Part shown: positions 1 to 64,000 of the stretch, one piece after another
Numbering within the stretch: position 1 is the stretch's first letter
Layout of the letters: each line of letters opens with the position of its first letter
Source: Morinoia aosen
Taxonomy: Eukaryota; Arthropoda; Malacostraca; Amphipoda; Talitridae
Assembly (NCBI GenBank): GCA_030386875.1
Contig: CM059563.1
Span: forward strand, 51,959,602-52,023,601
DNA: 64,000 bases
Direction of reading: 5' to 3'
The notes under the pieces: model-generated
Seen by the model: only the letters and a program-made list of their open reading frames with translations
Told to the model about the DNA's origin: nothing
Databases searched by the model: none
Made by a program: the position numbers and the translations under genes

Positions 1-2
1 AT

Positions 3-995
3 CAATTCCAACTATCACACACAGAAGACAGAACCACACCAGGCATCAAACCCACACATGCCATAATCGTCCTTCAAACGAGACACAAACACATCTACGA
101 CCATCTCCAACGACACGGCCACTCTCCCCACCTATACAGAGAACTCCTCAGCCTCAGACAACAGATAAAAATTGCATATCAACGTCTCTACTCGGCGACA
201 TGGAACAACACTATCGCTAACATCAAAAAGATGGACAACCCCCAACAATTCTGGTCCGCCATCAAACGTATGTCAGGCAACAATAAAAAACAAAGCACCC
301 CCTACATTAAAGAAGGTGGCATCTTTTACCACTCACCACAAAACAAGGAACCTTTGTTCCGACAACACTGGTCAAACATAAACTCAGGTATTGATGACCC
401 CAACAACGATTTCGACGCTGAACACATACACACCATGGAAACACAAATGAACGACATCGCCCCCCAAAACGAACCACACGAGACAGGAGACACCGCCCGC
501 CTTCACAATTTCCACTACCCAGCAATCACAATCGAAGAACTCAAAAAAGCACTTCGGACGTTTTCCCAAAAAGCTCCTGGACCAACTAAAATAACCACAC
601 ACCACCTTAAACACTTACGGCAAAAGATGCTCCAGTACCTTCTGTACATATATAACAACGCCCTCTCAGCGGGTTATTTCCCAAATAAACTGAAACACGC
701 AATGATGATCTTTTTACCGAAGCCCTCCACCTCCCAACACGAGGTGCAAAATTACCGCCCCATCTCCCTACTCGACACCCACGCTAACCTCCTAGACAAG
801 ATATTAACTTACAGGCTAACAGACCATCTAACCATCAACAACCTCTACAACAGCCGCCAACACGGATTCACCCGCGGAAGAGGTACTCACACCGCACTTG
901 CCACGCTACACGAGACTCTCCACATTAAACAAACACAGAGAAACAAAACAGACATCATTCTACGAGATGTAAGCAAGGCCTTCGACAAAGTTTGA
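3..995 (+). pseudogene. Non-LTR retrotransposon reverse transcriptase, N-terminal part
   Basis: An open frame enters from the left edge of the window and runs to a TGA at 993-995. It encodes the linker upstream of the reverse transcriptase (with a WNNTIANIKKMDNPQQFW stretch) and then RT fingers and palm: KAPGPTKITTHHLKHL, NYRPISLLDTHANLLDKIL, a QHGFTRGRGTHTAL segment and DVSKAFDKV, which matches the family's D-x-x-KAFD motif. These are hallmarks of LINE-type RTs of the Jockey/CR1 kind. The endonuclease would lie left of the window. The frame breaks just after the first catalytic Asp region, so the element is dead. Family placement is inferred from motifs only. Confidence 0.85.
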
Positions 996-2050
996 CACAC
1001 AGGACTCAAATTCAAACTGTCAGAGCTACAAATTCACCCCCTATTTACAAAAATCCTGTATAGCTTGGCACTAACCGGACCGCAGCCATACGAATCGCAA
1101 ACTACACTGGTCCACCCATCTCCATCAAGTCAGGAGTCCCCCAGGGAGCAGTCCTTTCCCCAACACTGTACAACTACTTCACACACGACCTCCCCCTAAC
1201 AATACCCAACACTGACTACATAGCTTTTGCAGACGACATCACACAAATCACATCCGCAAACCATTCATATAACATGGCAGCTATTCTAACAACACGAGCC
1301 ATTGCCCAAATCAACGATTACGAACGAAAATGGCAAATCAAAACCAATACAAACAAATTCAAAATAATTGCTATCAGCCGCCGCAAACACCCAACAGTGC
1401 CCATCAACAACACCCCACATACTTACACAAACTCAGGCAAAGTTCTGGGACTCACAATCAGCACAACCAGATATGCACCCCACACCAGACAACGAGCAGC
1501 AATAGCACACCAAAACCTCTCACGCCTTCCTTTACCGATTCAAACACCTGAACCCAGAAGTAAAACGCCAACTCTACATCGCTCTAGTAAGATCCACTCT
1601 CATCTACCCAGCCATTTCCCGACACACACTTCCACCAACATCTATCTCAACACTCCAGCGTGTACAAAACCGAGCCACGAGATACATAACAAATTCAGAA
1701 TGGCAAGATTTCTCCACCTCTGCACAACTACATCGCCGAGCAAACTAGCAACCAATCAACATTACACTCCACAAATGCGCAAAAAGAATCTGGCAAAATA
1801 TTCACGACATGCACCCACAACTCTACTTACAACTCACATTCCCGCAAGACACTCCACAAATACCGCACAAACAATTCCAGAGCTCAAAAATGAAAACACA
1901 CGCACCCCAACCGAGACCAAAATACACTGAACACGACACTAACGACGGACGGACGGACTCGACGGACCACAACCGACACCTGCGAATGTTTTGTGTTAGG
2001 AGAGATTTGACCACTACGGCAAGCCTACTCACCCACGTCCAGTACTAAAG
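996..2050 (+). pseudogene. Same LINE, RT palm/thumb and tail, frameshifted
   Basis: After the stop at 993-995 the RT continues in other frames. SIKSGVPQGAVLSPTLYN is readable at about 1125-1180, and the catalytic FADD (context DYIAFADDIT) is at 1226-1237, in frame 2. The frame then runs through the thumb (KWQIKTNTNKFKIIAISRR, then VLGLTI) from 1274 and loses similarity by about 1550. At least one frameshift therefore separates the two catalytic halves. The sequence stays C/A-rich to about 2050, then changes composition. No RNase H domain is recognisable. Confidence 0.75.
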
Positions 2051-2858
2051 ATGCTTACTAACTAAAGATCCACCCATACCAATCCCTGACGGGTAATTAA
2101 CTTCTAACACCCTTAAACTACCTACAAAACAAAAATACCCTCAACACTAGCATCATATGCGCAAAGCGCATCTCTATCAGTTTCCTATCTATCCTTTTCC
2201 GTTTCACCCCTTCTCTTCCCGACACACCCTGCGTCAAACTCTCTTTCCGTCTTTTCTATAAGCATCGCCAAGCCAAGCCACGGGGTGGTGCCTTGAATCT
2301 GGTGTGGTGGTGCACAAGCAAACGGCTTGTTGAAACCACCACAAAAGAGTACCCCCAAGACTTGGTCAAAATCCCTCAAAATCTTAAAACTATGATTTTA
2401 GCTGAACAAGCAAGAATAAAGCCCTGTTTACACTGGTATACCTTTTGCCGTAGGCCTACATGAATACGCCTTGTGTGGAGCTTCACAAGAGCTATGAGCG
2501 TTTAAACTAAACATTGAGCGCGCCATGGGGCGTGCCTTGCTGAAAAACAGTCTGTGTGTGGCCAGCTGCAATGAGAGATGGATTGCAGTCAACGAGTTTG
2601 TCTGAATATTGTTGCTGCATCGTAGGGTACGTAATATCTTTTTTATTTGCATGAGTGAAATGTTACTGTATTAGTTCGTTTTCATGAAAATATAATGGTA
2701 AGCAACCTCTTAATATATGCAGTTTTTAGTCTGCCAAAGGCATTTAATGGCTTAGCACATTTCAATTAAAAGTAATTTAGTTTCTCGCGGCAGTGTTGCG
2801 TCAGCCATAATTGATGAGCGAGGGGCAATACCTGACCTGATAACTGCTAACTGCACAC
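2051..2858. other. No gene seen; mixed repeat sequence
   Basis: Short open frames here are not convincing. The stretch contains a 41-bp hairpin shared with 21.1 kb (listed separately). The remainder (about 2400-2858) is AT-rich unique-looking sequence leading to the TAA target site of the next element. Confidence 0.5.
2279..2343 (-). repeat. 65-bp repeat containing a 41-bp hairpin (copy 1)
   Basis: Positions 2303-2343 fold into a hairpin: outer arms TGTGGTGGT/ACCACCACA (9 bp, perfect) and inner arms ACAAGC/GCTTGT around AAACG. The flank 2279-2302 is also shared with 21,070-21,093. On the minus strand the shared block starts with TG, which would fit the 5' end of an LTR, but no second LTR, target duplication or primer site could be assigned here. 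Confidence 0.6.
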
Positions 2859-3027
2859 TAAAGCTGGGTTTACACGGAGCAGGGCTCCCACTCTAAATTT
2901 TCAGATAAACCTAGATTGAACATGAAAAAAACCCAGATTTGTTCAAAAAAACCTAGAAGTGTTTTTTTAATGAGAAAAAAATAAAAGTTAACTTACGTGG
3001 ATGAAAGCGATGATGTTAATGCAGATT

Positions 3028-5106
3028 TTATTCCTCTTCCTCCTCCCAACTCTTTTCTGCAGCGCAAATATTGACATTAAGATGACTTTTCTCTAGTGCA
3101 AGGCGCTTCTCGTAACGCTGGTGACATACTCCGTTGATGACATCGCTTACTAATTCCGGTTTAGGTTGCCAACCATGACAGGTTTTCTCACTCCTCGACA
3201 ATGCTTGTTTTGCCAACAACCTATCCTTAACAGTGTCTGTTTTCAGAGAGTTGGTTTGTTTTGTTTTGACATGATTCACAAGTGAAAATATTCTTTCTAC
3301 TGACGCGGATGAGTGTGGCAGAACAGTTAGGTTGGTCATGAAGTCCGAAAGTATTCCGAATTTTGAATTGCCTAATCCGTCTTTGATCTCACGCAGAGAA
3401 TACCAGAAATCAGGTATAGATTTATTCGACACCGACACGTCTTCGAATTGTCGGAATAGCCTCCACTCGTCGTCCAGATGATCTAGTTGATCTTCAGGCA
3501 CAAGATGGGGGAAATGTAGGGCTACCTTCATTAATGAATTTGGAGATTTTGTGAGATCTTGAGCTACAGCGGGATCTAAAATGCCCAAGCTGGCAACAAC
3601 TCCTTCTTCCTCCAGTGGGAATCGTTTTTTTATTTGCACACATAGGGTCACCAAGAAATTTAAGCAATGATTCCTAAACCTCGTTTCACCGTCTTTTCCA
3701 ATTGGCGTCAGGGCCAACAGCTTCATGCATCGACCACCCAAATACAAATCGTTGAGTTGCTTATGCAACTGTTTGTTTTTTGGGTCAATATCAGATGTTT
3801 TTGTATTACTAATAACCTCTTCTTTGATAAAACAGCTCAAAATATTTCTATATTCAGAGCACACCATTGAATGCAGCACATGAAGTCTGAAGTGCTCGGA
3901 TTGAAATTCAACATTCAAAGTATTAATTTTTTCTAATATATAGTTCAAAAAGAGAAGCATATGCTTGGTTCCGATATTTGTCATAGTTTTGTAGAGACCG
4001 TTTGCTCCATCAATCTTGTCAACCTTGGATTCAGATTGAAAATAAAGTTGCAATGCATCCCATTGCTCAAGAATTGATTTGATGACGTTTCCACGAGATA
4101 ACCAACGAGTCTGCGCCAGTTTAGGTATTTTGTGATTTTCCGTCTTCGCGACATCTTGCATGAGAGTGAAATCTTTTATTCGCTTGCTGCTACGTGAGAA
4201 ATAAGAGGAAATATCCTTTATAAAAACTTCAAGGTATGATGGGAATACGTTGACTGCATAACTTGCACACAATGCGAATGAGTGGCACACGCAACCCATT
4301 ACGAAAAGCGATGGAACATCTTTTTTCAACAGCGCTTGAAATCCACTCTTGTTTCCCATCATCGTTGAACAATTATCACTTCCGAAGCCTACAATGTTAC
4401 ATATAGGGATGCCTTTCTCATTAAGAGTTTTTTTAACCGATTCATATAATCCTTCGGCCGTTCCATTATCAACAGGAACGGTCTCCAGTAAACTGTCAAC
4501 CACGTCGCTTCTTTGAACATCAAAATATCTAACAACGATAGCCAAAACGTGAGAAACAGAAATATCCGTGCTCTCATCAATAATTATTGAGAATTTACAT
4601 TTTTTGCAAATATCAGCAATGTCCAGTTTTTCATGGTAAGCAATTCCTTCTCGAATGAGATAAGATGCTTTTGTTGCTTGCATTTTAACCCCTTTAGCAA
4701 TAGTGCTGTCATGAAAGGCTTTCTTACACACTTCTATCAAATGATCAGTGTGAGCAAATGGCATATGATGCTCGGCAATGAAAGCAGAGATCATCAGTTC
4801 TGCCTTTGCCACCTCCTCGTTTTCTGTAAGCTTCGGTTTCTTGAAAAATACATCCAACTTCGTCGTTGACTTCGCACATTTCATGTTATTCTCGTGTTTA
4901 GCAGTCTTACTATGCGCTAACAACATTGACTTATTTGCGTTTCTTATTTTTGTCTCACAGCATACGCAGTAACTACAGCCTTTTTCGCTTGGATCTTCTT
5001 TAAGCCACTCTTTCAAGTTCTCGTCCATCAACCATTCTTCTTTAAAAGATTGTTTATACCACTTTTTAGCCATCTTTTTTGGAGGGCTAGCCATTTTGAA
5101 CACCAC
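3028..5106 (-). CDS. hAT family transposase, 692 aa
   Basis: This would catalyse cut-and-paste transposition of the surrounding element. The N-terminus has a BED-type zinc finger (C47, C50, H65, H71) followed by a basic linker. The catalytic RNase H-like core shows the first Asp in SIIIDESTD (D177) and the second in GFGSDNCSTMMG (D244), then a GCVCHSFALC segment (about 271-280) typical of the hAT insertion domain. The C-terminal hATC dimerisation region holds SSASVERIFSLVNHVKTKQ (about 598-617), with the catalytic Glu in SVERIFS. The length fits a full transposase and no stop or frameshift interrupts it. The second Met (residue 5) could also be the start. It resembles the ZBED5-like hAT group by motif, but exact subfamily is inference. 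Confidence 0.92.
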   Translation of the reverse strand: MVFKMASPPKKMAKKWYKQSFKEEWLMDENLKEWLKEDPSEKGCSYCVCCETKIRNANKSMLLAHSKTAKHENNMKCAKSTTKLDVFFKKPKLTENEEVAKAELMISAFIAEHHMPFAHTDHLIEVCKKAFHDSTIAKGVKMQATKASYLIREGIAYHEKLDIADICKKCKFSIIIDESTDISVSHVLAIVVRYFDVQRSDVVDSLLETVPVDNGTAEGLYESVKKTLNEKGIPICNIVGFGSDNCSTMMGNKSGFQALLKKDVPSLFVMGCVCHSFALCASYAVNVFPSYLEVFIKDISSYFSRSSKRIKDFTLMQDVAKTENHKIPKLAQTRWLSRGNVIKSILEQWDALQLYFQSESKVDKIDGANGLYKTMTNIGTKHMLLFLNYILEKINTLNVEFQSEHFRLHVLHSMVCSEYRNILSCFIKEEVISNTKTSDIDPKNKQLHKQLNDLYLGGRCMKLLALTPIGKDGETRFRNHCLNFLVTLCVQIKKRFPLEEEGVVASLGILDPAVAQDLTKSPNSLMKVALHFPHLVPEDQLDHLDDEWRLFRQFEDVSVSNKSIPDFWYSLREIKDGLGNSKFGILSDFMTNLTVLPHSSASVERIFSLVNHVKTKQTNSLKTDTVKDRLLAKQALSRSEKTCHGWQPKPELVSDVINGVCHQRYEKRLALEKSHLNVNICAAEKSWEEEEE

Positions 5107-5182
5107 TGCGGCTGAAATATGAAAATTAAATATCTATAATAAATTTTTACATGCACTTTTAAATAATGCACTATAAGTTTTA

Positions 5183-5366
5183 AGCGGCCCATAGACGATC
5201 AATTTGATTGTCAGTATCATTGACTCAATATATTGATGAAATTATTTTTGCCCACGAAGTCAATTAATTGACGGTCGACAATCACGCCCACAGACGATCA
5301 ATTAAATTGTCAATATTGATCATTGTCAATTATATTGACAATAAAATTGATCGTTTATGGGCCGCT
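5183..5366. mobile_element. 184-bp foldback MITE inside the hAT transposon
   Basis: Left AGCGGCCCATAGACGATCAA and the inverted right copy (AGCGGCCCATAAACGATCAA) are nearly identical, and TTA flanks both ends (5180-5182 and 5367-5369). The 3-bp duplication suggests a PIF/Harbinger-type non-autonomous element. It sits upstream of the transposase frame (which starts at 5106 on the minus strand), so it could lie in the promoter or 5' leader of the hAT gene. The core is rich in TCAATT/AATTGA palindromes. Confidence 0.8.
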
Positions 5367-5779
5367 TTAGTCACAATCAGTCACGTCACTGCAACGAGCC
5401 ATGCAAATCGAAGAAACACAACTTACTCGAGCTCACGTAGAACTGAACTGGCGCGCCGGTTAATCCCGGCTTGGCCGGGCGTGCAAGTTCGTTTGCTACT
5501 CGTTCATTACGCGTTTTAACGGGCGAAAAACGGATTAAACACGTTCTACCCCATCCGATTGGCTTAGTTATGTATATGATATGCTTCTGCATGCGGTGTA
5601 GATTCAAAAATTCTTAACTGCATTGTTCAATTTATTCGAGTTAATGATGAATTTACCGTTTGACTTGAAAAAACCCAGATTTAGCGAAATTTTCAAAAAT
5701 TAAACCTAGCAACCCAGGAGGGGTCTAAAAAACCAAGATCTGGGTGGAAAAACCCATGAGTGGGAGCCCTGACACGGAG

Positions 5780-6637
5780 GGTGACTTCCCCGGGGCAACG
5801 CCCTCTCTCCCTCCCCGCCTCTTCAAAAAACCCCCAATCCCCCGGTCTAACGCCTCCCACTACTACCCCATGCGTGTCGACGCTGCTGCCCCATATGCTG
5901 GGACTGTCCGACTGCCTCACTGCAGCCTCAGAGCGCCAGAGCGACAGTGCGCTCTAGACAGTCTTGAAGGTAGGATGTATGTCTTTGCTGCTCTGTCGTC
6001 ATGTTCTCATGCGTAATCTTAATGCAAAAAGTCTCTCCTGATCTGAAAAAATGGCTGAAGGCTAAAGTTTTCACATTGATAGATTTATTGAGAGCATAGC
6101 GTCAGTCTGATTGCATTTATTGCGGCTGTAAATATATTTTTCTTATCATGTACTATCACTGAAATGATTTTCGATCAATTCAAAAGTAATTACCTCTAAC
6201 AATAGTAACACAAATTGTTCGCTATCATGCTATTATTAACACAAGATGGTTCGTGATAGGACTTATACTGATATAATTTTTGTTACTTCTTTCTATATCC
6301 TGTAATCAGACTCTATCGCGCATATTTCATTCATTTTTATCTCTATATACATTTGCTGGGCAAGTTATACTTCGTTATTCCTTAGTTTGGGCATTAAATT
6401 CATATAAGAAGCTATATACGCGCTAAGTTTTATTGATTCGCCTTCATCCCTTATTAATCTAATTGACACATTCGTTTCTGCCAAGGCACTTGGCCTTCGT
6501 TTAAGAAGTAATTTTTGAATTCTTCACGAATACGTTGATCTTATGCCGGCCTCTGTGAAATAGTTTACAGGCTAAAAATAGTATCTTCTTTTCTGCACGT
6601 TCCTTGAATTACATTTTGACATCCTCACTCAGTCACT
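5780..6637. other. Interior of the Harbinger-like element; no gene
   Basis: After the C-rich continuation of the left terminal repeat (to about 5850), the sequence turns AT-rich. I see no transposase similarity, only short random frames. Confidence 0.5.
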
Positions 6638-6645
6638 GTTATCTC

Positions 6646-7482
6646 TAGGGTTGCCGATTTTTTTTCTGATGATCGTACAAAACCTTCATGAAAACGTACC
6701 AAAAATTGTTAGAGCGCACCAAATCTATTTAACTAGCAATAAAACGAAAATTTTAAGATTTTACCTACTTTTTCTGCTAGAATGAACTTTTTTCCTCCTC
6801 TTCTTCCTTCATCTGCCAATGTTTTTTTATTTAATTTGTTGACTAAGCTACCGTGGGGGTTCTAATTTTTGCAGTCTGTGTTCTCTAACGTAGATTTTGA
6901 TCTCATTCAAGCATTTAGTCTTGCTCTTTTTAACGAAAACCTGTTTTTTGCTATTATGTAGTTAGGGTCGAAAAATTTTTCTAGCTGCTGCAAAATATTG
7001 CGGTATTGACAAAAGCTGCATCATGAACTCAGGAAGCAGCGAGTAACAAAGCTGCGTACCAGAATTTTTCGGACACAATTTTTGTCTTGAAAGGAGCATC
7101 TTGACCAAACAGTTCTCGCCACTTCATATTGATATTTTCATGCTGCTCCTTTTTCGCAAAATTGGAGAAATGCATTGAATATGGTATTATTGAATTACAT
7201 TTATTAAGATCTTTCAATCCAAACTCTTCTAGTTTTTTGGTACATATTTTGTTGACATTTCTCAGGAGAATGCTTTCTGCAGCAGCACCAAAATAAATCT
7301 CATTTATATTGACATAGTTTGAGGGGTTGCCTACATTTATTTCGCAATTATTGTCATTCGAAATCAATAGATCCCTTTTTATGAAGTTGCCCATAGTAAA
7401 ATTCTCACTCCAGAGAAATTAAAATACATTTTTCTAAGGGAAACTCGTATATTTGCTGAACGCACCAATTTCGGCAGCCCTG
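6646..7482 (-). mobile_element. Internally deleted hAT element
   Basis: The ends are TAGGGTTGCCGATTT (6646-6660) and, inverted at the right, CAGGGCTGCCGAAATT (ending 7482). They are flanked by GTTATCTC (6638-6645) and GGCATCTC (7483-7490), an 8-bp duplication with two mismatches. The 837-bp length and the small transposase piece inside indicate an internal deletion and age. It lies inside the larger Harbinger-like element, near its right end. Confidence 0.75.
7029..7394 (-). pseudogene. Fragment of a transposon protein, probably hAT
   Basis: A 121-codon frame with a composition like coding sequence, ending in an MKWRELFGQDAPFKTKIV segment. I recognise no catalytic motif. It is assigned to the hAT only because it sits inside hAT-type terminal repeats. 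No zinc finger or hATC region is present, so it cannot be a working transposase. Confidence 0.4.
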
Positions 7483-7796
7483 GGCATCTCACCCTCCGTC
7501 TAAACGCAAGTGGGGAAGCTTGAGCGGGTGAGAGGGGTAGGGTAGGGGCGTCACCCTGGGGAAGACACCCTCCGTGTAAACCCAGCTTAACCGGTCTAGA
7601 GTTGCGAGACCGTGGCTGCGAGGCTCTCCTGTGACGCGTCTCACGAATTCGATCAGAGCGAATAGGAAACTTCGCATACACACACATAAATATGAGCCTC
7701 AGTGGTGAGCCTCGTGCACACGTGTTGCGCCTCACGGCCGAAATGTCCCCTAATGTAAACACCTCCTCAAGACCATTATAGACGTCCGGAGTTTTT

Positions 7797-9322
7797 AACG
7801 TCAGTTGACTACAAGTGCACTAAACGCCACCCATTCACTCAACGCCCCGCCCACTTTTTGACTACTCGCGACCTGGCAGTAGTCAACCGTCGCGATCAAG
7901 CATGTCTTGATTCTGTTGACTGCAGCTGCTAGCTTGCCGGTGGTAATGAGGCGGCAAGTGCCATACGGGCAGTTATTGTCGAGTATACACGATGGTGTTC
8001 TCAGGAGATGATGTTGTGATATTAATCGAGATGTACAAAGACTCTTCATGTTTATTGAATACTAAATTGGAAGAATATAAAAATATAAATTCTGGAGATG
8101 ATGGCGTATTGGAAAATTGCTGAAAGTCTTCCAAATTATCCAGTGAAAGTAATAAAATCTGAAATTCAAACTTTAGAACTGAATATATGGTCTTGAAAAA
8201 ATACAAAAAAATTTGTTCTGCAACTGACGACGTGTTCTACCAAAACTGACGATCTCCTCAGCTTTTTGAAAGATGTTTCCGGTAATTTAGTTTCTCATTC
8301 TAGCTCCTGGTGGGATGGAGTTTCTCATTATTTCCGAATTTTTTCAGTCACTTAGGAGAGAAGCTACTGAAAAATAGGTACTTAGAGCCACATATACTTT
8401 CAGAATAATTTCTTATCAGTACTTAGCTCTTGAAAAATAGATCTGGAGCTACCAAGAGTTTGTCTATATTGTAGCTGCTCCCTTCACTACATTGACTGCG
8501 TTGACTGCAAGCGGTAACTACGTGTAAAATCATCAGCTGCAGTTGCGCACGCAGTTACTCTCATGGGCGTGGTTTCATGTTTTCAACGTCAGTTGACTAC
8601 AAGTGCACTGAGCGCCGCCTATTTGCTCAACGCCCCGCCCACTTTTTGACTACTCACGACCGACCTGTAGTCAACATCCGCGATCAAGCATGTCTTGATT
8701 CTATTGACTGCAGCTGCAAGATTGCCGGTGGTAATACGGCGGCAAGTGCTGTGTGGACAATTATTGTTGAGTATACACAATGTGTTCTCAAGAGATTACG
8801 ATGTGATATTAATTGAGATGTACTAAGATTTCCCATGTTTATTGAATACTAAATTGGAAGAATATAAAAATATAAACTCTAGAGATGATGCGTATTGGAA
8901 AACTTCCGAGTCTCCCAAATTATTCAGTGGAAGCAATAAAATATCTGGTACTGACGACGTGTACTAACCAAACCTATGACCGACAATCTTCTCAATTTTT
9001 AGAAAGATGTTATCTGCGATAATGTAGCTTCCCAATCCAGCTCCTGGTGGGATGGAGTTGGAGTGCATCATCTTTCTGAATTTTTTGTCACTTTGTGGAG
9101 AAGTTACTGAAACATAGGTACTTAAAGCCATTTATACTTTCACAATAATCTCTCATCACTACTTAGCTCTTGAAAAATATATCTGTGGCTACCAAGAGTT
9201 GGTCTACATTGTAGCTGCTCCATTCACTACATTGACTGCGTTGACTGCAAGCGGTAACTACGTGTAATAAAAAACACCAGCTGCAGTTGCGCACGCAGTT
9301 ACTCTCATGGGCGGGGTTTCAT
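7797..9322 (+). repeat. Tandem duplication, two units of about 788 and 740 bp
   Basis: The unit starting AACGTCAGTTGACTACAAGT at 7797 begins again at 8585, and the two copies align along their whole length. Both end in a block containing GCAGTTGCGCACGCAGTTAC and GGGCG(T/G)GGTTTCATG. The copies differ by point changes and small deletions, so the duplication is not recent. Short frames within are not conserved between the copies, which argues against coding. Confidence 0.85.
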
Positions 9323-9354
9323 GTGTACACCAGTCGCATGGTAGACTAAAGGTA

Positions 9355-9611
9355 TGTACGTAGGTTAAGAAGACGAGACTCTTGGAGTTTGTATAATCAG
9401 TACACACAGCAGGACACACGTTTACATTACGAAGGGTAGCGGTGGAGTGGACTCCAGCCAAGCCCGAGAACTACGAGCAGAGATCCACAAGAACCATGAG
9501 CTCAGTTCTCAACGCATAGTGCTGTCTAAATACATTCTTACGCAAGAGCACTGTAACATTATCAGTATTATACACATATACATTCAAGGTGCTACATGAA
9601 AGGTTTCAACA
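9355..9611 (-). repeat. Copia 3' LTR
   Basis: 257 bp, begins TGTACGTAGG and ends TTTCAACA on the plus strand. It appears identical to the other LTR and is preceded by the target duplicate AGGTA. Confidence 0.95.
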
Positions 9612-9620
9612 CTCCTTCTC
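9612..9620 (-). promoter_or_regulatory. Copia polypurine tract
   Basis: On the minus strand the bases just before the 3' LTR read GAGAAGGAG, the expected plus-strand primer. It overlaps the gag-pol stop codon (TGA, complement of 9619-9621). Confidence 0.7.
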
Positions 9621-12600
9621 ACATTGAATGTGTGTCAGATGAGACCATTCCTAACTTCGTTCTTAGTCTAGAGAACTTTTCTATCGGCAGGTTCTTGGTG
9701 AATATGTCGGCGAGCATTTCGTCGGTAGGGCAATACACTACGTCTATATCTTTGTTACTTACAAGATCCCGTACATAGTGAAACTTAATATCGATGTGCT
9801 TGCTCCTCCCATGATATTTGGGATTGTTGGCAAGACAGATGGCTGACTGGTTGTCTTCGTTTATAACCATTGGTTCCATAGTCCCAAAATTTAGATCACT
9901 GAGTAAGTGCTTTAACCAGACAGCCTCTTGAGCCGCACCGGCAAGAGCAACGTATTCGGCTTCTGCAGTTGAGAGGGCTACACAAGTTTGTTTGTTAGAT
10001 CTCCACGTAATTACCGAATTACTGAGGGTGAAACAGTAACCAGAGGTAGACTTTCGGTCATTTTTATCACCAGCCCAGTCAGCATCTGAATAACCAATGC
10101 AAGTATCAGAACATTTGCTATACAAGAGACCTAGTTTAGAGGTGCCTCTCAGGTACCTGAATATTCTCTTAACACACATCCAATGCTGTTCAAGAGGCTT
10201 GGAGCTGTATTTAGCAACATTATTCACTGCGAATGCAATGTCAGGTCGAGTTCTGGTTGACAAATACAAAAGGCTACCTACAGCACTTTGATAAGTGGCA
10301 GGGTCAAATTCGACATCATTTGGGGAGCATATCGGATTTACGTTTACATCGGCGGGAGTTGCAACAGGTTTACAATTATCAAAGCCAAATTTTGACAACA
10401 GAGCCTCAGTGTAGGCAGTTTGATTCAAGAAGACATTGTTTTTAAATTGTACAACACTTACACCTAGGAAGTAACTCAGCACACCAAGGTCCTTCATTTT
10501 GTATTGGGTAGAAAGGCTCAACTTTATTTGATTTATTTCATCACCAGACTCAGAAGCAATTATTAGATCGTCTACATACACCGCCACAATACACAGTTTC
10601 TTATCTTGAACACGAGTGTATATACAAGCATCACTCTTAGATTGTACAAAACCCAATTTCTTCAAATAGCTATCTAGTGTAGTATTCCAACACTTAGGAG
10701 CTTGTTTTAGTCCGTAGAGCGATTTTTGTAGTTTACACACCAGATTTTCTTTGCCTTTGACAATAAAACCGTCAGGTTGAACCAGATATAGTTCTTCAAT
10801 CAGTTCTCCATTAAGGAAGGCTGTTGCAACGTCCATGTGATGGACTTGCATGTTGCATTTGGCAGCCAAAGCTAGTACTGTCCTGACAGACTCAAATCGA
10901 ACCACGGGACTGAAGGTCTCGTCGTAGTCGATGCCATATTTTTGTGAGTAGCCCTGAGCCACAAGGCGAGCTTTGTACGAGCAAATGCTTCCGTCGGGTC
11001 CGGTTTTTCTTTTAAAGATCCACTTTGATTTGATAGGTTTTTTGTCATTAGGACACTCTACAAGGGACCATACTCTGTTTTGATTTATAGACTCCATCTC
11101 ATTCTCCATAGCTGTTTCCCATAGTTTTGCTTCTGGTCCACTGAGTGCTTCTTGAACACAAGATGGTATATCAAGCTCATTTTTCATTAAATACACCCAT
11201 TCACCAAACCTATCAGGAGCCCGTCGATATCTGGCTGATTGTCTAGGCTGCACTCCCTCCATCCCAGCATCTGACTGTCTATGCTCCACCCCTCCCTCAG
11301 AGTCTTCTGGTTCTGGATCCTGAGGAAGAAGAGAAAAATTACCATCATTTACTTCTGAAGGCTCCTTCTCAATTGGCATCTGCTGAGATTCATTGAACAT
11401 AACGTCTCTACTCAAAAATATCCTTCTACTGTTTATGTCATACAGACGATATCCCTTGGATCCACTTCCATATCCTACAAGAACACACGGTTTAGATTTT
11501 GGATCAAGTTTTTCCCTCTCATCTTTGGGGACATGAGCGTACGCACTGCAGCCAAAGGTTTTGAGGTGCTGTACGTTGGGCTTGTGTCCATTAAGGGCCT
11601 GATAAGGGGTCATATCATTCAATGCACTAGCAGGGCTCCTATTTTTGACATACACGGCAGTTGATATAGCTTCACCCCAGAATGATTTTGGTAACTTGGA
11701 ACCAGACAGCATAGCTCTGACAGAGTCAAGAAGAGTTCTATTCATTCTTTCTGCAACTCCATTTTGTTCAGGTGTCTTAGGCACAGTTTTTTCATGGATA
11801 ATTCCTTCCCCTTTTAGGAATTGTTCAAAGTCATTAGAGATGTATTCCCCACCGTTATCGGAGCGCAGAATTTTAATTTTGTGATCATAGTGATTTTCTA
11901 CCAAGGATTTGAACTCCTGAAACACTTTGAAAACATCACTCTTATGTTTGATAATGTACACCCAAGTATATCTGGAGTGGTCATCTATGAAGGTTACAAA
12001 ATACCTTCCACTCCCAAGTGATATGGGATTAAGCTGGCCACACACATCACTGTGGATAAGTTCTAAGGGTTGGCGTTTCCTTTTGTGATTTGTTTTGGGG
12101 AACGGAAGCCTATGATTTTTACCATCACAACAGTTTTCACAAAAAATGTTATCTCCACTCACAGAACAATCAAAACCTCTAACAAGATTCTTAGTGCCTA
12201 ATTTCTTAAGATTATTGAATCCTAGATGACAAAATCGTTTATGCCACAGAATTTCATCAGAGGAAACGTTCATGCATTTAGCGGCTGAATTAAGGGTGCA
12301 ATTAAGTTTATACAATTTTCCTACTTTACTGCCTAAGGCAATTAATTCATCGTCTTTATTTACAATCTTACATGAGCTTTCGTCAAAGTAAACTGAGTTT
12401 CCACTTTCTGTAATCTGAGGCACGGAAAGTAAATTGTAAGCTAAACCAGGTACATACAAGACATTCTTAACAACACAGGTATCTACTCGACCTTTAGGCA
12501 ACAACACCATAACTTCAACATCACCTACACCAACACCTTGCAAGTTTCTACCATCACCAACTTCAATGTTAATTGGGCTAGATAGCTCATTCATACAAGA

Positions 12601-13461
12601 AAAATCATTCCTATTATTACACATGTGTGCTGTTGCACCGGAATCAATTACCCAACAATTATTGATATTTATCACAGACAATGCACCGATATAATTTGTT
12701 TTACCTGCTACAAAATTGTTTTGGTTTTCTGTGTGGTTCCCATCTTCTTTCTTCAATTTTTCTTGATAGATCCAGCACTTGGTACGTAGGTGTCCCAATT
12801 TTCCGCATTCGAAGCATCGTGAGTTTTTCAATTTGGAGGTCACAAGGGATTTTTCACTGAAGTCTGAAGCACTTTGGTTTTTCAGTTTTGCTTCTTCATT
12901 CAGAAGACGCTCTGTCACAATATCCCATGACGGTAGTTTTTCATGAGCTTCCAGTGCAGTCACCAGTGTGGAGAAATGGTCGGGAAGTGACGACAGCAAG
13001 ATTATTACACGACTTTCTTCATCAACTGCGTCATCAATCACACTCAAGGACTCAAATATTTCGACAAATGCTCTGAGATGAGTTTGTAAGTCTTGGTCTT
13101 CTTTTAGTTTCATGTTGTAGAGTCTTTTGCGTAGTCTGAACTTGTTAGACCAAGTTTTCTTCTGGAATGTATCTTCAATCTTATGCCATAGTTGCACAGG
13201 GTCAGTAGGATCACCCAACAAATAAAGTTGACTTGTTTCGACACCAAGCACAATTGTTGCAAGTGCACTGTCACGTCTTTCTTCAAATTTTCTTCGAGCA
13301 GTCTCGTCCGTAGTCTGTGGCATGGTTTCCGTTCCTCGAACCAAGTTCCACAGTTTTTCCTTCATCAGAATCATCTTCATTTGCAGCTTCCACGTAGGAT
13401 AGTTTTTATCATTAAGAGCCGTGAGGCAGTTCTTTGCACTTTCACTTACGGAGCCTGCCAT
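9619..13461 (-). CDS. Copia gag-pol polyprotein, 1280 aa
   Basis: One frame encodes all retrotransposition functions. The order is Gag with a zinc knuckle CFECGKLGHLRTKCW (about residue 215); aspartic protease with DSGATAH (about 270); integrase with the HHCC finger (HKRFCHLG, CENCCDGKNH) and D-D-E core (HSDVCG about 472, RSDNGGEY about 535, PEQNGVAERMN about 567); reverse transcriptase with YVDDLIIAS (about 961); RNase H with YSDADWAGD (about 1126), STAEAEY and EDNQSAI. PR-IN-RT-RH is the Ty1/Copia order. The ORF is intact with all catalytic residues present. Gag and Pol share one frame, so no frameshift is used; Gag excess would need another route such as splicing, which I cannot show. Confidence 0.96.
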   Translation of the reverse strand: MAGSVSESAKNCLTALNDKNYPTWKLQMKMILMKEKLWNLVRGTETMPQTTDETARRKFEERRDSALATIVLGVETSQLYLLGDPTDPVQLWHKIEDTFQKKTWSNKFRLRKRLYNMKLKEDQDLQTHLRAFVEIFESLSVIDDAVDEESRVIILLSSLPDHFSTLVTALEAHEKLPSWDIVTERLLNEEAKLKNQSASDFSEKSLVTSKLKNSRCFECGKLGHLRTKCWIYQEKLKKEDGNHTENQNNFVAGKTNYIGALSVININNCWVIDSGATAHMCNNRNDFSCMNELSSPINIEVGDGRNLQGVGVGDVEVMVLLPKGRVDTCVVKNVLYVPGLAYNLLSVPQITESGNSVYFDESSCKIVNKDDELIALGSKVGKLYKLNCTLNSAAKCMNVSSDEILWHKRFCHLGFNNLKKLGTKNLVRGFDCSVSGDNIFCENCCDGKNHRLPFPKTNHKRKRQPLELIHSDVCGQLNPISLGSGRYFVTFIDDHSRYTWVYIIKHKSDVFKVFQEFKSLVENHYDHKIKILRSDNGGEYISNDFEQFLKGEGIIHEKTVPKTPEQNGVAERMNRTLLDSVRAMLSGSKLPKSFWGEAISTAVYVKNRSPASALNDMTPYQALNGHKPNVQHLKTFGCSAYAHVPKDEREKLDPKSKPCVLVGYGSGSKGYRLYDINSRRIFLSRDVMFNESQQMPIEKEPSEVNDGNFSLLPQDPEPEDSEGGVEHRQSDAGMEGVQPRQSARYRRAPDRFGEWVYLMKNELDIPSCVQEALSGPEAKLWETAMENEMESINQNRVWSLVECPNDKKPIKSKWIFKRKTGPDGSICSYKARLVAQGYSQKYGIDYDETFSPVVRFESVRTVLALAAKCNMQVHHMDVATAFLNGELIEELYLVQPDGFIVKGKENLVCKLQKSLYGLKQAPKCWNTTLDSYLKKLGFVQSKSDACIYTRVQDKKLCIVAVYVDDLIIASESGDEINQIKLSLSTQYKMKDLGVLSYFLGVSVVQFKNNVFLNQTAYTEALLSKFGFDNCKPVATPADVNVNPICSPNDVEFDPATYQSAVGSLLYLSTRTRPDIAFAVNNVAKYSSKPLEQHWMCVKRIFRYLRGTSKLGLLYSKCSDTCIGYSDADWAGDKNDRKSTSGYCFTLSNSVITWRSNKQTCVALSTAEAEYVALAGAAQEAVWLKHLLSDLNFGTMEPMVINEDNQSAICLANNPKYHGRSKHIDIKFHYVRDLVSNKDIDVVYCPTDEMLADIFTKNLPIEKFSRLRTKLGMVSSDTHSM

Positions 13462-13595
13462 GTTTCTTTCTCTTTCACCGTTTCTGTCTCACACAGCACT
13501 AACAAATCACCAACTTCTGTTCTCGCTGTCCCGGGCTGTTTTTCGCTTCGGGACTTAAGATAACCTCACTTGATATTGCTTCATCGGAAGGTTTA

Positions 13596-13609
13596 CTGGG
13601 CCCATAACC
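13596..13609 (-). promoter_or_regulatory. Copia primer binding site (initiator tRNA-Met anticodon region)
   Basis: Three bases inside the 5' LTR, the plus strand reads CTGGGCCCATAACC, which equals the anticodon-stem-loop sequence of eukaryotic initiator tRNA-Met. The RNA (minus) strand would pair with it. Priming by an internal fragment of tRNA-iMet is known for Drosophila copia. Confidence 0.85.
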
Positions 13610-13612
13610 TAA

Positions 13613-13869
13613 TGTACGTAGGTTAAGAAGACGAGACTCTTGGAGTTTGTATAATCAGTACACACAGCAGGACACACGTTTACATTACGAAGGGTAGCGG
13701 TGGAGTGGACTCCAGCCAAGCCCGAGAACTACGAGCAGAGATCCACAAGAACCATGAGCTCAGTTCTCAACGCATAGTGCTGTCTAAATACATTCTTACG
13801 CAAGAGCACTGTAACATTATCAGTATTATACACATATACATTCAAGGTGCTACATGAAAGGTTTCAACA
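13613..13869 (-). repeat. Copia 5' LTR
   Basis: 257 bp, same sequence as 9355-9611 by eye, followed by the duplicated target AGGTA at 13870-13874. It would contain the promoter for the minus-strand transcript. Confidence 0.95.
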
Positions 13870-14159
13870 AGGTAGACCTTTCGTGTACCATGACCAGTAG
13901 TCAACTGACGTTGAAAACTCCGCACGTCTATAATGGCCTTTAAAATTCTGTCAAAAGATGATCTTCGTATGTTTACGCCTTTGCATGCTACAGGGGTTAC
14001 AAGCAGGGGCGGTCTGGCGCATAGGGGGCAGTCAGTGTGCAGCGTGGCGGTGCCATGTGAGCTCATTTGTCTCTTCATTACTGTATAATAATTGCGTGAT
14101 AAAATGAGATGTGGCAACTGTGAAGACACTATAGAGACTGGCGACAGCTTGAGCTCAGG

Positions 14160-14711
14160 ATTTTGCTTGCCTCGACAACGGGAACGTCATGCCGTCGAAA
14201 GGTCTGTGATGTTCTCTGTGAAAGGTCTGTGATGGGCTGGAGCCTGGATGCGCCAACATGGTGAGATAGATCTCATTTTTCAATCTTTCGAAAGCTGTGT
14301 TTTCTTCAGGGGTCTAATTGATGATTTCTATTTGAGTTCTGTGAACAGCCTTCTGTTAGCTGTGAGGGATTGTATTTTCTCTGCCGCAGCTGGAAGGAAT
14401 CGATGATAGTAATTGACTATCCCCAGAAACTGTCGTAATTTTTTGATCGTCGATGGTCGTGGGAAGTTGCAGTTGGTTTCGATTTTCTGAGGAAGCGGCG
14501 AGATCCCCCAAGCTGATACTCATATATGCCCGAGGAAGTCTAGTTCGGCCACTCCAAAACGTATTTTGCTGAGTGCACTTGTAGTCCTTCTTCGTTCAGA
14601 CAACGGAAAAGTCGCCTTAAGTTAAGTGTTCCTTATGCTCCTAAACGGACGTAGATGCTATTAGTATGTCGTCTACATATGCGGTGACGAAGTACGTGTC
14701 TATAGTGATGA
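14160..14711 (-). pseudogene. Gypsy (Ty3) retrotransposon RT/RNase H remnant
   Basis: On the minus strand the catalytic YFVTAYVDDILIAS is readable from about 14,700 downward. It is followed by LRQFLGIVNYYHRFLPAAAE (about 14,385-14,445) and ENTAFERLKNE (about 14,270-14,305), the classic Gypsy RT-to-RNase H connection. Several stops and frameshifts interrupt it. Similarity fades below about 14,240. The RT N-terminus is missing because the sequence changes to a LINE fragment at about 14,712. Confidence 0.8.
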
Positions 14712-14721
14712 GATAAAAGAG

Positions 14722-15720
14722 TTGAGCAAAGCTAAAAGAAAGTTGCAGCAAGAGTACAAACTGAACAAATCAGACAGTACGCTTAGAAATATATATAAAG
14801 ATCATGAAAAGATCATACGAAAAAAAGTTAGAGAATCAAAACGAGACTACTTCCACAAAGAACTGTTGGCGGTCAAACAAAACTCAGAAAGAACTTGGGA
14901 AATCATTAGAGTAGTTACTCAGTATAAAAAATCAGACTGCAGAAGCACTTTTGAAAACCCCTCAAAAACGGCGAATGACTTTAACATTTTCTTCTCAAAA
15001 GTTGGCGAAGATTTTTTCAATGAAGTGTCCACGACAGTTTCAGAGACATCTACAGGTGCAAATCAGAGCGATGTTTCATCCCCAAATACTAGAAACAAAT
15101 GGAAACCAAAGCCTGTTAGCGTAATAGGTAGATAAAAAATCTTATACTCACTCAAAAATACTAAAGCGACTGAAAATGATGGCATTAGCCTCCAATACAT
15201 AAAAGACAGCTTCCCTGTCCCAGCACCCCTGATTTGTTTGATAAAAAATATATCTATAGCCACAAACAAGTTTCCCGATCATTGAAAACAACCCATTATT
15301 AAGTCATAACATAAATCTGGTGATATTTACATAGCGCCAAACTACAGGATAATCAGTCTTTTGCCTATTATGTCCAAAATATCAGGAAAAGTAATAACAA
15401 ACCAGCTCTCGTCTTGCGTAGACGAGTCATATCTACTTCACCGCAATCAATATGCTTGCAGAAGAAATACCAGCACTCAAGACGCTTAACATAACAGAAA
15501 AAATTAACAATGATACGGACCAAAAAAAATTAACTCTCTTACTATTGCTTGATCTCTCCAAAGCTTTCGACAGTGTTGAGCATAAAAACTTCTACAAAAA
15601 ATTTCAAACCTCAGAATAGACACTCAGTGGTTTGAAAGCTACCTACTAAACGCTCTCATGCAGTGTGCTTGAATAACAAAATGTCACCATTCATCCCAAA
15701 TAATTTTGGCATTCCCCAAG
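14722..15720 (+). pseudogene. Non-LTR retrotransposon RT fragment
   Basis: The first frame (14,722-15,135) gives the pre-RT linker (KRDYFHKELLAVKQNSERTW; KTANDFNIFFSKVGEDF). After a stop, the RT core is readable with frameshifts: PNYRIISLLPIMSKISGKVI (about 15,325-15,390), LLDLSKAFDSVEHKNF (about 15,545-15,590) and GIP at about 15,707. The copy is cut off at exactly the GIPQ motif by the hAT end at 15,721 and does not resume on the other side. It is a different, more decayed LINE than those at 46-53 kb. Confidence 0.75.
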
Positions 15721-18406
15721 CAGAGATGGACACTTCCTTGTATCTTAAGATACAGATAGATATGTATGTATCTTAAAGTACTATCTTAGATACTGTTTTC
15801 ATGTGTATCTTATACTGTATCTTAGATACTTTTTTCACGGGTATCTTGTATCTTGAAGATGCTTTTTAAGATACAATATAAGATACATTTGTTAACTTTC
15901 TGTGAAACAGACATAAGCACACACACACAGAAGCATCTACAGGGTAGGGAATGCTTAAAAGTTCAAACATGCTCTGTCATAGTCGCGTTCACGCAGGTTA
16001 AATTTGAAGTGGTACTCGCTTAGTGGATTTTATAATAGTAACAATAAATTTATGGAACAGCGCGTTCCAGTTTGTTAGTAATGTTGTACTGTACAGTTGT
16101 ACTATTGAATCACTTGGATCACATTCTCACTAGATCCCGTAGGGGATTTATTCATGTTGTTGAAAATTTGAAATATTTTGAACTACCATACTGATACAAT
16201 TCCTTTTAATTTAAACTAACCCCCTATAGCATAATACTTTACCTTACCTTTTACGTTTTTACCTTGAGCTTTAAGTATTAGTTGTATAATATATTTCAGA
16301 CTCTTGCCATTTTGTCAGCTTGATGTCGCGCAGAACTCTTGGCCGCACAATAAAGGAATGTGCAGCTAATTCCTAACAACCAACAGCATGTATGAATCAT
16401 TGCTGACATCTGGTCAACTAAACGCAAGAGCTTCATAGTGTCACAGCACACTCGGTGTGTATATCATATTTAGAATAATAACACATTCGAATCTTCATTA
16501 TAATAAGAGAGCAGTCTGTCTCTATGCAATTACTGAGGAAAATATCTAAGCCTTTTTTCTATAGCTTAATTTCAATTGATCCCACATTAGGTGAGTTATA
16601 TTCCAATTTAGTGTCATTTTCATGGATACGTTTAGCCATTGCAGTGGTAAATGAATGTGTTTTAACATGTTTGCTTATACTTCATTATAATTTCCAGATT
16701 GAACATCATAATGTTCCAGATCGAAAATTGGCAGTTGTAGCATGCAGGAGGTTTTTTGGCTCACACAAGCATGAAAAAATGACAGAGCTCTTAAATGACA
16801 TTCACTTAGAAGTTGGTCTAGATTACAGAAAAATTGCTGCAAATGCAACCGACAGTTGGTCAAACTTTGTTAAAGCGTTCGTGTTCAAGGTAAAAATACC
16901 AAATGAGAGTGACATGTTTGATGATGAAGATGATACGGCACCAGGATATGAATTTAACTTTGCTAATGATTGAGAACCAGCGAATTTTGCGTTTGTAGAA
17001 CTTGAAGAAGACTCATCAGGCGGATATGATGGCGGCGTCATTCATCTCTCCAACCATGTACGTTGTGCTAGTCGCACTCTGAGTTTGATTTGTTCTGCTG
17101 ATATAAATAAAAGGATGAAGACATCTCAAACTTTTTCCAAGATCAACCACACAGTAATAAATATGTAAATGCTTTGCTCTTTGGGCAGTGTCCAGAAAAC
17201 CAAAATCATTTGAAAAAGTAACTAATGTTACTTGGCCGACAACTACGTATGCCCTTGTGTAACAAGGGGGAATTCCTTGTTTGACAGCCTCAAAATCATT
17301 TTTGGTTCAAGAGGATAAATAAATAATATCATGATATTAAAATTACCCCAGTTTAAGGAATCTGAGCATGATTTTCTTTCGGAATACTGTAATGTTTTCT
17401 CTCAAATTGCGGCAGCACTTGATCGTTTGCATTGGGAAAAGAACTGCTTTTTGGGTGATCTCATTCCGACACTGCTAACCACGTATGCGAAATTACAACA
17501 CATTAAGGAAGAGGGTAATCTGAGATATTTCGCACCATTTTTGCAATCAGTTACTGAAGATCCAGAGCATATATTTCCTAACTGCTATGCTGTTAATTCT
17601 CTAGCAAACGATGCAATTATGGCGTCTGTGTCTCATCCCTTTTTCAAGCTGCGTCGGACAACATTGGCTGAAAATATCAGTGTAGAGAACACCCTTAATT
17701 CATTAAGGTTATCAGACGTGGCGAATTACATACTAGTGAGCCAACATCTGAAGTCTCCCTGGATAAAGAAGAAAGCGACAAGGACACTTTCTTCAATTTC
17801 ACTGAAATACGGACAAATGGCCATTCATGTTCAGCTGAAGTTGAAGCTCTAAATTACCTTGAAGATCCAAGTAACTCGATCGCGAATCTGGAGAAGTATG
17901 ATATAGTGAAAAAGATTTTCATCAGGTATAACACACATCTCCATTCTTCAGCGCCAGTCAAACGCTTATTCTCGTTCCCAAGCGTGATACATTCTCTGAA
18001 AAGAAGTAGATTATCTCACATTTTCTTTAAAAAATTTAGTGTTCCTGAAAGGGGACAACATTTAATGATTCTGTACTGATGAACTGATCTATTTTCTGTT
18101 TCACGATCAATTAAATAGAATATAATTAAACTTTTTAATTCATACGCACATGTTGCCCACAGCGCCATAAGGCATTCGAGTATTTTATGTGAGGTTAATA
18201 AAGGTATGTATTAATATATAGCAAATATTGAAAAATTAATATGAGTATCTTTTATCTGTATCTATGAGATACATTTTTGAAAGTATCTTGTCTCTGTAAC
18301 TTGAAAATAAATTTCTGTTGAGGTATCTTGTATTTGTACATAAGATATATTTTTATGCACTTATCTGTATCTAAGATACATTTTAAAGTATCTTCGCCCA
18401 TTTCTG
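15721..18406 (+). mobile_element. Decayed hAT transposon with TATC-rich ends
   Basis: The left end is CAGAGATGGACACTTCCTTG and the right end, inverted, is CAGAAATGGGCGAAGATACT. Both are followed by arrays of GTATCTTA/TAAGATAC subterminal repeats, typical of hAT transposase binding regions. The expected 8-bp target duplication is absent (TCCCCAAG left, GATACCGA right), so one flank was probably lost or rearranged. Broken transposase pieces lie inside. Confidence 0.7.
16524..18062 (+). pseudogene. hAT transposase, broken into pieces
   Basis: Frame 1 (16,524-16,973) includes KLAVVACRRFFGSHKHEKM and ATDSWSNFVKAFVFK, equivalent to the DNGSNFVKAF catalytic segment of this hAT group but with TDSWSN in place of TDNGSN. 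A second frame (17,331-17,852) has EYCNVFSQIAAALDRLHWEK and LGDLIPTLLTTYAKL, and hATC-like HSSAPVKRLFSFPSVIHSLK follows at about 17,945-18,005 after a frameshift. The pieces are in order on the + strand. The Glu of the usual SAPVERLFS is replaced by Lys, another sign of decay. Confidence 0.75.
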
Positions 18407-19010
18407 GATACCGAGTGTTGTAGGAGTCGGTGATGTACAACAAATAGCCTGCACTTACCCGCGCGGAAGATGGGGCGCTTATCATCCTCCGCTGCCGTCG
18501 TTTCCCGCACTGCTGCATGGTGGTGTGTAATTTCTTTCACGGTCACCGAATCTAGTGGCAGTATACTTGGTCAAGTCTGCTTCCTTTGTTTGCTTCTTGG
18601 ACGCTTCTGGGTGCCGGTACTCGATTCCGCCAGCTGTCTTCTTTGAGGAGTTATTCTTGCAAGCGTAACATCCTTCACAACATGTCCTTGGGTTCAGCTA
18701 TCTCTTTGACGGCTAGGTCGAATTCGCCTCATGACACTGTCGGGGTCTGTGGTGGCTTGACCGCGTTTGCCGTGACGGGCTCGGCAGTTGTGATCCAGCA
18801 CGCAGATTGCCTTGTTGTGACTTGGTCTGGAATCTCCCCGCACTCTTCGTCCGTTTTCCCTTTTCCTATGACTTTAATCAGTGGCTGTACTTCCGTCGGT
18901 AATTTTGACAGAGACATAGAGCGGATGACTGAAGCTGGTAGCGGAGCTTGTTTGCAATTGTTGAGACGCGTCATTTTCCAGACTAACTCGGATGGCGTGC
19001 TGTCTCTCAA
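18407..19010 (-). pseudogene. Gypsy retrotransposon gag/protease remnant
   Basis: The minus strand gives a capsid-like segment STPSELVWKMTRLNNC and RSMSLSKLPTEVQPLIKVI (about 18,830-19,005), resembling Gypsy Gag segments of the type TPSQLLRRM...LWLQRLP. Further down, LLYITDSYNTR (about 18,415-18,450) looks like the start of the retropepsin, cut off before its active-site Asp by the hAT end. Together with 14,160-14,711, in the same orientation and right order, this is probably one Gypsy copy split by the LINE fragment and the hAT, with the section between lost. Confidence 0.6.
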
Positions 19011-19017
19011 CGTTATT

Positions 19018-20232
19018 TTAAGGGGAACGTCCAGACCGAATCTGTTTTTTTTATTGCTTTATTCGTTAGAGTTAAGCTTACTTCACAAGCTGTTAACCGA
19101 ACCGAACGATCTGAGCATCGTAAGTGGGGGAAATGGGGTTGGGAAGGGGGGAGGGTGGAGGAGGTGTCTAATCTGAAGCTAGCGCCGACCAGCAAGTGCA
19201 TGCGTCACACTCTGAATTTTTTTTTTTTGAGGCTTTTATTGCTCTATTCAATACAGAAGTCCTTATTTTACAAGCTAGCAAAGGTTCAGGACGTTCTGTT
19301 TTCGTGAGAGGGGGAAACGAGGGGGGGGGGAAGGGGGGTGGATTCGTATGCAGCTGGTAGCGTCGGACAGTCAGCGCATCAGACATGAATCAGAAATAGT
19401 TGGATTATGTTTTGTTGGTCTATTCGACACAGAGCTCCTTAGTTTACAACCTAGCAAAGCTACACAACGTTTTTTGCTCCGTCAGAATGGGGAACAAAGG
19501 CGGGAAGAGGTGTAGCGCATTGAGGAGGACGCCGCAGCGTGCGCTCGTGGAGCGGTGATACGTATCTGTGATACCAGTTCCATACGTATCTGTGGTACCA
19601 GTTCCTTCAGGGAACAGCAAAAAAACTTACAATAAAAAATATTCACTTGTTCAGATAGATTTCAGAACGTCAACCGCGTAAATTTTTCCGAGCAATATAG
19701 CTAGCAAATTGAAAATTGTAGAAAAATGGGTGAAAAAAAGGGTATTTTCAAAAGCTATACCCTCCAAAAATTATTATCGTAGATCAATGATTTAGGTCCT
19801 AATTGAATGTTTTTTCTTGAATACGCAAAATGTTGCCGCATAGCTGGACGTTGGCTCGCTTTAAAAGTCACAGTAATTTCTTAGTTCCATTCAAAAATCT
19901 ACGGAAGAGTGCATGATTAAATAAATTAACTTCAAATTCTATAAATAAAAAACCACTGCGTATTTCAAAACCCACGTCCAACTATGCAGCAACTTTTTGC
20001 TCATTCAATGAGACCTGAATAATTGTTCTGCAGTTATAACTTTCGGAGGAGATAGCTTTTGAAAATACCCTATTTTTCATCCATTTTTTCCCCATATATC
20101 AGTAATTAATTCGAAAATGGAAAAAAGTCTGGGATACGCACCTATAATCCTTTGCCAAATTTAATAGATATAGTTCCCATACAACAAACGTAACAGCAAT
20201 TTTTTTTTATTCTGGGAAGACGTTCCCCTTAA
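19018..20232. mobile_element. TTAA-flanked non-autonomous element
   Basis: TTAAGGGGAACGTC at 19,018-19,031 is repeated inverted at 20,219-20,232, 14 of 14 bases, including the TTAA on each side. TTAA targets are typical of piggyBac-type (and Kolobok) transposons. No transposase is present. The interior has three degenerate tandem units on the left and AT-rich palindromic sequence on the right. A relative with similar ends lies at 54,074-55,225. Confidence 0.7.
19036..19610 (+). repeat. Three diverged ~190-bp tandem units with poly-G runs
   Basis: Each unit has a T-rich start, a TATTCGnnA...TTACAAGCTAGCAA-like segment and a G-rich tract (up to GAGGGGGGGGGGAAGGGGGG at about 19,320), then a GCGTC/GCGCAT-containing end. 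Units start near 19,036, 19,215 and 19,400. Short minus-strand frames in units 1 and 2 are parallel (LTACEVSLTLTNKAIKK versus LLACKIRTSVLNRAIKAS), reflecting the repeat rather than coding. Confidence 0.65.
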
Positions 20233-21134
20233 CAATAGTGTCGTAGTTTCACTCTTCGTCGTGACGAACGAAACGTTAGTGCAGCTTTTAGGACGTTGTA
20301 TTTACCGTTTACCGGGGGGATTCAGTAGCACCTCTTGTACCGGATACGATGTGTGTGGGTAGCCCTCCGAGGAGCTCCGCGAACTACGAAATGTCGTCCA
20401 GATTTAGGATTTGTGCGAAAAAAAACATTGCAGTGGAGGAGCCACCCTTTGATCTCACCTCCGATGGCCTGTAACCGGACATTTCTCTCAACCATGTTTC
20501 CACCTGCCTGGTCACTCTGGGGTCAACCAGTGTGGTGATCTCCCTCAGGCTACTTTCCACTTAGGGTTGATTGTGAATATTTAAGGCAATGAATATCAAT
20601 GCCCGAAGCGAGCGTCTGAGGTACCAATGAACCCGACAGGGTAAGAAAACACAACAGGAACAAATGCCGTTCTATTGTGAAGATTGCCGACAGTAGTGGC
20701 ACCCGTTGAAAATATTACAGTCAGGTAGAAAACCACCAAGAGACGCCTTGAAGGACCGCCAGATGACGTGGAGTTGGAGTACAGATGGCGGTTCAGTGAC
20801 TGTAGAGTACAAAGCTGCTGTAGAGGCTGTAGAGACTACTACTGGCGGAGCGTCTTCGGCTTGATGTGAATGTCGGAACCATTGGGAGAAAACTGGCTCA
20901 GCTTTTACTGATCCCCCGTTATATAGGGCATGGTGAGTGCGGCAACTCTCTGAGCCCGTACGCGTCTTTATTGGTTGGTGGTTGAGCAGCGCCTCAAAGC
21001 TTGCATCTACGCGGGTTGGTTCATCGAAGCTCGCCGCTACGCGGGGTGGTGCCTCGAAGCCCGCTGTTGCACGGGGTGGCGCCTCGAAGCTTGTGTGGTG
21101 GTACACAAGCAAACGGCTTGTTGAGACTACCACA
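20233..21134 (-). other. LTR/leader-like region, no intact gene
   Basis: There are no convincing frames. On the minus strand a TATA-like CCCTATATAACGG sits at about 20,918-20,930 and the stretch begins with TG at 21,134 (hairpin). This would suit a 5' LTR of the minus-strand Gypsy copy, but no matching 3' LTR was found and the call is tentative. Positions 20,990-21,090 hold three imperfect ~33-bp tandem units ending in CTCGAAGC. Confidence 0.35.
21070..21134 (-). repeat. 65-bp repeat containing a 41-bp hairpin (copy 2)
   Basis: The hairpin lies at 21,094-21,134 with outer arms TGTGGTGGT/ACTACCACA (one G-T wobble) and the same ACAAGC-AAACG-GCTTGT core as the copy at 2303-2343. The arms differ between copies mainly where pairing or wobble is kept. 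Confidence 0.6.
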
Positions 21135-22029
21135 AGTAAATTGGGCGGATTGAAAAAATCCTGCGTTTATGACTAAGAGGTCGACATTTGGAACTGTCTC
21201 CTTCCTCATACGTATCAAATAGTATGTGAAATGACCAGCTTGATGAACATAGAATATTTTACCGTAACACAAATTTATGATATTTCACATACAAATAATG
21301 CTGGCACAAAGAGTTCACCGGAGTCAGTCACATGACAAAGAATTGTTGTGCAACGTTAACCCCAGCATTTACAGTATGATTGTAGCAATTCGTATAATTA
21401 AATTCTTAATAATGCTGTAATAACATACTGACATTTTTTTCAGAAACTAGGAATTGCCACGTGAGGCTAGAAATAATTTAAAGTGAAATGACTAAAAATA
21501 GAAAACACTTAATTTCCTATAGAGTTAATGCATAAGATGAATTGCATCGCTTTTTAAAATGTCGTAATATAAACTAGTTTTGCTTGATAAAATATATGGG
21601 TGTCATCGAGGCTAAGTAAAAACATAAAAATGTATTCCCAGGCAAGGCATTCTTTCTTTGTCAAAATCTGACTCGATGTCAAAAGCTGAAGGTGATGCAC
21701 ATCCACAACCTCATAAACTTCCACTCATGAAAAAGTTATTTTATTTATCTGTAATTGAATTGAAATTTTTTAGTATAACATTGTAATACATCATCGAGCT
21801 TGGTAAAGTTTCACGAGCTTGGTAAAGAATTATAGAGACTGACTTGCCCTGTCCTCAATTTTTGCTTGCTTTGTTTTCTTTTAATGTACCAATTATTTAT
21901 GTAATACATCATCGCGAGACATTCATTAAACCCACATTCCAAGTTAATATGCAGGGCTGCATTTTTAATGTTTCGTTTTTTAGCCCAAACTTTGATGACA
22001 GAAAACAATCAAGCCTTTCATTCATATGA
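21135..22029. other. AT-rich intergenic sequence upstream of anillin
   Basis: No gene or clear repeat. A short near-duplicate (GAGCTTGGTAAAG, about 21,796-21,826) is the only internal repetition noticed. Confidence 0.5.
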
Positions 22030-22149
22030 ATGAGGTGACCGTAAAGTAGATTATCGTCTCTCATTGGTCGGTTGCTTCAATTCAAATAAGTCCGCGATCG
22101 TGGTAGTGCTCACGATAGGGCTGCGTTACTATAGTAGTAATAGTGAAAT
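22030..22149 (+). promoter_or_regulatory. Probable anillin promoter/5' UTR
   Basis: The 120 bp ahead of the first ATG are less AT-rich than the surroundings. They contain an inverted CCAAT box (CTCATTGGTCGG, about 22,058-22,069) and CpG-containing segments (TCCGCGATCG). No TATA box is at a suitable distance, fitting a housekeeping/cell-cycle gene. The transcription start cannot be fixed from sequence. Confidence 0.4.
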
Positions 22150-22176
22150 ATGGCTGACGCAGATCCGTTTGTAAAG
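22150..22176 (+). CDS. anillin: Anillin exon 1 (coding part), MADADPFVK
   Basis: Nine codons end in AAG, followed by the donor GTAGTT. The ATG context is GAAATATGG. DPF plus exon 2's RMLARSEARR reconstitutes the conserved anillin N-terminus, and phase 0 fits on both sides. It is too short for ORF searches and was found by matching the family start. Confidence 0.85.
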
Positions 22177-25100
22177 GTAGTTTTTTCATAGATCATTGAT
22201 TCTGGTGCATGTATTTATAGTTGATAGTTTTTTCTGGGAATGAAGATGAGCAGAGGATAAGTTGAACTAGATGTATCATATTTTATGGGCTAACGAACTC
22301 GTATTTTTGAACGTGAAACTGAGCGTAAACCTGATCAGTTTAGGTTTTTATATGGGCGTATTATGAGTCCGACAATCCGTTTTGTTTATATACTGTAAAA
22401 TGTTTTAAGAAAAAATTTGTGTTCCCAAATTTGTATAAACGAATATTTTTAAAAGACGCATTATGACCGCAAAGTAAGAGTAATGGGTGATTTAAATATT
22501 TTTCCTCCATTTGGGATCCCTATAATTCAAAGGATCCTTCATTTAGATAGAATATGCTGTGCGTTTCCTTTCTTTTTATTATTTTTATTGAAGAATGAGA
22601 ACAATATCTATAGGTCTACTCTAGCTATGTATTGATCATGCTTAAAAATATAACTGAAAATTTGGCCTGCTTCAGTAGGAAAAACAAAGTAGGTTAGGAA
22701 TTAGGATAAATGTATAGTGTTTGACCATAATCGATTTTCCACATTTTGATGAAGAAAGATGGTTAATGAGACCAAAATAAGCAAGTTTTCTTCAATGCAC
22801 TTTCCTTCGGAAATGAGTATTTTAAAAGTTATGGCGTTAAATGAGTTACCGGAACTCGATAGTGCATGACCCTATTACAAACGTAAAGAGGTTGGGTCGT
22901 GAGGGGTAGCCACAGTTCTTTTAGTTTTATAATTTTCACTAAAAGAACTGTTGCAACCCCTCACGACCCGACCTCTTTACGTTTGTAATAGGGGGTTTGC
23001 TCTTCGTCGGCTTGGTTGGCGCGCGGGAACGCCTGTTTACTTTCACGTCGGACCGCGCGGTGTATTTTTCCCCGCCTCAAATACTGGAGTTACGGTAACT
23101 CATTTCCCGTTCTCACTCCTAAAATACTCATTTCCGAAGGAAATTGCATAGAAGAAAACTTGTTTATTTTCGTCTCATCTACAATGTTTCTTGGTCCAAA
23201 AGTGGAAAATCGATTATGGTCAAACACTATACATTTACCGGAATTAGATTTGATTTTGCAATTTTTTATAAATTGATTTCAATTGTTAGTTGTAATAATT
23301 TTATTATTTTTATTTTGAATAATCATTAACTAGGTGCAATAAACTCTTCAATATTGCTCCACTCTTTTTCACAGGTTTGACGTGCACGGTGCAGCTACCT
23401 AGTGTGGAAAATCTGTGTGTTATTGTTAAGAATACAAGATGGTATTTGTTTACCATAGAACACTAATTAATTTTCAAATTTGTGTTCTGGTAATTAGATT
23501 AAAATAAGAAACTTTTCTTACATGTGCTTTTCAATATAAATCTGTATTTTACAAGTCATAGTGGTATTTTTAATTCTGTTTTTGGTAAATCTGAAGGATA
23601 TGTCAGTTATCAATTTCGTAAATTTCAATGCCTAAACATAGTTAATTTAATCAAAATAAACTAGTTTTCTTCTATATACCTTCCATCTCAAATGAGTATT
23701 TTATTAGTTATAGCGGTAAATGACTTACCGCAACTCCAGTGTTTGAAGCGGCAAGTAACTCAAGAAGCACGTCGGACATCAACACTGCAATACGCACTCG
23801 CTTCTAGCGCAATCGTCATCAAAGACGGAACCAAAACTACCGCTATACCTCGTTAAATACTCATTTGACAAAAAAAGTGTATAGAAGAAAAGTTGTTTAT
23901 TTCGATGTTATTATCTTGATTCAAGCAACAAAAATTCAAAAATCGATGAGTAGCTGTTTATTCAAGCGCATTCGTCATCAAAGATGAAACTAAACCTACC
24001 GCTATAAATTGTAAAATACTCATTTGAGACGGTAAGTGCACAGAAGAAAACTTGTTTATTTTGATTCAATTAATTAGGTTCAGGCACCAGAAAGTGGAAA
24101 ATCAATAACTGACATATCCTTCAGATTTACCCTGTTTTTCATCACTGGAATGAATGCTGCATTACATTAGGCTGGGCAGGTTAGCTTAGGCTATTTTATT
24201 TTAACAATTGTACTAACCTGGAAATGCAATTGCTTTATCATTCTTTTCTATAAATTTAACAATTGTTTTAAAATAATTTTATTATACAAATGATAAGTAC
24301 ACATCAGAGCAGCTGTGGCATTACTTGTAATTAGTGTCCTGTTGTAAACATTTACTGAAAACACTAGTTAATTTAATGGTAAATCTGAAGGATACGACAG
24401 TAATCGATTTTGTAAATTTCAATGCCTAAACATAGTTAATTTAATCAAGTTTTCTTCTATGCACTTTCCGTCTGATATCAGTATTTTATTAGTTATAGCG
24501 GTAAATTACTTACCGCAACTCCAGTGTTTGCAGCGGAAAGAAATTTATCAATCCCGTGGAATGGCAACACTGCAATGGAGTTTGGCTTCCTGCGCACTTG
24601 TCATCAAAGACAAAACCAAACCTACCGCTATACCTCGTTAAATACTCATTTGACGAAAAAAGTATATAGAAGAAGAGTAGTTTATTTCGATGTTATTACC
24701 ATGATTCAAGCAACAAAAATTAAAAAATCAATGAGTAGCTGTTTATTCGAGCGCATTTGTCATCAAAGACGAAACTAAACCTACCGCTATAACTCATTAA
24801 ATACTCATTTCATGTTTATTTTTATTCAATTAATTAGGTTTAGACACCAAAAAGTGGAAAATCTACTTCTGTCATATCCTTTAGATTTACCAATTTAATT
24901 CATGGTTATATAAAATTTTAACATAACATTGAAGACTTCACTCTTTATTTCCACAGCTGTTCTTAACTGATGTTCAGTGTTTTCTATTTTTATGTCTTGA
25001 TTGCCTATTTTAAGCATCTGTTCTTGAAGGTTTTATTTTAATTGAAGGTTTTTATTTTAAAAACATTCTAAAGTTTACTATTTTTTGTGAATTGTTGTTA

Positions 25101-28100
25101 ATTATTTAACTTAATATAACCATTTAATATAAGTTAAGCAAATTTGATGAACCATTTTATATTTTCCCTTTACTGATCATAAATTATTTTGGTCAATATT
25201 CGAAGTGTGGCTGAATTTCCCTCCCCCTCCCAGAGTGTGGCTGAATTTCCCTCCCCCACCCAGAGTGTGGCTGAATTTCCCTCCCCCTCCCAGAGTGTGG
25301 CTGAGTTCCCCTCCCCTGCCCAGAATGTGGTTGAGTTCCCCTCCCCCTCCCAGAGTGTGGTTGAGTTCCCCTCCCCCTCCCAGAGTGTGGTTGAGTTCCC
25401 CTCCCCCTCCCAGAGTGTGGTTGAGTTCCCCTCCCCCTCCCAGAGTGTGGTTGAGTTCCCCTCCCCCTCCCAGAGTGTGGCTGAGTCTCCCTCCCCTTCC
25501 CAGAGTGTGGCTGATTCCCCCTCCCAGAGTGTGGCTGATTCCCCCTCCCAGAGTGTGGCTGATTCCCCCTCCCAGAGTGTGGCTGATTCCCCCTCCCAGA
25601 GTGTGGCTGAGTCTCCCTCCCCTTCCCAGAGTGTGGCTGATTCCCCCTCCCCCTCCCTGAGTGTGGCTGAATCTTCCCCTCCCAGAGTGGGGCTGATTCC
25701 CCCTCCCAGAGTGTGGCTGAGTCTCCCTCTCCCTCCCAGAGTGTGGCTGAGTCTCCCTCCCCCTCCCAGAGTGTGGCTGAGTCTCCCTCCCCCTCCCAGA
25801 GTGTGGCTGAGTCTCCCTCCCCCTCCCAGAGTGTGGCTGAGTCTCCCTCCCCCTCCCAGAGTGTGGCTGAGTCTCCCTCCCCCTCCCAGAGTGTGGCTGA
25901 GTCTCCCTCCCCCTCCCAGAGTGTGGCTGAGTCTCCCTCCCCCTCCCAGAGTGTGGCTGATTCCCCCTCCCCTCCCAGAGTCTGAGTGTCTTGTACTAAT
26001 ATCATAATATTGTATCATTTATCACTTTCCCTTCTGTTTCCTGCAGAGGATGCTGGCCCGAAGTGAGGCTCGGCGAGCCATGCTGGCCAAGCTGGGAGGA
26101 GAGAGCACGGCTGCTCCTCAGCTGTATAGTGACAAAGAAAATGTTCCTACTGATGAAAAAAGCCAGGATGGTTTGAGTGCATGCAGGCACAAAGGTTGGT
26201 ATCAACAATTCATGGTTGGTGTTGAAATAATGTAAATACATTGTAAGTTTGGTATCTATATAGGTAATACAAAGGGATTTAGGTGTGCTTCAAATATCTG
26301 TGGAAACACATTTCCTTTGCTCTCTCAATGAAGTAAAATGATATATTCTTTATAATGATACTGTGTGTGTTGAGAAAAATTGCATGCAGAGTACATCCTC
26401 ATTATCGAAATAATTGACTTTCAGTAGCCACTGCCAATGTATGTGTATACTAATCACTATTCCCTTCTTTCAGCATAGCATCGTGCTTAAATGTGCAGGA
26501 AAGCAGCTTGCACTAGAATTAATATGTATGCAGACAGGTTAAGTTGTAATGTAGGATCTTCCAGATACTCATAAATTCTGCTGTAATATAGTTTTTATGT
26601 TGCGCTCGTGCTAGGTTTGCCTTTTCTTAGTAATAAAACAGTGGAAGTATTGCACTAGAACTGTGGTGATCAATCTCCTGTGTTATGTTGAAGAAATTGC
26701 CATTGCTAAAGAACATATTTATGAGCAATCGTCATGAGTGATTCTTGCATCTTCCTTCCTTTGCCTCTACTTTAGGAATTGTTGCAAAAATATTGTATAG
26801 AGCTGGGCAATGAGTTACTGTAAGGTATTCTCTGATAGCTAAGATGACTGTGAAGTATTGGTAGTAAAGTCATTCCACATGGGAGTTACACTTTGCTTGT
26901 TCCATCTGACTAGTCATAGCTTTTCATTTGTAAATTTTAATGGAAAGTGTTGTTATTTTAATAATATTTGCTCATCTTCTTAGCATTGCTTATTGCTGGT
27001 GTTGAAATTCTGGTAGATATTCTGGGATTGCTCTCATATTCATCAGCATTGGTTTGGAGAATTTGCAAAAAGATTTTCTTTAAGGCTTGAATAGGATTTA
27101 TTCTTTCCTTTCCACTTCATTTTGCATGAGTGACTTATTTTTCAGTGTAGCTATCAATTTCTTGAGGCTGTGGCTTCTTTTTGTTATTTTATCTATTTAA
27201 TTGTACTAAGGTTTTTACTATGTCAAAGCATAACCAGGAATTTCTAATAACTTGCTTATTCTACATATTCATAAAATATTACTACCCTGATTTGATACTT
27301 CGTTTTATTGCAGGGAGGATGAACATGGATCATGCTGACCATCCATTGACTGAAAAAAGCACATCTGAGCAAGTGAACCAAAATGTGAGAGAAGCTTCAC
27401 CACCTCCCTTGTCTAACAGTCCTGTCAAATCTCATTTGAAATCTCCCTCTAAACCTATTGATGTTGACTCTCCTAAGCCTCCTGTTTCATGTGTTTCTGA
27501 CTCTACAAGTAAATCTAACACTCCTCTTCAGAATGATTTTCCACCTGGTCAACAATTTCTCCAGGAATCTGTCCAATTGCCCTCTCGTGTGCCAAGCAAA
27601 GGGCTGAAGGTTCTTGCTCGCAGACAGCAGCAGATGCAGGAGTGGGAAGATGACTATGCCTACCATTCTGCTAGTTCGGGCTCTAAGGTATCAAGTAAAT
27701 CTCGCTCTGCAGCTCTTGGTGTTGTGCATGGCACTGCTAGTAGTTCTAATACTAATACTATTGCAAGCAAAGCATCTGAGTCATCTGTTAAAATTTGTAA
27801 GCCTGTCTCTAGTAGTGACGATGCATTTTCTTGTGAAGCAAATCATGTTCACTCTGAAGCTTCTCTATTGACACCACCTCCTCCACCACCTCCACCTCCT
27901 CCTCCTGCTGCTCAGAGTCCTAACGTGCATGTGAAAAGTAGCAAGGTTTCTCCTGCCAAATCTAACAGTCCCAAAAAAGCTGCAGCGAATACTCCAACTA
28001 CGCTTAATAATGCTTCTTCTACTACTACTATTACTACTACTAATACTCCAACTTATCATTATGGAGAGAAACCTTTATTGTCTCCTGAGCAAAAGCAGGC

Positions 28101-31100
28101 TATTGAGTTGAAGCTTCATAGACCTAAGGTAGTTAGCACTGATCTCGACCATGCATCTGCTGCCAGCACTAAAGTTCTCCCCACTTCTGGGCCTGCAAGA
28201 AGTAGCCGTGATATGTCGCCTGCCTCTAAGTTGTTCTGGGACCGCAAACTCATCAGCTCACTTGTAAGTGAATAGCTTCATTAACTTCTGTCTCGTGTAT
28301 CATTAATGCTTAATCTTACGTCAATCCCTATGCTTATGCTTTTGTAATCCATGCAGTAATTTTCTCAATATTTGAGCTCAGTGGTCGTCTTAGGGGATAG
28401 AACTATTGCATAAATGAGAATTAGTATGTTAAGGAGGCCTTCCTTTTGTTGAAGCAAAATAAGTTATTTGTTTTATTATGGCCCATCTTTTTTTGGTGCA
28501 TTACCGTCCTGTTTTCCAGTACCTACTTCTTTCTTATCCTATTTTCTTCCATGTTTCACACATTACCTTCCTAACTTGCTGTTCTATGTGCAGGGTCCTT
28601 GTGTGGGAACACACCTCGTGTTCAAATACCTCTTTCTCTTTACCCCATGTTAAATGGTATCTTCCTCCTTCCTCTCTTTGGAACAACTTTGTAGTGATCA
28701 GGGAGGCTGAAACTAACTCTTCCAACAAGTACAGTGGAATTTCAAGGTACTTGTTTAATTTGTTTCAAAATCGGGCCTGAAACTTTCGACCCAAAATCAA
28801 TTTTGTTAAATCCATAAATCCTTTGTAATTCATTGACTTAGGTACTTCTACCGTAGTTACCTAAATTGGTCACTCAAACACTGAGATTGTTTTTCTATGG
28901 TCTTATATTTCACCTGTATCAATATCATTTTACTTGTTTTTTCTTATCAATTTCATCTTTTCTTTCTTGGGCCCCATGATGAAAACTACGAAACTAAGCA
29001 GCATTTCAGATGGAAAAAGTCACAAATGTGAAGCACTGTAGAGCACAAGGTTCACGTCTTACTCCATGGCTGGGGCAGTGTGTAGTGAGTTCTCCTCTCA
29101 CGTCTAAGCTGTAGCCTTGTAGCTTTTGGCCAGCTGACGTTGGAGGATATCGTGACTTCTATGCTTTCTATTGAAGGGCTCTTAAACAATTTTACTTGCA
29201 AACCTATTGTTTCTACGTAATCTGTTGAAGAATTTCTTATATTTTGTTTTTGTAACCGGAGAAATTGGTAAACCAGGATAATACAGTCATGTTCATTTGC
29301 TATGTTTACTTATAAAAACTAATGTGATGGAGTTTTAGCACTTTTGAGTTGGCATATGTTGCACATCACTTGAGTGCTTCCAAAATTTGATTCTTGCTAC
29401 CTGAGCGTGATGTCTTGTCTTCATTGTCAGTGCGTCATAGATAGCTTGAGTAATGTAGTTAGTCTACTTATTTCCTTATCTTGAATTGTTCTATCCTTCT
29501 AATATGTGGTGCTTTGCTATAACTTCTGTGCCAATCAAATATATCATGTATTTTTCAGTGTATCTAGCATTGTATTAAAATATTTCATGGAAATTTTCAT
29601 GTTATCTAAAAGATGTGTTTAGATGCATTTGTAAAATTTATATGTATGTATGACTTTAGTTAAGCAAGTTTGCTTGGAGATTTGCTCACAGTGTAGTTCT
29701 TGACTTGAGAAATAATTTTTCCTATGAAATGTTTTATTTGTAGCATTATTAGTTTGCTGTGCTAATTTTAAATGATTATCAGTTTTGGAATTTTTCCAAA
29801 ACAAGACTCCTCTCTCTAAAATTCAAACCGCAATTTATTGGCTGATCAAGTATTTTGAGTGACCAATTTTCAGAGTTGATGCTTTATTTTACGCTTAGGA
29901 GGCGCAAGGCTTCACGCCGGAATCCAAGTCCCGCCTGGTGTACCAGTTCAAGAAAGAACAGGAGGAACACAAGCGGGAACAGCAGGCAGCATCTCCGTCA
30001 AAGAACGGTGGTCAGCTAGCCAAGCCTCCTTCCCCTTCCAAGAGCGGCAGTGCGTCTGAGCTGGCCACTGAGCAAGAGCCTACCGAGACTGTCGCGCCGT
30101 CGCGCACTGCAGCAAACCCTGAAGACGGCGGTGCTGCACCCAAGGTTCTCTCCTGTGTGCTCAAGTTGGATACTGCTAGCAACGCCGGGTCTAGCCCTCG
30201 CTCCTCTAGGAGTGTGAGTGGTCTAGGTTGTATTGAGGTTTTATTTCTCAACAATCATGGTTTGCATTTTTGATGAGTTGGGAAATATCAGATGCCAGCC
30301 AAAACTGGCTGTTCGTTGGGCAGAGGTGTTCTGTGTTGCATGATCTATTTGTAGATTAGTGATGATTTTTATTAGAACTTGAGGTAACTTTGAAACTAGA
30401 GTAAATTTTAATCTTTCATGCACACAAATGTTGATATCACAAGATTCAGCATGAGTGATTAGCTTGAAAATTATTTCATCTATTTGTAGCAAGTCTGCAT
30501 CAGTAATGGAAAATGTAGTTATTGACTGCCGATGCACGCCACATACGTGAATTTGGAAAGTTGGAGTAGTTGACAAGAATAAATGTATTTTAGGGGTTAT
30601 GCGCCCAACTTAGTGCTAAAATTATATATTTTTGTCTCTAGAGAATTTACACTCAGATGGGAGGTCTTGAGCTGAACGTTATGTGGTTCTTCCTCTTGCT
30701 GAATTAGAGAAGGTGTTGATTTTGTTATGGGCTACCTTTTTTCTCAGGTTCACTGCTGTTTTTTTCTTTTAGCTCACACTGCTTTTTTCAAATTTTATCT
30801 TGTTTCTTATACTAGCATCCTGACTTGCTGTCTCTGTGTGCAGGGGATCATGTGTGGGAACATACTTTCTGCAAGTCCCCTATTCCGTTACTACTCCATA
30901 CAAAAATGTGCCTTCTTCCTTTCTTTCTGAGGAACAATTTCTTTGTGGCCAGGAATGCTTAAACTAACATGTAATGTAATTATCGTAGTGGGTAGCTCAA
31001 GCTTTGCTTCAGGTCATGGATTGTACCAGCTGATTTTTGAAGTGCTTCCTTTGCCTGGTAGGTTTGGTGGTAAGTGTAAAACTCGGTGAATTAAGAGGTG

Positions 31101-34100
31101 TAAATCCATTGTTATTTAGACGTATTAGGATCATTCTTTCATTAGGTGGATCAGAATAACTCATGCTGGGAATGAGAAGAGCAGTGTTGCTTTAGGAAAG
31201 TATAAAATGATAATTTGCATTGTCACAGTGAAATGTATATTGGCATAAAAGTGGGCACTTGAATTACCGTTAATCCTCCGATAGTACATTTGTTGCCTCT
31301 AAGAAATGTAGGCTCTCGCAATGTCTAAGTTCATTCTCCCATGCACTGCTATCTAGGACCATAAATCTAGAGCTGATAAAGAAAGCATTGTGTATTTCGT
31401 GCAGCGTGCAGCCAGCCCTACTTCTGTGGAGCAGCTGCGCAACCGGTGGGAGCAGCAAATCCGAGACAGTTCCCCTGACAGGCAGCGGACTCGAGCGCGG
31501 TCGTGTAGCCCCACCAAGCCGCCGAGGGCAGTGTCTGTTGCGAGGTCTGGAAGCCCCTCCAAGCTGGGCAACAGGCCCTTTGAGGCACCTAACTCTGGAC
31601 ATGGTGTGCTCAACAAAACTCAGTCGTGTGCTAGCAATGGAGTTCAGCAGCATGTCGCGTCGAGGGAACGTTCGCCCAGCCCCAAAAAGATGTTTGGAGC
31701 CTCTTCCACTACATCTGCGAGTGGTGGGGTAACTATGACGTCGACGGCGACTCACCGCAGTAGAAGTCCTCTCAAACAGCCCGTCTCTGCGGGTGCCGGC
31801 ACGCGCGAGTGAGGGCATGTAGTGTTACATCTTTTTAATTTTTTATCTGTATGTATGCTTTTTGCGTTATATGACTTCCTGTTTGTTAGTGTTGTGCTTA
31901 AGCTAGGTTTGAGGAGCCACATATAGCCCTTTTGGAGGGATATATCTTTGAATTTTGGTCATTTATGATGAACCATTTTAGTTGGGAACGCACTTCGATT
32001 CAGCCTTCAAATTCAAAACGATTTTCCTGGGTAACTCTCACATTTCCATGTCATTCATCTCACTAGTAACTGAATTGTGGGCTCCATCCAATGTACGTGA
32101 TAATTAGTGAAAGTAAAAGACAAAAATTGTTCTTTGTTACTTCATACCAATGAAGACGGAAAGATCTTCCCGTACTAACGAGTGCATTAACATGGCAGGG
32201 TGGTGAAGGGCGTGTGCCCGATGCCTGACGCTGTGCCCCTGCTGGACGAGCCTCACCAGTCCTCCGTGAAGGCCCGGGCTGCGGCCTTCAGCTCCGTTAT
32301 GACTGGTCAGAATTGCGCCGTACCTGCCCCGCCTTCTGTGAACTTGGGATTTTCCAAGTTTTCTTCAATTGAGCATTCGTGCAATGCGCTGTAGTTCTAC
32401 GACTGAAATCAATTGCTCTGTGAAGAAAATGAGTCCGTTTTTTTCAGTAAAAATTTGATTTATGTTTGAAAATAGTGGAGCAATTTGCTGTTTTCTTCAA
32501 TGAATACCTGTGTTTCAACAAAGTATCAAATAGCAATGTAATAATCAGCTCACGAGTGTTTTGAACACTGTAGGCAGCAAAATAGCTCGCTTAGCACCTA
32601 CCCAATCAGCAACACTTTGTGCAAGATGGTTTTCTAGGTTTGATTTTGTAGCTACACAATTCTTATATTTTCCTTGTTCTTTTTCCTAGTTTCGTATAAA
32701 AGGTCGAACATGCGAGTGTAGTTAATTCTTAAAGATACTCATCTCGGTTGTTTTAAGGGTGCAAATGGTCAAACGTTTGAGTGTTATAAAATTAAACAAT
32801 TCTAAAATTCAATGGATTTGCTTTGAATTTCAAATTAAGATTATTCATGGTGGGCTGTGAGCTGTTCGAAAATTTGTAATTTAACATGTTGACTGCAGCG
32901 TGTTAAACTGAAGTTTAATATTCAACTCAAAATAGACTTGATTTTAGAGATCAATTTTGAAAACAGCAAACATTAAATAGATCGCGTCTTCATTTAGTTT
33001 TCATTGGGAATTTATGAAAATTGGAAATCCCCTACGGAGTTTTTTGGCTGTCCTGTGTTTCGCGGATTGTGCGTCGCTCTGTAGATGATCTCTTCAAAGA
33101 TCAACTAGGACTCTTATAAAATGACAATGATGTGGGTGGCAATTGAAGCGGTCTTTATGATGGCTGCTGTTGTGTTTCCATGATGGTTATTGTGACAAAC
33201 TTTGAACAACATTTATATAGTGTACTTTTGTGTAACGATGTGAATCCTGTATTTTAAACTGTGAGATCTACGGCGCGATATAGTACGAATTACTGAAGCG
33301 CTAGCAAATCAATGCTAATACTACTACTACTACTACTATGAAAATTGGGTTTGTCACTGCTGGTAGGTCAGCAGCATTATGAAAATCCCCTCAGTGACCA
33401 CTGGTGGGTCATGTCACAGTCAAAGTGTGAAGTGAATTCTGCTGCATTTTAGCATGTTTGAAAATTTACGTTAAAACAGAAACCGCGGAGTTGATTTCAA
33501 TATACAGTTCCAAGTTTTCTTTATATGCCAAAAGGAAAGAAGCTGTGAATATTCTTATATGGACACGATCACTCTGTGCAGCACCCCCAGAGGCTTGCCC
33601 GAAGAAGGACCCTGCTGAGCTGTCAGTGCAAGGCCGCCGCCAGATATTCGAGAGGCGCGGTGAGGACGCACTGCTGCCCAAAGCTCCCTTCGGCCAACCC
33701 GTCCCTGCCAAGGTGAGCAATAGATGTTATCACACATTACTTGGTCTTATGTAAAGTGGGCATCTTGGTGGTGTGCTAAGCGCACAGGGACCATGTGTCT
33801 GTTGCGGGCAGACTGCTGCCCGCTCTTTAAAACACTGGCCAACATTAAAGCAAGAAAACGTGGAATTTGAGCTTCAATTTTGTTTCTAAAATTATTGTAC
33901 TCTAGCTAGTATTATTGCCTATTGCTGTGCTGCGTTCTGCCGTTCTACTGATAACCTTGCAGGTCTTTGAAGGGCTCACTGGCTTTAAAAATTATTTTTA
34001 TTCCAAATAAAAGCCAGACCTTGGAGCTCGGCAAAAAAATATCAATCTGGAAATCTTGTTTTGCTCTCTTTTCTTCTGTCATTTTGTTGGCATGAGAGAG

Positions 34101-37100
34101 AGTTGATGTACATATGTACGTGTCCAGCAATTCCTAGTGTGTGTTCATTTTGTCATTGTGTCAGAATTTATATTTATTCTGAAATTAAAGTGCTTTGCTT
34201 AGTTCAAACGTTCAGTGTAGTGAAATGATTTAAAGATCATTTCATCTGATTTAAAGCTTAATTTAATTGATCAGTAGTAAAATTTTACAATGGTATCTTA
34301 ATATTTTAACATATGATGGTCATCAGTTCACACATTTTTGCAGAGTGGTCTAGATATTATTTTGTGGGAAACACTAAGTGTAACTTGACGATAAAATTTA
34401 ATTATTTTTCTAGTAAACTTAGCATTGAAAGCCTATGTCACTATTGGGCTTGGGTCAAAGTGTGTAGGAGTTAAGGTGCACTTAGAACACTGTTATTGTA
34501 GCTAGTTGGCTGAATATTTCTACCGTATTTGGTCCCCTCAGGGGCTACCACTATTGTACCTATGGGAATCAGCACTTCCTAGGGAAAAGGTGTGAGGGCC
34601 GAGCTGAGAGTTAGGTAGGCATTCTTTTTGTAGAAATAAAATGTTTTTTGATATGTCAAGGACTACCTTTTTTTTGGTTCACTGCTGTCCTGTTTTTTCA
34701 GCACCTACCACATTCTTCTACTTTTATCTTGTTTCATGAATTTCTCTCTCAACGTACTGTTTCTGTGCCCCTTCTGCATAGATTCTGCGCTCCCTTATCT
34801 CCATATTGAATGGTGCCTTCCTCTCTTTAGAATGCTTTTTTTTATCGGTTAGGGAAGCTTAAACTAACATCTAATTTACCGTATTTGGTGCTACTTTTTG
34901 TGCATCACTCGCATGTGTTGATACTGATAGAAAGGGAATTGTGTTGGATAAAACATTGCGCTATTTCATCATTGTGCTTTTAATGTTCAGGTGTTAGCCA
35001 AAGATGAGTGAGAACGTAAACACTGCCAACAGTGAAGCCACAAAACGTAGAGATTGATTTTCTGTGGTGCAGGTGCTGCAGAACACCACCGCTCACACAG
35101 CGTCTCGTGGCAGCGCACAGCACGTCGCCAATACGCACCAGCACGCCACTGCTGCTCAGACCGCGCCTCCGTCTGGTGCTGGAACTGGTGAGGTCTTGTG
35201 CAGTGCTTGTGCTGCTTTAACTTGGCTCGGCTCGTATGTTTTTATTTCCTATACATCTTTTGTATGAGCATACGTTCGAGTTCATTGGTAGACGAAGTGT
35301 GGTTGTTTTTCTTTTCTCTGAAAATGCACTACAAAGGTTCTGATTTTTCCTAGAGTCTAGAAAGTGTTCTTTGTCTAGAAGTTTCAATCCAGAAAGTTTA
35401 ATTCACCTGTAGAAAAACCTGTTAGTTATTCGTAATTATCGTTACTTGGGAAATTGAGAGCATTGGGTGAAACTTCATGCTTTCCCGAAGAGACTACTGC
35501 AACTTGAGACATCTACACCACTCAGTTGTTCATGCTGTGATGGGGGCCCTGCAAGACCAGGAAGTTAGTGAGACGTCAAAACATTATTGGGTCAGTACGG
35601 GCGCTCTTCTTGAAGGCTGATGGCTGTATGCTGCAGTGAAGGCTAAGGATGTTGAAATATTAGCTGTTCAAATTGGGTTTGAGTGTTCTATTAGATCATG
35701 CATACCGGAGCAAAATCTAAAAGCTTATCGGTTTTATGCACAAGTTCTATTTGATGAAGAAATTGAGTGATTCTAAACTAATTTCAAAATTAATTCAAAG
35801 TTACACTCTCTTGTTCAAGTTTACCAAAGCACACTCCCGAGAGTCCAAAAAGCCTTTTAAGGGATATAAACTTGGTTCTCTTTATCTTTGTTATGAGTAA
35901 TGTCAGTATAAGAAACGAGTTGATGCTGAAATTATCAAGATTTTCAACATGAATGCGGAATGGAAACTGAGTTTTATTAGGAAGTCCAATTCTGTTGAAA
36001 TTGGATTCTGAAACTTGGTGCATTTTCACTCAGAGCGATGATTGGCAGACAATGTTATAGGTTAATTTCTTTACATGTTAGTGTCCCGGAGGACCCTTTC
36101 AACACTTTCCTATAATCCTGTGTCATCCCTGAGTGGGAGAGAGTTTTTTTTGTATCTTCAAGAATTAGTGCTCCCAGTGAGAAGATGAAAGGTCCTGAGC
36201 TCAACGTTAAGTTGGCTTTTTTGTTGTTGAAATCCTATGGGTTTTCTGTTTGGCTCTGGACCATCTTTTTTTTTTTTGCAGCTCACTGTTATTTGTTTTT
36301 TTCATCATCAATTACTTTCCCCCTCTGGCAGATACGACTATTGTATCTACGGGAATTAGCGCTCCTATAGGGAAAATGTGTGAGGGCCTGAGCTGAGAGT
36401 TAGGTAGGCCTTCTTTTGGTTCAAATGAAATATTTTCTCTAATGTTAAGGACAGCCTATTTTTGGTTCACTGCTGTTCTGTTTTTCAGCCCCTATTACTT
36501 TCTTTTTCAATTAACATCTTATTTTATGAACATCTTTTTTTGACTTTGTTTTATGCCCCTTTCGCATAGATTCCGCATTCCCTTACTGCCATACTAAATG
36601 GTGCCTTCCTCCTTCCTTTATTTGAATCGTTTTTTTTGCCGATAGGGAGGCTTAAACTAACTAATAATCTAATCTAATATGGCATTGAGCGCCTATTTTG
36701 TCGAGTTTGACGTTGTTGCTGCCGTTGGAACTATTGAGTTTCTGTGTCTCCTTTTTCCCAACTAAGTTGAGAGAGCTTTTTTCTGCAAATTTATTTGTTT
36801 AACGGTGTTGGCCTTGAATTTTGAAACTCACTGTAATATTACGTTTGTTTTATTCTTTATCCTTCTCTATACTTTGTTTATCTTTTTTGAACAAATGCAA
36901 ATTCCTAACAATTTCCTTCCTCAAAAGGTATAAAAAACGCATGCACTAATTAACTTATATTTCTGAACATCACAATATTATTGTAAGGTTTACATAGCTG
37001 CTATGCACTTGGTATTGATGACATTTTGATGGCAATTGATAACATTTTGCGAGCAGTGTCAAGGTACCGCGGTGCGCTGGAGGCGGCAGCAGGAGGAGGG

Positions 37101-40100
37101 TCCACGTCTACGGACGACGCTTGGCAGCAACAGAAGCGCCGCGAGATGGAGGCGCTGCGGAACAGGTTCACCAGCGCCCCTCCTGCCTACACCGCTCCGA
37201 CTGCTGGTCTGTACACTGCTTGCCATGCATCTCAAGTGTTTTGTTAAGCACTTGGAGAAGTAGTCAAATTATCTAACATAACTGTTTGAGATTTTTCAAG
37301 TTAACCAATTTCAACAGCATTCTTCAATAGTTCGTGTTTTAAATGCCCGTCGCTCCATACGGGGACTCTCGTAAATCAGTCAACTGATATGCATCTTGTG
37401 TGGCGTTATTTGAGAAAAAGTTTTGTGTTGAAAATATGTACATTTTTTACTCTAGAAAATAGAAACACCAGTGACAGAATCCAAGTAATCACCAATGATT
37501 TCGTGCCTGGTTCACCTGCATACGTTAGTCAATCAAATACTGAGGAAATGAACATTTCGAATCGGGTTTGAACATTTTTGAGCACTAGCAAAAAATATTG
37601 ATTTGTAAAATTGAAATAATTCATTATCAGATCAGAAGTTATTGTCAGCATGTTGAACCCAATTGACTGTCATCAATTACTTGTTATTGAAGTCTAAGTT
37701 GACATTACGCCTTGCAGATGGTGGGGATTACACTGACTCAGAATATGCTGAGAGCGAGTACTCCTTTGAGAAGTACGAAACCATGTCATGCACTGCTTCC
37801 GACCAGTATTCCCCCGGCCCGCCAAAGCCGCCCCGCACCTACGCTGAGGAATTCCCCCCGTACACTGACAGCCCCATGCCTCCGCCTGCTCCCCCTGCTA
37901 ACAGTGAGTTGACGTACATATAAACCGATGCAGTGGGTTGGCTTCTGGCACCAGAGCAAAGAGCAAATTTCAACGAGTGGTTTCTTGATAGGAACAAGCA
38001 TAGTGTGGTCATATGCGGTTCTTAATAGCGTTACCTAATTTTTCTTCTGGTGAATGACATTATCATGTATGGCCTTTTTTAACTTGAAATTGAACTAAAT
38101 CAGAAACTTATGCGTGCAAAAAGCCAGTGTGGCAAGAAACCTGTGTCATCAGGAATGCGTTGAGAACTGGCGTTGTTGGTTTTAGTTGGCGTGTTTCCTG
38201 TGGCTGGTTAAACTGAGGTGTAAGATTCACCTTCAATTAAACTCAATTTCAACGTTCATCTCTCAAATGGACGAAAATTTATGTGAGTTCCATCGCATGT
38301 CTTAGTTGAGTATAAAGGAAAATGGAGTCTGTGATCATCGTTGGTTAACCTGCTTCATGGAAATCCCTTTGCTCACCACCTGGGGTCACCAAGCAGTCAA
38401 TATATTGACAAATGCAACACTGGGTTTTTGGTTCAGATGCATGTCAGTCCGGGTGTCCTTGATCTATAGGGTCACAGTAAATAGCACATTCTCAGATGCT
38501 CTTTCAACTCGAGACCATGCATCAGTGAACTACTACTGATTGCAGTGGTTGACATGAAATCATTGAGGGCTAAAGTATGACAAATGCCTGACACACAATT
38601 GAAGTTGGACTCGTGGTTTCATTCGGACACTGACATGGCTGATATAACTGATTTGACGACCTAATTTTCGTGAATTTTTTGGTACTTGTTAATAATGATC
38701 TGCTACTGTTATATTCATTTATTGGAGATTGGTTCATTTTTGAAGCTCGCCAGTCTCCCAGCAAACGCCACTTCGAGCCTCATGTGAAGCCTGGCTGCCT
38801 CTACCCTGGCCTCTCTGATATCGAGTCCATGTCTGATGTGGACCACCAGCCCGATGAGAGGTACAATAAACCAATGTGAGAAGTGCAGTAATGCTTCTTG
38901 GTGCAATTGATAGAATTTCTAAAATGTGAACTTTCATGTTAGATCGCAAAATTTCCCTTTAAAGTGTCTTAGGAAACTACCGATAGTGATTCCCACACCC
39001 TTATAAACTGATATACGTCCTGAGGAAACGAGTGCGCCCTTGCTAGAGAAAACGAGTGCACCTTTTCCACTGGCTCACAAGATGAAGTTGGCGTGTTGAA
39101 GTGTGTAACTATTTCTAATTTTATTTTGGGGTATACAGTATAGTATCATTGTGAGAGGTGTTTTTTTCAGACTGGATAAATTAAATTGGAAACTAAAATA
39201 GATTTCTAATTTGTGCTTTAGGAGGGTCTCGAATGCCTTGGACGCTTATATGCTCTATGATTTTGCATATTTTCCAGTGCAGCTCTAATCAGTTTTCAAC
39301 AGCATTTTTGTCAGCAGTATTTTCTGCATAAACTGAACACTTCGTTTGCTGTTTGTAGTGTTGTGGCAAATTTAATGAAAAGACACCCTGTACAGATTTG
39401 ATGATAATTATTACGGCATGACTGCAGGAAGAGTGAAATTTGCTCATAATTGTAATCTTTAGCATCTTTATACAGGCAGGTGATTTTATTATTGTTCTTA
39501 AACTTATTCTAGTCTAACGGTCAAAACTGTAACATGTATATATGCCCTCCTACCTACTGACGTATTTCTTCGTATTTTCTACAAGAGCAGTGAGGAAAAC
39601 AGGTAGAATCAATAATTTTCTCATTGATAGACCATTCCTGGCATTTATGTTGCATTCACCTTACATTGTTGCTTAGCAATTATGTTGCACTCACCTCATA
39701 TTGTTGCCTGGCACTGGCAGCGCTTGCAGCAGGGAGAGCGTTGGGGACGCTACATGCGTGTCCATGGACAGCCTGGGCACCAAGATCCAGCAGATCGCGC
39801 GCCACAACCGCGAGCAGCAGCCCATGCATGTCGTGCAGGAAGATGAAGAGACGGTGCGTGCTTTGCTTTATTTTGGGCTTTTTTTTAAGTCGAGAATGTC
39901 GTAATGATCAGCTCAAGCTTGTTGTGTGAGTCGAGAAACGGCTCTCCGAGTGCGTTTTTTGCCTGATTGATCATCTATGTATAAAAGATGTTTGGGGCTG
40001 TAGTTTGTAGTCCGCAAACAGAGGCAATGCTGTGCTTGACGCTACTGTTGAGCGGTTAGACTATTTATGAGACAGCATTTCATTCAACTCATTCCTCTGG

Positions 40101-43100
40101 GGCACGCCAAATTAGATTTTTCAGCTTCAAAATTTGGCATAGTATCGAAAATGTTGCGGAAAAAATTTTACATAATTTTTTTTATTGTGCAGGAGAGCCT
40201 CGAGGCGTGCAGTGACACCAGCGCCGCTCTGGACGAAGCCTTCAGTGACGATAGCACCTCGCAAGTCACTCCTCCCAAACGCCACAGAGACGAGCAGGTA
40301 TTGTTAGGGACCAGTCCCGCATGTGTGCTCTGTAAATATCTCCTCTGAACGTCGGACGGAGCGTGTTGGTCGACGCTACGTATGTCTTATGCATTCTGAT
40401 AGTTATTTGCATGCATTTCTTTGTAAAAGCACTATCTAGCTTATGACGCACAATAATGCAGGTATTATTGATGCTGTAGTAGCTTTGGTGTGCGATTCTC
40501 TTGGTTAGTTTTCAACTCAGCTTTTGAATTAATTGACTAATGAGACCGAGCTGAAATGTACTCGATAATTTTTTTTGCAGTTGATATCCCTTTCCCCCTC
40601 TTTTGATTCAAACGTTCAAGTAATCGACTCGGAATATTGGGAGGCAGTTTATCCAAACTAGGTTGTCTTTGAACTTGTGTGCCATTCTTTTGCCAAGTGT
40701 GTGAGGAGATCAACTGGCTGTGTGAAGTAGAGTAATCTTCAGAATGAGTTGCTTTAGAACTGTTCTACTGCTTCTCATAGTGTGTAGGTAGTGTAAGGTG
40801 CATAGCTTTTATGAATAGCTCGTTGATGTGGTTTCACTACATAAGCTTAAATATTGTGTAAAATCTAGCTTTGTATGTACGTTTACATTTTCAACTTCAT
40901 TCCTGTCAAAAAAAGCCATTCGAAACTTCAACAGCAGAACATATCTCATGCCTGCAATTTTCCGGATAAATACGCTGTTTCAAGTGTTTTTGCATGTAAT
41001 TTCCTCCAATTTACGTTGCACACTTTGGGTAAAATTACGGACAATCTGCATTTTCAAATTCCATGGAACATTGTGCTGATTTGAGACGTCGTCCACAGAG
41101 TGAGGCCGAGCCTCACCACAGCCAATACAAGACGCCCCGCATCAGCACCTCGCCCCAGCGGCCGGCCGCTTCAGGCGGGCAGACGCCGCTCACACACACC
41201 ATCTCCATGTACAGGAAGCAGCGCCCTGCTGTGAGTCTTCCACTCCTCTGGTGCGCGTGTTGTTTCTTTCTTCCATGCTAGATTGTTTTCAGCCTAAAAT
41301 ACTGTATGAAAGACATTGATGTTTTGATGACATTTATCCTGCACGAGTTGTTTCTTTCTTCCACACTCGATTGTTTTCTGCTCCCTATGTTGTATGTAAG
41401 TCGTTGATATTTTGAGTTCATCATGACTCGGTGGAATGAATAACGCGCAAAAGCTGTGAGGGATGATGTGAGGTAATGGATAAGGTGTGAGCTGTTTGTT
41501 GTGATTTGGAAAATATAAGATAGTACTGTTCTGTAGAGCAATAAAACATCTGTAATGGGAAGTAAAAATTTTATATTGTTAAAAAACCGATGGCATCATT
41601 TGAGAATGTATGATTAGTTGCTCCTTCAGGTGCAAATTCAAAAATTTTATTTGATTTTAGAAATCGAAGCTTTTTTTGAGATTCATTGTTTGAACACCTC
41701 TTCAGGGTAATGCAACTATCGTATCTATGGGATTTAGCACTCTACATGCTAGCATATTTCCTCTGACATTTTTTCTGGAGGTGCATAACAGGGCGTCACA
41801 GTTTTCTGTTGTTATTTACATAAAACAAAACACACTCTAAATGAATACTAATAGGAATTTTGATGAAAACTGCTACTTGGCTCTTATATGGAGCACCAAC
41901 GCAGTAACGAGAAGGGTACACGACACACGTGCGGTTTCCGTGTTATTTTCCTGGGTTAAGTTACTCTACATTGATATTTGGCGTGTGTTGCAGGAGGTTT
42001 CATACACGCCGGTGCGCCAGGTCATTCAGCGGCCAGGTCCAGGAGAGATCCATAGTCCTGTTGCTCCTGCCACTCAGAGCCCCTCCTTAGTCGCTTCAGA
42101 GAGGATCAAAGTCCTCAGTGAGATGGTGGGTTCTCGTGGCCTGCATTGCTCTGGTAATTTCGGGAGCAAATCGGTTTCGATATCTCATTTATTGAATTGT
42201 GTTTCAAAGTCATCAGTGGAGCAGTCACGCTCATCTATCCTACCTAATAATAACCTTTGTGTGTTTAGGTATTCTATAATAAATGATATCTATGTAATAT
42301 TCTGCTTCTTCCTTAGTTACTCAGTCTGTCCGTTACGCTTTCGTCCGAGTTTGCGGTATCATGTTTACCGAATTCTTGAGTGTTACATTAAAAGATTGCC
42401 TTAACATGCATTGATACGTTTTTTATTTTATCAGGATAGGGTTAAGTTAGGATAAGTTAGAATATGTTAGGTTACGATAGACTGTTATTTTTTAGGTAAT
42501 GTTGACAGAATTTTTTCACTGGTCCCACATAGCTAAACGATGACATTGGTTAAGTTAGGTTAGGATAGCTCAGTATAGGTTAGATAATGTTGATATTTTT
42601 TCTCGGGTCCACAGTTTTTTATGTTTGACATATTATCAATGTAGCTTCGGTTTGGATAGGTTATGATAAGATAGGTTAGTATATTTCATGTTAGGATGGG
42701 TTAGGTTAGAATATGCTATTTTAGAATTTGATAGGCAGTGTTGACCGAATTTTTTCACGGGTCCACCTAGCCTAACAATGACATTGGTTCAGTTTAGTTA
42801 GGATAGCTAAGTCAGGTAATGTTGACTGAATTTTTTCACGGGTCTTCGGTTTGGTTATGTTTGACATATCAGGATGGGTTCGGTTAGCATAGATTAGGCG
42901 GAGATAAGTTAAAAGGTTAGGTTAGGTTAGAACATGTTATGTTAGAATTTGTTAGGTAATGTTGACAGATTTTTTCACGGGTCCACCTAGCTTAACGATG
43001 ACATTGTACATGGAATTTCCACGGCTCTTGCTAGTCTAAATAAATGATGAAGCACAGTCGTTCCTTCCTTCCATGCTTGCTCGATTGGTCTATCATGCTT

Positions 43101-46100
43101 TTGAGGGTGCCTAATAACCGTGTCTGATACGAGTTTCACCAGTGCACAAGTGCAATAATATTTTAATCGTGGGAGCTATTAGGATGGATATATTTGTTTG
43201 TTATACACATCTGGAAGATATATTTAAGGAAAATATCGAATGCTCACGTCTTCGCTGTCCGTTTAAAGGCATGATTTATGTGTTCTGTCGAACATCACTC
43301 CACTGAATATCACCTTCCACATGCAATGCCATATGTATATATTTTCTCATTCCCAACAGTCAAATGTACAATTTGTAATGCAAGATTATGTCTGTAACAC
43401 AGATACACGATTCATCTACTCTTTTTTTGACGAGGTTAGGATAGATTAGGTTTGGTTATGCTAAAATAAGTTTGCGCTGACTTGGTCATACTAGAATAGG
43501 TTTGGGTATTGTTTGGTCAGATCACTATTGTTAAGATAGGACATGTTAGTTTAAAGTTTAATAGGTTAGTCTAGGCCGTTTTAGTTATTTTGAAGTTGGG
43601 TTAGGTTTAAATAGCTACGTTAGGTTCGTCTGGTATGGGTCAGGATAGGTTATGTTACGTTAGGATAGATTATGTTACGTTAGGATAGTTTAGGTCAAGA
43701 AGCTGAGATGAATTAAGTAAATTGAAAAATATCAATAAATCCTTTCAGCGATAAAAATATCATTTATGATGATACGTATAAACCAGCAAAATTCACCGAG
43801 CGTGCTTATGTGACGGCAGGAGAACAAAGAGCTGCGGATCATGCAGCAGGCATGCGGGGCGGTGAGCGTGGCAGAGCAGCGACCTGACCAGCGCGGGGAC
43901 ACGCACCACATCGAGGCAGAGAAGCTCCTGCTTCTCTCCACTCAACGCCGCCTCGCGCTCCTTGCAGAGATCCAGGCAAGCTGTTCTGCTCTTTTACGCT
44001 TCTGCTTTGGGCGTTCTGTGGACGGCCTCACTTCTGCTTCTTATTTGTGATATTTTACAACAAATTTCATCAGTCCCCCGCCTCTCAGGGGGATGCAACT
44101 GTTGTATCTATGGGAATTAGCGCTCCCCGGGGGAAATGTGATTTCCTGAGCTGAGAGTTAGGAAGGTCTTCGTTTTGTTGAAACAGTGTTTTTTTGTTTT
44201 GTTAAGGATCATCTTTTTTCGGTTCACACCTGTTTGTTTTTCAGCACCTCTGACTTTCTTTTTCAACTTTTTATCTTGTTTCAAAACCTTCCTTTATATC
44301 TTACTGTTCCTATGCGCACGGGATCCCTTGCGGGAACACGCTTTGTGCATAGATTTCCTCTCTCCTTAACTCCATCCTAAATGGTGCCTCCATCCTTCCT
44401 CTCTTTAAACATCTGTATTGTGGTAAAGGGAGGCTAAACCGAATTTATTATCAATCAATCATTCTTCAGCCTTCATCACGTTTCCTAACCTTCCGTCTCG
44501 ACCTGCTGTTTCTATGCGCACGGAATTTTGGTAATTAACTCTCGTGCTGTCATAAGAGGAATCGGGAGTGTTAGTGGGCTATAGACGCGTGTATCTATGC
44601 AGTGAAAAATGACTAGTTCTGAAAGAAATTCTTGTAATTAGCTTCACTTTAGAATATGTTTTTAAAGATTATAAATTTACCACTCGACAGTGGCACAAAA
44701 GCAATTACGTTACGCTTTTGCATACTAGAAAATATTTCAGTAGTTAATGCGTGACAATAATATTTAATCGGTACTGGTTTTCAGCGTGTGAAGGCTGAGG
44801 CGTCGACATTCACTCAGAGCTGGGCTGATGACCCTGACATGAGTCGTGGCTGCATCACCATCTCCAACATCACACTTCCTCTCAGTCAAGATTTCCTCAA
44901 AAGAGGAATTAATGGTAAACACTGACATTGGCTTGCTGATGTAACCTTTGAGGTTTGCGCTTGTGTTTTCTTGTGCTACTGGCAGAATTTCAAACGAACG
45001 TTGAATGTTGAACTGTGTGTAACTGCAGTGACAGGGGTATCGGAAATTTTAATGAGTTGTAGATGAAATGAAATGTAAATGAGTTTAATTTTTTTTTCAC
45101 AGTTTGCATGTTTTTATTTGGTCGAGTTACGTAATTTGAGATAAAAATTTTGAAATAGCTTCCCATTCAAATAAACAAATGTAAATAAACACACTGACGT
45201 GCAAACTATTATTCCACGGTAATATTCTTTTTGCTAAAACGGCTGTCGTCCTCCACAGAGGAAAAGAGGCGCACATGTATTGATCATTGTTTCACTTTTT
45301 AGAATACAATAATAGAAGTTCATTTTGATGGTAGCTTAACTCGTTAGAATAATAGTTAAGCTCACCAGAAATTACCATGGTTAGATGATGTCCTGTTTAA
45401 AAATCTGCTGTGAAAACCTTGGTTATTAGTTGTTTTTTACCCGTGTTAGTAAAAGTAAGCATTCATTCACGTATTGTAACGTCGTGATGAGGTGCCAGTT
45501 GTATCACTGCAATGGTAACGTTTACATCTTTCATTTCGAACGTTTTTTGCGTGTCTATAATGGATGTTTGGTTGCTCATATCCTCAGAAATTGATCACCA
45601 CGTGCTGGTTCTGGTGAAGCAGCAGGAGAAGGTACTGGCGACGTGTGTGCAGAGCACGCCGAGCTGCGTAGTGAACGGTGCCATAAGCTTCTCCAACACC
45701 CTCACCCTGGACAACCTCAAACCTGATTTTAGCATCGTCATCGAGGCCTACGCATTCAAGATACCAGTGTCTGCTGGCTCTGCTCATGGCCACCTTAAGA
45801 AAGTGAGCTGTGCGCTCTTTGTGGCAAATCTGTTTTACGTTTCCTGTTTCATTGTCTTATGTCTATAACATTCTGAAAGAGACACACGGTACAGAATGCC
45901 ATAGGGTAACAAAACATGGGAGACTCAGGTTACCAGCACGCATTCAGTTACTGTTGTTGCATAGTCCTTGTTATAATTTCCCAGTTATGCAGTTTTTCCT
46001 AATTAACATGAAATTGCTGAATTTACAGGGAATGGAACTTGATAAAAGTTGTGCCTGAAATCATGCCTCGACACAAGACCGACCTGGCAAGCGCGAGCGG

Positions 46101-49100
46101 GTACGTTCTTGCTTGCGATGTATAATAATTTCCTTCAGTGAATACGTCGTTGAAATGTTGCCGGAAGTCATTTCCCAAATTAATTACCATCTACCTATGG
46201 GAAGTGTCCTAGTGGTGACCAACTGCAGCATGATTGAGAAAACTGTTAAATGAGTCAAAAAAAAATATTTTACCCTAGAATGCACACAAAGTTAGCCTTG
46301 TCCATTAACATAGTGTTCAGGAGTGAGGTATCGAGCTTAAGTGAGTAAAATATTTTGTTGAGTGATAATATAAATAATGAGTGATAGTGAAAAGTTATTA
46401 AAGACAATAAGTTCAAGTTGAATCAGTCAAATGAACTAAAGAGATTTTAATATTGTTTTGTGAAGCATGCAATTAGAGGTTGCTAACTACTAATCTCAGT
46501 TGGTAGGGTATAAAGGTGATTTTCTACTAGTTAACTTGGAAAGTTTTCTGGGGTTAATAATTAGAATACGGCGAATTGTCTCTTTAAGGGACAATGGAAA
46601 GGAACTGACCATGTGGCCCTCGAGCACTGATGGCATTTGAGTGACGGAAATTTTACGTGTTCCCTTTACCACGTTTACTGGCATCGAAATTAGTGAAAAG
46701 ATTATCATAGGTTTTTCGAGTGTATCTTTCTTTTTTCGTGTATTGGGAACAAATAAGTCGAGACAAGGATTTGATACAGGTTACTCGTGCCTAGGTGCGG
46801 GTATCCAGCCCACCCGCACCTTCCCGTGGTGATGCTGTTAATATACCCGCTTGACAACTCTTGTTGGTCGTTACTTGTATTTGGATAGTGAATTGGTTAT
46901 TGTAAGTGTTATCAAAACTCACTATCGCGGGTAGAACCAACGCGGGGGGCGCCTAGGGCACTACGGTGCTCTAGGTCAATATATTTATTCATATCAGTTT
47001 GTGCGTTCTGAATCTAAAATTAAGGCTGTAGGTTTATAACCTACGTGTTTCGTTGCCTATTGGTATTCGAGTTGTGTTCTGTTCGTGTGCGTAAATCTTA
47101 TTCTTGTGAGCAACATTATAAATACACGTCCCGGTCCTAGAGGCCTCCAGCCTCTAAGACCGGGGACCATGGGGAGGGGAAATAGGGGTTCGCGGTCGGC
47201 AACTAGCCGAGGCCGTCCTGTGAACAACATAAAACTGACAAAGACCAACAACGATGAAACTTCCTCGCAGCAAGCTGGTGTCAAAACTATCAGGACGCCA
47301 ATCAGCAGAGCAAATCAGCGCCAAGTGAGCGGCAGCCCCGCGACTTCATCGGTGCCTTCTGGGACAGCGGTGGGGAGTGTGGCGGGTGGCAGCGCATCAC
47401 AGGGAGCAGTTGCAGAGCGAGTGGGAAGATTGGAGGAGAGGGTCAGCGAGCTGACGCAATGTTTGAGCAGTGTGAGCCACGATGGAGGTGCTACCGGAAC
47501 ACTAACATTTAGCAAGGAGCCCTCTACAGCCACAGTGGAAGAAAGGATCGAAAAGTTGGAACAAGCCATCGGCAGGTTGGTCGAGGTGGCGTCAGTTGCG
47601 TCTTCCCCGGAGAAGCCAAAGAATCTCGGACGTCCTGCAAGACCTCCGAAACAGAAATATGTTCCACTTGATATGATGAATCTTCCGCACCCAACTTCGT
47701 TTACCCGATTTTACACCATGAAATTTACACCCGAGACAAAGCGCGCAACCGATCCGTATACTGTAAAAGCAGTAATCACAAATACTACCAATTTCCCCCC
47801 TAAATCTATCACAACGAGCGGAAGGGAAAGCTTCACAGTCGAGGCGAAAGATGGCGTACAAGGACAGCGCCTGCTATCCATCACTAGCATAAATGGCACG
47901 CCGTGTGAAGTTTTCCCCCATCCAAAACTAAATACATCAAAAGGGATCATCTACATTAATGAATATAATGTTGATAATTTTGAAGAATTTGCCTCAGGGC
48001 TCAAAGAGAATTATGACATTAAAGATGTCATAGATGCCACCTTTATCAAAACAAAACGCGAACAAACCAGCGCGCTCATTTTGGAGTTCAACTCTGAGAA
48101 GCCCCCGGAATACATTTACATACCACGCAAACGATCTGACACCCGTGTTTATCCATACCTAGATAAACCAATGCACTGTTCAAATTGCCAGCAGTATGGA
48201 CATACCAAAAAACGCTGCAGTAAACCAACCACATGCGCCAGGTGCGGAACAACCGGACACACCTTGGATCAGTGCATCGAGACGCAGGCCGTATGCCTTC
48301 ACTGCCAGGGGCCGCACTTTGTTAGAAGCAAAACTTGCCCTAAACAAATTGAAGAAGAACAAATCTTAGCCATACAAAACAACCAAAAAGTAGGCAAACG
48401 CCGGGCTAGGCAGCTGTTCCATAACCCTCAGGACAACGCCGTTCAACCCGCCAGGACTTTTGTCTCACACTACCAGTGCACCATGGATCCAAATAAGAAG
48501 CGGAAACTTTCGCCTTGGACATTGGAAAAATGCTTAGAACGCGAGCTTGGACAAAAGCCGACAAAGATAACCACCCAAGGCCCAAACACATTTGTAATAG
48601 AAATAACTGATAAAAGCCCAATCAACAATATCTTCAACGTAACATCCCTCAATGGCATCCCAGTCACCATCTCAGAACACCCTCATTTCAACGCAGCTAA
48701 AGGGCTAGTGTTTCTGTATGAGTTTGACTTAGCATCCTTCGATACCTTCCGCGCAGGAATCATTGCGGACCACGGACTAAAAGATGCAGTTAAGGCTTCC
48801 TGGATCAAACCAAGAAATCCATTTGCACAACCGCTTCTGCTCACATTCCGACAAGATCTCCCCGACTTCCTGACCATACCTGGGGAGCAAGCAAAAACCA
48901 AAGTCTACCCCTACATCCCACGCCCAATGCTCTGCAAAATGTGCCTCACATATGGCCATACTAAGAAACGGTGTACAAGCGAAGTTGCAACTTGCGCCAG
49001 ATGCAACACTACCAACCACAGTTCCGAGGACTGCACAAGCGTCCAAATCGAATGCCACCATTGCAATCAGGACCATTACAGCGGTTCATACAAGTGCCCT

Positions 49101-52100
49101 GAATTCAAATACCAACAAGAAATCATCACTACTCAACATGAAGACAAACTCAGCAGAGCCCAGGCCAAGCAAAAAGTAGATTCTTCATTCCCTAGGCTCC
49201 AATATACGTTCGCTGACGCTGTACGCCGCGAGACCCCGCAGCCTTCACCTGATCCTGCGCCCATAGCGGACCTCTTGGAGAACGTGGATGATCATGCCAT
49301 CGTACCTACAGCACCGGATAACAACGTGCGGAGAAAACGTAAAAACTCAGATGAACTAGAACGACCCACCGAAAAGAGACAACTCTCCGAGGCAGTGTGC
49401 GAGGACCCAGCTGGTGGCGGGGGGCTTACTGCACACGTACAAGTGGTCTCAGACTACGACTCAGCCATGAGCGACAGCGAGATCACCAGTGAAAACAACC
49501 CGACTGTCAGAAGTGAAGCTAGGAAGATCTACGAACAGTATCAACAATAGAACCAATCTTCACATCCTTAAACAGACATGACGCACATTTTACAGTGGAA
49601 CTGTCAAGGCATACGGGCAAAAAAGGATGAACTGCTGGATCTCATACAGCGCTACAACCCTACCGTCATGGCGCTACAGGAGACTAAACTCTGGCACAAT
49701 TCTACGTTCTCCATTCCGCATTACACTTTGATTGCAAAACATGGCCACTTCAATTTCACCCCTCATGGAGGAGTAGGATTACTAGTCCACGAGTCCATTC
49801 CTTTCCAGCAAGTTGTATTAACGTCAGACCTCCAAGTGATCGCTGCCACCGTGCAGCTATCCAGACCTGTCACAGTGGTCTCTCTTTACTCATCGAGAAG
49901 CCATAACCTGACAATCACCGCTCTGCGCGATTTGCTCACCCAGCTGCCCTCGCCAATACTCCTGATGGGAGACTTCAATGCCTACAGCGTTGCGTGGGGA
50001 TGCAGAAGGAGCGATGCTCGAGGCCAAATAGTAGAAGAATTCATGAACGAGCACAACCTTTCACTTCTGAATACCGGATCTCCAACTCGAATATCCTACG
50101 GTTCTGAGTCCGCTATAGACTTAACGTTTGCCTCCCCCCGTTTGAGTGCTGATTTGGTGTGGGCTACGTGCGACTCTCCAGAGGACAGTGACCATTGCCC
50201 CATCATCACGAGGATAATGGGCCAACAACTGTATGAACCGAACCGAACGATATGGAATATGAAGAAGGCAGACTGGTCGTCTTATGAGAACCACCCTCAA
50301 TGGGATGAAATGCTAATTCCCGAGCAGGCAACGTGCGAGGAAGCTCTCGACCTATTCTCAAATAAAATTATGGCTATTGCTTCCGATTGTATCCCCACCA
50401 TAGTACTCTCCACTGCCCGCTTCCCAAAACCATACTGGAGTGCAAAACTCACCCAAACACGCCTTATCCGAGAGCAATGTTACCAAAAATATCGTCAACT
50501 GAAAACGCCACAGAACGCTTTGCGCTGGAAAAGAGCCAGAGCAATACACCGAAATCTTCTAAGAGATGAAAAGCGAAAGGCGTGGATTACCTTCGCCAGC
50601 AAATTTTCACAGCACACACCCCTCTCTACGGTCTATGAAAACATACGAAAAATAAAAGGACGCTCGCAGCGAAATATAGCAATCCTCCGCGAAAATAATT
50701 CGATTTATTCAACGATCCCTGACATAGCAAATAAGCTTGCAGAAACCTTTAGCAATACTAGCAGTGCCGCAAACTACAGCGCCGACTTCAGGCATGAAAA
50801 ACAAAAGGCAGAACTTGCCAGACTCGACTTCTCATCAATGAACGACGAGGACTACAACCAACCTTTCTCTTTAGCCGAACTCAAAACTGCCCTGTGTGCC
50901 ACCAAAGATACCTCACCCGGTAAAGATAAAATACTCTACAAAATGCTGAAGCACCTTCCTGAAAAAAGCAAACTTGATTTATTATCCGTATACAACAAGT
51001 TCTGGCTGCATGGACACTTTCCTCAGATCTGGCGGGAGGCAATCATTATACCTTTCCCAAAACCTGGTAAAACTCCGCACTCACCCCAGAACTATAGACC
51101 AATTGCATTGACCAGCTGCGTTTGCAAAACCCTTGAACGCCTAATCAACAATAGGCTCTACGATTACTGCGACATGCACGGCCTGCTCAACAACATCCAG
51201 TGTGGCGGTCGTCGAAATCGGTCAACAACCGACCATCTCATCCGCCTAGAAACAACAATTAGAAGAGCTTTTGCTCACGAAGAACACTTTGTAAGCGTTT
51301 TCTTCGATTTACAAAAAGCCTACGACACCACCTGGAGACATGGAATCATCAGGGATCTCCATAACATGGGCCTACGAGGTAGGCTCCCGCTATACATTCA
51401 ACAATTTCTTCGCAATCGTACTTTTAGAGTGTTACTTAACAATCACCTGTCAGACCCTTTCCCTCAAGAAGAAGGAGTCCCTCAAGGTTCTGTTCTCTCG
51501 ATCACCCTATTTATAATAAAAACGAACAACATCCTCAACCACATCCTCAACGACTCCAGATACCATGTATCTCTTTTTGTGGATGACCTTCAGGTGGGAT
51601 ATAGGCATCGGGACCTCAACGTCATCCAACTCAAGCTGCAGCACTGCATCGACCGTGTCGTCACGTGGGCCCAACTAAATGGATTTACCTTCTCAAAAGA
51701 AAAATCTAAAGCCATTCATTTCACCTTCCTTCCTGGCATTCACTTATCCCCAACTCTAAAAATCCACACCGAACACTTAACCTTCACTAACGAAATCAAA
51801 TTTTTAGGCCTTACCTGGGATCGCAAACTCTCATGGAAAACACATGTAAATAATATCAAATCCAACTGCAAAAGAGGCATAAATATGATGAAATCCATAT
51901 CGTCCCACGACTGGGGAGCTGACCAACACATCCTACTCCATATGTACAGGCTCTTCATCAGATCCAAACTCGATTATGGCAGCGTCGTTTATGGATCTGC
52001 CCCTGCATCTACACTGAAAATTTTAGACTCCATAGCTAACGATTGCCTACGATTAGCAACTGGAGCGTTTCGGTCGACTCCCGTTGCCAGCCTGCAGGTC

Positions 52101-55100
52101 TTGGCGAACGAAATGCCCCTCGGCCTACGAAGGCAACATCTCTCCTTGAGATATTATTATAAGACAAAGAGCCATATTTCCAGCCCTGCATTTAATTTCG
52201 CTATACCACCTACCGACAGAAGACTCTTCGCCAATAAAAATATGACGCCCACCTTTGCAATACGCACTTACAACCTTATCAACTCCCTGTGTATGGAGTG
52301 CCGCTTGGTGAAACCCTCATTTTCCTATCGGCTCCTGAACTTGACCACACCAACTTGGAAGACCTGCACAGCAGACATAAATACAGACCTGGCCGCGATG
52401 AAAAAGAGCGAGACTCACCCGACCCTGTATGTTCAAGAGTATAGACGTTTGAAGCGCGAGGTATTCGGTGGTTTTACGCCAGTTTACACTGATGGCTCCA
52501 AGAACTGCGATGGAGTGGGTGCCGCTGCGTTGTGTAGCGGCACCCATAAACAAATTTCGCTCCCGCATATATCATCGATATTTACTGCAGAACTCCACGC
52601 AATAGACCTGGCATTTCAAATAATAGGCGAACACTCTAACCTCCGCTTCGTTATATTCTCAGACTCTTTGAGCGCATTGATTATTCTACAAAACAAACTC
52701 ACTCCCCATCCAGTAGCACGAATGCTCCAACACCAGTTGAACGATTTATCAAATAATAAAACCATACGCTTTTGTTGGATACCGAGCCACGTGGGCATAA
52801 GTGGCAATGAAGCTGTCGACGGGCTCGCAAAGGACGCAGCCGCACGCCCTGCCAGCCAAGTGGCAGTGTTCTATAAAGATTGGTTTCCCGTGCTGGAGAG
52901 CAAGATATATGGTAAATGGAAGACGGACTGGCTCTGCACGACGAGCTTCCTACGTGGAATTAAGCCTGAACCAGGTCCGTGGAAAGAGAGAAAGCAAACG
53001 AGAAAAACGGAAGTCGTGTTAAATCGCCTCAGAGCAGGACACACCCATCTCACACACGGCTACCTCATGAATAACGAAGTGCAGGAGCCCCCTCCGGGCT
53101 GCCCCCTGTGCCTGCGTGCTCGCCTAACAGTGCACCACATCATCATGGACTGCCCAGCCCTGCAAGCTGCAAGACGCCAACACATCGCTGCATTTGCGGA
53201 TAACTCACTGCTGCCCTCCGTGGGAGACGTTCTGGGCGACAACGCACCGATCGGCCAGCTCGTGGCCTTCCTTCGCGCAATAAATGCGTTCGACCTCATA
53301 TAACTACATGTGAGGTTGAGAGACTATCGAGATAACAGTACGAATAATGTGTAGTGCCTGTCAACTTATCGTTACTTCTAGAACCCTGCTGACACAGTGG
53401 TAGTTAAAACGAAAGCAATCCATGTAACCGTTAGGGCGATATAGTCCGGGTTACTAAAGCACTAGTAAGCCTTTGCTGTTACCACTACTGCCGATACTCA
53501 ATCAATTTCCCAAACATAGACCAGCACTCGTCACTCCCGCTGCGTTGTAACGTTGCTAGTTCGTCTTAAGCCAACCGCGTGCTCCGTTACCGATGACCAT
53601 CTCCCCTACTTTCCCAATGCTTGTTGGGGGGTCCACAGTTGCATTTTGCTGGTGACCCTGGTGGAAAATTTTCCATAAAATTCTTCTTCTTCTTCTTCTT
53701 GAGTGACGAGTACAGAAAAAGTTCATCAAAGGCTTGTGATTTGTAGTAATGCTGAAAACGTAATATTGTCTTGTTGGTACCTATTGTTTCATTGATATTC
53801 ATAATTCTCTGAATGATAACCATAAAGTCTTATTGACGCCTACAATTCTTTTATTTTAGTGCGATGGACGCAAAAGTGCGACAGAACCATCGGACATTTT
53901 TTCAAGGCAATTTTTTGCAACGCTAATTAATGATGAAATATTTCAGCTACTGAATAATGACATCATTCTAACATCTCGTAGTCTGATCAAAAGCCTCGTG
54001 AAATCCTAAATAAATATCAGTACTAGCCTAAAGAGATACCAGTATTGATTGCTACGGATGATTTCTGATAATTTTAAGGGGATCATCCAAGTTTGAGACC
54101 TTTTTTCGTCCGATTCGTTTGAAAATTGGCCAGTATATGTCTTTTGTGAAAATAAACCGTTTTTGCTCATGTCATTTTTTCGATTTAGGCCTTATTATTA
54201 TTTTTTTTTGACGAAAAATGAGTTTTTTGGTAAATTTTATGTATATTTCAAAATGTATCTCCTCATTGAGTTTTGATGCTAGAACAAAAACAAACACAGT
54301 TTTAGAATCCTTGAAACATTTCTAACAAACTCAGTAAGGCTTTTTTTCAAATTCGAATTTATTTGATTTTTTCAAAATTTTTGAAAATTTCTGAAATGAC
54401 CAATAATTTTTTGGGTTTAGAGCTATATATTTTTTCGAAAAATTCGAATTTCAAAAAAATCCCTCCTGAGTTTGTTAGAAATGTTTCAAGGATTCTAAAA
54501 CTGTCTTTGGTTTTGTTCTAGCATCAAAACTCAATGAGGAGATACATTTACAATTTGGAAATTTTTTTTTTTTTGGTATAAACCATAACAAAATTTTTTG
54601 TTGAAGTGTAATAAAATGATCATATTATGTAATTGAATGCAGTTTTAATTTTCATTTTGATAATTCCCATACATAACTTCATATTCACACTGTAAATTGT
54701 GATTTCCAAAATGAAATAAAAACTAAAAAAATAAAATTATTTTTTTTTTCAAAATGAAATTTTTTTTTCTGTCTGATTCTTATGACATTTGACAATGATA
54801 TGTAACTTTGGAAAAGAAACACAATTTATTCCATTCGTTTTTTTGATTTAGGCCTTAGTTTTTGCAAAAAATTGACAAATTGGTTTTTACGTATTGATAT
54901 TTCACTGATACTGATATTTCAAGACGTATCTCCTCCTTCAGTTTTGATGCTAGAACAAAAACCAAGACAGTTTTAGAATCCTTAGAACATTTCTAACAAA
55001 CTCAGTAGGGATTTTTTTTTATTTCTCATTTGTTCACTTTTTATATGGGGTCAAAATCGGCCGAAAATGAATATTTTGGTCCCCTCACCACCCCCGGGGG

Positions 55101-57620
55101 GGGAATTATTGTCCGTAGCGCCATAAAATTTTGGGTCCGAATAGTCCACCAACTAAGGGTCCTTTTCCAACAAAAACATGAGAAATGACCCCCGGACCGA
55201 CAGGGGCCTGGGATGATCGCCTTAAAATCGGTAAGCTACCAGTATTGGGATGTACGAGGCCTGTCGAAAAAGTATCCGACCTTTGGCCAGAAAAAATACT
55301 TCAACAACCTGACGGGGTTGGGACCCTAATCCCCTTCGAAGTAGGCTCCTTGTGCTTCCACACACTTAGCCCACCGATCCTTCCACTGCCGGAAACACCT
55401 CTGGAAGTCTTCTTTTGGAATGGTGTTCAGCTCTGTCGTCGCGTTCCGCATTATCTCTTCTCTACTCTCAAAACGGGATCCTTTCAGTGGTGTCTTCAAT
55501 TTTGGAAACAACCAGAAGTCGCAAGGAGCCAGGTCTGGAGAGTAGGGAGGTTGGCGAACGGTCGTAATTCCATGTTTGGCCAAGAAATTGCGGATCAAAT
55601 GGGATGAATGTGCGGGCGCGTTGTCGTGATGCAAGTGCCAGTTGTTCGCAGTCCACATGTCTGGTCTTTTGCGCCGAACTGCATCACGAAGTCGCCGGAG
55701 AACATCCTGATAGTACTCCTTTGTCACTGTTTGTCCTTCCGGTGCGTATTCGTGATGCACAATTCCACGGACATCAAAGAAAACAGTCAGCATCGAAGGA
55801 GTCAAACAGGCAATGCGACGATGGAGCTGAACACCATTCTAAAAAAAAACTACCAGAGGTGTTTCCAGCAGTGGAAGGATCGGTGGGCTAAGTGTGTGCA
55901 AGCACAAGGGGCATACTTTGAAGGGGATTAGGGTCCCAACTCCGACAGGTATTCGAAATATTTTTTCTGGCCAAAGGTCGGATACTTTTTAGACAGGCCT
56001 CGTATACTCTTGTGAAAATCAGGGAAAAATTTGATTTCGGCCCTCTAACGTTGAGTGTCTCAACACCAGACTCAACTATCACGGCCCATAGCAGTTAGCA
56101 TGTTTTAGTGAGATGGTGACCACTCATTGTCGTGTCTGTTTCGAGAGCGAGTTAGTTGTGATGTCACACTTACTGAATGGTGTTAATAAGTTACCATTAA
56201 GACTCACACTGATGAAATTCAAACAATCGACATTCTCATTAGTCTGATGTGCAGCTTAGGTATAGCTACTCTGGCTGCAAACCCAATTCTGCTACTGCAG
56301 GCGCTCCCGAGAGGAAAATGTGAGGTCCTGAGCTGAGAGATAGACATTCTTTTTATTGAAATGAAGCTTTTTTTGTTTTGTTACGGACCATCTTTTTTTG
56401 GTTCACTATTGTCTTGTTTTTCAGCACCTACCACTTTCTTCCTCAACTTTTATCTTGTTTCCTAACATTTCATTTCAACTAACTGTTCCTAGTTAAACTA
56501 ACTGTTTAACTGGATCCTGTGCGGAGGCACTTTGTGCAAAGATTCCGCGTTCTCTTAACTCTATACTAAGCGATGCGTTCATCCTTTCTTTGAGCATCTT
56601 AGTTGTAGTAAGGGAGGCTGGAACTAACTTATAATCAATCTGGCACGTCAGGACCAGAGCCGCATGAAGCTGACGCCCCTGAAGCGCCTCCAGCACCAAC
56701 AGCAGCGCAGCGACCGCGGGTCGCCCGCTTCCTGTGCGGGGTCCTCGTCAGGAGCACCCACCCGCTCCTCGGCCTTCACTCTCATGGGCGCTACCACCAT
56801 CACCATTGCTGCCCTTTGCAGAAACGCCTGGGATCTCGAGAGAGTGAGTTTGTACTGCCTACTTGTATATTCGTGTCTGTCCTCAAGGCTGGGTGGATAT
56901 GGTACGTTTCTTCTGGGTTGGCTTTACGCGGTTTCTTGTGTTAGTTGTCACGTTTGGGTTGGTTGATGGCCATGTTTAGGTTAGCTTGTTGCCGAGCTAT
57001 GGTGGAGTTGTCACTTCAGTGTCTATTTTGTTGTTCACAAAATTTCATTTCTCGCAGCTTGTGAGCTGCTGCAGACATATATTTGGCCATCACTGTGATT
57101 GCCTTGAATTTTCTATGGCACAAAATGTCATTAATCTGAGTGGAATTTCTTTTAAGTTGGAAAGATTATTTATTCCTGTCTGACTGCTTTTTGTCTCTAT
57201 TCGTCATTGCATACATTTTCTCTCTATTGATTTTTTTTTAAAAAACATTGTTTGAAATTTAGCTTGTATAACTATCAAGCCAGAACTTCCAATGTGTGTG
57301 ACGTTTGTTAAATCAAGATTGTGAGCAATTTTGATTTCAGCACGTCATGCGAGCGTAGTTGCAGATAGTCGATCTTATGAAGTACACAAGTTACTAAATA
57401 AAAAAATTGCACGTATTTCCCTCAGGTGCCATCAATATCACCGCTGAGCGGGCACCTGCTAATGCAGGTGCAGGTACGGATGGAGGGCGGCGTGTCAGGG
57501 CGAGGCTTCCTCACCGTCTTCCAGGACGTGGGCGGGCTGGGGGCCTGGAGCCGCCGTTGGGCAGTGCTCGAGGGGCCTGCCCTCAAGTTCTGGAGCTACC
57601 CTGACCAGGAGAACAAACAG
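22150..57620 (+). CDS. anillin: Anillin, exons 1-20 (3' end beyond window)
   Basis: Anillin scaffolds the cytokinetic ring, linking F-actin, myosin II, RhoA and septins at the cleavage furrow. Twenty exons join with matching phases to 1346 codons. The N-terminus MADADPFVK|RMLARSEARRAMLAK matches the anillin start (M-DPF-x-x-x-LxRxxARR). The middle is low-complexity and Ser/Pro-rich, with a polyproline run (about residues 247-258) and a KVLARRQQQMQEWEDDY segment like the conserved LARRxxxxxxWEDD of insect anillins. The anillin homology domain (about 1051-1281) includes EAEKLLLLSTQRRLALLAEI, RGCITISNITLPL and SFSNTLTLDNLKPDFSI. The PH domain begins at about 1288 with GRGFLTVFQDVGGLGAWSRRW and FWSYPDQENKQ. 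Roughly 90 further residues are expected past the window. The gene exceeds 41 kb because its introns are loaded with transposons. Confidence 0.95.
22705..23239. mobile_element. Foldback MITE, copy I, with perfect 8-bp target duplication
   Basis: GGAATTAG flanks both sides (22,697-22,704 and 23,240-23,247). The ends are G(A/G)TAAATGTATAGTGTTTGA, inverted, and similarity between the arms runs for about 200 bp. The centre holds a near-perfect hairpin (22,868-22,993). Confidence 0.85.
22868..22993. repeat. Near-perfect long hairpin (arms about 56 bp, short loop)
   Basis: The left arm (including AACGTAAAGAGGTTGGGTCG) and right arm (CGACCCGACCTCTTTACGTT) are complementary apart from a few mismatches, around the loop TTTATAATTTTC. 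Transcribed as part of the anillin intron, it would form a strong RNA stem. Confidence 0.85.
23584..24132. mobile_element. Foldback MITE, copy II, with perfect 8-bp target duplication
   Basis: CTGTTTTT flanks both sides (23,576-23,583 and 24,133-24,140). The ends are GGTAAATCTGAAGGATATGT, inverted. The interior carries the family's GAGTATTTTATTAGTTATAG and AGCGGTAAATGACTTACCGC palindrome plus a second inverted pair. Confidence 0.88.
24378..24891. mobile_element. Foldback MITE, copy III, with perfect 8-bp target duplication
   Basis: AATTTAAT flanks both sides (24,370-24,377 and 24,892-24,899). The ends are GGTAAATCT(G/A)AAGGATA, inverted. It is clearly related to copy II throughout. Ends starting GG with 8-bp duplications and long inverted repeats recall Merlin-type elements, but no transposase is present to confirm this. 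Confidence 0.88.
25205..25985 (+). repeat. 30-bp minisatellite of splice-acceptor-like units
   Basis: About 27 tandem units of consensus GAGTGTGGCTGAGTCTCCCT plus CCCCCTCCCA. A central block uses a 24-bp version (deletion of six pyrimidines). Unit lengths are multiples of three, so all frames stay open on both strands (for example SVAESPSPSQ repeats), which makes long but meaningless frames. Each unit has a C/T tract followed by CAG. The minus strand carries repeated GGGAGGGGGAGGGA, able to form G-quadruplexes. Confidence 0.95.
26047..26194 (+). CDS. anillin: Anillin exon 2
   Basis: Acceptor CCTGCAG|AGG, donor AAAG|GTTGGT. Starts phase 0, ends phase 1. Encodes RMLARSEARRAMLAKLGGES and a DKENVP segment. 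Confidence 0.9.
26195..27313 (+). other. Anillin intron 2
   Basis: AT-rich; no repeat or gene recognised. Confidence 0.7.
27314..28263 (+). CDS. anillin: Anillin exon 3 (largest, 950 nt)
   Basis: Acceptor TTGCAG|GG, donor CTT|GTAAGT. Phase 1 to 0. Ser/Thr/Pro-rich, with polyproline at 27,878-27,909, an ARRQQQMQEWEDDY segment and a Thr-rich run (ACT repeats, about 28,020-28,050). Ends KLFWDRKLISSL. Confidence 0.93.
28264..29898 (+). other. Anillin intron 3
   Basis: Holds one copy of the intronic repeat family (28,394-28,726). The rest is AT-rich and unremarkable. Confidence 0.7.
28394..28726 (+). repeat. Intronic repeat family, copy A
   Basis: Shares the order GGGGATA-AACTATTG, GGAGGCCTTC, GGnCCATCTTTTTTTGGT, CTTGCTGTTCTATGTGCAGG, AAATGGTATCTTCCTCCTTC and GGGAGGCTGAAACTAAC with the other copies. 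It contains a pyrimidine tract plus TGTGCAG that resembles a 3' splice site. Confidence 0.8.
29899..30213 (+). CDS. anillin: Anillin exon 4
   Basis: Acceptor ACGCTTAG|GAG, donor AGT|GTGAGT, 105 codons, phase 0/0. Encodes EAQGFTPESKSRLVYQFKKE and a charged helix, then Ser/Pro-rich sequence. Confidence 0.9.
30214..31404 (+). other. Anillin intron 4
   Basis: Holds repeat family copy B (30,640-30,972); otherwise nothing recognised. Confidence 0.7.
30640..30972 (+). repeat. Intronic repeat family, copy B
   Basis: Diverged copy with GGTTCACTGCTGTTTTT, CTTGCTGTCTCTGTGTGCAG and a GCTTAAACTAAC end. Same orientation as the gene. Confidence 0.75.
31405..31808 (+). CDS. anillin: Anillin exon 5
   Basis: Acceptor TTCGTGCAG|CGT, donor GCGA|GTGAGG. 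Phase 0 to 2. Encodes VEQLRNRWEQQIRD, then basic SP-rich sequence suited to CDK-type phosphorylation (inference). Confidence 0.9.
31809..32198 (+). other. Anillin intron 5
   Basis: Short AT-rich intron; nothing recognised. Confidence 0.6.
32199..32305 (+). CDS. anillin: Anillin exon 6
   Basis: Acceptor TGGCAG|GG, donor ACTG|GTCAGA. Phase 2 to 1. Encodes VVKGVCPMPDAVPLLDEPHQ and KARAAAFSSVMT. Confidence 0.88.
32306..33581 (+). other. Anillin intron 6
   Basis: Contains a LINE 3' tail fragment (33,241-33,338); otherwise AT-rich. Confidence 0.65.
33241..33338 (+). mobile_element. LINE 3' end fragment with (TAC)n tail
   Basis: GCGATATAGTACGAATTACT at about 33,274-33,293 matches GCGATATAGTCCGGGTTACT at 53,436-53,455, downstream of the LINE ORF2, and continues (GAAGCGCTAGCAA versus AAAGCACTAGTAA). 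It ends in five to six TAC repeats. This is probably a severely 5'-truncated copy of the LINE family in intron 18, or a SINE sharing its tail. Confidence 0.65.
33582..33712 (+). CDS. anillin: Anillin exon 7
   Basis: Acceptor TGTGCAG|CAC, donor AAG|GTGAGC. Phase 1 to 0. Encodes DPAELSVQGRRQIFERRGED, resembling the conserved DPSELSVAxRxxLFE segment of anillins. Confidence 0.9.
33713..35072 (+). other. Anillin intron 7
   Basis: Holds repeat family copy C; the rest is AT-rich. Confidence 0.7.
34533..34876 (+). repeat. Intronic repeat family, copy C
   Basis: Starts CCCCTCAGGGGCTACCACTA, includes TGAGGGCCGAGCTGAGAGTT and ends with AGGGAAGCTTAAACTAAC. Near full length, sense to the gene. Confidence 0.85.
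35073..35187 (+). CDS. anillin: Anillin exon 8
   Basis: Acceptor TGGTGCAG|GTG, donor ACTG|GTGAGG. Phase 0 to 1. Low-complexity, His/Ala/Thr-rich. Confidence 0.85.
35188..37056 (+). other. Anillin intron 8
   Basis: Two repeat-family copies lie head-to-tail (36,130-36,319 truncated; 36,320-36,682 full). The rest is not recognised. Confidence 0.7.
36130..36682 (+). repeat. Intronic repeat family, copies D (truncated) and D2 (full)
   Basis: Copy D stops in its T-rich middle, where D2 begins with CCCCCTCTGGCAGATACGAC. D2 runs to GGGAGGCTTAAACTAACTAA. Both are sense to the gene. Either D2 replaced the 3' half of D or the array arose by unequal events. Confidence 0.8.
37057..37206 (+). CDS. anillin: Anillin exon 9
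   Basis: Encodes VSRYRGALEAAA and WQQQKRREMEALRNRF. Donor GCTG|GTCTGT, phase 1 to 1. The acceptor is weak (GAGCAG|TG after little pyrimidine). A site 3 bp upstream would keep the frame, so the 5' edge is uncertain by one codon. Confidence 0.8.
37207..37717 (+). other. Anillin intron 9
   Basis: Nothing recognised. Confidence 0.6.
37718..37903 (+). CDS. anillin: Anillin exon 10
   Basis: Acceptor CCTTGCAG|ATG, donor AACA|GTGAGT, phase 1 to 1. Acidic DYTDSEYAESEYSFEKYE followed by a Pro-rich PGPPKPPRTY segment. Confidence 0.88.
37904..38745 (+). other. Anillin intron 10
   Basis: Nothing recognised. Confidence 0.6.
38746..38860 (+). CDS. anillin: Anillin exon 11
   Basis: Acceptor TTTTTGAAG|CTC, donor GAGAG|GTACAA, phase 1 to 2. 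Encodes SPSKRHFEPHVKPGCLYPGL and SDIESMSDVDHQPDE. Confidence 0.83.
38861..39720 (+). other. Anillin intron 11
   Basis: Nothing clear. A short duplicated TTATGTTGCA(T/C)TCACCT(C/T)A occurs just before the acceptor (about 39,645-39,705). Confidence 0.6.
39721..39853 (+). CDS. anillin: Anillin exon 12
   Basis: Acceptor CTGGCAG|CGC, donor ACG|GTGCGT, phase 2 to 0. Encodes SACSRESVGDATCVSMDSLG and a QQIARHNREQQ helix. Confidence 0.88.
39854..40192 (+). other. Anillin intron 12
   Basis: Nothing recognised. Confidence 0.6.
40193..40297 (+). CDS. anillin: Anillin exon 13
   Basis: Acceptor TATTGTGCAG|GAG, donor CAG|GTATTG, 35 codons, phase 0/0. Acidic, with ALDEAFSDDSTSQVTPPKR. Confidence 0.88.
40298..41098 (+). 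other. Anillin intron 13
   Basis: Nothing recognised. Confidence 0.6.
41099..41230 (+). CDS. anillin: Anillin exon 14
   Basis: Acceptor GTCCACAG|AGT, donor GCT|GTGAGT, 44 codons, phase 0/0. Contains PLTHTISMYRKQRP, like the conserved SISxYRKxQ segment ahead of the anillin homology domain. Confidence 0.9.
41231..41993 (+). other. Anillin intron 14
   Basis: Holds a ~60-bp fragment of the repeat family (41,697-41,755: GCAACTATCGTATCTATGGG). Otherwise not recognised. Confidence 0.6.
41994..42125 (+). CDS. anillin: Anillin exon 15
   Basis: Acceptor GTGTTGCAG|GAG, donor ATG|GTGGGT, 44 codons, phase 0/0. Ends LVASERIKVLSEM. Confidence 0.9.
42126..43819 (+). other. Anillin intron 15
   Basis: Dominated by TTAGG-like degenerate repeats and the dispersed repeat they belong to (see 42,240-43,700). 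Confidence 0.75.
42240..43700 (+). repeat. Dispersed repeat with degenerate GGTTAGGATA array, copy 1
   Basis: A leader (GAGTTTGCGGTATCA, GTTACATTAAAAGATTG, TTTTATCAGGATAGG) is followed by several ~150-200-bp units built of TTAGG/TTAGGATAGG words and a GTTGACnGAATTTTTTCACGG segment with CCACCTAGCTTAACGATGAC. A tail (TGATACGAGTTTCACCAGTG; GGATGGATATATTTGTTTG) follows, then another GGTTAGG-rich stretch (43,430-43,700). The same leader, core and tail recur in order at 59,757-60,665. Confidence 0.8.
43820..43975 (+). CDS. anillin: Anillin exon 16 (start of anillin homology domain), GC donor
   Basis: Acceptor GACGGCAG|GAG, 52 codons, phase 0/0. Encodes ENKELRIMQQACGAV and EAEKLLLLSTQRRLALLAEI, the coiled-coil/RhoA-binding start of the homology domain. 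The donor is CAG|GCAAGC, a GC-AG intron; no GT donor keeps the frame at the domain edge. Confidence 0.92.
43976..44784 (+). other. Anillin intron 16 (GC-AG)
   Basis: Starts GCAAGC and ends TTTTCAG. Contains repeat family copy F and a partial second piece at about 44,465-44,525. Confidence 0.75.
44081..44525 (+). repeat. Intronic repeat family, copy F plus fragment
   Basis: Starts CCTCTCAGGGGGATGCAACT and ends GAGGCTAAACCGAATTTATT, followed by a repeat of the family's CCTGCTGTTTCTATGCGCAC segment at about 44,500-44,520. Sense to the gene. Confidence 0.85.
44785..44914 (+). CDS. anillin: Anillin exon 17 (homology domain)
   Basis: Acceptor GGTTTTCAG|CGT, donor AATG|GTAAAC, phase 0 to 1. Contains SRGCITISNITLPLSQDFLK, the C2-like part of the domain. 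Confidence 0.93.
44915..45587 (+). other. Anillin intron 17
   Basis: Nothing recognised. Confidence 0.6.
45588..45802 (+). CDS. anillin: Anillin exon 18 (homology domain)
   Basis: Acceptor TATCCTCAG|AAA, donor AAA|GTGAGC, phase 1 to 0. Contains HHVLVLVKQQEKVLATCV and ISFSNTLTLDNLKPDFSIVI. Confidence 0.95.
47169..49550 (+). CDS. LINE ORF1 protein with duplicated nucleic-acid-binding module
   Basis: The start is the ATG in ACCATGG; the frame is open a further 84 bases upstream. From that Met the protein is 793 aa. After a coiled-coil-prone VERIGRLEE/VEERIEKLEQ region (about 80-140), two homologous modules follow. Module 1 (about 177-400) has a PRE_C2HC-type region with a KGIIYINEYNVDNFEEF core and three zinc knuckles (HCSNCQQYGHTKKRC, CARCGTTGHTLDQC, CLHC...). 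Module 2 (about 440-650) repeats this with KGLVFLYEFDLASFDTF, CKMCLTYGHTKKRC, CARCNTTNHSSEDC and CHHC. The C-terminus is acidic with a nuclear-signal-like RRKRK. ORF1 proteins of this kind bind the element RNA. The doubled module is unusual. Confidence 0.9.
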   Translation: MGRGNRGSRSATSRGRPVNNIKLTKTNNDETSSQQAGVKTIRTPISRANQRQVSGSPATSSVPSGTAVGSVAGGSASQGAVAERVGRLEERVSELTQCLSSVSHDGGATGTLTFSKEPSTATVEERIEKLEQAIGRLVEVASVASSPEKPKNLGRPARPPKQKYVPLDMMNLPHPTSFTRFYTMKFTPETKRATDPYTVKAVITNTTNFPPKSITTSGRESFTVEAKDGVQGQRLLSITSINGTPCEVFPHPKLNTSKGIIYINEYNVDNFEEFASGLKENYDIKDVIDATFIKTKREQTSALILEFNSEKPPEYIYIPRKRSDTRVYPYLDKPMHCSNCQQYGHTKKRCSKPTTCARCGTTGHTLDQCIETQAVCLHCQGPHFVRSKTCPKQIEEEQILAIQNNQKVGKRRARQLFHNPQDNAVQPARTFVSHYQCTMDPNKKRKLSPWTLEKCLERELGQKPTKITTQGPNTFVIEITDKSPINNIFNVTSLNGIPVTISEHPHFNAAKGLVFLYEFDLASFDTFRAGIIADHGLKDAVKASWIKPRNPFAQPLLLTFRQDLPDFLTIPGEQAKTKVYPYIPRPMLCKMCLTYGHTKKRCTSEVATCARCNTTNHSSEDCTSVQIECHHCNQDHYSGSYKCPEFKYQQEIITTQHEDKLSRAQAKQKVDSSFPRLQYTFADAVRRETPQPSPDPAPIADLLENVDDHAIVPTAPDNNVRRKRKNSDELERPTEKRQLSEAVCEDPAGGGGLTAHVQVVSDYDSAMSDSEITSENNPTVRSEARKIYEQYQQ
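49578..53303 (+). CDS. LINE ORF2: endonuclease, reverse transcriptase, RNase H
   Basis: The 1241-aa enzyme starts at the ATG 27 bases after the ORF1 stop. An apurinic-type endonuclease (residues 1-220) shows LQWNCQGIRAKKDELLDLI, GDFNAYSVAWG (about 130) and SDHCPI (about 204). The RT has NYRPIALTS (about 504), FFDLQKAYD (about 575), GVPQGSVLS (about 633) and the catalytic FVDD (about 666). RNase H has YTDGSKN (about 968), TAELHAID (about 1004), SDSLSAL (about 1028) and WIPSHVGISGNEAVDGLAK (about 1065). A CPLC...HHIIMDC zinc knuckle follows (about 1174-1190). All catalytic residues are present. Endonuclease plus RNase H fits I/LOA-like clades better than Jockey proper, but clade needs a tree. 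Confidence 0.93.
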   Translation: MTHILQWNCQGIRAKKDELLDLIQRYNPTVMALQETKLWHNSTFSIPHYTLIAKHGHFNFTPHGGVGLLVHESIPFQQVVLTSDLQVIAATVQLSRPVTVVSLYSSRSHNLTITALRDLLTQLPSPILLMGDFNAYSVAWGCRRSDARGQIVEEFMNEHNLSLLNTGSPTRISYGSESAIDLTFASPRLSADLVWATCDSPEDSDHCPIITRIMGQQLYEPNRTIWNMKKADWSSYENHPQWDEMLIPEQATCEEALDLFSNKIMAIASDCIPTIVLSTARFPKPYWSAKLTQTRLIREQCYQKYRQLKTPQNALRWKRARAIHRNLLRDEKRKAWITFASKFSQHTPLSTVYENIRKIKGRSQRNIAILRENNSIYSTIPDIANKLAETFSNTSSAANYSADFRHEKQKAELARLDFSSMNDEDYNQPFSLAELKTALCATKDTSPGKDKILYKMLKHLPEKSKLDLLSVYNKFWLHGHFPQIWREAIIIPFPKPGKTPHSPQNYRPIALTSCVCKTLERLINNRLYDYCDMHGLLNNIQCGGRRNRSTTDHLIRLETTIRRAFAHEEHFVSVFFDLQKAYDTTWRHGIIRDLHNMGLRGRLPLYIQQFLRNRTFRVLLNNHLSDPFPQEEGVPQGSVLSITLFIIKTNNILNHILNDSRYHVSLFVDDLQVGYRHRDLNVIQLKLQHCIDRVVTWAQLNGFTFSKEKSKAIHFTFLPGIHLSPTLKIHTEHLTFTNEIKFLGLTWDRKLSWKTHVNNIKSNCKRGINMMKSISSHDWGADQHILLHMYRLFIRSKLDYGSVVYGSAPASTLKILDSIANDCLRLATGAFRSTPVASLQVLANEMPLGLRRQHLSLRYYYKTKSHISSPAFNFAIPPTDRRLFANKNMTPTFAIRTYNLINSLCMECRLVKPSFSYRLLNLTTPTWKTCTADINTDLAAMKKSETHPTLYVQEYRRLKREVFGGFTPVYTDGSKNCDGVGAAALCSGTHKQISLPHISSIFTAELHAIDLAFQIIGEHSNLRFVIFSDSLSALIILQNKLTPHPVARMLQHQLNDLSNNKTIRFCWIPSHVGISGNEAVDGLAKDAAARPASQVAVFYKDWFPVLESKIYGKWKTDWLCTTSFLRGIKPEPGPWKERKQTRKTEVVLNRLRAGHTHLTHGYLMNNEVQEPPPGCPLCLRARLTVHHIIMDCPALQAARRQHIAAFADNSLLPSVGDVLGDNAPIGQLVAFLRAINAFDLI
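54074..55225. mobile_element. TTAA-flanked non-autonomous element, relative of 19,018-20,232
   Basis: TTAAGGGGATCATCC at 54,074-54,088 is mirrored by GGATGATCGCCTTAA at 55,211-55,225 (one mismatch). The ends resemble those of the element at 19,018 (TTAAGGGGAnCnTCCA). No transposase. It carries three copies of a ~110-bp block, two direct and one inverted. Confidence 0.75.
54250..55020. repeat. Three copies of a ~110-bp block (two direct, one inverted)
   Basis: The block contains GTATCTCCTC...GTTTTGATGCTAGAACAAAA and TTTTAGAATCCTTGAAACAT, then TTCTAACAAACTCAGTA. It lies at about 54,255-54,345 (+), about 54,460-54,548 (inverted) and about 54,919-55,008 (+). The first two form an AT-rich stem of about 100 bp. 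ATTTAGGCCTTA precedes both direct copies. Confidence 0.85.
55326..55805 (-). pseudogene. Mariner transposase, C-terminal half (DD34D)
   Basis: 159 residues covering the catalytic core from the first Asp (TVFFDVRG, D11 of the fragment) through HHDNAPAHSS (D61) and YSPDLAPCDFWLFPKLK (D96) to the natural C-terminus GAYFEGD. D61 to D96 spacing is 34 residues, the mariner DD34D signature. The N-terminal DNA-binding helix-turn-helix domains are absent because the sequence turns into the inverted second arm at about 55,805. A full protein would be about 340 aa. Confidence 0.9.
55803..55931 (+). pseudogene. Inverted second copy of the mariner transposase C-terminus
   Basis: The + strand encodes ATMELNTILKKNYQRCFQQW and KDRWAKCVQAQGAYFEGD, a diverged copy of the last ~40 residues of the minus-strand fragment. 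Differences (ILKKNY versus IPKEDF, VQ versus VE) show the two arms come from different copies or diverged after joining. Confidence 0.85.
56282..56640 (+). repeat. Intronic repeat family, copy G, abutting the exon 19 acceptor
   Basis: Includes GGCGCTCCCGAGAGGAAAAT, TCCTGAGCTGAGAG, GGACCATCTTTTTTTGGTTC and GGGAGGCTGGAACTAACTTA, ending at ATAATCAATC. Exon 19 starts 11 bases later, so the acceptor's branch point and pyrimidine tract would have to lie in the repeat. Confidence 0.85.
56652..56843 (+). CDS. anillin: Anillin exon 19 (end of homology domain)
   Basis: Acceptor CACGTCAG|GAC, donor AGA|GTGAGT, 64 codons, phase 0/0. Encodes MKLTPLKRL (family: xTPKRLL), a Ser-rich loop and FTLMGATTITIAAL. 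The acceptor lies only 11 bases after the end of an intronic repeat copy. Confidence 0.93.
56844..57425 (+). other. Anillin intron 19
   Basis: Nothing recognised. Confidence 0.6.
57426..57620 (+). CDS. anillin: Anillin exon 20 (first half of PH domain)
   Basis: Acceptor TTCCCTCAG|GTG, donor CAG|GTTCGA, 65 codons, phase 0/0. Encodes SPLSGHLLMQVQVRM, GRGFLTVFQDVGGLGAWSRR and WSYPDQENKQ. The last two PH strands and the C-terminal helix are missing and must be in exons beyond 64,000. Confidence 0.95.
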
Positions 57621-57790
57621 GTTCGACTTTCGCTGCGTCTGTAGTAGAATTTATTAAATAGTCGGTCTGACCAGGAGAACAAACAGGTCCGACTTGCGCT
57701 GCGTCTTTATAAAATTTGACAATATGAAGAAGGGCTGACCAGGAAATCGAGCAGGTGTGACTTGCGCTGCATCGTAATAAAATTTGTTAT
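57601..57790 (+). repeat. Tandem triplication of the exon 20 end and splice donor
   Basis: CTGACCAGGAGAACAAACAG followed by GTTCGACTTTCGCTGCGTCT at the exon/intron border recurs at 57,667 (GTCCGACTTGCGCTGCGTCT after the same 20 bases) and, more diverged, at 57,736 (CTGACCAGGAAATCGAGCAG, GTGTGACTTGCGCTGC). The period is 66-69 bp. Each copy keeps a CAG|GT junction. Confidence 0.9.
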
Positions 57791-57964
57791 TACATAGGTG
57801 ACCTGAACTCCGGTGCTGACGTTGATGTAAGGTCATTGATTCAAAATCAACTCGGCGCTATCTTATCTCGTTACCAGATCATTCCAGGAGCTTTTCGGTA
57901 TCCAATTATTGTTTGAACACTTCAATCACGAAGTTTGTGTAAGAAGTTTCTGGCCTGCTAGAAC

Positions 57965-58055
57965 AGGGTGTCTACTGGGTGCTAAAAAGTGCTATAACCG
58001 GCAAGGTGCTAAAAAGTGATAAAATTGAAGGACAGGTGCTAAAAATTTATGAAAA
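57965..58055 (+). repeat. GGTGCTAAAAAG repeats beside a hAT-like end
   Basis: CAGGGTGTCTACTGGGTGCT starts a run with three GGTGCTAAAAA(G/T) words. The CAGGGTG start resembles hAT termini, but no opposite end was found. Confidence 0.35.
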
Positions 58056-58437
58056 TGTTAAATTGCTTAGATTTTAATATGTATAAGTAAAAATGAAAGG
58101 GTTAGGATTGGTACCTGGCTATTCCTAGTAGGGGAAGTTTCTGCATTCCCCCGTACCTGAGCAGTATTTTTTTATTAGTACAATTGCAGAGTTTATATTA
58201 TTTCCTAATTTGTTAAGTTCTTGATTACAAATTTCTAATTATTATAGTCATAAAAAGTCGACATCTTTCTTCAACTGGCTGATAGGGGCTATTAAACATA
58301 AAATGTAATAATTACTATTATTTTATATTATTAATTTGTTTATTTTTCAGGTTTTCTTTGTTGTTCAAAACCATCCTTAAATCCTTTTATAATAAAAATG
58401 GAATTGTTCTGAATATACATGTATTTTTGCTTCTGGA

Positions 58438-58741
58438 ACCCCTCAGGGGGATACAACTATTGTATCTATGGGAATTAGCGCTCCTAGGGGGAAAATGTGA
58501 GGGCCCAAGCAGAGAATTTGGTAGGCCTTATTCTTGTTGAAATAAAACGTTTTTTTGTTATGTTAAGGACCACTTTTTTTCGGTTCACTACTGTGCTGTT
58601 TTTCAGCACCTCTGACTTTCTTCTTCAACTTTTATCTGATTTCATGAACTTCTTTCACAACTTACTGTTTCTATGCCCCTTCTGCATAGATTCCTCATTC
58701 TCTTATCTCTATATTGAATGGTGCCTTCCTCCTTCCTTATG
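58438..58741 (+). repeat. Intronic repeat family, copy H (3' end replaced)
   Basis: Starts ACCCCTCAGGGGGATACAAC and runs well-conserved to GGTGCCTTCCTCCTTCCTTA, then breaks into LINE coding sequence at about 58,741. Sense to the gene. Confidence 0.85.
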
Positions 58742-59628
58742 TGTAGAGAGTGAGTTAGTGATTGGGAATAGTTTGTTTCAGAAAAAAAGTATAAACAAGT
58801 ATACATATGTGAGGACGAATGGAGGTGTGATAGAGGAGAGAGCATTGATGGATTATATTTTGGTTAGCAGGGGAGTGATGGGTCGTTTGCTCGATGTGCA
58901 TGTGTTCCGTGGTGAGATGAATGGGATTTCGGATCATTGCTTGGTGGAAGGAAAGTTGAGAGTTAGTGGAATGTGGGGAGGTGTAAAAAGGAGTGGAAGG
59001 GAGGTGTTAAATGTAAGCAATTTGCATGATTCTGAGCGTGAGTGTATCAGGAGAAGATGAAAGTAGAGTATGGGAGGGTGAAGGAAAGTGAGGTGGGTGG
59101 AGTGGAAGGGGAATGGAAGTTGTTTAAAGATGCGGTGAAGAAATGTGCAAGGGAAGTGTGTGGGGTGAAGAAAGTTGTGGGGATTAGTTAGAGGGGGGAA
59201 AGGGGAGTGAATGGTGGAACGGAGAAGTAGGAGCGGCTGTGAGAAGAAAGCGGGGGGCGTTCGAAAGGTGGTTGCAACGAGGCAACCAGCAAAATTTCGA
59301 TGAGAATAAGGAGAGGAAGAAAGAGGTACAAAGAACGGTAAGGAGAGCAAAGAGGGCGGCGGATGAGGAATGGGGGAGGAAGTTGGGAGGGGATTTCATG
59401 GAGAGAAGGAAGGTTTTCTGGAAGGAAGTGAAGAGAATTAGGAAAGGTCAGGTGGAGAATGAGGCAAGAGTGAAGGATGCAAATGGTAGGCTGCTAGTGG
59501 AGAGTTGTAATGTGAGAAAGAGATGGGCGGAGTATTTTGAGGAACTGCTGAACGTGAGGGATGATAGGGTTGCAATAGTTGTAGCTGTTGGAAGCGATGT
59601 TAGAATGCCTGTGTTTGGTGAAGTGTAG
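58741..59628 (+). pseudogene. LINE remnant: endonuclease C-terminus to RT entry
   Basis: Frame 1 (to 59,060) encodes NSLFQKKSINKYTYVRTNGG, MDYILVSRG, LLDVHVFRGEMNGISDHCLV, the end of an endonuclease domain with its SDH motif. After a frameshift and stops, 59,239-59,628 reads ERWLQRGNQQNFDENKERKK, FWKEVKRIRKGQ and RWAEYFEELLNV, the linker just before RT in LINEs often annotated as craniofacial development protein 2-like. The RT itself is gone. It differs from the other two LINEs in the introns. Confidence 0.78.
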
Positions 59629-59633
59629 TGATG

Positions 59634-59756
59634 TACCGATACCATTTTTTTGGCCGATACCGATACCCATTTTTTGGCCGATACCGATACTCCGATACTT
59701 GAAAATACCGATACTTTGACCGATACTACTACCGATACCGATACTTTGACAATCAT
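59634..59756 (+). repeat. CCGATAC-rich array
   Basis: Ten or so CCGATAC(T/C) words, beginning TAGTGATGTACCGATACC. Such arrays are common next to the termini of some hAT elements, but only one end is present. Its start interrupts the LINE remnant. Confidence 0.5.
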
Positions 59757-60665
59757 CTAACCTAATAATACCCGTTGTATGTTAGTTTATGTATTAGTTC
59801 GGTGTCCGCTTCTTAAGAAACATAGGATGTCTGAGTTTGCGGTATCACGGAGACCGAAGTCCTCAGTGTAACATTGAAAGATCGTCTGTACATGCAATGA
59901 AATGTTTGAAATTTTATCAGGATAGGTTAGTAGTATTGGATAGGTTGTTGTGATCGCCGTAATTTGCGCATTTTCCTAACCATGTCGCTTTTGTGCAGCT
60001 TTCAGGCCATATTGAATAATTAAAAGACATTAAATTAAATATAGTAATTTGGTGAATAGCTGTGCCTGAAGTAACCATTTTTGAGTAATGGTGATTTGTC
60101 ACCGGAGGGAAACTCCGAGTCAAGAGAGCTTTGTGTGTTCTTGTGCATATGTGCTCGGCATAAACATTTTAAACCTACCCGACTTTCCGTTCCACGTATT
60201 GGCAACAGTGGACAACGCATTAGTGGTGTAGGGCCCACAAGAACCGCAGTTGCTACCATGTAATGACGATCGCTAGGCCTTCGCGTCGTGAACGTGCTTT
60301 GCGGCGGTGCGAGTCACGACATAGAATTAGGATAGCATAAGTTAGATAATGTTGACGGAATTTTTCCATGGGTCCATCTAGCTTAACGATGACATTGTCC
60401 TCGGCATTTCCATGGGTCATGCTGCTACCTAATAATACCCTTGCCCTTGGTTCATTTGTTTGGTGTCTGTTTCTTCCATTTCTCTGTCACTCACGCTCAT
60501 AAGGATAGTTATAATAGCCGTATCTGTGATACGAGTTTCAACGGTGCGAAAAATATTTTTCATCACGGGTACTGCTAGGATGGGTATATTGTATTTGTTT
60601 ATCATCTACATCTTGAAAATTTATTCATGAAAAGTATTGAATCCCGTTTTTGGCGGGCCGTGCAC
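59757..60665 (+). repeat. Dispersed repeat with TTAGG-like words, copy 2
   Basis: Same ordered blocks as 42,240-43,400: GAGTTTGCGGTATCACGGAG, TTTTATCAGGATAGGTTAG, AATGTTGACGGAATTTTTCC, CATCTAGCTTAACGATGACA, TGATACGAGTTTCAACGGTG. It has far fewer GGTTAGG words than copy 1, so the array length varies between copies. Confidence 0.8.
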
Positions 60666-61311
60666 ACTTGTGTTAAAATAAAACCATTATAACTCCTACA
60701 TGGGAGTTATAATAAAATTATTTCCTTATATATCTAATAATACAAAAATATTGACAAAAAAGTTTCCGATTGTAGAAAATAAAATGCTCTTGCTATGTTA
60801 ACTATATTGAATTTTCACTGTTCCCTTTACCAATTTTACTGGTACCAAATTATTGAATTATTGAGCTTGGTGAAGGGAAAGAAGTCGTAGACAAGGATTG
60901 ATACAGGAATACCTACTCACGAGCAGGTATCCAGCTGACCCGGCACCTTCTCGTGGTGGTACCGTTGAAATACCCAACTGCTCTTTCCTCTATCTTTTGA
61001 GTTTTCTTTCGAGGGATTAAGATTTTAGGTTTTTTTCCAAATCCCCGTTGTTGGGTAGAACAAAGTCGGGCGGCGGCCCGAGCTCTTCGGAGCTTGGGTC
61101 TCATTTGCGTAGTTATTTTCTCTTTAATTTGCCCTATACTCCAGGGCCCTTAAATAACCTATAAGAATAGACTTAAGTTACGCAGACCAATAGTCCATTT
61201 TGGATTACTACTTTGGATCCCAAAGTAAAACTTTAAGCACTTCTGGCAACAATCAGCGAATACCTCAAACCCCGACTTCGAGGCGGGGAAACCCCCTCTG
61301 AAGCCGGGAGT

Positions 61312-63856
61312 ATGTACGCCAAAAATAAAAACAAATTAAAACAACGAATAAACTCTTACAAAAACAACCTAAGCACTGCTACCAACGTAGGTGCAACAAA
61401 CCCCAAAACTAACACTATCACCAGGAAGATAAGCGAAAACAATGACACATCTGACCAAACAACCGAAAAAACTCCACCAGAACCAAACGGTGCTACCTGT
61501 AAGGTGGACCAATTGGAGGCTAAATTAAATGAAGTGCTGAATAGACTTGCGGCAGGTGATGCAACCAAATGCATCAACCCCGATAAACATGAAGTTGAAA
61601 AAGAAGCACAAAATGTAGACGATCGAATAAGGAAAATCGAAAATACACTCGAAAAAATCCTAGAAATGACGAAAGCGCAGAACATAGGAAAAAACAGTAA
61701 AATCATGGGCTGCGAGAAGGAAAATGTGAGAAAACAAAGCAAAGCTAACAAATACACACCCATATCGTTGAACCAAGAAATGACGAAGAACGACCATTAT
61801 ACAAAGTTCTTCTCGGTCAAATTCAAAATCGAAGAGAGAAACCAAATAAATCCATTTTGCCTCCAAGAAGAAATAGTCAAAATAACTGGTTTGAAGGCGA
61901 AAAGAATAACTTATTCAAGTAAAGATAGCTTTATCATAGAAACTCGAAACAAACCCCAATCTGAGCGCATCACCAGACTTACTAACGTCGACGGCATTAA
62001 TTGCCAGATCAGCGAACACCCATACTACAATCAATCCAAAGGACTAATATATATTCAAGAATACGATGTAGATAATATGGAAGATTTTGTGGAAGGCCTG
62101 AAGAGCCAGTACAATATCAGTGACGCTGTCCGTGCCAGCTTCATTAAAACTCGATTCTCCCAAACCACCCCACTCCTACTAACCTTTAATAGCTACACAA
62201 CACCAGACTCTATATATATCCCAGGCGAAAAATCGGATACGATAGTATACCCATTTATTAATAGACCAATGATCTGCCACAAATGCCAAAACTACGGCCA
62301 CACAGCCAAACACTGCCATAACGAAGCAAACTGTAAACGCTGCGGAGAAACAGGCCATGACAGCGAACACTGTGGCAGCGCCCTCTCCTGCATGCATTGC
62401 AAGCGTCAACATGAAACTGGCCACAGAGAATGCCCAAAACATATCATGGAAACAGAAACATGCAAAGTCCAACAAGAACAACGAGTTAATAGGCGTCGTG
62501 CTGTACAGATAGTCACAGGACACTCCGAGATACCAATATCAGATACGAACACCCCCACAACTCATTTCAATATAACAATGCAGGTTAAACGAAAAGCGGA
62601 AAATTACTCCATGGCTCCTAGAAAAATGTATTGCAAACCAAATCCAAGGAAAACCCAAATCTATTCGATCGGGCGGCAAAAACACATTTATTGTAGAATT
62701 AGATCACACACGACAAAAAGATGAAATACAGAAAATCAAAGACATAAACAACATCCCTGTGCAAGTAACAGAAAATAACTATGTAAATCTTTCAAAAGGA
62801 CTCGCCTACATCTATAACTACGACTTCACCAACTTCGAGAAATTCAAACAAGGTTTAATGGAAAACCATATAATCAAAAATGTTGAACCAGCAAATTGGA
62901 TAAAAAGCCGTAACACAAATGCAAAAGCAATACTTCTAACTTTCAGAGGCTCAACCCCCCCTGAGTATATCGACATCCTTGGCCAAGACTGCAAGAGTAG
63001 GATATATGAATACTTCGACCGCCCTATGATGTGTAAAAAGTGCTTGGAATACAACCATACTGCTAAAAGATGTACCAGTGAAGAGTTCGTGTGTGGAAAA
63101 TGCGCAACAAAAGGCCATGAAGCAACAAATTGCACTGAAAACAACTTGACATGCTACCACTGCGGAAACAATCACAAAACTGGAGACCGGACTTGCCCGG
63201 AACAACGCAAGCAACAAGAACTAATTTCTATCCGTACTAAACAAAACGTATCAAGAGAACAAGCCCTTATAATATACCACAAACGATCCCCACAACTCGA
63301 TCAAAGCTACGCACAAATAACCAGAAATCGAACGGATCAAATACCCAAAGTACCAACCCCCCAACCCTTTATGGCGGCTACCAAAAACCAAACGATCACC
63401 GAACAAAATATGGCTCCCCCACTTTGTAACGAACCAGGTACAACTGATAACACAACCGATACACCAGAAACCAAACCACCGCAAACTTCACAACGCGACC
63501 ACGAAACATGCGAAAAAGAAATACTCCGCATTAAACCCAACCCAACACAATTGCTCAAATCCACAATTAATATTAAAACTACAGCCGAAGGATCTGAAAA
63601 TGAGGAAGATGGCACGAGCGAATGCAACCCTATTATGAGACAAGAAGCCAGACGAATATTCAACGAATTCAAACCCCCAAAGCAGCACAAACCTCCCAAA
63701 ACCCAAAACAAGAAGCGACCAAGATCACGATCAAAATCACGATCCCCCACCTACAGCCGCAACAGACACGATAAACGACAAATTTACTCAGATGAGGAAC
63801 AATCATACTACTCTCGAGACTCTATGATTAGAGATAGATCACCCAAAAGAAAGTAA
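61312..63856 (+). pseudogene. LINE ORF1 with two modules, single frameshift
   Basis: The frame starts MYAKNKNKLKQRINSYKNN. A coiled-coil-prone VDQLEAKLNEVLNRL is followed by module 1 with KGLIYIQEYDVDNMEDF and knuckles CHKCQNYGHTAKHC, CKRCGETGHDSEHC, CMHC. Near 62,605 one indel shifts the frame (the old frame stops at 62,724). In the new frame the protein continues PWLLEKCIANQIQ, then module 2 with KGLAYIYNYDFTNFEKF, CKKCLEYNHTAKRC, CGKCATKGHEATNC and CYHC, ending in an SR-rich tail (SRSKSRSPTYSRN) at 63,856. The intact relative at 47,169 joins the same two parts in one frame, so this is a mutation or a sequencing error rather than two genes. Confidence 0.85.
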
Positions 63857-63899
63857 CTAATTGAACGATTGAATAACAAAATCAAATCAAACACACCCC

Positions 63900-64000
63900 A
63901 TGGCTAACGTAGGAATCCTGCAGTGGAACTGCCAAGGCATCAGGGGAAAGAAAGATGAACTAATGGAAACAATAAACAACCACCAACCCAGTATAATAGC
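63900..64000 (+). CDS. LINE ORF2 start (endonuclease), truncated by window end
   Basis: The ATG at 63,900 opens MANVGILQWNCQGIRGKKDE, matching the start of the first LINE's ORF2 (ILQWNCQGIRAKKDELL). Only 33 codons are visible. Confidence 0.85.
   Translation, partial: MANVGILQWNCQGIRGKKDELMETINNHQPSII

Follow-up and report, generated by a model that had tools for sequence, protein, structure and literature searches.

We describe here a LINE, LINE-A, that is most probably a complete and recently mobile I-group-like element whose ORF1 is a tandem duplicate of the whole type I core, placed behind a coiled-coil-like N-terminus. It lies in a 64,000-nucleotide stretch of the Morinoia aosen genome (contig CM059563.1, positions 51,959,602 to 52,023,601), which we call the window and to which all coordinates below refer. 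Sequence comparisons indicate that the duplication is old and was inherited through several LINE families that are still young.

Two homologous units in one ORF1

The ORF1 of LINE-A (47169..49550, plus strand) is an open frame for a doubled putative RNA-binding protein of 793 aa. In a blastp comparison (E = 3.9e-57), residues 175-421 align with residues 429-685 of the same protein over 240 aa, of which 33% are identical. The homology of these two units, each about 245 aa long, is thus far beyond chance. Each unit has two CX2CX4HX4C knuckles and one CX2CX3HX6C knuckle, giving six in the ORF1, and the sequence-only reading of two homologous three-knuckle modules in a single protein is borne out.

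All parts of the protein are on the plus strand. Two short heptad-repeat (coiled-coil-like) segments, at residues ~79-101 and ~121-145, lie in the N-terminal region (47403..47603); on a home-made score, distinct from COILS, no more than 1 in 1000 shuffles reached the heptad signal of LINE-A, and 0 in 1000 that of the second LINE of the window, LINE-B. Module 1 comprises a tandem RRM-like pair (residues 175-334, 47691..48170) and three CCHC knuckles recognised by their motifs (residues 335-392, 48171..48344). These knuckles match Pfam zf-CCHC at E = 0.005, which is under the Pfam cut-off, and residues 333-374 match lentiviral nucleocapsids in a search of PDB sequences. Module 2 repeats this order, with an RRM-like pair (residues 429-586, 48453..48926) and then three CCHC knuckles (residues 587-646, 48927..49106).

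Each unit is predicted to consist of an RRM-like pair, three CCHC knuckles and a helical tail. The AlphaFold2 models behind this prediction, built with four sequences of which one is partial, are of moderate confidence (pLDDT 74-75). Module 1 (pLDDT 75.5) is modelled as beta-alpha-beta-beta-alpha-beta followed by beta-alpha-beta-beta, and module 2 (pLDDT 74.3) has its elements in the same order; the second RRM is incomplete in the models of both units. Foldseek matched both models to tandem RRM proteins, with query-side TM-scores to PDB entries of only 0.23-0.33. In these moderate-confidence models an RRM stands directly upstream of the CCHC knuckles in both units, as in type I ORF1 proteins. 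The type IB ORF1p described in the Jockey lineage has two RRMs and then three CCHC knuckles (Metcalfe & Casane 2014, PMC4120745). Either LINE-A unit alone fits this make-up, but type IB has one such set per protein and LINE-A has two.

The modules had earlier been labelled PRE_C2HC, a name that we drop: PF07530 gave no Pfam match at E<=0.1 in the LINE-A ORF1 and none at E<=1 in an intact copy of the LINE-B ORF1. Among the four single-unit families described below (C-F), only family C matched it (E = 0.0031), its 18.0 bits falling below the cut-off of 22.1.

LINE-A is complete and present in many copies

Comparison of copies and flanking repeats places LINE-A at 46647..53698 on the plus strand, with a 5' UTR, ORF1, ORF2 and a 3' UTR that ends in (TTC)n. 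Its 5' end falls at a common position in 21 of 23 oriented copies. The insertion has the hallmarks of non-LTR retrotransposition, namely the (TTC)n 3' tail and a 10-bp target-site duplication, TTGAGTGACG, on each side (46637..46646 and 53699..53708); the final G of the left repeat is possibly derived from the element. ORF2 (49578..53303, plus strand, 1241 aa) encodes an APE-type endonuclease, a reverse transcriptase (RT) and an RNase H (Pfam Exo_endo_phos_2 3.6e-24, RVT_1 5.8e-34 and RNase_H 2.8e-12), the domain set of the I group. Because ORF2 includes RNase H, LINE-A appears to be I-group-like, a class assigned from domain content, and the earlier Jockey label does not apply.

A doubled frame could in principle arise where neighbouring elements, or an assembly error, are fused into one, and a nearly identical counterpart of the LINE-A region does lie 2.4 Mb from it within this contig. 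However, the same frame occurs in dozens of copies elsewhere, just two pairs among the 23 loci compared share a flank, and these copy numbers refute an artefact, to which we give practically no credence. Among the rows listed for family A, 28 of 58 are full length and stop-free.

The duplication predates the split of families A and B

LINE-B lies at 61.3 kb, on the plus strand. Its ORF1 is split in the window by a frameshift: a first frame (61312..62724) holds the N-terminus and module 1, with knuckles at ~62275-62436, and a second (62759..63856) holds the rest of module 2 and the tail, with knuckles at ~63032-63196. The start of ORF2 (63900..64000) follows and ends at the window edge. A stop-free ORF1 frame of 871-875 aa, for instance an intact one of 872 aa, is present in 66 of the 90 listed copies of LINE-B, and its units 1 and 2 are homologous (E = 3.7e-52). 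The claim that the second LINE shares the doubled design with quite different sequence therefore holds for the layout and for the sequence, orthologous units of A and B being 38-42% identical, but the copy in the window is frame-broken.

It had been proposed that the duplication is ancestral to both elements, and that aligning the modules of both would show each grouping with its counterpart. In the unit tree, the second units of A and B form a clade (A2+B2, support 96/99). Trees that join the two units of A were rejected (p-AU 0.00198), as were those that join the two units of B (p-AU 0.00456); a clade of the first units (A1+B1) was neither supported nor rejected (p 0.40). Thus the expected grouping appeared for the second modules only, and the A2+B2 clade together with the two rejections supports a duplication that preceded the divergence of A and B.

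It is very improbable that A and B underwent separate duplications. The knuckle part taken alone would accommodate them, since it rejects neither A1+A2 nor B1+B2 (p-AU 0.25 and 0.26), and copies that reside in one genome, as those of A and B do, could undergo conversion. Against this, trees of the RRM part reject both groupings as the whole unit does (p-AU 0.002-0.005), also under LG+G4, and the distance from the first cysteine of unit 1 to that of unit 2 is 252 aa in A and identical in B.

Doubled and single-unit relatives in the same genome

An ancestral duplication is consistent with the other LINE families of this genome. In family G, 61 of 61 listed rows cover, at equal length, the full 317-aa span across both knuckle sets. 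In a fourth family group the unit-1 knuckles were found by search and the unit-2 knuckles stand at the predicted position in two copies. On this sequence evidence, the ORF1s of both groups are doubled as well. The suggested search for single-module relatives was also productive: four RNase-H LINE families (C, D, E and F) have a single-unit ORF1, as seen over the entire ORF1 frame in three of them. They resemble the units of A and B in having a corresponding upstream region, three knuckles and the same post-knuckle tail, but have one unit only and are 16-27% identical to those of A and B.

Alternatively, the exchange of ORF1s among LINE lineages could have carried the doubled form, making its spread reticulate rather than vertical. 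There is a precedent, in that exchange of ORF1 as a whole unit was proposed for CR1/L2 elements (PMC4120745). We consider this unlikely here, because A and B are closest also over the N-terminal 63 aa of ORF2 (58.7% identity for LINE-B copy L033, versus 28-39% to C, D and F) and G is near A in ORF1 (62-64%) and RT (72-74%) alike.

Are both units maintained?

The sequence-only reading held that the doubled design is kept by selection. All 24 metal-ligand positions (24/24) are retained in both A and B, and in family A dN/dS is 0.32 for the whole ORF1, 0.24 for the first knuckle set and 0.01 for the second (among 25 copies). Constraint is looser elsewhere in A (unit-2 RRM 0.53, linker 0.96) and, on very few changes, in B (unit-2 RRM 0.80, C-tail 1.91). 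These data suggest that selection maintains both units; they fall short of proof because protein similarity was the basis on which copies were chosen, and because unit 2 of B is little constrained, on few changes.

The second unit might accordingly be a passenger, a chance duplication that is tolerated and dispensable for mobility, as the weak constraint on the unit-2 RRM in B and the moderate constraint in A would allow. We regard this as quite unlikely, given that the knuckle ligands of both units survive despite the divergence of A and B, that the unit-2 knuckles of A have a dN/dS of 0.01, and that the design is retained in two more family groups. None of 126 listed rows had cleanly lost a unit from within, although single-unit derivatives would rank lower and may be unlisted.

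Putative role of the doubled core

In its likeliest role, the doubled ORF1 would form a coiled-coil oligomer that packages RNA cooperatively. In this scenario, the protein would oligomerise via its N-terminal coiled-coil-like segment, after which the duplicated core (RRM-RRM-three CCHC knuckles-helical tail) is predicted to lie, and the oligomer would coat the LINE RNA in cis. Both units may bind RNA jointly, with a larger footprint and higher avidity, and may chaperone it for target-primed reverse transcription.

Since the units have diverged, with 33-35% identity between the two in one protein, some division of labour is plausible, with RNA segments, or RNA and target DNA, as candidate partners. 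A stronger version, which we regard as rather unlikely, is that the units are specialists for different RNA parts (e.g., the 3' end for one and conserved blocks of the 5' UTR for the other) or for RNA versus target DNA; one ORF1 chain would then bridge both, setting cis preference or target priming beyond what single-unit ORF1s can do.

ORF1 proteins are the least understood component of LINEs. A natural and long-kept doubling of the binding core, beside single-unit relatives in one genome, offers a clean comparison that bears on the number of binding units required in an ORF1 and on whether added valence alters RNA packaging or copy number. Intragenic duplication would be a further route of ORF1 change, next to domain shuffling and the exchange of ORF1s.

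Comparison with known systems

LINE-A shares with I-group LINEs the ORF2 domains, a simple 3' repeat tail and a target-site duplication, and differs from them in its doubled ORF1. The ORF1 of the Drosophila I factor has one knuckle set. A further parallel is L1TD1, a domesticated mammalian LINE-1 protein with two ORF1-like regions, whose origin was left open between tandem duplication and two insertions (PMC4161310). Unlike LINE-A, L1TD1 is a host gene made of L1-type regions (coiled coil, RRM, CTD) rather than a component of a mobile element (PMC4161310).

The type IB survey covers the Jockey, CR1 and L2 lineages, with the I group outside its scope, and the wordings 'duplicat', 'tandem' and 'double' are absent from its main text (PMC4120745). 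In the open-access literature, including passages of PMC4120745, PMC4161310, PMC5940361 and PMC3905857 but excluding Repbase and most subscription papers, we found no mobile element described with a doubled type I ORF1; wide earlier description of this design would have spoken against the sequence-only reading.

Further observations

The 5' UTR of LINE-A gave three chance-level matches to Rfam, all under the gathering score, so a known ribozyme was not recognised there, and its folding lacked a clear excess of stability (z 0.49, -1.19 and -2.08). Beyond the host genome, relatives were found neither in viral contigs (scanned with the module alignment and the RT part) nor in prokaryote genome contigs (scanned with the module alignment and ORF2). 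The host genome is 2.0 Gb in size. One further family in it, with an ORF2 frame of 1249 aa, is 75% identical to A in the RT, about as near as G; its ORF1 was not among the matches listed in two knuckle searches. The knuckle search also listed families whose ORF1 frames are 830 and 831 aa long.

LINE-A and the structure of its ORF1

The window copy of LINE-A, a complete LINE at 46647-53698, ends in a (TTC)n tail and is bracketed by TTGAGTGACG, one copy occupying 46637-46646 and the other 53699-53708. In the genome behind all copy searches, which contains the window (1.99 Gb, 29 contigs, eukaryotic), 23 family-A loci allowed orientation by the exact ORF1 start, and the 5′ end falls in the identical place in 21 of them; flanks are shared in two pairs of these loci only and differ elsewhere. 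Given that Pfam identifies endonuclease, reverse transcriptase (RT) and RNase H domains in ORF2, domain content rather than an RT tree points to membership of the I group. Family A is young on sequence grounds. Residues 1-793 are spanned by at least 37 of at least 58 family-A matches, at least 28 of those 37 being stop-free, and a shorter query, the unit-2 knuckles, finds at least 72 family-A places at 85-100%, then at least 78 matches at 68-71%.

ORF1 of LINE-A (47169-49550) is an open frame of 793 aa that does contain, as the sequence-only reading proposed, two homologous modules with six knuckles. The first unit (A1, residues 175-421) and the second (A2, 429-685) align over 240 aa with 33% identity (E 3.9e-57), and each has two CX2CX4HX4C knuckles and then one of the form CX2CX3HX6C. 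The PRE_C2HC label given to these modules was not upheld: Pfam has no match in LINE-A ORF1 (E ≤ 0.1) or in an intact copy of LINE-B, the second LINE at 61.3 kb (E ≤ 1), and among four single-unit families (C, D, E and F) a sub-threshold match occurs in C alone (E 0.0031).

AlphaFold2 models of A1 and A2 (mean pLDDT 75.5 and 74.3; input alignment of four sequences only, one partial) have one fold in full RRM order (beta-alpha-beta-beta-alpha-beta) and next to it a second, incomplete RRM (beta-alpha-beta-beta), followed by knuckles at low confidence and a helical tail. The best Foldseek matches in the PDB for both units are tandem-RRM proteins (NONO/SFPQ/PSPC1, IMP3 RRM12 and Hrp1), with hnRNP A1 and hnRNP A2/B1 also found for A1; best E values are 2.3e-5 (A1) and 6.0e-5 (A2), at low query-side TM-scores of 0.23-0.33. 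The type IB ORF1 core is described, in the part of Metcalfe & Casane consulted (PMC4120745), as two RRMs plus three CCHC knuckles. Because models and Foldseek indicate tandem RRMs ahead of the knuckles, each unit is predicted to be such a core; type IB as described there has the make-up of one unit, whereas LINE-A ORF1 would have two.

Distribution of the doubled design

The doubled design had also been proposed for LINE-B, and both units are indeed present there. A frameshift splits the window copy, but an intact 872-aa frame occurs in 24 of 30 fetched loci (846 aa in one), and 68 of the 90 matches listed for a first-part query lie in 871-875-aa frames, two of them with an internal stop. The first cysteines of units 1 and 2 are 252 aa apart in A and likewise in B. 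A 317-aa query from the unit-1 through the unit-2 knuckles of A gave 126 matches: 65 belong to family A (two being fragments of a single copy) and the other 61 to a third family, G, all of these 61 covering the full query at 62-64% identity and, at 951 nt, with the length found in A. The unit-1 knuckle query gave at least 66 family-A matches and at least 84 at 72-75%, among whose listed matches frames of 826, 830, 831 and 833 aa are common. Reads of 120 nt at the site predicted for unit 2, from a single copy of the 826 type and a single copy of the 833 type, have two knuckles each, identical to A unit 2 at 23/40 residues vs 11/40 and 10/40 for A unit 1. We treat these types as one family group because the reads differ at just 2/40 residues. 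Four family groups thus show doubling at the sequence level: A, B, G and 826/833, with unit 1 of the last a search match alone.

Families C, D, E and F, picked from RNase-H matches in long frames and not as nearest neighbours of A, were read over about 2.2 kb upstream of ORF2. All four were found to be single-module relatives within the same genome, with one unit of three knuckles each. The whole ORF1 frame was read in C, D and F (612, 676 and 649 aa), with the endonuclease start next; in E, 470 aa were read, the frame being open at its downstream end. Another family (ORF2 frame 1249 aa; loci include C12:39528274 and C3:34235405 in genome G000) is nearer to LINE-A in its RT, with 75% identity across the core. 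Inspected by eye, its expected ORF1 places are absent among the matches listed for the unit-1 and unit-2 knuckles, and it may be a relative that has a single unit or has strongly diverged.

Age of the duplication

In a tree of eight units (A1, A2, B1, B2 and one each from C-F), the four units of A and B form a group apart from C-F (support 100/100) and A2 groups with B2 (96/99). Forcing A1+A2 costs 20.6 log-likelihood units (p-AU 0.00198) and forcing B1+B2 costs 18.7 (p-AU 0.00456). Since A2+B2 group and both within-element pairings are rejected, a single duplication is placed before the A/B split, in agreement with the ancestral origin first proposed. The expected grouping of counterparts held for A2/B2; an A1+B1 clade is compatible but without support (p 0.40), A1 branching first in the best tree (49/22). 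The RRM part alone (A2+B2 94/99; pairings rejected at p 0.0038 and 0.0044) and LG+G4 (98/97; p 0.0028 and 0.0043) agree with this result, and the knuckle part alone, too short an alignment to discriminate, gave p 0.25 and 0.26 for A1+A2 and B1+B2. An exchange of ORF1 between lineages could also have occurred, but A is nearest B at the start of ORF2 too (58.7% identity over the first 63 aa vs 28-39% to C, D and F), which fits vertical descent of the doubled ORF1.

The 5′ UTRs of LINE-A (46646-47168) and LINE-B (60806-61311) have well conserved blocks in common, though the ORF1 units are just 38-42% identical: most of the first 50 nt, GATACAGG, GGTATCCAGC, GCACCTT, CGTGGTG and GGGTAGAAC. Folding gave no clear excess stability and an Rfam search for RNA elements no recognised family; the blocks are perhaps a promoter or RNA element.

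Constraint and possible role

Copies for dN/dS were taken in order of their protein similarity to the query, a choice that lowers dN. In family A (25 intact ORF1s), dN/dS is 0.32 over the whole ORF1, 0.43 in the N-terminus, 0.96 in the linker and 0.28 in the C-tail; RRM and knuckle values are 0.34 and 0.24 in unit 1, and 0.53 and 0.01 in unit 2. Family B (n=24, very few changes) has 0.21 overall, 0.11 in the N-terminus, 1.91 in the C-tail, 0.03 and 0.00 in unit 1, and 0.80 and 0.23 in unit 2, a comparison between units that is unreliable because copies were ranked by unit-1-side similarity. As to the proposal that selection kept the duplication, a stronger sign than dN/dS is that A and B each have 24/24 knuckle ligands, even though their orthologous units have diverged to 38-42% identity.

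Two short heptad-repeat segments, picked by eye and scored by a simple, home-made measure, lie N-terminal of the units in both A and B and are matched by at most 1/1000 shuffles. In the parts of the literature consulted (PMC3905857, PMC4120745), ORF1 proteins commonly form multimers, often via coiled coils, and assemble into RNPs together with their RNA, and the knuckles of Jockey-like ORF1s are thought to act with RRMs in RNA binding. The likeliest reading is that chains with N-terminal heptads would form a coiled-coil oligomer, in which doubled units would provide more binding sites per chain. Given how deeply the units have diverged, they could have specialised. We recognised no mobile element with a doubled type I ORF1 in the open-access literature searched, and such a protein may already be known from a database such as Repbase or Dfam only, or from other literature such as subscription papers. 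The closest precedent, L1TD1, is as described in part of PMC4161310 a host gene, whereas the doubled ORF1 of LINE-A belongs to a mobile element.

Other features of the window and genome

The LINE-A and LINE-B pair is present twice, at C8:52.007-52.022 Mb and, 2.4 Mb apart, at C8:54.412-54.427 Mb. Matches of the second pair are 100% identical, the split frame of LINE-B included, and its spacing is 761 bases shorter; the segment may have been duplicated recently, or the assembly may contain it in duplicate. The top four matches of the RNase H search (130-174 bits; next match 74) are all on C27:56.7-71.6 Mb and may be bacterial-type genes of symbiont, contaminant or transferred DNA.

A tandem array (25204-25981; 30-bp unit, 27 copies, 92% matches) has several open frames on both strands, and an inverted repeat at 55253-56004 (193-nt arms, 90% complementary, 366 nt between) is foldback or MITE-like by its sequence. 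A 692-aa open frame on the minus strand (3028-5106) encodes a hAT-like transposase with a hAT dimerisation domain (PF05699). Also on the minus strand, an intact Copia-type LTR element (9354-13869) has a 1280-aa gag-pol frame (Pfam) between two 258-nt repeats, and its insertion is very recent, given that these repeats are 100% identical.
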